Shown: piece after piece, positions 1 to 33,040 of the stretch
Layout: every line of letters begins with the position of its first letter
Position numbering within the stretch: position 1 is the stretch's first letter
NCBI RefSeq assembly: GCF_025354435.1
Contig: NZ_JANXMU010000012.1
Coordinates: 1 to 33,040, forward strand
Source: Rhodoferax sp.
GTDB taxonomy: Bacteria; Pseudomonadota; Gammaproteobacteria; Burkholderiales; Burkholderiaceae_C
Direction: 5' to 3'
Length of the DNA stretch: 33,040 nt
Notes under the pieces: model-generated
Database searches by the model: none
Seen by the model: only the letters and a program-made list of their open reading frames with translations
What the model was told of the DNA's origin: nothing
Program-made: the position numbers and the translations under genes

Positions 1-77
1 CTCTGACCTCCCTCGACCAGTCGCACTGCTTCTTGCTTGAATTCGAGCGTGTATCGCGCTCTCGCCGTCTTCGTCAT
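1..77 (-). CDS. IS3-family transposase OrfA, N-terminal fragment (partial)
   Basis: Only the first 25 codons lie in the window; the gene continues past base 1. The peptide begins MTKTARARYTLEFKQEAV and goes on RLVEGGQ. This is the usual start of the helix-turn-helix OrfA of IS3-family elements (pattern YT-EFK-EAV-LV--G), which binds the terminal repeats and is normally fused to the DDE integrase OrfB by frameshifting. The start ATG is at 77-75, preceded by a good AAGGAGA ribosome site. No more can be said about integrity or subgroup. Confidence 0.75.
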   Translation of the reverse strand, partial: MTKTARARYTLEFKQEAVRLVEGGQ

Positions 78-140
78 TTCCGTTCTCCTTGCGTGAATTT
101 AAACACTCAGCAAGGGATACGTTTTTCGAGGGCAAGGTCA
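1..140 (-). mobile_element. End of an IS3-family insertion sequence, truncated by the window edge
   Basis: Read on the minus strand, this stretch holds the start of a transposase orfA preceded by about 60 bases of leader. IS3-family elements end in 5'-TG...CA-3'; the plus-strand sequence reads ...GGCAAGGTCA at 131-140, so the terminus is probably at 140 (a CA at 143-144 is also possible). The other end is outside the window, so the target duplication cannot be checked. Confidence 0.6.
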
Positions 141-219
141 ATCAGCCATCTATTGACCCGCCCGCCACCACTACCTATCCAATACAAAATAAACAAAAAT
201 AACAGCCAATGGATCAATT

Positions 220-1260
220 ATGAATGCCCACTCCCTGGGTTCGGCGAAGGTTTCCAGGCTTTTACGTATGGGTTTGTTGCTGGCCATAGTCTGCCAATGG
301 CCCGCCTGGGCAGACACCCCACCCGACTGCGCAGCCCCTGCATCCACCGCGTGCTACTTTGCCTTCACGCTACCGGGCAGCGCCTTGGGGCGCATGCATT
401 TTTATGCCTCGCGGGTACCCGGTGCGGGCACGCCCACGGCGGCCCTGGTCGCCGTGCACGGCCATCCACGGGACGCCAACAAAACCTTCAATGCCGCACT
501 GAAAGCCGTGCAACACAGTGGCGCATTAGACCGCAGCTTGGTGGTAGCCCCGTTTTTCCAGGTCAGCGAGGCAGATGCAGCACCATGCCACACAGCGGGC
601 GTGCCGGGTGCACAAGACGGAGATCTGCTGTGGACCTGCGCCTCGTGGATGGCCGGTGGCCAGGCGCGTAATGCCGCCGGGCTGACCTCGTTTGCCGCCC
701 TGGACGCGCTGGTGGTGGAGCTGCACCAGCAGTGGCCCAGCCTGCAAACCGTCACCATTGCCGGGTTTTCGGCCGGGGCGCAAATGGTGCAGCACGCCAT
801 CGGCTTCGCTGCCGTGCCACCCGCCCCTATCACCCTGCGTTATGTGGTGGCCGACCCCGGCACCTGGCTGTACTTTGATCCGGTGTGGCCCGCCGCCACG
901 GTAGCTGCCTGCCCCGAGGTCCAGCGCTGGAAGTACGGCACCGAAGACTTGCCCACCGACCTGGGCCGCAGCGCCACTGAGGCCCGCACCCACTATGCGC
1001 AGGCCGACATCCACTACCTGGAAGGCGCGCTGGACAGCAGCGACGCGCCGGGCACGTTTTACAAGATTCTGGACAAGAGTTGCGCCGCCATGGCCCAGGG
1101 CCCGTACCGCATGCAACGCGGGCTGGCTTACACCGAATACGACCGCAAGCTGCTGGCCCCTGGCAAGCAGCGCCGCGTGACCACCGTGCCGGGCTGCGCA
1201 CACGATGTGGCCTGCGTTTTTGCAGCCCCTGAGGCCCGCTCTGCCCTGCTGGGTAACTAG
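220..1260 (+). CDS. Secreted alpha/beta-fold serine hydrolase
   Basis: A 346-residue exported hydrolase, probably an esterase acting in the periplasm or outside the cell. Residues 1-31 look like a Sec signal peptide: a basic N-region, the hydrophobic stretch MGLLLAIVCQWPAWA, then cleavage before Asp32. The nucleophile elbow is AGFSAG with Ser184. His328 (GCAHDVACVF) fits the catalytic histidine, and Asp272 in EGALDSSD is the best candidate acid. Ser, Asp and His come in the right order for the fold. Substrate is unknown. The ribosome site is weak (TGGAT), and an AT-rich leader of about 75 bp separates the gene from the IS end. It converges on the TVP38 gene, their stop codons sharing one CTAG. 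A shorter start at Met17 would spoil the signal peptide. Confidence 0.75.
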   Translation: MNAHSLGSAKVSRLLRMGLLLAIVCQWPAWADTPPDCAAPASTACYFAFTLPGSALGRMHFYASRVPGAGTPTAALVAVHGHPRDANKTFNAALKAVQHSGALDRSLVVAPFFQVSEADAAPCHTAGVPGAQDGDLLWTCASWMAGGQARNAAGLTSFAALDALVVELHQQWPSLQTVTIAGFSAGAQMVQHAIGFAAVPPAPITLRYVVADPGTWLYFDPVWPAATVAACPEVQRWKYGTEDLPTDLGRSATEARTHYAQADIHYLEGALDSSDAPGTFYKILDKSCAAMAQGPYRMQRGLAYTEYDRKLLAPGKQRRVTTVPGCAHDVACVFAAPEARSALLGN

Positions 1261-1919
1261 CGCAAGTACTTGCGCGCGGCCCAGCCCCCCAAGCCGGCCA
1301 GGGCCAGCAGACCCAGCACAATCGCCACCGCCAACGGGCCGGGCTGGCGGAAAGCAGCCACGATCTGCTCCACAAAAAACGCCATGATCACCGTGCCCGG
1401 GGCCATGCCCAGCGCCGTGCCCAGCACCATGTCGCGCAGGCGGATGTGCGAGGCACCGGCGACCATGTTGACGATGGCAAACGGGGCGATGGGCACCACC
1501 CGCACCGCGATCACCGCCAGCAGACCGCGCTCGGCCAGGCGACGGCTGACGGTATTGACCCGCTCGCCGCCCAGCTTTTGCAGCACCGGGTTGCCCAGCA
1601 GATGCCCCAGCCCGTAGCTGGCCATAGCCCCAAGCAAAGCCCCGCCAAAGGTGGTGGCCATGCCCAGCCAGGGGCCAAAGGCTACCAGCGCCACCAGGGT
1701 CAGAAAGCCCAGCGGCACCACCAGAATGCTGGCCAGCGCAAAGCCTAGTACCGCCGCCACCGGCCCGAACGAAGCCCCCAGTTGCTGCAACGCGCCGACG
1801 ATACGGTCGGCATCCAGCCACTGGCGCAGTGGCGAGGCGCTCCAGGCCACCGCCAAACCCACCAGCGCGGCCACCACCAGCATCAGTCCAAGGACCCGCC
1901 AACGCATGGAGGAGGTCAA
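1257..1919 (-). CDS. TVP38/TMEM64 (VTT/DedA-like) family inner-membrane protein
   Basis: A 220-residue integral membrane protein. It has an N-terminal membrane segment (about residues 7-27), two re-entrant/hydrophobic segments around 50-115 with VALVAFGPWLG and GGALLGAMASYGLG, then the family motif region R(R)LAERG...VRVVPIAPFAIVN..AGAS.I, and a C-terminal helix before WAARKYLR. The VTT/DedA superfamily is linked to lipid scrambling and membrane homeostasis. Two starts are possible. TTG at 1919 overlaps the NRPS stop (TTGA) and suggests translational coupling; ATG at 1907 lies 12 bases further in. Neither has a strong ribosome site. It is the last gene of the patatin-NRPS operon, which makes a lipid-related role there plausible but unproven. 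Confidence 0.85.
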   Translation of the reverse strand: MTSSMRWRVLGLMLVVAALVGLAVAWSASPLRQWLDADRIVGALQQLGASFGPVAAVLGFALASILVVPLGFLTLVALVAFGPWLGMATTFGGALLGAMASYGLGHLLGNPVLQKLGGERVNTVSRRLAERGLLAVIAVRVVPIAPFAIVNMVAGASHIRLRDMVLGTALGMAPGTVIMAFFVEQIVAAFRQPGPLAVAIVLGLLALAGLGGWAARKYLR

Positions 1920-4900
1920 GGTGCGGCCTTGTCCATGCGCTCGGCGATCACCGTGGCCAACTCGGTGACGTTGCCGGGCTCAAAGATCGAGCCGTGCAAC
2001 CCGCGGATCTGGTGTTCGTACAGATGCTTGGGCATCAGCCGCGACCAAGGCCGAAACAGCCAGCGGCTCCAGCTGGCCAGGCCGGATGACTTGAGCAGCA
2101 GCGTGGGCCCGTCGTAACCTGTGGGGCGGTAGCCTTTCAAAGCCATCACCTGGCTGACCAGGCCGGGGTCATTGAACATGGCACCCATGCGGCGGCCGTT
2201 CAGGCTCAGCTCCTGCATGCGAAACCGCTTCACCAGCCAACCCGACAACCGCCAAAACGCCGTGCCGCCCAGGCGCGATGCCGGGTAGGTGGTGTCAATC
2301 AAGAACAGCCCACGCACCGGGAAACCACGCTGCTGCAGCAGGCGAATGGCCTCCAGCGCCGCCACACCGCCCACCGAAAACCCGGCCAAAAAACCAGGCC
2401 GCTTGCCGTGCGCCTGGATGGCATTGGCGTACAGAGTGGCCAGGTCATCGATGCGCTCTATCGGCTGGGTAAACGGGGGTTGCAGCATGTGCACATCGCA
2501 GGCATTGCCGAGGGCGCGCGCCAGGTTCTGGAAGCGCAGCAGGTCGCCATGGCCCGACGCGGCCAGGTACAGCGGCACCCGACCGGTGTCGGCGCCCAGA
2601 TTGAGCATCACACTGGGGCCTTTGTTCTTGTCGGCCAGCGCTACGGCCAGGCTTTCGATGCTGGGGTGCTCAGTAATCAAGTACATCGGCACCTTGCGGC
2701 CCACCAGCTTCTCGATGCTGCTCAGCATGGTGACGGCGGCCAGCGAGTCGCCGCCCAGGTCGAAGAAATTGTCAAACACAGTGATGGGCCGGGTGTCCAG
2801 CACGTCTTCCCACAGCGCCAGCAGCTCGGCCTCGTAGCGGCGGTTGGCCTTACGGGCCTGGGTGGAGCTGGCGATAGCGCTGGGGTCGGGCAGTGCGTCA
2901 TAATCGGTTTTGCCCGCCACGCTGGCGGGCAGGCCCGGCAAGATGCTGATGCCGCTGGGCACCATGTAGTTGGGCAGGCGCATGCGCAGCACGGCCTGCA
3001 GGCTCTCCACCGAAGCTTTGCCGGTGGCAGCCACCCAGGCGTGGATTTGCGGCTTGCCTTTGCGCTCGATCAGCTTGGCAGCCGCCTGCAACACACCTTC
3101 AATCGCCGACAGCGCCGACTCGATTTCGCCCAGCTCGATGCGGTAGCCACGCAGCTTGACCTGCCGGTCCAGCCGCCCCAAAAAGTGCAGATTGCCATCG
3201 TTGCCCAGCCAGCCCCGGTCGCCGGTGCGGTACATGCGGTGGCCGGGCCAAAACGGGTCGGGCAGAAACACCTGGGCATCCAGCTCAGGGCGGTTCAGGT
3301 AGCCGCGCGCAATCGCCTCGCCGCCGATGTAGATCTCGCCTGGCACGCCCAGCGGCATGGGGCGCAGCGCGTGGTCCAGCACGTAGATACGGGTGTCGTC
3401 AATCGGGCGGCCAATCGGCAGGGCGTTGTCGGTGCGGTGGTTTTCGCACTCCCAGACGGTGGCAAAAATCGCGGTTTCGGTGGGGCCGTAGACGTTGTAC
3501 AGCCGCCCGCCGGTTTCCTTCAAAAAGCGCTGCGCCAGCTCGGGCGACAGCACCTCGCCGCCGCAGCAGGCTACGCGCAGCTTCAGGTCCTTGCGGTGCC
3601 CGGCCGAATCCAGAAACCGGCTCAGGGTGCTGGGCACAAAGGCCATGATGGTGACCCGGTGGCGCACCGCAAAGTCGGCCAGCGACTCGGGCAGCAATCG
3701 CCCTGGCGGCGGCAAAGCCACGCTGGCACCGTGCACCAGCGGCAGCAGCAGCTCGATCAGCGACGGGTCGAAGGTGACCTGGGTGGCCTGGGCCGAGCGG
3801 TCATGCCATTCCACCGCGTAAGCCCGCGACAGCCAGCCCAGCCGCCGTGCCAGTGTGCCGTGCTCGATCATCACGCCCTTGGGCCGCCCGGTAGAGCCCG
3901 AGGTAAACAGCACGTAGGCCAGGTCGTCCGCCGCGGGCTGCACGGTCAGCCGCTGCGAGCCGTGCTGGGCCACATCGGACAAGGCTTCCATCCAATCTAC
4001 ATGCAAGGTCCGGGCGTGCAGGCCGCCCAGCCGCTCCTGGGTATCTGGCTGGATCAGCACGGCGATAGCCCCGGCCTCTTGCAAAATCGCGTCCAGCCGG
4101 GCCAACGGAGCTTCGGGGTCGAGAGGCAAAAACGCCGCCCCGGCCTTGGCGATGGCCAGCATGGCGACTACCCAGTCGGGCGAGCGGTCCATCACCACGG
4201 CGATGATCTTGTCCTTGCCCGCACCCAGCGCCAGCAAGCGCCAGGCCAGGTGGGTAGACACTGCGTTCAGCGTGGCGTAGTCCATGGCCCCCACGCCCTG
4301 GCCCTCGTTCCACACCAAGGCATTGGATTCGGGGCGCAGCCCGGCGTGGTGCTCAAACTGCACCACAAAAGGCTGGACCACCGCCATGGCGGCCACGTCT
4401 TTGTGCAGGCCGTCGATCAGCATCCAGTGTTCTTCCGGCGGCACCAGCGCAATGCTGTCCAGCAAGGTCTCCGGCGGGCCCATGGTGGCCTCGACCAGGT
4501 GCCACACGCGGCGGCCCAGCAGCTCCACCTCGCCTTCGGCAAAGCAGGCGGCGCTGGCTTCCAGTGCCAGCTCCACGTCCTCGTCAGCATGGAACTCGCA
4601 CACCGTCACGCCCAGCGGAAACCGGGCCCGGCCCGAGAACAACTGGCGCGACTCGACCAGCTCGGCGGTGCCAAACGACACCGCGTAGTCTTGCCGCTCG
4701 AACGACAGCAGCACGTCGAACAGGCCGTCGCGGCGGTTGCGCGCCACCTCCAGCGTGCGACCCAGCTCGCTCAAGGGGTAGCGTGGATGCCGCAGCGCGG
4801 CCCGCATGGCGCTGCCTACGGCGGCCAGCAGCCCGCCCAGGGTCATGTCGGGGGCCAGCTGCACCGCCACCGGTATCACGCCCACAAACATGCCCAGCGT

Positions 4901-5773
4901 GTCGGTAAAGCGCCGCCCGCCCCGGTTCAGGCTGGGCACGCCGACCACCACTTCCTGGCGGTTGCTGACGCGGCCAAAGTACAGAATCAGGGCCGCCAAA
5001 AAGAAGTTGAAGGCGCTGGAACCGCGTTCTGCCGCCACCTGGCGCAGCCGGTCGTAACCGGCCCGAGGAATGCGCTGTACCCCCATGTGGGCAGCGGGTA
5101 GCTCGTGCTGGCGGGTGCTGGCGTAGCGGCGCTCGATCAGGGCCGGGGGCAGTACCGGCATTTGCCCGCGCCAGTAGGCCGCATCGCGCTCGAACGCGGG
5201 CGACTGGTGGTACAGGGTGGACTCTTCGATAAATTTCTTGTAGCCCGGGTCGCTGCGCAGCGCCGGGGCCAGGCCCGTCTCCAGCGCGTTGTACAGCTCG
5301 CTCCAGCGCCGCATCACCTGCGAGGTGCCCCAGCCGTCCATCACCAGGTGGTGGAACTGGATGGTCAGCCCATGCAGCACATCGCTGGCACGCAGCAGGG
5401 CAAAGCGCCAGGGGGGCGTGCCATCCAGCACAAAAGGCACGGTCATGCGCTGCTGCCACCAGATGCGCATGGACTCCTTGGGGTCGGCCTGGGCCGACAG
5501 GTCCACCACTTCCAGGTTCAGGGCGCTGTGCGAGAGCAGGGTCTGGCTGCCGTCCGCCAGGGGGGCCAGGCGCAGGGCATCGCTCTCGGCCACCAGCTGG
5601 GCCAGGGCTTCCTGGAAGCGCGGCAGGTCCAGTAGGCCCACCAAAAACGCCCCGCCGCCGATGTTCAGGTGCGCACTACCGGCCCAGGTGCGTTGGTCCA
5701 GCCAGACTTCGCGCTGGCTCAGCGACAGGGTCAGGTCTTCATGGCGACGCTCTACCGGCGTTACAGCTTCCAT
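1916..5773 (-). CDS. Single-module non-ribosomal peptide synthetase (C-A-PCP-TE)
   Basis: A 1285-residue NRPS with one complete module. Condensation domain, about 12-435: active site HHLVMDG at 141-147. Adenylation domain, about 465-965: A3 loop YVLFTSGSTGRPKG at 620-633, A5 NVYGPTETA at 760-768, A7/A8 YRTGD and the RLDRQVKLRGYRIELGEIE hinge near 848-885, and catalytic Lys955 in GKTD. Carrier domain: FFDLGGDS with phosphopantetheine Ser1010. Thioesterase, about 1065-1280: GFSVGG with Ser1133, Asp1160 and His1260. All catalytic residues are present, so it should load one amino acid, acylate or condense it, and release it. No MbtH protein, phosphopantetheinyl transferase or second module lies nearby. 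It overlaps the patatin gene by 13 bp and the TVP38 gene by up to 4 bp. The product is unknown; an N-acyl amino acid or small lipopeptide is my inference. Confidence 0.93.
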   Translation of the reverse strand: MEAVTPVERRHEDLTLSLSQREVWLDQRTWAGSAHLNIGGGAFLVGLLDLPRFQEALAQLVAESDALRLAPLADGSQTLLSHSALNLEVVDLSAQADPKESMRIWWQQRMTVPFVLDGTPPWRFALLRASDVLHGLTIQFHHLVMDGWGTSQVMRRWSELYNALETGLAPALRSDPGYKKFIEESTLYHQSPAFERDAAYWRGQMPVLPPALIERRYASTRQHELPAAHMGVQRIPRAGYDRLRQVAAERGSSAFNFFLAALILYFGRVSNRQEVVVGVPSLNRGGRRFTDTLGMFVGVIPVAVQLAPDMTLGGLLAAVGSAMRAALRHPRYPLSELGRTLEVARNRRDGLFDVLLSFERQDYAVSFGTAELVESRQLFSGRARFPLGVTVCEFHADEDVELALEASAACFAEGEVELLGRRVWHLVEATMGPPETLLDSIALVPPEEHWMLIDGLHKDVAAMAVVQPFVVQFEHHAGLRPESNALVWNEGQGVGAMDYATLNAVSTHLAWRLLALGAGKDKIIAVVMDRSPDWVVAMLAIAKAGAAFLPLDPEAPLARLDAILQEAGAIAVLIQPDTQERLGGLHARTLHVDWMEALSDVAQHGSQRLTVQPAADDLAYVLFTSGSTGRPKGVMIEHGTLARRLGWLSRAYAVEWHDRSAQATQVTFDPSLIELLLPLVHGASVALPPPGRLLPESLADFAVRHRVTIMAFVPSTLSRFLDSAGHRKDLKLRVACCGGEVLSPELAQRFLKETGGRLYNVYGPTETAIFATVWECENHRTDNALPIGRPIDDTRIYVLDHALRPMPLGVPGEIYIGGEAIARGYLNRPELDAQVFLPDPFWPGHRMYRTGDRGWLGNDGNLHFLGRLDRQVKLRGYRIELGEIESALSAIEGVLQAAAKLIERKGKPQIHAWVAATGKASVESLQAVLRMRLPNYMVPSGISILPGLPASVAGKTDYDALPDPSAIASSTQARKANRRYEAELLALWEDVLDTRPITVFDNFFDLGGDSLAAVTMLSSIEKLVGRKVPMYLITEHPSIESLAVALADKNKGPSVMLNLGADTGRVPLYLAASGHGDLLRFQNLARALGNACDVHMLQPPFTQPIERIDDLATLYANAIQAHGKRPGFLAGFSVGGVAALEAIRLLQQRGFPVRGLFLIDTTYPASRLGGTAFWRLSGWLVKRFRMQELSLNGRRMGAMFNDPGLVSQVMALKGYRPTGYDGPTLLLKSSGLASWSRWLFRPWSRLMPKHLYEHQIRGLHGSIFEPGNVTELATVIAERMDKAAP

Positions 5774-7563
5774 TGCGCTATGGTCTCCATCGCATGGCGG
5801 TAGCCCACTTCGATGATCTCGTCGGCGCGGCTATAGGCCATGAGCGAAAAACCGGCCACCGGCGGCTCCAGGTACTGGTCGGCCTGGGCAATGGTGGCCG
5901 CGCGCTGGTGCAGGCCGCCGATGTGACCGGCGCGGTACAAAATTTCGGTGATGCCCGGCGTGCTGCGGGGTTTGCGCGACACCATGCCCTTCAGGGTGCT
6001 GCGCACCGACAGGCGCTCCAGCGCCGGGTCCACGCCCATTTCGACCTGCACGTCCACGTCGATGGCCACAATGGTGCCGTTGCCGCGGCGCTTCTCCAGC
6101 GGCGCGCCGAGGCGCATGCGCATCGCGTCCACCGGCACGTTTTCCAGAATCGCGCCATCCACCAGCAGATTGCCGTCCACCAGCACCGGCGGGAACAGGC
6201 CCGCAGGCGAATTACTGGCCAGCACGGCGCGCCACAGCGGTCCGGTTTCCTGCACCATGGTGCCGCCCTTGGTGAGGTTGCAGGCCGCGGCAAAGTACGG
6301 GGTCCACAGGGCATCCATCTGGATATCGCCAAACATGGCGCGCAGGTCGCGCTTGACGCGCCCGCCCGAGACGATGGACACCACGGGCAGGGTCGGCCAC
6401 TCGCCGCCTTCGGCAAACTTGCGGGTCTGGTCGCGTATCTGGTTCAGCGGCAGGCCGCAGGCAAACTGCGCCCCAATCAGCGCGCCCATGCTGTTGCCGC
6501 CCACCAGGTCCACCGGAATATTCGCCTCTTGCATGGCCCGCAGCAGGCCCAGGTGGGCAAAACCGCGCGCACCACCGCCGCCCAACACCACGCCCACGGC
6601 GCGCCCGGTCAGGTAGCGCGCCAGCCGGGCGTAGTCGCCCGTATGCTGGGCGCGCGTGGGGTAGACGCGTTCGATCTGCCGCCCGGCACGCCAGACGCTG
6701 GTCACATCGGGGGCCACCGCCGCGGCCGGGTACAGCACCACCAGATGCTGGCGCTTCATGCCAAAGCCGGGCTCTCCGGTGAGCCGCTGCTCCAGCGCGC
6801 CCTGGGACCGAGAGGCCCCGGCATTGGCCACAAAAATCACCTGATCGGCCTGGCGGAAAGCCCGCCGCGTCCAGGACGAAGGCGTGGCATCGGCCTCGTA
6901 GACCAAAAAGTCGTAGGCATCTTCCAGCGCGTCGAAGCGGTCGCTGCCGCCCCCGGCTTCCGAGGTTTGCGAGCCGCGCTCCAGCTCGGCCGAGGGCGTG
7001 ATGTGGTGCACCCGGCCCACGCGCCCAAAGGCTTCGGCCAGGCCGCGCGCCACCTCGGCAGAGCCCGCCCCTTCGTGCAGCGGCACCACCACGAAGGCCT
7101 GGGCCTGGTGCCGGTCCACCACTTGGGTGGTGTGGCGCAGGTGGTCAAAAATAGCTTGGGAAAACACCCGGTTCAGGGCCAGCGGCTGGCGCACCAGCAA
7201 GGCCTCGAAGTGGCTACGGTCCAGCACCGCCAGGGTGGAGTCGCGTACGGCGGTCACGTCGGCGGTGCGCGGCTGACGCAGGATCAAGCCCATTTCTCCG
7301 ACGCTCTCGCCGGGGCGGATTTCGTTGTACAGCATGACGCTGCCGTCGCGGTTGCGGCGCGATGCCCGCAGGCGGCCGGTGATGACGAAGAACATGCTGT
7401 CGGCTGCTGCGCCTTCTTCCAGCACCACGCTGCCGCCGTGCACTTCCTGCAGCACCAGCACGTCGGCCAGATCGTTCAATACTGCTTCGTCCAACGTGCC
7501 AAACACGCGGCTGTCACGCAGCACCTGGATGACCCGCGCATGGAATTTTTCCTTACCTGGCAT
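5761..7563 (-). CDS. Cyclic-nucleotide-binding patatin-like phospholipase (NTE family)
   Basis: A 600-residue protein with a regulatory and a catalytic half. Residues 15-135 form a cNMP-binding domain whose phosphate-binding cassette is intact: GESVGEMGL at 85-93 followed by PRTADVTA with Arg99. A linker of about 170 residues follows. Residues 322-530 are a patatin domain: oxyanion loop GGGGARG at 328-334, nucleophile GGNSMG with Ser358, and the dyad Asp469 in LLVDGA. This architecture is that of bacterial neuropathy-target-esterase homologues, which hydrolyse phospholipids or lysophospholipids; nucleotide control of the lipase is expected from the family but not shown here. No membrane segment or signal peptide is evident. 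It is the first gene of the operon, and its end overlaps the NRPS start. Confidence 0.9.
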   Translation of the reverse strand: MPGKEKFHARVIQVLRDSRVFGTLDEAVLNDLADVLVLQEVHGGSVVLEEGAAADSMFFVITGRLRASRRNRDGSVMLYNEIRPGESVGEMGLILRQPRTADVTAVRDSTLAVLDRSHFEALLVRQPLALNRVFSQAIFDHLRHTTQVVDRHQAQAFVVVPLHEGAGSAEVARGLAEAFGRVGRVHHITPSAELERGSQTSEAGGGSDRFDALEDAYDFLVYEADATPSSWTRRAFRQADQVIFVANAGASRSQGALEQRLTGEPGFGMKRQHLVVLYPAAAVAPDVTSVWRAGRQIERVYPTRAQHTGDYARLARYLTGRAVGVVLGGGGARGFAHLGLLRAMQEANIPVDLVGGNSMGALIGAQFACGLPLNQIRDQTRKFAEGGEWPTLPVVSIVSGGRVKRDLRAMFGDIQMDALWTPYFAAACNLTKGGTMVQETGPLWRAVLASNSPAGLFPPVLVDGNLLVDGAILENVPVDAMRMRLGAPLEKRRGNGTIVAIDVDVQVEMGVDPALERLSVRSTLKGMVSRKPRSTPGITEILYRAGHIGGLHQRAATIAQADQYLEPPVAGFSLMAYSRADEIIEVGYRHAMETIAQWKL

Positions 7564-7679
7564 GGACTCGCCCTTTGTCTTGAATTCGATGATCCCGTGA
7601 CACGCTCACCCGGGAGGCGCTGGCAGGGCCCGGACGCAGGCCATAGCCGACTCACGCCACACCCAACTCCGATACAAAA

Positions 7680-7722
7680 GTACACACTTTAGCAAGTGTA
7701 CGCCTGCACAAGAAGGGTGCAA
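7680..7722 (-). promoter_or_regulatory. Candidate promoter and palindromic operator for the patatin-NRPS-TVP38 operon
   Basis: On the minus strand, TTGCAC (7722-7717) and TACACT (7700-7695) are separated by 16 bp, a plausible sigma-70 pair about 130 bases upstream of the patatin start. The -10 lies inside a palindrome at 7680-7701 with outer arms GTACAC/GTGTAC; an alternative pairing is ACACTT-tagc-AAGTGT (7684-7699). A repressor site overlapping the promoter would fit, but no regulator gene is adjacent. Confidence 0.4.
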
Positions 7723-7750
7723 GTCGGCGTTTGTACAGCGAATGACAGGT

Positions 7751-8431
7751 TCAGGCGGTGGCAAACTGCCCCAAGTTGAGGCGCAAAGTGCGTCCGCAGC
7801 GGGCCGCCAAAGTCTCGTCGTGGGTCACCAGTACAAAGGCCGTACCCTGGTCGCGCGCCAGTTGCAGCATCAGCGCAAAAACGCCGTCGGCTGTGCTACG
7901 GTCCAGGTTGCCGGTGGGCTCGTCGGCCAGCACGCAGGCGGGCTGGGCCACCAGGGCACGGGCGATGGCGACGCGCTGGCGCTCACCGCCCGAGAGCTCG
8001 GCGGGGCGGTGGTGCACACGGTACTGCAAACCCACCAGTGCCAGTATTTTCATAGCTTCTTCTGCAGCCTGGTCGCGCGGTAGCCGCCGAATCCACAGGG
8101 GCATGGCAACGTTGTCGAGCGCACTGAATTCAGGCAGCAGGTGGTGGAACTGGTAGACAAAGCCCAGGTGCTGGTTGCGCTGGCGGCCCTGCTCGGCCGC
8201 ATCCCACTGGGCCATGTCGTGGCCGTGGAGTTGCACCGTGCCGCTGCTGGGGGCATCTAGCCCGCCCAGCAGGTGCAGCAGCGTGCTTTTGCCCGAACCG
8301 GACGCGCCAACGATGGCCACGGTTTCGCCCGCAAACACCTGCAGGTCCACGCCCTTGAGCACGGTTACGTCCAGGCGGCCTTCGGTAAAACGCTTGGTTA
8401 AGCCAGTGGCTTGAAGTACGGGCTTATTCAT
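7751..8431 (-). CDS. lolD: Lipoprotein-releasing system ATP-binding protein LolD
   Basis: A 226-residue ABC ATPase that powers release of lipoproteins from the inner membrane to the carrier LolA. Visible motifs: Walker [10 protein letters not shown] at 42-50, the Q-loop in [14 protein letters not shown], signature [10 protein letters not shown], Walker [10 protein letters not shown] and the H-loop [17 protein letters not shown] is typical of LolD. I start at ATG 8431 ([10 protein letters not shown]); an upstream in-frame ATG at 8494 would put 21 unrelated residues in front and lies well inside the permease gene. It overlaps the lolC stop by 8 bp (ATGAATAA), so the two are translationally coupled. 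Confidence 0.93.
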
Positions 8432-9680
8432 AACGCAATGCTTCAGCAGGATTGACACGGCTGGCGTGCCAGCTGGGGTAAATGGTGGCCACAAAGGCCA
8501 GAATCAGCGAGATCACCGCAATCGGCACGATGTCGGCCTGCTGCGGCTCACTCGGCATGCGGCTGATGAAATACACCTCGCGCGGCAAAAAGCTGGCGTG
8601 GAACAGCTGCTCCAGCGCGGGCACGATCACGTCGATGTTGAAGGCAATGCCCAGGCCCAGCAGCAGCCCGGCCAGCGTGCCCATCACACCGACCATCGCG
8701 CCCTGCACCATGAAGATGCCCATGATGCTGCGCGGGCTGGCTCCCAGGGTGCGCAGGATGGCGATGTCGGCGCGCTTGTCGGTGACCGTCATCACCAGGG
8801 TGCTGACCAGGTTGAACGCGGCCACGGCCACGATCAGCGTGAGGATGATGAACATCATGCGTTTTTCCAGCTCCACCGCGGCGAACCAGGTTTTGTTTTG
8901 CTGCGTCCAGTCGCGGATCAGCAGGTTGCCGCTGAGGCTGTTGGCCAGTTGCTGGGCCACCTGGCGCGCCTGGTGCAGGTCTTGCAGCTTGACGCGGATG
9001 CCGGTGGGGCCCTCCAGCCGGAAGATGCGCTCGGCATCTTCCATGTGCATCATCAGCAGGGCCGAGTCGTATTCATAGTGGCCGGACTCGAAGGTGCCCA
9101 CCACCGTCATCTGCTTCAGGCGCGGCACCACGCCGGCCGGGGTGACCTGCCCGCTGGGGGCGATCAGCGTGACCGGGTCGCCCACGCGCACGCCCAGGCT
9201 GCGCGCCAAGTCGATGCCCAGCACCACGCCAAACTGGCCGGGCACCAGCTTGGCCAGGGTTTCCTTGGGCATGGCCACGGCAAGGTCGGTAACCTCGCCC
9301 TCGTGCGCCGGGTCGATGCCGCGCACTATCGTGCCTTTCATGTCCTCGCCGCGCGCCAGCAATGCCTGGCTCGCGATGAAAGGTGCAGCACCCACCACCG
9401 CCGGGTTCTGCTTGACCTCGGCCAGAGTCTTGGCCACGTCGGGCAGCGCCTCGCCGTTGGGGGCGAAGATTTCAATGTGCGCCACCACCGACAGCATGCG
9501 GTCGCGCACCTCTTTCTGGAAGCCGTTCATCACGCTGAGCACAATGATCAGCGCCGCAACGCCCAAGGCGATCCCGAGCATGGACACGCCCGAGATGAAG
9601 TTAATAAAACCGTTGCGCCGGGTGGCCCGGCCCGCCCGCGTATAGCGCCAGCCGACCAAAAGTTCGTAAGGGATTTGCAT
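8424..9680 (-). CDS. lolC: Lipoprotein-releasing system permease, LolC/LolE family
   Basis: A 418-residue inner-membrane permease of the LolC/E (FtsX-like) family, partner of the LolD encoded next. It opens with the family N-terminus [13 protein letters not shown], followed by a first membrane segment (about residues 27-50, [20 protein letters not shown]) and the conserved [14 protein letters not shown] large periplasmic domain follows, then three C-terminal membrane helices. The start at 9680 ([10 protein letters not shown]) matches the family; 16 extra codons upstream to 9728 are possible but unlike it. No ribosome site is visible before either start. Only one permease gene is present, so LolC and LolE cannot be distinguished here; a homodimeric LolF-like arrangement is possible. 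Confidence 0.88.
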
Positions 9681-9750
9681 GGAGCAGGTGAGAGAGGAGA
9701 CGGGGTGATTGTGGCAGCTTGGACGCAAACGCCTGCTCCAAAGCCCAAAG

Positions 9751-9812
9751 CGGCTACAGCTATCTTTTAGATAGCTGTAGCCGCAAAAGGAATATACGCT
9801 AGAGGGCTAAAA
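9751..9812 (+). repeat. Dispersed AT-rich repeat, copy 1, with a 14-bp hairpin
   Basis: The element starts with a perfect stem: CGGCTACAGCTATC (9751-9764), loop TTTTA, GATAGCTGTAGCCG (9770-9783). The family core follows: GGAATATACGCTAG at 9789-9802, then AGGGCTAAAA. It lies between the BON gene and lolC, both on the minus strand, so the hairpin may also end BON transcription. Confidence 0.7.
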
Positions 9813-9828
9813 CACCCTCAATGGCGGT

Positions 9829-10137
9829 TTATTCGTCGTTGTCGGTGGAGAAGGTACGGACGGTGCTGTAGGCATTGGAGACACCGGGCACTGTACTGAC
9901 CACCAGGCGGGCCTTGGCTTCTTCCACGGGGCCTTGGGCCCAACCGTGCAAGGTCACATTGCCGTTGCTGGCGGTCACCGTCAGGTCTTTGGCATCGCCA
10001 CCGAGTTGGCTGCTGATGACGGATTGGACCGCGCTGGCCAGGTCGGCATCGTTGCCTGCAGCATGGGCGGGCAGGAAAGCGCCAGCAGCCAGGGCAAACA
10101 GAGCAGAAGCGGCGATGCGGTTGAAAGTGCGTGTCAT
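9829..10137 (-). CDS. Periplasmic BON-domain protein
   Basis: A 102-residue exported protein. The signal peptide occupies about residues 1-26, with a likely AHA cleavage site. One BON domain follows (about 30-97): DLASAVQSVISSQLG, then LTVTASNGNVTLHGWAQGPVEEAKARLVVSTVPGVSNAYSTV, showing the characteristic G-V-L-G-----A--I--VPGV pattern. BON domains (OsmY, Kon, DolP) bind phospholipid surfaces and are often linked to envelope stress; a similar role is inferred. The start is supported by an AAAGGATT ribosome site. It stands alone, divergent from the AraC gene. Confidence 0.85.
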   Translation of the reverse strand: MTRTFNRIAASALFALAAGAFLPAHAAGNDADLASAVQSVISSQLGGDAKDLTVTASNGNVTLHGWAQGPVEEAKARLVVSTVPGVSNAYSTVRTFSTDNDE

Positions 10138-10499
10138 GGTGGAATCCTTTGGGTTGTTGCACCAAGATTGGTGCGTTGTTTTGGGGTGGAGTTATCTTCC
10201 CAAGCGCAGGGGACGGCTGTGTATCGGATGGCGTGTGGCTGTGTTGCATGTGCAATTTGCCAGAAAAAAACCAACACCTTTTTTTGCTACTTAATCAATA
10301 GCTATAAGCGTAGACAGAATATGCACTTGAAGGCTAAAAGACCTTCTTATTTCCAACCGGGTGATACAAACTAAGTACTTACCCTAGAAGCCAAAAAAGT
10401 ATCAGAGATGGGCAGCTCGCGCAGTAGTAAGCGCGCAACCGGCTCCCTAAACTAAGACCATGGCAGGTTGGTAAACACAAGAACACAAGGAGATGGCGG
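10138..10499. other. Divergent intergenic region between BON and AraC genes
   Basis: A 362-bp non-coding stretch. It holds the BON ribosome site (10140-10150), repeat copy 2 (about 10285-10350) and, at the right end, an AGGAGA ribosome site for the AraC gene (10489-10494). I find no convincing -35/-10 pair, no operator and no small gene with a credible start. Confidence 0.5.
10285..10350 (+). repeat. Dispersed AT-rich repeat, copy 2
   Basis: Reads TGCTACTTAATCAATAGC near 10287-10304 and then GAATATGCACTTGAAGGCTAAAAG near 10318-10341 (given in two parts: GAATATGCACTTG and AAGGCTAAAAG). It matches the family core, with CACTTG in place of CGCTAG. The inverted part is weaker than in copies 1 and 7. 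Confidence 0.6.
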
Positions 10500-11381
10500 A
10501 TGTCACCTTACCTCGAACTGGTAGGCATACAGCAGCAGGAGTCGTTCAAGGTTTGGACGCACGGCTACCCGTATGAAACGGTGCGCTGGCATTTCCACCC
10601 CGAATACGAGCTGAACTACATCAGCCACACCTCGGGCCGGTTTTATGTGGGCGACCATACTGGTACCTTCGAGCCCGGCCAGCTGGTGATGATGGGCCCG
10701 AACCTGCCGCACAACTGGATCAGCGAAGTGCCCACCGGGGAATCGGTGCCCGAGCGCTGCGTGGTGCTGCAGTTTTCCGGCAAGAGCATTCTGGGCGGCA
10801 TCGAGGCTTTTCCCGAACTAAGCCAGTTGGAGCGGCTGCTGGCCGACTCGCAGCGCGGCATATTGTTCTCGCCCGAAGTCACCACCAAGGCCGTGCCTCT
10901 GCTCACCAACCTGCTGGCGGCGCGCGGCTTCCAGCGCGTCTACCAGTTCCTGGCGCTGCTGGAAACCTTGGCCCATGCACAGGACAACACCTTGCTGGCC
11001 ACACCCACCTTCCGGCCTGACCCGCAGGGCTACCAGTCGTCCACCATCAACCAGGTGCTGACCTATCTGGCCGAGCACCTGAACGAGCGGCTCAATGAAT
11101 CCGGTATGGCGCGCTACGCCGGTATGGAACCCAGCGCCTTCTCGCGCTTCTTCCGCCGCCACACCGGGCTGCCGTTTGTGCAATACCTGAACCGGCTGCG
11201 GGTGAACCGGGCCTGCGAGCTGCTGATCTCGTCCGAGCAGTCGGTCACCGACATCTGCTACGCCTGCGGCTTCAACAACGTCTCCAATTTCAACCGCCAG
11301 TTTCTGGCGCAAAAGTCCGTGCCCCCTTCGCAGTTCAGGCGCTACTACCTGCTGAACGATGAATGCGAGGCCACCGGCTAG
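10500..11381 (+). CDS. AraC-family transcriptional regulator of the polyol operon
   Basis: A 293-residue regulator. The N-terminal half is a cupin-like sensor domain, with WHFHPEYELNYI (about 24-35) and later GDHTGTFEPGQLVMMGPNLPHNW, a sugar-binding jelly-roll pattern. The C-terminal 95 residues hold two helix-turn-helix motifs: ESGMARYAGMEPSAFSRFF and the AraC signature SVTDICYACGFNNVSNFNRQF. The start has a good AAGGAGA ribosome site. It lies 111 bp upstream of, and in the same direction as, the polyol dehydrogenase operon, so it probably activates that operon in response to its substrate. No operator repeats could be assigned with confidence. Confidence 0.88.
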   Translation: MSPYLELVGIQQQESFKVWTHGYPYETVRWHFHPEYELNYISHTSGRFYVGDHTGTFEPGQLVMMGPNLPHNWISEVPTGESVPERCVVLQFSGKSILGGIEAFPELSQLERLLADSQRGILFSPEVTTKAVPLLTNLLAARGFQRVYQFLALLETLAHAQDNTLLATPTFRPDPQGYQSSTINQVLTYLAEHLNERLNESGMARYAGMEPSAFSRFFRRHTGLPFVQYLNRLRVNRACELLISSEQSVTDICYACGFNNVSNFNRQFLAQKSVPPSQFRRYYLLNDECEATG

Positions 11382-11492
11382 CCGCCTGGCCTGCATACCC
11401 CGCCCTTTTTTCCACTTTTCCACGCCTTGCAGCGGGAGCTTTTCAGCCCCCGTGTGGCAGCGCTTGGCCTTTTTTTAACCTATGGACATCGT

Positions 11493-12590
11493 ATGAGCAC
11501 AACACCTGCCCCTGACATGCAAGCCGTGGTCTGCCACGGCCCGAAAGACTACCGCCTGGAACGCGTGGGCAAACCCGTGGCCGGCCCGAACGAACTGGTC
11601 ATCGAGATCGTCGCCTGCGGCATCTGCGCCAGCGACTGCAAATGCCATTCCGGCGCGGCCATGTTCTGGGGCGGCGACGGCAAGCCGGCCTGGGTCAAGG
11701 CGCCGGTGATCGCGGGCCACGAATTCTTCGGCTACGTGGTCGAGGCCGGTCCGGGTGCGCTGGAACACTTCGACGTGACGATCGGCCAGCGCGTCATCGC
11801 CGAGCAGATCGTGCCCTGCGGCAAGTGCCGCTACTGCACCAGCGGCAGCTACCACATGTGCGAAGTGCATAACATCTTCGGCTTCCAGCGCGTGGTGGCC
11901 GATGGCGGCATGGCCGACTACATGCGCCTGCCGCCGACGGCGCGGGTGCACAAAATCCCCGAAAGCATTTCGCTCAACGACGCCGCCATGATCGAGCCCA
12001 TGGCCTGCGCGGTGCACACCGTGAACCGCGCCGACATCCAGCTCGACGACGTGGTGGTGATCGCCGGTGCCGGCCCGCTGGGCCTGGGCATGGTGCAGAT
12101 CGCCAAACTAAAAACGCCGAAGAAGTTGGTCGTCATCGACATGGTGCCGGCCCGGCTGGCGCTGGCCAAGGCCTTCGGTGCCGACGTGACCATCAACCCC
12201 GCCACCGACGACGGCCGGGCCATCATCGACAGCCTGACCCAGGGCTACGGCTGCGATGTCTACATCGAAACCACCGGCGTGCCGGCCGGCGTGACCCAAG
12301 GCCTGGAGCTGATCCGCAAGCTCGGCCGCTTTGTCGAATTCAGCGTATTCGGCAAGGAGACCAGCGCCGACTGGTCCATCATCGGCGACCGCAAGGAGCT
12401 GGACGTGCGCGGCTCCCATCTCGGCCCGCACTGCTACCCGGTGGTGATCGACCTGATGGAGCGTGGCCTGCTGACCTCGCGTGGCATCGTCACCCACGAC
12501 TTCACGCTCGACGAATGGGAAGAAGCCTTCAAGCTGGCCAATTCGCTGGACTCGATCAAGGTCTTGCTCAAACCCGGACGTGCTGCATGA
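11493..12590 (+). CDS. Zinc-dependent polyol (alcohol) dehydrogenase
   Basis: A 365-residue medium-chain dehydrogenase. Catalytic zinc ligands: Cys42 in ACGICASD, His76-Glu77 in AGHEF, and probably Glu168. Structural zinc cysteines: Cys109, 112, 115 and 123. Rossmann loop GAGPLG at 192-197, with Asp216 after the second strand, which favours NAD over NADP. It should oxidise a secondary alcohol of a polyol to a ketose. The overall pattern, including the segment FWGGDGKPAW before GHE, reminds me of the erythritol/L-threitol dehydrogenase group as well as sorbitol/xylitol dehydrogenases, so the substrate is open. I start at 11493 (MSTTPAPDM); an earlier in-frame ATG at 11427 would add 22 poorly conserved-looking residues. 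Its stop overlaps the kinase start (ATGA). Confidence 0.88.
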   Translation: MSTTPAPDMQAVVCHGPKDYRLERVGKPVAGPNELVIEIVACGICASDCKCHSGAAMFWGGDGKPAWVKAPVIAGHEFFGYVVEAGPGALEHFDVTIGQRVIAEQIVPCGKCRYCTSGSYHMCEVHNIFGFQRVVADGGMADYMRLPPTARVHKIPESISLNDAAMIEPMACAVHTVNRADIQLDDVVVIAGAGPLGLGMVQIAKLKTPKKLVVIDMVPARLALAKAFGADVTINPATDDGRAIIDSLTQGYGCDVYIETTGVPAGVTQGLELIRKLGRFVEFSVFGKETSADWSIIGDRKELDVRGSHLGPHCYPVVIDLMERGLLTSRGIVTHDFTLDEWEEAFKLANSLDSIKVLLKPGRAA

Positions 12591-14182
12591 ACCAGCACCC
12601 CGCCGCCTGCGTGATCGGGGTCGACATCGGCACCCAAAGCACCAAGGCTGTGTTGGTGCGGGCCGACGGCCAGATCCTGGCCCAACACGCCAAAAGCTAC
12701 CAGGTGGAAACGCCAAAACCGCTGTGGGCGCAGCAGTGGCCAGATGTCTGGCTGGACGCAGTCGTTGCATGCATAAAAGGGGTTCTAGCCCAGGTAGATT
12801 CTGCGCAAGCTGCTATCAAAAGCATATGTGTCAGCAGCCTGTATGGCGGCAGCGGCATACCGGTGGACGCGCAGGGCGAAGCGCTGTACCCCTGCCTGAT
12901 CTGGATGGACCGCCGCGCCCAGGACGAGGTGCGCTGGGTCCGCGAGAACGTCGACCTGGAGCGCCTGTATGACATCACCGGCAACGGCGTAGACAGCTAC
13001 TACGGCTACACCAAGATGCTCTGGCTGCGCGAGAAAGAGCCCGCCATCTGGGCCCGCACCCAGCAGTTCCTGCCACCCAACAGCTATGTCAACGCCCGCC
13101 TGACCGGTGAAGTCGCGGTAGACCACAGCTCGGCCGGGAATATCGGCGGGATCTACGACGTGGCACAGCGCGGCTGGTCGGCCGAGGCGCTGCAGATGTT
13201 GGGCATTCCGCTGCACATGGTGTCGGCGCGCCTGGTCGAGTCCAGCGGCGTGGTCGGCCCGCTGCTACCGGCCTGGGCCGAGCGCCTGGGCTTGCCCGCA
13301 GGCATTCCGGTGGTGGCCGGTGGTGTCGATGCCGCCGTGGCCACGCTGGCCGCCGGTGCTACCCAGCCCGGCAACCACGTGGCAATGGTAGGCACCAGCA
13401 TGTGCTGGGGCACGATCCGGCCAAGCGTCGATGCGCGGCACGGCCTGATCAGCATGCCGCACGTGTTCAATGGCGATAACAACGGTACAAAGGATCTGTA
13501 CGTGTTCGGCGGCGCCATCGCCGCCGGAGCCTCCGTCACCTGGTTCCGCGAGACCTTTTGCCAGGCCGAAATCGCCACAGCCAAAACCCTGGGCGTCGAC
13601 CCACACAGCCTGCTGGAAAAAGACGCGGCACCTTTGCCACCGGGCAGCGGCGGCCTGCTGTTCCTGCCCTATTTGATGGGCGAGCGCAGCCCCGTGTGGG
13701 ACGCGCAGGCCAGCGGCGCTTTCGTCGGCCTGGGTCTGCACCACGGCCGCGCCCACCTGTACCGCGCGGTGCTGGAGGGCGTGACATTTGCGCTGCGCCA
13801 CAACATCGAAGCCGGCGTGCGCGGGCTTACCCAGCTGGACCACCGACTGGTGGTGGTCGGCGGTGCCAGCCATTCCGACCTGTGGATGCAGATCATTGCC
13901 GACGTCACCAACCGCCCGGTGTTCACGCTGGCTGACGATGTGGAAGCCTCGCTGGGCGCGGCCCTGCTGGCAGCCTTCGGCGCGGGTCTGATCGACGCCG
14001 ACGCGGTGCGCCGTGGCTGGGTGACACCGGTGCTGCGCACCGAGCCCAACGCCGAAGCCCACGCCGCCTACAACGACTTGTTTGCCCAGTACGTAGACCT
14101 CTATCCCGCGCTCAAGCCTGCGATGCACCGCCTGCGCGCAACCACCACACCGCCCCGTTCACCAGGAGACCCGCCAGCATGA
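12587..14182 (+). CDS. FGGY-family carbohydrate kinase (xylulokinase-like)
   Basis: A 531-residue sugar kinase of the actin-like ATPase fold. The phosphate-1 loop is GVDIGTQSTKAV near the N-terminus, and the second-domain motifs include GTSMCWGTI, GGLLFLPYLMGERSPVWD, the FGGY signature region YRAVLEGVTFALRHNIEAG and VVGGASHSDLWMQIIAD. It should phosphorylate the ketose or polyol of this pathway. The xylulokinase SGQMH substrate motif is replaced by SSLYGGSG, so I do not call it xylB. The start at 12587 overlaps the dehydrogenase stop (ATGA); an in-frame ATG at 12515 would lie inside that gene. A copy of the dispersed repeat is embedded in frame at about residues 63-80. Confidence 0.88.
   Translation: MNQHPAACVIGVDIGTQSTKAVLVRADGQILAQHAKSYQVETPKPLWAQQWPDVWLDAVVACIKGVLAQVDSAQAAIKSICVSSLYGGSGIPVDAQGEALYPCLIWMDRRAQDEVRWVRENVDLERLYDITGNGVDSYYGYTKMLWLREKEPAIWARTQQFLPPNSYVNARLTGEVAVDHSSAGNIGGIYDVAQRGWSAEALQMLGIPLHMVSARLVESSGVVGPLLPAWAERLGLPAGIPVVAGGVDAAVATLAAGATQPGNHVAMVGTSMCWGTIRPSVDARHGLISMPHVFNGDNNGTKDLYVFGGAIAAGASVTWFRETFCQAEIATAKTLGVDPHSLLEKDAAPLPPGSGGLLFLPYLMGERSPVWDAQASGAFVGLGLHHGRAHLYRAVLEGVTFALRHNIEAGVRGLTQLDHRLVVVGGASHSDLWMQIIADVTNRPVFTLADDVEASLGAALLAAFGAGLIDADAVRRGWVTPVLRTEPNAEAHAAYNDLFAQYVDLYPALKPAMHRLRATTTPPRSPGDPPA
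12774..12826 (-). repeat. Dispersed repeat, copy 3, embedded in frame in the kinase gene
   Basis: The plus strand contains GGGTTCTAGCCCAGGTAG and then ATTCTGCGCAAGCTGCTATC. Its reverse complement gives GATAGCAGCTTGCGCAGAAT followed by CTAC-CTGGGCTAGAACCCC, resembling the family (ATAGCTGCTTGCGC...). It encodes KGVLAQVDSAQAAIKSIC, and its base composition is visibly more AT-rich than the flanking codons. Confidence 0.5.
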
Positions 14183-14235
14183 AAAAAAGCACCTTTCTTT
14201 TCCCTCACCAAAGCAACCACAAGGAGACAGACAAC

Positions 14236-15594
14236 ATGAAGAAATTTGTACTAGGGGCCATCGGCGCCGCCATGATCGCGCTGACCATGCCCGCCACCCC
14301 GGCGCTGGCACAGACCGCCGCACCTTGGGCCATCGACAAGGCTGCCGCCCCCTTGAAAGGCACCAAGATCAAGGTGCTATTCCTGGACCGGCCCGGCTAC
14401 CGCGCCATCATCAAGCTGCTGCCCGAGTTCGAGAAAAAGACCGGCCTGAAGGTGGAGTACGAAATTGTGCCTTACGAAAACGCCCGTGAAAAGCAGGTGC
14501 TGAACTTCAGCGCCAAAGGCGACCTGACCATGGCCCTGGTGGACCTGGTGTGGATTGGCGAGTTTGCCGAAAGCGGCTGGATCGTGCCGGTGGATACCTT
14601 CACCAAGGATGCCGCCATCACCGACCCGAACCTGGATCTGAAGGGCTTCTTCCCGCTGCTGCTGAATGCGTTTGGCTCCTGGGACGGCAAGGTCTATGGC
14701 CTGCCGTTTGACAACTATTCCGGCCTGATGTTCTACAACCAGTGCATGCTCAAAGACGCTGGCTTCAGCGGCCCGCCGCAAACCTGGGACGAGCTGAAAA
14801 ACGTCTACGCCCCCAAGCTGACCAATCCGGCGAAAAAACAGTACGCCTATGCGTTGCAGTCGCTGCGCGGCGAAACGCAATCGGCCGACAGCTTCATGCG
14901 TTTCCTCTGGCCCTTCGGCGGCAGCCTGCTGGACAAGGACTTCAAGTCCAACCTGGCCTCCAAGGGCAGCCAGGACGGCCTGAAGTTCCGCCAGGATTTG
15001 ATGAAGTACATGCCCCCTGGCGTGGTGAGCTACGACCATGCCGAAGCGGTGAACGCGCTGGCCCAGGGCCAGGTGGCGATGCTGACCGAATGGTCGGCCT
15101 TCTACGGCACGCTGACCGACCCCAAGACCTCCAAACTCGGCGACTGCCTGGCCGTGGCACCCGAGCCCAAAGGCCCCGCCGGCCGCCTGCCCGCACTCGG
15201 CGGCTTCTCGCTGGCCGTGGCCTCGCAGGCCACACCCGCGCAGCAAAAGGCTTCGTGGATCTTCACCCAGTGGGCCACTTCGGATGCCATCGCCAAGCAG
15301 TATGTGGAAGCCGGTGGCGTGTCCGGGCGCATGGCGGTCTACAAAGACCCTGCCATCCAGGCCAAGTTCAAGTACGTGAAACCGATGGTCGAGTCGTGGC
15401 AGCAAGGTGTGCCGGAATTCCGCCCCCGCTTCCCAGCCTGGTCGTCGATTACCGAAACCGTGGCCGAGTTCGGCAGCAAGATCATGCTGGGTGAAACCAG
15501 CATCGAGCAGGGCACCAAGGAGATCAGCACCCGCATGGAATCGGTGCTGGACAAAGAAGGCTATTACAACGGCAAGAAAAAGAAACTGCAATAA
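14236..15594 (+). CDS. ABC transporter periplasmic sugar/polyol-binding protein
   Basis: A 452-residue family-1 solute-binding protein. It begins with a Sec signal peptide (MKKFVLGAIGAAMIALTMP, cleavage after ALA near residue 26) and continues with the fold pattern IKVLFLDRPGYRAIIKLLPEFEKKTGLKVEYE, the hinge segment VYGLPFDNYSGLMFYNQ and a C-terminal WSSITETVAEFGSKIMLG. I start at 14236 because of the strong AAGGAGA site 10 bases upstream and the clean signal peptide. An in-frame ATG at 14179, overlapping the kinase stop and also preceded by AGGAG, would add 19 polar residues before the signal peptide. The ligand cannot be read from sequence; the neighbours suggest a polyol or rare ketose. 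Confidence 0.9.
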   Translation: MKKFVLGAIGAAMIALTMPATPALAQTAAPWAIDKAAAPLKGTKIKVLFLDRPGYRAIIKLLPEFEKKTGLKVEYEIVPYENAREKQVLNFSAKGDLTMALVDLVWIGEFAESGWIVPVDTFTKDAAITDPNLDLKGFFPLLLNAFGSWDGKVYGLPFDNYSGLMFYNQCMLKDAGFSGPPQTWDELKNVYAPKLTNPAKKQYAYALQSLRGETQSADSFMRFLWPFGGSLLDKDFKSNLASKGSQDGLKFRQDLMKYMPPGVVSYDHAEAVNALAQGQVAMLTEWSAFYGTLTDPKTSKLGDCLAVAPEPKGPAGRLPALGGFSLAVASQATPAQQKASWIFTQWATSDAIAKQYVEAGGVSGRMAVYKDPAIQAKFKYVKPMVESWQQGVPEFRPRFPAWSSITETVAEFGSKIMLGETSIEQGTKEISTRMESVLDKEGYYNGKKKKLQ

Positions 15595-15599
15595 ACAAC

Positions 15600-15634
15600 C
15601 CGGAGTTGCCTGCTTGCACAGCAGGCAACTCCGG
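15600..15634 (+). promoter_or_regulatory. Perfect 15-bp hairpin between binding-protein and permease genes
   Basis: CCGGAGTTGCCTGCT (15600-15614), loop TGCAC, AGCAGGCAACTCCGG (15620-15634), six bases after the binding-protein stop. There is no U-run after it, so it is probably not a full terminator. Such hairpins often stabilise the upstream mRNA and lower downstream expression, giving more binding protein than permease; that role is inferred. Confidence 0.75.
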
Positions 15635-15672
15635 CGTTGGAATAGCCCCTTTCCCGTTGCCTTGGATATTGC

Positions 15673-16608
15673 ATGAATACACACGCCTCTGTTGACGCTG
15701 CGTCAACCCTCCCCTCCAAGCGGGCATCGCGATTGGCCCATGGCCGCTGGACACCGCTGTGGTTTCTGGCCCCGGCCGTCATCACCCTGTTCGCCATCGG
15801 CATCTACCCAACCTTGTTTGCGCTGGTCACCTCGATGCGCAAATACAACCTGACCCGCGCCCGCGACGGCTTTCCCTTCGTCGGGCTGGACAATTACAAG
15901 GCGGTGCTGAGCGACAGCACTTTCTGGGAAACGCTGTGGCGCACTACCACTTTCTACCTCACGGTGATGCCGGTGGAGCTGGCCCTGGGCATGGCGATCG
16001 CGCTGATGCTGCACAAGCCGGGCTGGTCCATGGCGCGCTCGCTGGTGCGGGTGTCGCTGGTGGTTCCGCTGGCCACCACCTACGCGGTGGTCGGGCTGAT
16101 CGGCCGGTTGATCTTCAACCGCGACTTCGGCGTAGCGAACCAGTTTGCCTCGTGGCTGGGCTTTGCGCCGTTCGACTGGCTGGGCAACCAGGCGGGTGCG
16201 TTCGCGGCCATCGCCATCATGGACATCTGGCAGTGGACGCCGTTTTGCGCGCTGATCTTTCTGGCCGGGCTGTCCATGGTGCCCAACGAGGTAGAGGAAG
16301 CCGCGCGGCTGGAAACCTCGTCGCACCTGAATCTGCTGCGCTATGTGCAGCTGCCCTATCTGCTGCCCGGCTTCACCGCGGTGCTGATCCTGCGTTCGGC
16401 CGACATCCTGAAGCTGTTCGACATGGTGTTTACCATGACGCGGGGCGGCCCGGGCGCGGCCACCGAGCTGGTGTCGATCTACATCCAGCGGGTGGGCTTT
16501 CGCATCTTCGACATGGGCACGGCATCGGCGCAGGCGATTTTGCTGCTGGTGCTGACCATCCTGCTGAGCCGCCTCTTCATCTCCGTCTTCTACCGGGAAA
16601 TCGACTAA
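15673..16608 (+). CDS. ABC sugar/polyol transporter permease (MalF-type)
   Basis: A 311-residue inner-membrane permease with about six helices, the first at roughly 30-55 (WFLAPAVITLFAIGIYPTLFALVTS). The conserved cytoplasmic EAA loop reads EVEEAARLETSSHLNLLRYVQLPYLLPG; the usual glycine of EAA---G is Thr here. It forms a heterodimeric channel with the next gene product and works with the binding protein and ATPase of this operon. The ribosome site is weak, and the gene follows a strong hairpin. The stop shares one base with the next start (TAATG). Confidence 0.92.
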   Translation: MNTHASVDAASTLPSKRASRLAHGRWTPLWFLAPAVITLFAIGIYPTLFALVTSMRKYNLTRARDGFPFVGLDNYKAVLSDSTFWETLWRTTTFYLTVMPVELALGMAIALMLHKPGWSMARSLVRVSLVVPLATTYAVVGLIGRLIFNRDFGVANQFASWLGFAPFDWLGNQAGAFAAIAIMDIWQWTPFCALIFLAGLSMVPNEVEEAARLETSSHLNLLRYVQLPYLLPGFTAVLILRSADILKLFDMVFTMTRGGPGAATELVSIYIQRVGFRIFDMGTASAQAILLLVLTILLSRLFISVFYREID

Positions 16609-17429
16609 TGAACTCCAAAAAACTCGGCAAGGGGCTGCACCTGCTGGGGCTGCTGGCCTTCCTGGCCTTCACCCTGTTTCCGTTTTACTGGATGGTGGCC
16701 AGCAGCTTCAAGGACCAGACCGACCTGCTGGCCTCGCCGCCGGTGTGGACCTTCATTCCCACCGTGGCCAATTACGCCGAAGTCTGGCAGGACGACAAAG
16801 TGTTTGGTGCCATTCGCAACTCGCTCATCGTCGCCAGCTGCACCACGCTCCTGGCAGTAGCCATGGGCGCACCGGCGGCGTATTCGCTGGCACGCTTCCA
16901 GTTCCGGGGCAAGAAGGATCTGTGGTTCTGGTTCATCTCGAACCGCATGATCAGCCCCATCGTGCTGGCGCTGCCGGTGTATTTGCTGGCGCAGAGCGCG
17001 GGCCTGCTCGATACGCACCTGGTGCTGATCCTGATCTACCTGTCGTTCTGCCTGCCCATCGTGGTGTGGATCTGCACCGACCAGTTCCGCTCTATCCCGC
17101 CCGACCTGGAGCAAGCCGCGCGGCTGGACAACGCCAACCAGTGGGACATCTTCTGGCGCATCTATCTGCCGCTCGGCCTGCCGGGGATCGCGGTGTCGGC
17201 CATCTTCAGCTTCATCTTCTCGTGGAACGAGCTGCTGTATGCGCTGGTGCTGACGCGCAGCGCGGTGCAGACCGCACCGGTGATCGCCACCAGCTATATG
17301 TCGGGCTACGAACTGCCCTGGGGAAAGATCATGGCCACCGGCACCATCATCGTCTTACCCGTGACCATCTTCGCCCTGTTCGTGTCGCGCCACATGGTGC
17401 GCGGCCTGACCATGGGCGCCACCAAATGA
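16608..17429 (+). CDS. ABC sugar/polyol transporter permease (MalG-type)
   Basis: A 273-residue permease with six predicted helices, beginning LGLLAFLAFTLFPFYWMVASSFK, the typical MalG-type start. The periplasmic segment DQTDLLASPPVWTFIPTVANYAEVW and the EAA loop DLEQAARLDNANQWDIFWRIYLPLGLPG are characteristic; Asn stands in the usual Gly position. It pairs with the preceding permease. The start ATG overlaps the upstream stop (TAATG), which makes translational coupling likely, and the ATPase gene follows after 29 bp. Confidence 0.92.
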   Translation: MNSKKLGKGLHLLGLLAFLAFTLFPFYWMVASSFKDQTDLLASPPVWTFIPTVANYAEVWQDDKVFGAIRNSLIVASCTTLLAVAMGAPAAYSLARFQFRGKKDLWFWFISNRMISPIVLALPVYLLAQSAGLLDTHLVLILIYLSFCLPIVVWICTDQFRSIPPDLEQAARLDNANQWDIFWRIYLPLGLPGIAVSAIFSFIFSWNELLYALVLTRSAVQTAPVIATSYMSGYELPWGKIMATGTIIVLPVTIFALFVSRHMVRGLTMGATK

Positions 17430-17458
17430 CACCAACAACAGCAACGGGAGACTAGCGC

Positions 17459-18547
<1,089 letters not shown>

Positions 18548-18558
18548 AGGAGAAAAGC

Positions 18559-19296
18559 ATGGACTTCAATGGAAAACGTGTGCTGGTCACCGGCGCGGGC
18601 AAAGGCATAGGCCGCGCCACCGCCCTGCTGCTGGCACAGCGCGGTGCCACCGTGGTAGCCCTGAGCCGCAACCCCATCGACCTGGAACAGCTGACCGCAG
18701 AGATTGGCTGCCACACGCCGCCAGTGAACCTGGCCGTGGATCTGGCCGACGTGGCCGCCACGCGTGCCGCAGTGCGCTCGGCCCTGCCGCTGGACGGGCT
18801 GGTGAATTGCGCCGGCATCGCCCAGCTCACGCCCTTCATGGACACCACGGTGGAAGACCTGGACCGGCTGATGGCCACCAACACCCGCGCACCCATGCTG
18901 GTGGCGCAGGAGGTGGTGCGTGACCTGCTGCGCCGCAAGGTGCCCGGGGCCATCGTCAATGTGTCCAGCATCGCGGCCCAGGTCGGCATCCCGAACCACA
19001 CCGCGTATTGCGCGTCGAAGGCGGCGCTGGACGCCATCACCCGGGTGATGGCAGTGGAGCTGGGCCCGATGGGCATCCGCGTCAACAGCGTGAACCCGGT
19101 CGTCACCTTGACACCCATGGCGGTGCTGGCCTGGAGCGACCCGGTCAAGTCCGCCGGCATGCTGAACCGCATCCCGCTGCAGCGCTTTGTGCAGCCCGAA
19201 GAGGTGGCCTCAGTCATCGCCTTTCTACTTAGCGACGACGCACGCATGGTGCACGGCACCTGCGTGGATGTAGACGGCGGCTTTCGCGCGGGCTGA
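18559..19296 (+). CDS. Short-chain dehydrogenase, dicarbonyl/L-xylulose reductase-like
   Basis: A 245-residue SDR. Nucleotide loop TGAGKGIG at 11-18; catalytic Asn108, Ser137, Tyr150 and Lys154 (YCASK). The stretches NHTAYCASKAALDAITRVMA, ELGPMGIRVNSVNPVV and WSDPVKSAGMLNRIPLQRF follow animal dicarbonyl/L-xylulose reductase (DCXR) closely, including the unusual WSDP-K---MLNRIPL segment. DCXR reduces L-xylulose to xylitol with NADPH; Ser36-Arg37 after the second strand would suit NADP. I infer a ketose/polyol oxidoreductase acting in the same pathway as the zinc dehydrogenase. The ribosome site is AAGGAG. Confidence 0.85.
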   Translation: MDFNGKRVLVTGAGKGIGRATALLLAQRGATVVALSRNPIDLEQLTAEIGCHTPPVNLAVDLADVAATRAAVRSALPLDGLVNCAGIAQLTPFMDTTVEDLDRLMATNTRAPMLVAQEVVRDLLRRKVPGAIVNVSSIAAQVGIPNHTAYCASKAALDAITRVMAVELGPMGIRVNSVNPVVTLTPMAVLAWSDPVKSAGMLNRIPLQRFVQPEEVASVIAFLLSDDARMVHGTCVDVDGGFRAG

Positions 19297-19315
19297 ACTT
19301 TCAAGGAGATATGCA

Positions 19316-20191
19316 ATGAATCCACTCGGTGTACATGCCCTGGTCTGGGCCGGCGACCTCGGCCCCGCATCCACCCGCAAAGTCATGGAGCAGACCCGGC
19401 TGGCCGGTTACGACCTGATTGAGCTCTCGCTACACGGCCCCAAGGTGATGGACCTGGCGCTGACGCGCGACCTGCTGCAGGAAAACCAGCTGCAGCTAGG
19501 CTGTTCGCGCGGCCTCACCCTGGATGCTGACATCTCCAGCGAAGACCCGGCCTGTGTGGCGCGGGGCATCGCCCTGCTGGAAGAAGGCGTGAACATGACG
19601 GCAGCGCTGGGCGGCGCCTACTTCGGTGGCATCCTTTACGGTGCCATGGCCAAGTACCCCGGCCCGTTAAGTGCCCAGGGCCGGCGAAACGCCAGCGACG
19701 CGCTCAAGCGCATGGCCGACTTTGCGCTCACCCAAGGCGTCACGCTGGGCCTGGAGGTGGTGAACCGCTACGAGAGCAACCAGATCAACACCGCCTTGCA
19801 GGCGCTGGAGCTGATAGACCGCATCGACGCGCCCAACGCGGTGGTGCACCTGGACACTTACCACATGAACATCGAAGAGGCCGACTTCATGCAGCCGGTG
19901 CTGGCCTGCGGCAAGCGCCTGGGCTACGTGCACATCGGCGAGAGCAACCGCGGCTACCTGGGTTCCGGCACGGTGGATTTCGCGCAGTTCTTCAAGGCCC
20001 TGGCCATGGTGGACTACCAGGGCACCATTACCTTTGAGAGCTTCTCGTCCACCGTGGTGAACGAAGACCTGTCCAACGCCCTGGCGATCTGGCGCAATCT
20101 GTGGGACGACGGACTGAACCTGGCCATCCATGCGCGTAGCTTCATGGCGAATGGGGCGCAGGCTGGTCGCATGGCCCTGGCGCATGCTTGA
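19316..20191 (+). CDS. Ketose 3-epimerase (D-tagatose 3-epimerase family)
   Basis: A 291-residue TIM-barrel isomerase. The four metal ligands are in place: Glu147 in LGLEVVNRYE, Asp180 in HLDTYHMNIEE, His206 in HIGESNRG, and Glu241 in TFESF. From memory, these correspond to Glu152, Asp185, His211 and Glu246 of Pseudomonas cichorii D-tagatose 3-epimerase, with a constant offset of five. This family interconverts ketoses at C3 (ribulose/xylulose, fructose/psicose); some relatives act on tetrulose phosphates. It is the last gene of the operon and has a strong AAGGAGAT site. Confidence 0.87.
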   Translation: MNPLGVHALVWAGDLGPASTRKVMEQTRLAGYDLIELSLHGPKVMDLALTRDLLQENQLQLGCSRGLTLDADISSEDPACVARGIALLEEGVNMTAALGGAYFGGILYGAMAKYPGPLSAQGRRNASDALKRMADFALTQGVTLGLEVVNRYESNQINTALQALELIDRIDAPNAVVHLDTYHMNIEEADFMQPVLACGKRLGYVHIGESNRGYLGSGTVDFAQFFKALAMVDYQGTITFESFSSTVVNEDLSNALAIWRNLWDDGLNLAIHARSFMANGAQAGRMALAHA

Positions 20192-20212
20192 GCGCTGACC
20201 GCCCACTCCAGT

Positions 20213-20240
20213 TTGCCTTTTGGGCTGTACGGACTAGTAT
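20213..20240 (+). promoter_or_regulatory. Candidate sigma-70 promoter for the methyltransferase gene
   Basis: TTGCCT (20213-20218) and TAGTAT (20235-20240) are separated by 16 bp, 25 bases before the methyltransferase start. It gives this gene a possible promoter separate from the polyol operon ending at 20191. Confidence 0.4.
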
Positions 20241-20265
20241 TTGGCGTAATCCTTAGGAGTACCCC

Positions 20266-21069
20266 ATGGCGAATGACCCATTGGCAGACTGGAAGCACCA
20301 ACAGCGCACCACCTGGGCATCGTTCACACCCATGGCCGTTTTCACCCTGCCGGTGTCGGCACACCTGGTGCGGGTTGCGGGCATCCAGCCAGGTGAGGCG
20401 GTGCTGGACGTGGGCACCGGCACGGGCATCGCCGCCCTCACAGCGGCGCGCGCAGGTGCCCGGGTCACCGCACTGGACCTCACGCCCGAACTGCTGGCGC
20501 AGGCGCGCGAAAACGCCGCCATCGCCCGCCATGGGGAGATTGTCTGGACCGAGGGCGATGCCGAGCAACTGCCCTACCCCGACGCATCCTTCGACGTGGT
20601 GCTGAGCCAGTTTGGCCACATGTTTGCCCCCCGCCCCGCCCAGGTGGTGGCCGAGATGCGCCGCGTGCTCAAACCCCAAGGCCGCATCGCCTTTGCCACC
20701 TGGCCCCCCGAGCACATGGTTGGCCGGATGTTTGCCTTCCTTGGCCGCCACGCGCCCCCGCTGCCCGAGGGGGCCTCGCCCCCGCCGCAATGGGGCCACC
20801 CCGCCACCATCGCCGATCGCCTGGGCGATGGGTTCAGCCCGCCGTTTTTCGCCCGCGGCGCGATGCACCTGCCCGCCCTCAGCATCCCGCACTACCGCAT
20901 GTTTCTGGAGCAGACCATCGGGCCGATGCAAAAGCTCGTTGCCAAGCTGGCCGACACGCCCGAGCGGCTCCAGCAGTTCCGTGCCGAATTCGAAGCCATC
21001 GCCGCCGATTACTTTGTCGACAACCACGTGCACCAGGACTACCTGCTGACGCGTGCGCAAGCCCGGTAA
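20266..21069 (+). CDS. Class I SAM-dependent methyltransferase
   Basis: A 267-residue methyltransferase of the UbiE/Methyltransf_11 type. Motif I is VLDVGTGTGIA (about 46-56), the acidic residue ending strand 2 is in VTALDLTPELL, and EGDAEQLPYPDASFDVVLSQFGHMF holds the motif II/III region. VLKPQGRIAFATW is the post-III strand. Substrate is unknown; the C-terminal third (after residue 150) is variable as in small-molecule methyltransferases. An AGGAGT ribosome site lies 6 bases before the start. It has no DNA-methyltransferase motif (no DPPY/NPPY), so it is not the partner of a restriction enzyme. Confidence 0.85.
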   Translation: MANDPLADWKHQQRTTWASFTPMAVFTLPVSAHLVRVAGIQPGEAVLDVGTGTGIAALTAARAGARVTALDLTPELLAQARENAAIARHGEIVWTEGDAEQLPYPDASFDVVLSQFGHMFAPRPAQVVAEMRRVLKPQGRIAFATWPPEHMVGRMFAFLGRHAPPLPEGASPPPQWGHPATIADRLGDGFSPPFFARGAMHLPALSIPHYRMFLEQTIGPMQKLVAKLADTPERLQQFRAEFEAIAADYFVDNHVHQDYLLTRAQAR

Positions 21070-21071
21070 AG

Positions 21072-21428
21072 TCAATATTTTGGTAAAAAGTGCCTCCAGC
21101 GCATATAGAGTCTACGCAGGGCGCTATCAAAATAAGAAAATTTCCAAGGGATGGCAGTCATCCAATCTGGCCGCGCTATGCCGCTGATCTTTGCTGCGCC
21201 CACAGCCTCCATCTGCATCCACCCCGCCACCTCCACCCGGTGCCGCTCCCCAGCGCGCAGCAGCACCGGCAACTCGACCCACATGCCCGCCAGGTAGGCC
21301 ATCACGTGCAGGCGCACCGTGCCCTGCAGCACAGCAATTTCGGCACCACGGGGTAAACGCTCCCAGGCCCGCTGGGCGGGCTGCAGGTGCAGGGTAAACA
21401 GGGGTTCTGGAGCCGCAAGGGTAGACAT
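21072..21428 (-). CDS. Small DUF2917-like protein with a repeat-encoded C-terminus
   Basis: A 118-residue protein. Residues 9-75 (LHLQPAQRAWERLPRGAEIA, VLQGTVRLHV, VLLRAGERHRVEVAG) resemble the small beta-rich DUF2917 family, whose function I do not know. The tail from about residue 97 (FSYFDSALRRLYMRWRHFLP...) is encoded by a dispersed repeat copy and is unlikely to be ancestral. Start ATG at 21428 has an AAAGG site. It is divergent from the MocR regulator with 170 bp between the starts, suggesting that the regulator controls it. Family assignment is by pattern only. Confidence 0.6.
   Translation of the reverse strand: MSTLAAPEPLFTLHLQPAQRAWERLPRGAEIAVLQGTVRLHVMAYLAGMWVELPVLLRAGERHRVEVAGWMQMEAVGAAKISGIARPDWMTAIPWKFSYFDSALRRLYMRWRHFLPKY
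21078..21142 (-). repeat. Dispersed repeat, copy 4, forming the 3' end of the DUF2917-like gene
   Basis: On the minus strand it reads TTTTGATAGCGCCCTGCGTA, then GACTCTATATGCGCTGGAGGC, given here as GACTCTATATG and CGCTGGAGGC. This matches the family order ATAGC...GAATATGCGCTAG--GGC. The gene's stop codon lies just beyond it. Confidence 0.6.
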
Positions 21429-21499
21429 ACAAGGCCTTTGGGTGAATGAGCCTGTAGCGTAAAAAATCTGGCCCGCCCCGAACAGCCACAGACCCCACC

Positions 21500-21562
21500 C
21501 ATCTGTATCGCAACAGTGTAGAAATTTGGCATCTGTTATGGTCTATTTAGCCTCCGTCTGTA
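21500..21562 (+). promoter_or_regulatory. Three direct CRTCTGT repeats in the MocR divergent promoter region
   Basis: CATCTGTA (21500-21507), CATCTGTTA (21530-21538) and CGTCTGTA (21555-21562) lie in the same orientation at 30 and 25 bp spacing, between the DUF2917-like gene and the MocR gene. MocR-type regulators commonly bind direct repeats upstream of themselves and their divergent target. These are candidates only. Confidence 0.4.
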
Positions 21563-21598
21563 CCTGTTCAGCCCACGCTCGCCACTCCATGATGTGCC

Positions 21599-23065
21599 AT
21601 GCCCATACCCACCCAGCCCAAATACCAACACCTCGCCGACCACTACCGCAGCGCCATCCAAGCAAGCAGTCTGCTGCCCGGTCAGCGCATGCCATCGCTG
21701 CGGGAGGTGGTGCGCCAGCACACCGTGAGCCTGTCTACGGCTATGCAGGTGTGCCGACTGCTAGAGAGCGAAGGCTGGCTAGAGGCACGGCCCCGCTCCG
21801 GCTACTTTGTGCGGCCCGCGCAGGCAGCGGCCACACTGCCCCCGGTGAATGACCCGCCGATGCAGCGCGCCCCCGACCCGGCGCAGTACCTGGGTATCCA
21901 CGCCAAAGTGTCCGAATATCTGGCGCTGGGGCGCATGCAGCGCTTCAAAACCAACCTCTCCATTGCCCGCTGCGCCCCCGAGCTGTACCCCGCCAAAGCC
22001 CTGCAGCAAGCCGCCCAACGCAGCTTGCGCCTGGACCCCGAGCAACTGGTGCGCGCCGCGCCGCCGCAAGGCTGCCTGGAATTCCGCGAAGTGCTGGCCC
22101 TGCGGGCGCTGCTGGCAGGCATGCGGCTGTCGGCCAGTGACATCCAGGTCACCAACGGCTGCACCGAAGCACTGAACCTGGCCCTGCGCGCCGTGGCCCA
22201 GCCCGGCGACACCATCGCGGTGGAGTCGCCGACCTTCTACGGCCTGCTGCAAACCCTGGAAAGCCTGGGCCTGAAAGCGCTGGAAATCCCCACCAGCCCG
22301 CGCTCCGGCATCTCGGTAGACGCGGTGGAGCTGGCGTTGCGCAACACCCCGGGTATCAAGGCCGTGGTGGTCGTGTCCTACCTGCAAAACCCCACTGGCA
22401 GCATCATGCCCAGCGCCCACAAGCAGGCCCTGCTGCGCCTGTGCCAGCAGCACGATGTAGCCTTGATTGAAGACGACACCTACAGCGCCCTGGTGGATGA
22501 CAGCGTACTGCGCATGGAGCCGCTGCGGGCCATCAAGTCTTGGGACGACAGCGGCCACGTGGTGTATTGCGCGTCGCTGCACAAATGCCTGGCCCCCGGC
22601 CTGCGCCTGGGCTGGATCAGCGCCGGGCGCTGGCAGGCGCGGGTGGAAATGCTGAAGTTCGCCGCCTCGCGCAGCAACGAGCGCCTGGCCCAGCGCGCCG
22701 CTGCCAGCTTCATCGGCTCGCCCGCGTACGACCGTTACCTGCGCCACCTGCGCGCCACCCTGGCCACCCAGCGCACCCAGACCGCCCAGGCCGTGGCCAC
22801 CTACTTCCCGCCCGGCACACGCCTCACCGTGCCACGCGGAGGCCTGTCGCTGTGGATTGAGCTACCCCACGGCCTGTCGGCCACCGCCTTGTTCCACGCC
22901 GCCCTGGCCGAGAACACCGTGATCGCCCCCGGCACCATCTTTACCAACTCCAACCGCTTCGAGAGCCATTTGCGCGTCAACTGCGGCTGGCCGTTCACGC
23001 CCGAGGTAGACCGGGCGTTTGCACGGCTGGGGGAGCTGGTGGGGGAATTGGCCAAAACACGCTAA
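21599..23065 (+). CDS. MocR-type regulator (GntR winged helix fused to PLP aminotransferase fold)
   Basis: A 488-residue fusion. Residues 5-73 are a GntR winged helix (YQHLADHYRSAIQASSLLPG, QRMPSLREVVRQHTVSLSTA, then LEARPRSGYFV). Residues 110-480 are a fold-type I aminotransferase domain with Asn264 in NPTG, Asp293 in EDDTY, and the Schiff-base Lys329 in SLHKCLAPGLRLGW. All PLP-contact residues are present, so it probably senses PLP or a PLP-amino acid adduct. Members usually regulate the adjacent divergent gene, here the DUF2917-like one. There is no clear ribosome site; earlier ATGs at 21589 and 21592 are out of frame. Confidence 0.92.
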   Translation: MPIPTQPKYQHLADHYRSAIQASSLLPGQRMPSLREVVRQHTVSLSTAMQVCRLLESEGWLEARPRSGYFVRPAQAAATLPPVNDPPMQRAPDPAQYLGIHAKVSEYLALGRMQRFKTNLSIARCAPELYPAKALQQAAQRSLRLDPEQLVRAAPPQGCLEFREVLALRALLAGMRLSASDIQVTNGCTEALNLALRAVAQPGDTIAVESPTFYGLLQTLESLGLKALEIPTSPRSGISVDAVELALRNTPGIKAVVVVSYLQNPTGSIMPSAHKQALLRLCQQHDVALIEDDTYSALVDDSVLRMEPLRAIKSWDDSGHVVYCASLHKCLAPGLRLGWISAGRWQARVEMLKFAASRSNERLAQRAAASFIGSPAYDRYLRHLRATLATQRTQTAQAVATYFPPGTRLTVPRGGLSLWIELPHGLSATALFHAALAENTVIAPGTIFTNSNRFESHLRVNCGWPFTPEVDRAFARLGELVGELAKTR

Positions 23066-23161
23066 ACCGTTGATGCGAAAGGCGTTTCAGGAAGGATAGG
23101 GGGTTTGTGTAAGTTCACCTGAAACTGCGTCTTACCAAAACAACTTTTCGAAAGATTCTTT

Positions 23162-23824
23162 ATGGGCTGGAAAGCATGTGCGATTTTTGCGAGCGCGGAA
23201 CCAGGTTACTTCGGAACCGCACCCCAACACCAACCACAACGGGCCGATGCCTTATGCCACCAGCTCGGTTTCGCTGGCTACACACGCAGCGGTGAATCCG
23301 ATTTGGTATCCGCCCTGTACCCCTCGTCAGGGACACTCTCGGTAGGCGCCTATCCACAGGGAACCATCGTCTGCGAGAGGAACTTGCCGGGCCACTTTTT
23401 TGTCACCCAAGCCCGCAAAGCCATCCAGGGAACCAAGCTTCAACGGCCAGACCTCAAGACCCAACTCTTGAACCTCTACCCCTCGGGCCAGGTGCTGGCG
23501 ATCGTTCTGCACAGCGTCGTGAACCTCTGGGGCTATAGCCTGTATGCCAAGGGGCAACTGGTGCGCTCGGCCGCCGGGGCATCCGATGACGGCCTGATTG
23601 CCAATATTGGCAAGGCATTGCCCGAAGAGTCACGCGTTTTAGACCTGTGCGCTATCGAAAACGTGGATGAAGAGGGCTACGGAGAAGAGCTGGTTTTTGA
23701 TGTGGCCAGCCGCTTTCTGGGCGGGCGTATCGATGCGCTCGAGAGCCACACCTTGGCCCTGGGCCAGTACGAAAAGAGCAGCGGCTTCCCATCCCTGGTC
23801 AAAAGACTTTTCGCGCGCGCCTAG
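23162..23824 (+). CDS. Hypothetical protein, DUF6928-like
   Basis: A 220-residue soluble protein with no signal peptide or membrane helix. The order MGWKACAIFA, LYPSSGTLSVGAYPQGTIVCE, VLAIVLHSVVNLWGYSLYAKG, QLVRSAAGASDDGLIANIGKALPEE follows the DUF6928 pattern I know from actinobacteria (MGAKT..., LHSVVD--A-A----G-LVRS----PD-G----IG--LPFE). The function of that family is unknown to me. The ribosome site is weak (AAAGATT). It stands alone between MocR and the lactonase gene, its stop sharing a CTAG with the lactonase stop. The assignment is tentative. Confidence 0.6.
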   Translation: MGWKACAIFASAEPGYFGTAPQHQPQRADALCHQLGFAGYTRSGESDLVSALYPSSGTLSVGAYPQGTIVCERNLPGHFFVTQARKAIQGTKLQRPDLKTQLLNLYPSGQVLAIVLHSVVNLWGYSLYAKGQLVRSAAGASDDGLIANIGKALPEESRVLDLCAIENVDEEGYGEELVFDVASRFLGGRIDALESHTLALGQYEKSSGFPSLVKRLFARA

Positions 23825-24705
23825 CCCCACACCCCCGGCACCACCCCGCACACACCGGTGCGCAGCACAAAGGCCGAGCCCGCGAGCGGCTGCTGGGCTA
23901 GCTGCTCATCCGACAAACCGACCCGCGCGCTGGTCACCAGCATCAGATCCAGGTTCTCGCCGCCAAAGGCCACGTTGGTGATCTGGCTGGCGGGCATGTC
24001 GATGCGTTGCAGTTCGTCGCCCGCCAAATTGAAGCGGCGCAGGCAGCTGCCGCCCCAGAACGCCACCCAGACATGGCCTTCGGCATCGAAAGTCATGCCG
24101 TCGGGTTCGCCGTCTGCGGGGGCGAAGGTTTTCCAGAGGTTTTTGTTGTGCAGCTGGCCGTCGGCGCTGAGCCGGTAGCAATAGATGCTGCCCAGCAGGC
24201 TGTCGGTGTGTAGCAGCACGGTGCCGTCGGGCGAGATGGCGGGGCCGTTGGCGATGTGGATGTTGCGCTCCACCACTTCGATGCGGCCATCGGGGTGCAG
24301 GCAGGCGAGTTGGCCCAGCGGCTGCTGGGGGTTTTCATGGTGCATGGAGCCCGCCCAGATGCGGCCACCGGCATCGGCCTTGGCATCGTTGAGGCGCAGG
24401 CCGATTTGATCGGGGTGCGGGGAGCCCAGGCGATCGATCTTCAGCTCCGGCTCCAGCGTGAGGCGTACAAAGCCAGACTGGAAGCCTGCGATGAAGCCCT
24501 GGCCGTCGGCGCAGGGCACCAACCAACCCACCATTTCGGGCATCTGCCAGCTCTGGCGCACGTCGGTGCTGGGCGACCAGCTGTGCACCGCCTGGCCGCG
24601 GATGTCCACAAAGAAGAAGCGGCTGCTGGCGGCATGCCACAGCGTGCCCTCGCCGAGTTGCAGGGTGGCGGGCCAGATGGGGGTGACTGTGCAGGGCAAA
24701 GGCAT
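23821..24705 (-). CDS. SMP-30/gluconolactonase-family sugar lactonase (probable galactonolactonase)
   Basis: A 294-residue six-bladed beta-propeller lactonase. The divalent-metal ligands can be placed: Glu19 in LGEGTLWH, Asn153 in IANGPAIS and Asp202 in GEPDGMTFD, with Asn106 in RLNDAKAD lining the substrate site. It should open the aldonolactone made by the sugar 1-dehydrogenase encoded upstream. With DgoK and DgoA in the same locus, D-galactonolactone is the likely substrate; arabinono- or gluconolactone cannot be excluded. It is separated from that dehydrogenase gene by a 236-bp gap with a repeat. The ribosome site is poor. Confidence 0.87.
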   Translation of the reverse strand: MPLPCTVTPIWPATLQLGEGTLWHAASSRFFFVDIRGQAVHSWSPSTDVRQSWQMPEMVGWLVPCADGQGFIAGFQSGFVRLTLEPELKIDRLGSPHPDQIGLRLNDAKADAGGRIWAGSMHHENPQQPLGQLACLHPDGRIEVVERNIHIANGPAISPDGTVLLHTDSLLGSIYCYRLSADGQLHNKNLWKTFAPADGEPDGMTFDAEGHVWVAFWGGSCLRRFNLAGDELQRIDMPASQITNVAFGGENLDLMLVTSARVGLSDEQLAQQPLAGSAFVLRTGVCGVVPGVWG

Positions 24706-24721
24706 GGCGAATCTCGCTATG

Positions 24722-24790
24722 ATTTTTATATATAAAAATAATAGCTGCTTGCGCTCATTGAATATGCGCTAGCAGCTTATTTTTAGGTTA
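24722..24790 (+). repeat. Dispersed AT-rich repeat, copy 5
   Basis: Begins with a perfect 18-base palindrome at 24722-24739 (ATTTTTATA/TATAAAAAT), followed by ATAGCTGCTTGCGCTCATTG and then AATATGCGCTAGCAGCTTA. This is the best match to the family core. It sits in the leader of the lactonase gene. Confidence 0.7.
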
Positions 24791-24824
24791 AATTTAGGCT
24801 CTAAAACGTAGAGTCCCCGCCCAA

Positions 24825-24840
24825 CCCTCCTCCGGGAGGG
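24825..24840. terminator. GC hairpin downstream of the sugar dehydrogenase gene
   Basis: CCCTCC (24825-24830), loop TCCG, GGAGGG (24835-24840), about 100 bases after the SDR stop at 24942 in the direction of transcription. There is no clear U-run, so termination is only a possibility. Confidence 0.35.
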
Positions 24841-24941
24841 GAGGGAGAAATACCGGGGCGAAATAAACGCATCGGTCTGACCAAAGGCTAGCGCAGCGAT
24901 GCCCCTTCGCGGAACACCCCAGAACTGGCTTCGCCACAACT

Positions 24942-25706
24942 TCAGGTCCAACCTGCGTCGACCACGAAGTCTTGCGCAGTGACCATGCTGCTGTCGTCGG
25001 CTGCCAAAAACAGCGCCATGTGGGCAATGTCGGCGCCGACGATGCGGCCGGGCAGGCACTGGTTGTCGTCCATGGCGCGGTTGCCTGCGTCGTCGACCCA
25101 CTGGGTGAGCTGCTTCTCGGTCATGATCCAGCCGGGGGTCAGGGTGTTGACGCGGATGTTGTCGGGGCCCAGGTCGCGGGCCAGGCTGCGTGTCAGGCCC
25201 ACAGTGGCCGACTTGCAAGTGGCGTACACGGGGTAGCCTTTGCCTTTGATCTTCCAGCTGGTAGAGCCTAAATTCACAATCGTCCCGCCACCCATGCGCC
25301 GCATTCCGGGCACCACGGCCTGGGCTGCAAAGAAGTGGGGGCGCAGGTTGACCGAGACGCGCCAGTCGAAGTCTTCAGGCGTCACGTCCATGATGTCGTG
25401 GCGCTGGTCGTTGGCCACGTTGTTGACTAACACACTAATGTCGCCGTGCGCAGCTGCGGCCTGGGCAATAGCGGCTTGCAATGCGACCACATCGCTGGCT
25501 TCGCTTTGTAAGAATAACGGCGTGGAGCCCACTGCGCTGGCCTCTGCCAACACCTTGGCGGCGGATTCGGCGTTGCGCCCGGTAAAGGCGACTTTGGCAC
25601 CCTGGCGGGCAAAGCCGACCACGATGTCGGCACCAATGCCGGAGCTGCCGCCCGTAACGAACACGCTGCGGCCGTTCAGGCTGGGGTAGTTAGCAAGTTT
25701 TGCCAT
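24942..25706 (-). CDS. SDR-family sugar 1-dehydrogenase (probable D-galactose dehydrogenase)
   Basis: A 254-residue short-chain dehydrogenase. Cofactor loop TGGSSGIG at 18-25, NNVAND near 95-100, catalytic Ser148, Tyr161 and Lys165 (YATCK), and the C-terminal FVVDAGWT. It probably oxidises an aldose at C1 to the lactone; galactose is favoured because the locus continues with a lactonase, an aldonate dehydratase, DgoK and DgoA. L-arabinose, D-fucose or xylose 1-dehydrogenase is possible by sequence alone. I start at 25706 (MAKLANYPSL), 10 bp after the dehydratase stop; an upstream ATG at 25799 would lie inside the dehydratase gene. Confidence 0.82.
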   Translation of the reverse strand: MAKLANYPSLNGRSVFVTGGSSGIGADIVVGFARQGAKVAFTGRNAESAAKVLAEASAVGSTPLFLQSEASDVVALQAAIAQAAAAHGDISVLVNNVANDQRHDIMDVTPEDFDWRVSVNLRPHFFAAQAVVPGMRRMGGGTIVNLGSTSWKIKGKGYPVYATCKSATVGLTRSLARDLGPDNIRVNTLTPGWIMTEKQLTQWVDDAGNRAMDDNQCLPGRIVGADIAHMALFLAADDSSMVTAQDFVVDAGWT

Positions 25707-25716
25707 GGCATTCTTT

Positions 25717-27447
25717 CTAGTGTGAGTCGCGGGGTACAGCATCGCCACGGCAGCCGACCAAAAAGTCCAGGTCTGCGCCCTGGTCGGCTTGCAGCACATG
25801 GCGGTGGTACAGGCGCACGTAGCCAGATGGGGGCTCGGGCGGGGCTACCCAGTCCAGGCGGCGGCGGGCCAGTTCTTCGTCGCTGACGTGCAAGTGCAGG
25901 CCACGGCCGGCCACGTCCAGTTCGATTTCGTCACCGTCTTGCACCAGGGCCAGCGGGCCGCCTGCAGCGGCTTCGGGCGCGACGTGCAGCACGACTGTGC
26001 CAAAGGCCGTGCCGCTCATGCGCGCATCGGAGATGCGCACCATGTCAGTCACGCCCAGCTTTAGCAGCTTGGCCGGCAGGCCCATGTTGCCCACCTCGGC
26101 CATGCCGGGGTAGCCCTTGGGGCCGCAGTTTTTGAGCACCATCACGCTGTTGGCGTCGATGTCCAGGTCGGGGTCCATGATGCGTTCTTTGTAGTGTTCG
26201 ATGTTCTCGAACACCACCGCCTTGCCCCGGTGCTGCAGCAGGCTAGCGGTGGCCGCAGACGGCTTGATCACCGCGCCTTGCGGGGCCAGATTGCCGCGCA
26301 GAATCGCCAGGCCACCTTGGGCCACCAACGGTTGGTTCAGCGGGCGGATCACCTTGTCGTTGAAGCACTCGGCGTGCTCGATGTTTTGCGCTTGCGTGCG
26401 GTTGTTGACGGTGATGGCGTCGCCGTGCAGCAAGCCCGCTTCCAGCAAACGTTTCATCACCACCGGCAGGCCACCGGCGTAGTAGAAGTCTTCCATCAAA
26501 TACTCGCCCGAGGGCAGCAAATTCAAAATGGTCGGGATGTCGCGCCCCAGGCGGTCCCAGTCGTCCAGCGACAGCGGCACGCCCATGCGCCCGGCAATGG
26601 CGATCAGGTGGATCACGGCATTGGTCGAGCCGCCGATGGCGCCGCAGACGCGGATGGCGTTTTCAAAGGCTTCGCGGGTCAACACCTGCGACAGGCGCAT
26701 GTCGCGCTCGACCATATCGACAATCATGCGGCCCGAGCGCTGCGCCAATTCAAGGCGGCGCGAATCGACAGCGGGAATGGCGGCGTTGGTGGGCAGCGAC
26801 ACGCCCAGCGCCTCGACCATGCTGGCCATGGTGGACGCGGTGCCCATGGTCATGCAGACCCCGGCAGAACGGGACATGCAGCTTTCGGCCTGCATGAACT
26901 GCGGCAGGGTCATCTTGCCCGCGTTGACCGCCTCAGAAAATTTCCACACGTGGGTGCCCGAGCCAATCGGCTCACCGCGGTAGTTACCGTTGAGCATGGC
27001 GCCACCCGACACCACCAACGTGGGCAGGTCGACACTGGCCGCGCCCATCAGCGTGGCGGGTGTGGTTTTGTCGCAGCCCGCCAGCAGTACCACGCCGTCC
27101 AGCGGATGGGCGCGGATGGCCTCTTCCACATCCATGCTGGCCAGGTTGCGGTACAGCATGGCGGTGGGGCGCATCAGGGTTTCGCCCAGCGACGACACCG
27201 GGAATTCGACCGCGATGCCACCGGCTTGCAATACGCCGTGCTTTACCCGCTCGGCGATTTGGCGGAAATGCTGGTTACACGGGGTCAGCTCGCTCCAGGT
27301 ATTGCAAATGCCGATAACCGGGCGGCCATCAAAGCTGTCGTCGGGCAAGCCTTCGCTTTTCATCCAGCTGCGGTGGATGAAGTTGTCTTTGCTGGTGCCG
27401 CCAAACCAGTGCTGGGAACGGCGTTTTTTGGGAGATTCGGTGCTCAT
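25717..27447 (-). CDS. IlvD/Edd-family sugar-acid dehydratase (galactonate/arabinonate type)
   Basis: A 576-residue iron-sulfur dehydratase. The cluster cysteines are Cys57 (TPCNQH), Cys125 (AGCDKTTPA) and Cys198 (AGVCMTMGTAS); Lys127 corresponds to the carbamylated metal-ligand lysine. From memory, Rhizobium leguminosarum L-arabinonate dehydratase uses Cys59, 127 and 200, an offset of two throughout, and that enzyme also accepts D-galactonate and D-fuconate. The opening KRRSQHWFGGTSKDNFIHRSW is that of the sugar-acid branch, not of dihydroxyacid dehydratase. It should make 2-keto-3-deoxy-galactonate for the DgoK encoded in this locus. A GAGG ribosome site precedes the start, and the shared operator motif lies 35 bp upstream. 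Confidence 0.9.
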   Translation of the reverse strand: MSTESPKKRRSQHWFGGTSKDNFIHRSWMKSEGLPDDSFDGRPVIGICNTWSELTPCNQHFRQIAERVKHGVLQAGGIAVEFPVSSLGETLMRPTAMLYRNLASMDVEEAIRAHPLDGVVLLAGCDKTTPATLMGAASVDLPTLVVSGGAMLNGNYRGEPIGSGTHVWKFSEAVNAGKMTLPQFMQAESCMSRSAGVCMTMGTASTMASMVEALGVSLPTNAAIPAVDSRRLELAQRSGRMIVDMVERDMRLSQVLTREAFENAIRVCGAIGGSTNAVIHLIAIAGRMGVPLSLDDWDRLGRDIPTILNLLPSGEYLMEDFYYAGGLPVVMKRLLEAGLLHGDAITVNNRTQAQNIEHAECFNDKVIRPLNQPLVAQGGLAILRGNLAPQGAVIKPSAATASLLQHRGKAVVFENIEHYKERIMDPDLDIDANSVMVLKNCGPKGYPGMAEVGNMGLPAKLLKLGVTDMVRISDARMSGTAFGTVVLHVAPEAAAGGPLALVQDGDEIELDVAGRGLHLHVSDEELARRRLDWVAPPEPPSGYVRLYHRHVLQADQGADLDFLVGCRGDAVPRDSH

Positions 27448-27481
27448 GGGGGCCTCAAATGGACAAGCGCTATCGTGGATT

Positions 27482-27496
27482 TAATAAATCATACAA
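27482..27496. promoter_or_regulatory. Putative GntR operator upstream of the dehydratase operon
   Basis: TAATAAATCATACAA, identical over all 15 bases to the site at 28465-28479 upstream of dgoK. The reverse complement begins TTGTATGAT, a half-site shape seen with FadR-family GntR proteins. It lies 35 bp before the dehydratase start. Confidence 0.6.
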
Positions 27497-27600
27497 ATGA
27501 CCGTGCATTCTAGGACTAGGACAAACCCTTGAACACTGTTAGCCAGAACGTCCTACACCCAGAAATAGCGCAGAACTGGCTTTGCCAAGCTGTTGCTATT

Positions 27601-27616
27601 GCCCCTGCAAGGGGGC
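27601..27616. terminator. Short GC hairpin downstream of the GntR gene
   Basis: GCCCC (27601-27605) and GGGGC (27612-27616) flank a six-base loop, about 45 bases beyond the GntR stop. No U-tract follows on the minus strand, so this is a weak terminator candidate. Confidence 0.3.
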
Positions 27617-27657
27617 TGGCGAAAGATGCGCAGCACTGCAAGCCTGGGGGTGCGCAA

Positions 27658-28395
27658 TCAAGGCTCGGACAGCATGGCCGAGCGCTGCATCAGGTCGCGG
27701 GTGTCAGACAGCATCACCGACATGCGGTGCAATGCCCGCTGCGCATCGCCCGCACGAATGGCATCCAGCACCTTGCGGTGGTCGGGCAATGCCTCGTTGA
27801 AGTCGCCCGCCTTGCGCGCAGAAATGCCCAACAACGCCTCCAGCGCGCTGCTGATGATGGCAGCCAGCGGCACCAGCAAAGGGTTGTTGGTGGCCTGCAA
27901 AATGGCGCTGTGAAAAGCCACATCGGCATCGACCCACTCGTTCACATTGCGGGCGCTTTCCATGGCGTGAAACGCCTCCTCCAGCACCGCCAATTGGTCG
28001 GGGCGGCGGCTGCGCGCAGCCAGCGCGGCGGCGGCGGGTTCGATGATTTCGCGCATCTCGGTCAGGTGGCGCATGAACTGCGCATCGGGTCCGGTGGCGC
28101 AGCGCCAGGACAACACATCGGGGTCCAGCATGTTCCAACTGGCCTGCGGGCGCACCCAGGTGCCTACGCGGGGCCGCGACTCCAGCAAACCCTTGGCCGC
28201 CAGCACCTTGATGGCCTCGCGCAGCGCCGTACGGCTGACGTCCAGCGTGCGGCACAGCACCTCTTCGTTTGGCAGTAACTCACCCGCCGGATAGGCCCCA
28301 CCCACCACGCCGTGGCCCAAAGACTTGACCACCTGCCCATGCAGATTGCGACCCGAATAGGTGGCTGAAACGCTTTGATTCGTGGGAGACCGCAT
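27658..28395 (-). CDS. GntR/FCD-family regulator of galactonate catabolism (DgoR-like)
   Basis: A 245-residue FadR-subfamily regulator. The winged helix is at about 15-80: GELLPNEEVLCRTLDVSRTA, LREAIKVLAAKGLLESRPRV, GTWVRP. The C-terminal FCD domain includes EMREIIEPAAAALAARSRR and metal-ligand candidates DADVAFHSAI and DHRKVLDAI. It probably represses the flanking catabolic genes until a sugar acid binds. I start at 28395 (MRSPTNQSV), where GGAG lies nine bases upstream; upstream in-frame ATGs at 28410 and 28479 lack this. It sits between the dehydratase operon and the divergent dgoKA operon, whose promoter regions share the 15-bp motif. Confidence 0.88.
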   Translation of the reverse strand: MRSPTNQSVSATYSGRNLHGQVVKSLGHGVVGGAYPAGELLPNEEVLCRTLDVSRTALREAIKVLAAKGLLESRPRVGTWVRPQASWNMLDPDVLSWRCATGPDAQFMRHLTEMREIIEPAAAALAARSRRPDQLAVLEEAFHAMESARNVNEWVDADVAFHSAILQATNNPLLVPLAAIISSALEALLGISARKAGDFNEALPDHRKVLDAIRAGDAQRALHRMSVMLSDTRDLMQRSAMLSEP

Positions 28396-28464
28396 CACAC
28401 ATAACTCCATGGCAGGCCGGGCAAACCCCGGTGAATATCGGCACATTGTGACACTTAGCGCCAA

Positions 28465-28479
28465 TAATAAATCATACAA
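28465..28479. promoter_or_regulatory. Putative GntR operator in the gntR-dgoK divergent region
   Basis: TAATAAATCATACAA, the exact copy of the motif at 27482-27496. It lies 95 bp before dgoK and 70 bp before the GntR start, so it could control both directions. Confidence 0.6.
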
Positions 28480-28573
28480 TCATGGCGTAATCGGCATTTA
28501 CCATGGCCCCTGTGGGGCTGCTACCCTGCCTTAATGCGGCCCTCTGCACCGGCCACACCGACCAAAGACTGTC

Positions 28574-29476
28574 ATGACACCAACACACACCCCCTGGATT
28601 GGCGTGGACTGGGGCACCACCCACCGCCGTGGTTATGCACTGGACGCCTTTGGTGCCTGCACCACCGAGGCCAGCGACGACCAGGGTGCACTTACCACCC
28701 GGGGGCGCCACGCCGAATCCCTGGACGCATGGCTACCCACACTGTGTGCGCCCGCAGACTGCCAGATCGTGATGTCCGGCATGGTGGGCAGCGCTTTTGG
28801 CTGGCAAGAAGCCCCCTACCTCGGCCCCGGTGTGCCGCTGGAAGCGCTGCCGCAGCACCTGGTGCACGTCAGCGGCCACCCGCAGCACTACATCGTGCCC
28901 GGCTACTGTGTGCGCGATGCCAGCGGCCAGCCCGACGTGATGCGCGGCGAAGAAACCCAATTGCTCGGCGCCGTGGCCATGGGCCTGCGCAACGGCTGGT
29001 TCGTGCTGCCCGGCACGCACAGCAAATGGGTGCTACTGCGCGACGGCCGCGTGGAGCAACTGCGCACCTACATGACCGGCGAATTGTTCGCCCTGCTGTC
29101 CACCAATGGCACGCTGGCCGCCGCCGCCCAACCAGCCGGAACTGAGCCCCTGTGGAGCCAGCCCGCCTTTGCCGACGGCGTGGCCGCCGGAGCCCCCGGC
29201 GCGCTGGCGCACCAGCTGTTTGCCTGCCGCGCCCGCGTGGTCACCGGCACCATGCCCGCCAGCCAGGCCCTGGCGTATCTGAGCGGCCTGCTGATCGGCA
29301 GTGAGCTGCAAGACCTGGATAAGTCGGGCAGCGACCAGTTCCATTTGATCGGTTCCCCCGCTCTGGCCGAGGCCTACCAGGTCGCCGCCCGCCAACTGGG
29401 CAGCGCCCTGACCCTGCTCTCGCCGCGTGACGTGATCCTCAGCGGCTTCCATTACATCCAAACCCACAAGGCCTGA
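28574..29476 (+). CDS. dgoK: 2-dehydro-3-deoxygalactonokinase
   Basis: A 300-residue kinase that phosphorylates 2-keto-3-deoxy-galactonate at C6 with ATP. It opens with the phosphate loop IGVDWGTTHRRGYALD (about 8-23) and carries the family motifs SGMVGSAFGW, VMRGEETQLLGA, FVLPGTHSKWV and TYMTGELFALLS. Length and motif order match DgoK throughout. The ribosome site is weak. The aldolase gene starts two bases after its stop, so the pair forms an operon, divergent from the GntR gene. Confidence 0.93.
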   Translation: MTPTHTPWIGVDWGTTHRRGYALDAFGACTTEASDDQGALTTRGRHAESLDAWLPTLCAPADCQIVMSGMVGSAFGWQEAPYLGPGVPLEALPQHLVHVSGHPQHYIVPGYCVRDASGQPDVMRGEETQLLGAVAMGLRNGWFVLPGTHSKWVLLRDGRVEQLRTYMTGELFALLSTNGTLAAAAQPAGTEPLWSQPAFADGVAAGAPGALAHQLFACRARVVTGTMPASQALAYLSGLLIGSELQDLDKSGSDQFHLIGSPALAEAYQVAARQLGSALTLLSPRDVILSGFHYIQTHKA

Positions 29477-29478
29477 CC

Positions 29479-30102
29479 ATGACCCTCCACACCCCCCGCC
29501 TGCCCCTGGTCGCCATCCTGCGCGGCCTCGACGTTGACTCCGCCGAAGCCGTGGGCCGGGCGCTGTTCAGCGCAGGGTTCCGCATCCTGGAAGTGCCGCT
29601 GAACCGCCCCGGTGCGCTGGAATGCATCCGCATTCTGTCGTCCATCGCCCCAGCCGACGCGCTGGTCGGCGCGGGCACTGTGCTGCGCGTGGCCGATGTG
29701 GATGCGGTACAGGCCGCTGGCGGCAAGCTGATCGTCTCGCCCAACTGCAACCCCGAAGTGATACGCCACAGCGTGGCCCAAGGCCTGTTCAGCGCCCCCG
29801 GCATCGCCACCCCCAGCGAAGCCTTCGCCGCCCTCGAAGCCGGTGCCCACGCGCTGAAAATCTTCCCCGCCGAGCAAGTCGGCACCGCCGGCCTGAAAGC
29901 CCTGCTGTCGGTGCTGCCCAGCGGCACCCCCATCTGGCCCGTAGGCGGCATCACACCCGAGAGCATGGCCATCTGGTTCAAAGTAGGTGCCACCGGCTTC
30001 GGCATCGGCGGCCAGTTGTACGCGCCGGGCACGCCTGCGGAACAAGTGAAGACGCGGGCCGCAGGGTTCGTGGCGGCCTGGAAGGCTTGCCAGGCGGGTT
30101 GA
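29479..30102 (+). CDS. dgoA: 2-dehydro-3-deoxy-6-phosphogalactonate aldolase
   Basis: A 207-residue class I aldolase of the KDPG/KDPGal family that cleaves 2-keto-3-deoxy-6-phosphogalactonate to pyruvate and glyceraldehyde 3-phosphate. Catalytic Glu38 lies in ILEVPLNRPG, and the Schiff-base Lys127 in ALKIFPAEQVG. VGAGTVL, SPNCNPEVI and the phosphate-binding WPVGGITPESM with GFGIGGQLY are also intact. EVPLNRPG and SPN rather than the Edd-pathway Eda motifs support the galactonate branch. It is the last step of the locus. A repeat follows the stop. Confidence 0.92.
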   Translation: MTLHTPRLPLVAILRGLDVDSAEAVGRALFSAGFRILEVPLNRPGALECIRILSSIAPADALVGAGTVLRVADVDAVQAAGGKLIVSPNCNPEVIRHSVAQGLFSAPGIATPSEAFAALEAGAHALKIFPAEQVGTAGLKALLSVLPSGTPIWPVGGITPESMAIWFKVGATGFGIGGQLYAPGTPAEQVKTRAAGFVAAWKACQAG

Positions 30103-30130
30103 ATTTGCGCAGGACTTGCACACGCCTTTT

Positions 30131-30186
30131 TGCTATGTAATAAATAGCATATTGTGCTTACGGAATATGCGCTAGCGGCCTAAACG
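30131..30186 (+). repeat. Dispersed AT-rich repeat, copy 6
   Basis: Stem TGCTAT (30131-30136) with ATAGCA (30144-30149), then TTGTGCTTACGGAATATGCG and CTAGCGGCCTAAA. It lies between dgoA and the 3' end of the nuclease-like gene, in the same orientation as copy 7 on the other side of that gene. Confidence 0.7.
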
Positions 30187-30188
30187 GC

Positions 30189-31763
30189 TTATATTTTCCC
30201 TTTGCCTTCACGGGGTGGTAAAGGCTGATTTTTCAGATCAGTGACTAGCCACAGGCCCTGGTCGGTAGTGGCAATCGTTGCCGCCCCATTGGTGAAGTGC
30301 TTTGGCGGACTGAGTGCGCAAATTTCGGCGGCCGTTTTTGCAGCGTCACACATACCGGTCAGCCGTCGATGCAAATCCTGCACGCTATACAGGTCTGTCG
30401 GTATGCCAAGCCACTTGACCGTGGTGACACGCGCTAAAAGGGTTTGCCATGGAACACCGGCACGGTTCTCAGGCCCGTCCTTTATGAACGCGTCCACCAC
30501 ATCGCATAGCGCACGCCACATGCTGGTGGGCTCTGCGTCCTGGACCGTACTGGATGCCCGCTGGAGTTGGGCCAACAGCATGTCCAAGTGCGGCAAGCTG
30601 ACAAGACCGTCTGGTTGTCGGGAGGCGGCCAGGGCACATGTCGGCACAATCAGCCTCAGCGCGCGCAACGCCTGGTCCAAATCGACCTCCAACGTATGCA
30701 TCGACGAAGACATACCAAGGTAAATGCAAGCGGCAGCATCCGCATCGTGGTGCATCAGTTTCCACTCCAAAACCATTGGCTTGGTCGCCTCCAAAAGCTC
30801 CCGTGGCACATGGGTCGGCTGGGCCAAATTTAGGAACTGGCTAAACGCCCGCTCGAAACCCACCAGTTCGGCAAACTCCGGCACCAGCGTCAAAGTCTTC
30901 CTGATGGATCGGCGTTTTGGTTTGGATACGGGAGGGTCCAGGTGGATGATTTGCAGCGCATCTGCCTTATCAAAATAGGCCAAAGTACAGGCAAAACCCT
31001 GGATGGGCCTGGGCACCGGAAGGTACGGTGCCAGCGGATCGATCAACTCCAATGAGCCTATTTTCTTGGCCTGGTGCAAGCCGACCTTAAGCACATTCCA
31101 GTCCTCACCTTCCAAGGTTCCCTTGGCTTCGACGCAATACCATGTGTCCTTGACAGAAAAAATGTAATCCGGGTTTTCGGATTTTTCGACCAGGTTTCGC
31201 AACGCGCCCAAGTTGACGGCTTTATCGCATGCAACCTTCCAATGCCAAAAATGCTGGGCCGTCTGCTTCGGGTGAAAATTATCTATCCATGCATCGGTTG
31301 CCACGCGGCAAAAGATAGAACCCAGCGCATAGGCTATACCGACTTTTTCAGATGCCTCCAGCATGTCCGCAACACCTAAAAGCGTGACCACAGACGGGGT
31401 TCCACTCTCCACCAATACCGCCAGCAGCATCTTCAACCGGGCTTGCAGATACTTCTCCAATGCGGCCCACTCCCTTGGGCTCCATTTCTTGGCCGTCAAT
31501 AGCTGCATCTCTTTACGGTCCACGCCATAGCCACTGTTCAAAGCCGCTTTCAGTATCTGCAATGGATCTAGGACCAAGGGGACATGGCCAGTGCTTGCAG
31601 ATTGAAACTGCACCGCAAAAGCTTTTACATCCTTTGGAAAGTGGATGTTGGCTAACTTGGTCGGCAAATCTGCAGCGCCACTGATCACAGGTAGCGGCGA
31701 CTTGGGAACCCAAAACGCAATCTGATTGCCTGAAACAGCCACTACCTTGGTCTTTTTAGCCAT
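30189..31763 (-). CDS. Orphan protein with a PD-(D/E)XK nuclease-like motif
   Basis: A 524-residue soluble protein I do not recognise as a family. Its most telling stretch is ENPDYIFSVKDTWYCVEAKG: Pro198-Asp199, then Glu212-Ala-Lys214 at the end of a predicted strand, the PD-(D/E)XK arrangement, with Gln231 in GLHQAKKI as a possible fourth motif residue. An alpha-helical region (about 95-190, ALGSIFCRVATDAWIDNF) precedes it, and a mostly helical C-terminal half follows. Base composition is visibly less GC-rich than in neighbouring genes. Start ATG 31763 has an AAGGA site. No methyltransferase, helicase or other defence gene adjoins it. A nuclease or defence role is inference from the motif; transfer is suggested by composition and flanking repeats. 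Confidence 0.7.
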   Translation of the reverse strand: MAKKTKVVAVSGNQIAFWVPKSPLPVISGAADLPTKLANIHFPKDVKAFAVQFQSASTGHVPLVLDPLQILKAALNSGYGVDRKEMQLLTAKKWSPREWAALEKYLQARLKMLLAVLVESGTPSVVTLLGVADMLEASEKVGIAYALGSIFCRVATDAWIDNFHPKQTAQHFWHWKVACDKAVNLGALRNLVEKSENPDYIFSVKDTWYCVEAKGTLEGEDWNVLKVGLHQAKKIGSLELIDPLAPYLPVPRPIQGFACTLAYFDKADALQIIHLDPPVSKPKRRSIRKTLTLVPEFAELVGFERAFSQFLNLAQPTHVPRELLEATKPMVLEWKLMHHDADAAACIYLGMSSSMHTLEVDLDQALRALRLIVPTCALAASRQPDGLVSLPHLDMLLAQLQRASSTVQDAEPTSMWRALCDVVDAFIKDGPENRAGVPWQTLLARVTTVKWLGIPTDLYSVQDLHRRLTGMCDAAKTAAEICALSPPKHFTNGAATIATTDQGLWLVTDLKNQPLPPREGKGKI

Positions 31764-31836
31764 CGCATCCTTCGTGTGGAATATGAAAGTGAAGCACCAT
31801 TTTCACCCCATCTCCACCACCCCAATACCCGCACAT

Positions 31837-31902
31837 ATGCTATTTAGTAAATAGCATGATACGTAGGTGAAATAAGCGCTAGAAGCCTAAAATTCTTAAA
31901 AA
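31837..31902 (+). repeat. Dispersed AT-rich repeat, copy 7, with a 9-bp hairpin
   Basis: Perfect stem ATGCTATTT (31837-31845), loop AGT, AAATAGCAT (31849-31857), followed by GAAATAAGCGCTAGAAGCCT and AAAA. It lies between the start of the nuclease-like gene and the 3' end of the dehydrogenase gene. Confidence 0.7.
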
Positions 31903-32820
31903 TCAAACCACCGACGCTATCGCCGCCCGCAACACCTCGGCCGACGTCTCCAGCGCCGCGCGCTCCTGCGCATCCATCGCGGGCTCCAGCACCTGCACCG
32001 CGCCCTCGGCGCTGACGATGGTGGGCAGCGACAAGGCCACACCCAACAGACCCAGCGCGCCGGTCTGCACGCGGGTGACGGTGAGCACACGGCGTTCGTC
32101 GCGCAGCATGCCGTGCAGCAGGTGCGCGGTGACCAGGCCGATAGCGTGGTTGGTGGAACCCTTGCGCTGGATGATTTCGTAGGCGGCGCGGCGCACATGG
32201 TGGGCGATGTGTTCTTCGTCGCTCGGTTGCCAGCCCACCCAGCTGCGCAGGGGCACGCCGCCCACTTCCGCGCCCGACCACAGCACCGCCTCGGAATCGC
32301 CATGCTCGCCGACCACCTGGGCATGGATGGAGCGCGGGTCCAGCGCCAACCGCTGGCCCAGGATCTGGCGCAGCCGCGCGGTGTCCAGCATGGTGCCGGT
32401 GCCGATAACGCGCTCGGGCGGCAGGCCGGAGGCCTGGGTGAAGTCGAACACCAGCACGTCAATGGGGTTGCTGACGATGACCACGATGCCCTGGTAGCCG
32501 CGCAGCTGCACAGCGATACCGCGCAAGATGCCCAGGTTTTCTTTCAGCAAATCCAGCCGCGACTGGCCGGGCGCGCCGTTTTTACCGGCGGTGATGACGA
32601 TGGCCTGGGTGTCCAGCATCTCGGCCAGCGACCCGGCTCGCACCTGGGCCGACGGGTAAAAGGCCGCACCGTGCGCCAGGTCCATGGCTTCACCCTCGGC
32701 CAGGCCGTCGCGCGCGTCGAACAGGATCACCTCTTGCGCCGCCCCCGCCTGCAACACCGAAATCGCCACGCTGGCCCCCACCCAGCCGGTGCCGATGATG
32801 CCAATGGAAGGTGTGCGCAT
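31903..32820 (-). CDS. L-lactate/malate dehydrogenase-family 2-hydroxyacid dehydrogenase
   Basis: A 305-residue NAD-dependent dehydrogenase. Rossmann motif GTGWVG at 10-15 with Asp35 for NAD. Catalytic residues by LDH numbering: Arg109 = Arg88, Asp168 = Asp146, Arg171 = Arg149, and His195 = His173 in GEHGDSE. The substrate-loop position 102, Gln in lactate and Arg in malate dehydrogenases, is Gly82 here (AGKNGAPGQSRLDL), so a different or larger 2-oxoacid is possible. YEIIQRKGSTNHAIG resembles LDH. An AAAGGAAA ribosome site supports the start. It appears monocistronic. Confidence 0.87.
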   Translation of the reverse strand: MRTPSIGIIGTGWVGASVAISVLQAGAAQEVILFDARDGLAEGEAMDLAHGAAFYPSAQVRAGSLAEMLDTQAIVITAGKNGAPGQSRLDLLKENLGILRGIAVQLRGYQGIVVIVSNPIDVLVFDFTQASGLPPERVIGTGTMLDTARLRQILGQRLALDPRSIHAQVVGEHGDSEAVLWSGAEVGGVPLRSWVGWQPSDEEHIAHHVRRAAYEIIQRKGSTNHAIGLVTAHLLHGMLRDERRVLTVTRVQTGALGLLGVALSLPTIVSAEGAVQVLEPAMDAQERAALETSAEVLRAAIASVV

Positions 32821-32905
32821 GGAATTTCCTTTGCTTTGAAATCCCCAGCCTACACCGTGGTTCGGTGGGTGTCTGTGCGCTAGCGCAACTTAGCGCCCAC
32901 CTTAA

Positions 32906-32992
32906 GGCAATGCTGAACAAGGCCATTCAAAATGGCTCTTCCGGGGTACTGATAACAAGAATGCGCCGAATCCGGCCAAAACGAGTCGTTTT
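32906..32992. other. Possible IS-end-like repeat and palindrome at the right edge
   Basis: GGCAATGCTGAACAAGGC (32906-32923) agrees at 12 of 18 positions with the IS903 terminal repeat as I remember it. A perfect palindrome AAAACGA-G-TCGTTTT lies at 32978-32992. No transposase is readable in the remaining bases: reading frames are short or start-less. The 220 bp from 32821 otherwise hold only the leader of the dehydrogenase gene. Confidence 0.25.
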
Positions 32993-33040
32993 CTAACCCC
33001 TTGGGGCTAGGTTCGCGGGCCTTTGGGCCCACTTTGCGCC

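What the first reader, a model, noticed from the sequence alone, without database searches (positions are those of the whole stretch)
1257..7563. Overlapping operon of cNMP-patatin lipase, one-module NRPS and TVP38 membrane protein
Three genes overlap end to start (13 bp, then 3-4 bp), implying co-translation and a joint function. The lipase has an intact nucleotide-binding cassette and Ser358/Asp469 dyad; the NRPS has intact C, A, PCP and TE active sites; the third protein belongs to a superfamily linked to lipid scrambling. Together they could release fatty acid or lysolipid under nucleotide control, attach it to one amino acid and handle the lipid product in the membrane. I do not know this combination as a described system.
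Basis: partly seen in the sequence, partly recalled or inferred. Interest (0 to 1): 0.72.

Follow-up and report, generated by a model that had tools for sequence, protein, structure and literature searches.

The report
Conserved lipase, lipoinitiating NRPS, membrane-protein cassette
Three co-translated bacterial genes, a lipase, a one-module peptide synthetase that looks built to join a fatty acid to one amino acid, and a lipid-handling membrane protein, travel together across many Burkholderiales and probably make an amino-acid-containing lipid that nobody has yet identified.

Summary
On the minus strand an NTE-type patatin (5761-7563), a C-A-PCP-TE NRPS (1916-5773) and a VTT/TVP38 protein (1257-1919) overlap end to start. 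The order is kept at all 27 orthologous loci examined (23 complete, 4 cut by contig ends), in ten genera of two families plus two MAGs. The genes evolve together under purifying selection. The combination is already in print: a 2023 PLoS One paper drew it in five Burkholderiales and saw antifungal activity of three strains, without mutant or product.

New here: the C domain's closest solved relative is a fatty-acyl starter domain, and its gate residue is small, implying more than acetyl. The adenylation code is almost invariant and unassigned. FeeM-type N-acyl amino acid synthases occur in 22 of 23 cassette genomes of one family sample and lie beside the cassette in two lineages. Best reading: the NRPS makes an N-acyl amino acid lipid, the lipase supplies or remodels lipid, and VTT moves it across the membrane. 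The last two roles are inferred.

The parts
5761..7563 (-). Patatin-like lipase of NTE type, 600 aa: cyclic-nucleotide-binding domain (39-124), NTE P-loop-like domain (207-291), patatin domain (325-480); catalytic dyad Ser358/Asp469
1916..5773 (-). Single-module NRPS, 1285 aa: starter-type condensation (13-452), adenylation (473-826 and C-terminal part to about 960), PCP (983-1043, Ser of GGDS), thioesterase (about 1056-1285)
1257..1919 (-). VTT (TVP38/DedA superfamily) membrane protein, 220 aa, TTG start (or ATG 12 bases further in)
5761..5773 (-). 13-base overlap of the patatin stop and the NRPS start
1916..1919 (-). 4-base overlap of the NRPS stop and the VTT start (if TTG 1919 is the start)
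220..1260 (+). Convergent ORF of 346 aa between VTT and the contig end, no Pfam or NCBIfam family; a match also in G162 (L040/L044) but at none of the other loci searched; probably not part of the cassette
1..219 (.). Contig edge. By synteny the next gene in this genome is a FeeM N-acyl amino acid synthase, lying on contig C40 (L089 7807-9183, minus strand): C40's end and the window's start map next to each other in the closed relative G243 (L043)

Best explanation
The cassette makes and places an amino-acid-containing lipid. SHOWN by sequence: a complete one-module NRPS whose C domain is nearest to a fatty-acyl starter domain, coupled by overlapping genes to an NTE-type patatin and a VTT membrane protein, conserved as a unit. 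INFERRED: the A domain loads one (probably hydrophobic) alpha-amino acid on the PCP; the C domain acylates it with a medium or long fatty acyl group taken from acyl-CoA or acyl-ACP; the TE releases the N-acyl amino acid by hydrolysis or by transfer to a hydroxyl or amino group of a second (lipid) molecule. The patatin, perhaps switched by a cyclic nucleotide, releases fatty acid and lysolipid from membrane lipids, either to supply the acyl pool or the acceptor, or to trim the product. The VTT protein moves the amphiphilic product between membrane leaflets.
For: C domain: best PDB match is the RzmA starter C domain, by single sequence (2e-36, 129 bits against 97 for the next, ObiF1) and by a profile from 14 of the 26 cassette NRPSs (189 bits, against 157 PvdL, 151 CDA Cs, 148 ObiF1, 143 Txo2, 110 EntF, 83 surfactin SrfA-C). 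RzmA's gate residue R148 sets acyl length (Arg C2; Met in CdaPS1 C6; Ala in HolA C8); the aligned residue here is Thr in 25 of 26 and Ala in one. RzmA Q36, whose change to Gly on top of R148G favours C10-C12, is Gly here in 25 of 25 with data. A-domain code DPIACGVIFK in 25 of 26, keeping the Asp and Lys that (recalled) bind the amino-acid backbone. FeeM N-acyl amino acid synthase (PF21926, E up to 1e-10): in 22 of 23 cassette-bearing and 58 of 276 cassette-free genomes of one family sample (Fisher 4e-13; by genus 9 of 9 against 34 of 132, 1e-5). It lies on the same strand after VTT in the window's clade (17 bases after it in L039, 315 in L043; a convergent ORF between in L044 and, by synteny, the window) and 15 bases before the patatin in L063, another genus. 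Conservation, co-evolution and purifying selection.
Against: No product, substrate or phenotype is known. In the single-sequence search CDA Cs and PvdL ranked below C domains not known to me as starters (8xjz, TycC, Txo2). The A-domain code matches none that I recall. 17 of 25 genomes show only one PPTase at E 1e-5, so it is unclear what primes the PCP. Half of the FeeM stretches fetched (10 of 20) lie in EPS/exosortase-type clusters, some in cassette-free genomes, and exosortase genes follow the same pattern (22 of 23 cassette-bearing; 21 of 23 FeeM-bearing cassette-free; 16 of 34 others; hand-picked controls), so the FeeM link may reflect shared lifestyle. G039, of the window's genus, has the cassette without a strong FeeM match (best 5.5e-6). 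FeeM needs no NRPS. The own genome holds another NRPS-like ORF (C67, A domain 36% identical, 1350 aa) that I did not characterise. Lipase and VTT roles rest on family membership only.
Confidence: 0.5

Rival explanations
1. It is a small antifungal lipopeptide cluster, as the 2023 authors proposed: the NRPS makes a secreted lipo-amino acid that inhibits fungi, and the patatin and the VTT protein act against eukaryotes or in self-protection.
For: Three cassette-bearing strains inhibited Botrytis by 43-47%, against 11.6% for a strain without C domains (PMC10681181). N-acyl amino acids can be bioactive (recalled).
Against: No mutant; one negative control; only one of the three strains acted on Verticillium and none on Colletotrichum, and that one has other clusters. 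The 'SNARE-associated' label is the old name of PF09335 (recalled), now VTT. Besides an ABC-ATPase cluster that mixes paralogues, no further gene (so no exporter, regulator or immunity gene) lies beside the cassette in more than two of the ten genera.
Confidence: 0.17
2. The NRPS is a side-chain unit like FrsA: its TE transfers the N-acyl amino acid to another metabolite or to a lipid or polysaccharide made elsewhere in the genome.
For: FrsA is a stand-alone Cs-A-T-TE whose TE performs intermolecular transesterification (PMC7794379). The cassette sits beside EPS-type genes (ManC, FeeM) in L063 and co-occurs with exosortase genes.
Against: No conserved partner synthetase beside it. FrsA needs an MbtH partner, which only 3 of 25 cassette genomes carry.
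Confidence: 0.15
3. The TE cyclises the acyl-aminoacyl thioester to a tetramate-like alkaloid, as the minimal NRPS for pyreudiones does (recalled mechanism).
For: Same stand-alone layout as recalled for the pyreudione NRPS; a 'minimalistic' NRPS for these alkaloids is in print (only a reference line seen).
Against: Needs a beta-keto donor, for which no dedicated gene is conserved beside it; the predicted TE (pLDDT 68) matches many kinds of thioesterase at TM about 0.6 and rmsd 7-11, which does not separate the options.
Confidence: 0.1
4. Lipase and VTT are passengers: co-transcribed, with no part in the NRPS pathway.
For: Both families occur widely on their own (recalled).
Against: 27 of 27 loci in ten genera and two MAGs keep them, mostly with overlapping genes, while other neighbours change between genera.
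Confidence: 0.04

Closest known systems
NRPS / SNARE-associated / patatin gene cassette of Rhodoferax bin 43, R. koreense, Pseudoduganella ginsengisoli, Noviherbaspirillum denitrificans and Rhodocyclaceae bin 137 (PMC10681181)
   Same: By description the same three families in the same kind of hosts; NRPSs there 51-58% identical to that of Rhodoferax bin 43.
   Different: The text I saw calls it syringomycin-related, labels only C, A and T domains, and gives no starter-domain gate, A-code, FeeM or co-evolution analysis; in N. denitrificans the NRPS domains lie in separate genes. I could not compare sequences (supplements not open to me).
RzmA starter condensation domain (rhizomide synthetase; PDB 7C1H and others; PMC7804268)
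   Same: Best PDB match of the C domain by single sequence and by profile; same HHxxxDG motif and gate position.
   Different: RzmA's Cs opens a multi-residue lipopeptide line and takes acetyl (Arg gate); here the gate is Thr and the line is one module.
FrsA of FR900359 biosynthesis (PMC7794379)
   Same: Stand-alone starter C-A-T-TE module making an N-acyl amino acid.
   Different: FrsA needs an MbtH partner and a hydroxylase and decorates a cyclic depsipeptide; no MbtH in 22 of 25 cassette genomes.
FeeM / exosortase-associated N-acyl amino acid synthases (PF21926)
   Same: Predicted product class (N-acyl amino acid); genomic neighbour in two lineages.
   Different: GNAT-type enzyme, no NRPS domains.
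Bacterial NTE-type patatins and PlpD (PDB 5FQU)
   Same: Patatin dyad; cNMP and NTE P-loop domains as in NTE-type enzymes.
   Different: PlpD matches only the patatin part.

Membership tests
NRPS module with starter (lipoinitiating) C domain | Intact HHxxxDG, PCP serine and TE triad | tested here: met
   HHxxxDG and PCP Ser 24 of 24; TE Ser and His 23 of 23, Asp 22 of 23
NRPS module with starter (lipoinitiating) C domain | C domain sequence closest to starter type | tested here: met
   RzmA-Cs first in both; the profile then gives PvdL, CDA Cs and ObiF1, the single sequence ObiF1, 8xjz and others; PDB chains only, no full C-subtype tree
NRPS module with starter (lipoinitiating) C domain | First module of its line, no upstream NRPS donor | tested here: inconclusive
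   no other NRPS conserved beside it, but an uncharacterised NRPS-like ORF lies on contig C67 of the same genome
NRPS module with starter (lipoinitiating) C domain | Accepts a fatty acyl donor in vitro | not testable with these tools
   only gate-residue inference
NTE-type patatin | cNMP domain + NTE P-loop domain + patatin with GxSxG and DG dyad | tested here: met
NTE-type patatin | Binds and responds to a cyclic nucleotide | tested here: inconclusive
   Glu kept in 21 of 22, Arg in 22 of 22; cyclases in 25 of 25 genomes; binding not measurable here
VTT / TVP38 family | Pfam VTT domain above gathering score and conserved PxxPFxxxN-type motif (recalled) | tested here: met
   81.2 against 33.9 bits; R..P.APFA.vN conserved in 25 sequences
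VTT / TVP38 family | Lipid scrambling activity | not testable with these tools
   none
FrsA-like side-chain synthetase | MbtH partner | tested here: not met
   MbtH in 3 of 25 cassette genomes, none in the window's own
FrsA-like side-chain synthetase | TE performs intermolecular transfer | not testable with these tools
   TE model pLDDT 68; matches many TE kinds
2023 Rhodoferax NRPS/SNARE/patatin cassette | NRPS with patatin and SNARE-associated (VTT) genes beside it | tested here: met
   gene content as in the paper's text; sequences not compared
Syringomycin-type NRPS (label of the 2023 paper) | C domain close to syringomycin synthetase | not tested
   the paper itself gives 31-33% similarity only; no syringomycin sequence was fetched

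The most novel reading that the evidence does not exclude
A self-contained, cyclic-nucleotide-gated lipid-remodelling pathway: the patatin turns membrane phospholipid into lysolipid and fatty acid, the one-module NRPS builds an N-acyl amino acid and its TE transfers it to the lysolipid or releases it as a membrane aminolipid, and the VTT protein distributes it across the bilayer. It would run in parallel with FeeM-made N-acyl amino acids in exosortase/EPS-forming bacteria. That would be NRPS-made structural lipid rather than a secreted metabolite, and a bacterial VTT protein with a defined cargo.
Probability: 0.27. Interest if true: 0.78.

Novelty: new variant of a known kind. Interest (0 to 1): 0.55.

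Why it matters
NRPSs are usually read as makers of secreted peptides. A three-gene unit that ties a starter-C single-module NRPS to a lipase and a protein of the lipid-scramblase superfamily, in genomes that also encode N-acyl amino acid synthases, points to an NRPS route to a membrane or matrix aminolipid. It also gives a minimal system in which the cargo of a bacterial VTT protein could be found, and offers a testable lipid prediction in place of the 'syringomycin-related plus SNARE' reading in print.

Tried and rejected
The upstream ABC pair (7751-8494, 8424-9728) as part of the system: it is LolD and LolC/E by NCBIfam and this pair lies beside the cassette only in the window's genus and the close MAG L039, so I treat it as neighbouring housekeeping genes.

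Plasmid carriage: 71 of 72,556 plasmid records matched the NRPS at E 1e-120, all below 60% identity; the 15 listed are 30-32%, so no orthologue was seen there. RNA elements: none in the window at gathering thresholds. Wider spread: besides the own genome, no orthologue at E 1e-160 among 369 genomes of the class (only G923, 34%, without partners in 20 kb); its NRPS follows a GntR/aminotransferase gene.

Structure of the C domain: the model was useless (pLDDT 37) and was dropped. The TE model was moderate (pLDDT 68) and only confirmed an alpha/beta-hydrolase TE fold. A-domain substrate: the code fits none that I recall; resemblance of its last residues to Val/Ile codes is recollection and is not used.

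Papers: searches looked for the combination; PMC10681181 was the only one found to describe it (Collimonas paper PMC4690342, passage read, does not).
Full report
Observation. The window is a whole contig (C28, 33,040 bases) of a 4.66 Mb draft genome. The nearest named relative found with the genes is Rhodoferax sp. OV413 (NRPS 80% identical). On the minus strand lie patatin (5761-7563), NRPS (1916-5773) and VTT (1257-1919), with overlaps of 13 and 4 bases.

Conservation. An NRPS search of 299 genomes of the family (E up to 1e-100) gave a clear gap: 23 genomes including our own with the orthologue (about 45-100% identity), the fragmented copy of G110 included, then other NRPSs, mostly 30-38%. 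I took about 20 kb around 20 of these and shorter stretches of two with short contigs. Patatin and VTT lie beside the NRPS in the same order and strand in every one, as far as the contigs reach; the same holds for L039 and L041 from named MAGs. The order-level search (399 genomes, E up to 1e-160) added two genomes of a second family with the full cassette (G319 and G408, 56%) and one multi-module NRPS that is no orthologue (G541). The class-level search (369 genomes) added none; G923 (34%, full length) has no patatin or VTT match in 20 kb. In all 23 loci are complete and 4 are cut by contig ends; there is no exception among the 27. The stricter E-value in the two wider searches could have missed fragments. 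Clustering of neighbouring ORFs shows that, besides an ABC-ATPase cluster that mixes paralogues (five groups), no further gene is shared by more than two of the ten genera, leaving aside the MAG L039 of unstated genus; a few, such as a TatD-type gene, are shared between the window's genus and g69 (ORFs picked mechanically). Pairwise distances of the three proteins correlate at 0.94, 0.91 and 0.89 in 21 loci, with 0 of 2000 permutations as high; shared species history alone would also give such correlations. dN/dS between the window and its 95% identical relative is 0.11, 0.08 and 0.16, and against G162 0.34, 0.23 and 0.30. The cassette NRPSs separate from four outgroup NRPSs with full local support.

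The NRPS. The C domain's best PDB match is the RzmA starter domain, both with the single sequence and with a profile from 14 cassette C domains. In the profile search PvdL, CDA Cs and ObiF1 follow, then Txo2 close behind; EntF and surfactin SrfA-C rank lower. In the single-sequence search ObiF1 is second, but CDA Cs and PvdL fall below 8xjz, TycC and Txo2; I did not build a C-subtype tree. In RzmA, R148 gates acyl length: shorter side chains allow longer acyl groups, and changes at Q36 and Y138 lengthen it further (PMC7804268, sections 7 and 8 read). By the alignment (chain numbering is paper + 3, my deduction from the R148A variant), R148 corresponds to Thr150, Q36 to Gly40, Y138 to Phe140 and M143 to Met145. 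Across 26 cassette NRPSs Thr150 is kept in 25 (Ala in L051), Gly40 in 25 of 25 with data, Phe140 in 23 and Met145 in 25. This predicts an acyl group longer than acetyl; it does not fix its length. The ten-residue adenylation code (positions recalled from the GrsA scheme) is DPIACGVIFK in 25 of 26 and DPVACGVIFK in one. The same columns in three outgroups give codes that I recall as Thr, Gly and Ser, which checks the mapping; the cassette code itself I cannot assign. No MbtH gene in 22 of 25 cassette genomes. PPTase matches in 25 of 25, but only one each in 17; in the own genome the second one lies on C67 near another NRPS-like ORF.

The partners. Patatin Ser358/Asp469 are invariant in 22 of 22, and the oxyanion loop nearly so; the cyclic-nucleotide Glu is kept in 21 and the Arg in 22. 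Class III cyclases occur in 25 of 25 cassette genomes. The VTT protein passes Pfam's cut-off and keeps the family motif. The lipase and transport roles are inference from families.

The FeeM link. A gene found near the cassette at four loci (L039, L043, L044, L063) is an N-acyl amino acid synthase (PF21926 in the two copies scanned) of about 440-470 aa. In the window's genome it lies just beyond the contig break: the end of contig C40 and the start of the window map side by side in the closed relative G243. In L039 it follows VTT by 17 bases, in L043 by 315; in L044, and by synteny in the window, a convergent ORF lies between; in L045 (G039), same genus, it is missing. In L063, another genus, it ends 15 bases before the patatin, beside a ManC gene. 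G205 of that genus, with no NRPS match at E 1e-100, has the ManC-FeeM locus alone. FeeM (E up to 1e-10, my threshold) is present in 22 of 23 cassette genomes and 58 of 276 others, and in 9 of 9 cassette genera against 34 of 132 (counts made by hand from the two lists). In the second family both cassette genomes have FeeM and the third genome tested from that genus, cassette-free, has none. Against a direct link: 10 of the 20 FeeM stretches fetched show a common cluster of sugar transferase, histidine kinase, sigma-54 regulator, TPR protein and FeeM, in cassette-free genomes too, and exosortase follows the same pattern: 22 of 23 cassette genomes, 21 of 23 FeeM-bearing cassette-free, 16 of 34 FeeM-free (hand-picked controls). 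So the statistical link may be one of lifestyle; the two adjacencies are the stronger hint.

Literature. PMC10681181 (passages and section 14 read; supplements not read) describes an NRPS with a 'SNARE-associated' and a patatin gene in two metagenome bins and three strains. The three strains inhibited Botrytis by 43-47% (control 11.6%); one of them also acted on Verticillium and none on Colletotrichum; there was no mutant and no product. PF09335 was formerly named SNARE-associated (recalled), so this is by description the same cassette. Five literature searches found no other description. FrsA (PMC7794379, passages) is the best-documented single starter C-A-T-TE module that I found; the pyreudione NRPS is known to me by recall and one reference line; OaaC (PMC13142362, abstract only) shows a stand-alone starter-like C domain making fatty acid amides.

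Verdict. A real, conserved, selected three-gene unit, already sighted in print but unexplained. The most likely product is an N-acyl amino acid or a lipid carrying one. Confidence is about one half for the whole mechanism, higher for the starter-type NRPS step and lower for the roles of lipase and VTT.

Noticed in passing
window 1-219 and contig C40 end (L089 7807-9183): By synteny a FeeM N-acyl amino acid synthase is the next gene beyond the contig break, 87% identical to the copy beside the cassette in G243.
   Followed up: yes
L063 3035-7701 (minus strand): In genus g110 the order is ManC-FeeM-patatin-NRPS, with FeeM 15 bases before the patatin; G205 of the same genus has ManC-FeeM without the cassette (L106).
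   Followed up: partly
L104 8893-10230: A long FeeM protein also matches PilZ above its cut-off (28.2 against 22.5 bits; the L097 copy is below it at 18.1; none reported for L039 and L043 copies at E 0.001), hinting at c-di-GMP control of some FeeM enzymes.
   Followed up: partly
window 7751-9728 (minus strand): LolD and LolC/E lipoprotein-release genes directly upstream of the patatin, only in the window's genus and its close MAG relative.
   Followed up: partly
window 10500-19296: Sugar or polyol uptake and use cluster: AraC regulator, zinc dehydrogenase, xylulokinase-like FGGY kinase, ABC sugar transporter genes, SDR.
   Followed up: no
window 23821-29476: Gluconolactonase, dihydroxy-acid/phosphogluconate dehydratase family and 2-keto-3-deoxygalactonokinase genes: looks like a sugar-acid degradation cluster.
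   Followed up: no
L053 5081-6070, L054 4990-5967, L055 13705-14895: In genus g29 a second, divergently oriented gene with a weak patatin match (29-30%) lies directly upstream of the cassette.
   Followed up: no
L075 7033-12299: G923, in the same class, has a distant C-A-PCP-TE NRPS (34%, code DAVTLSLLGK) overlapping by one base a GntR-aminotransferase (MocR-like) gene; no patatin or VTT match in 20 kb.
   Followed up: partly
window 220-1260 (plus strand): Convergent 346-aa ORF with no Pfam family and a GFSAG motif like a serine hydrolase; a match also in G162, at none of the other loci searched.
   Followed up: no
G000 contig C67 (L066 5248-9300, minus strand; PPTase match at C67 12715-12924): A second NRPS-like ORF of 1350 aa with a PPTase match about 0.3 kb beyond its stop in the own genome, not characterised.
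   Followed up: no
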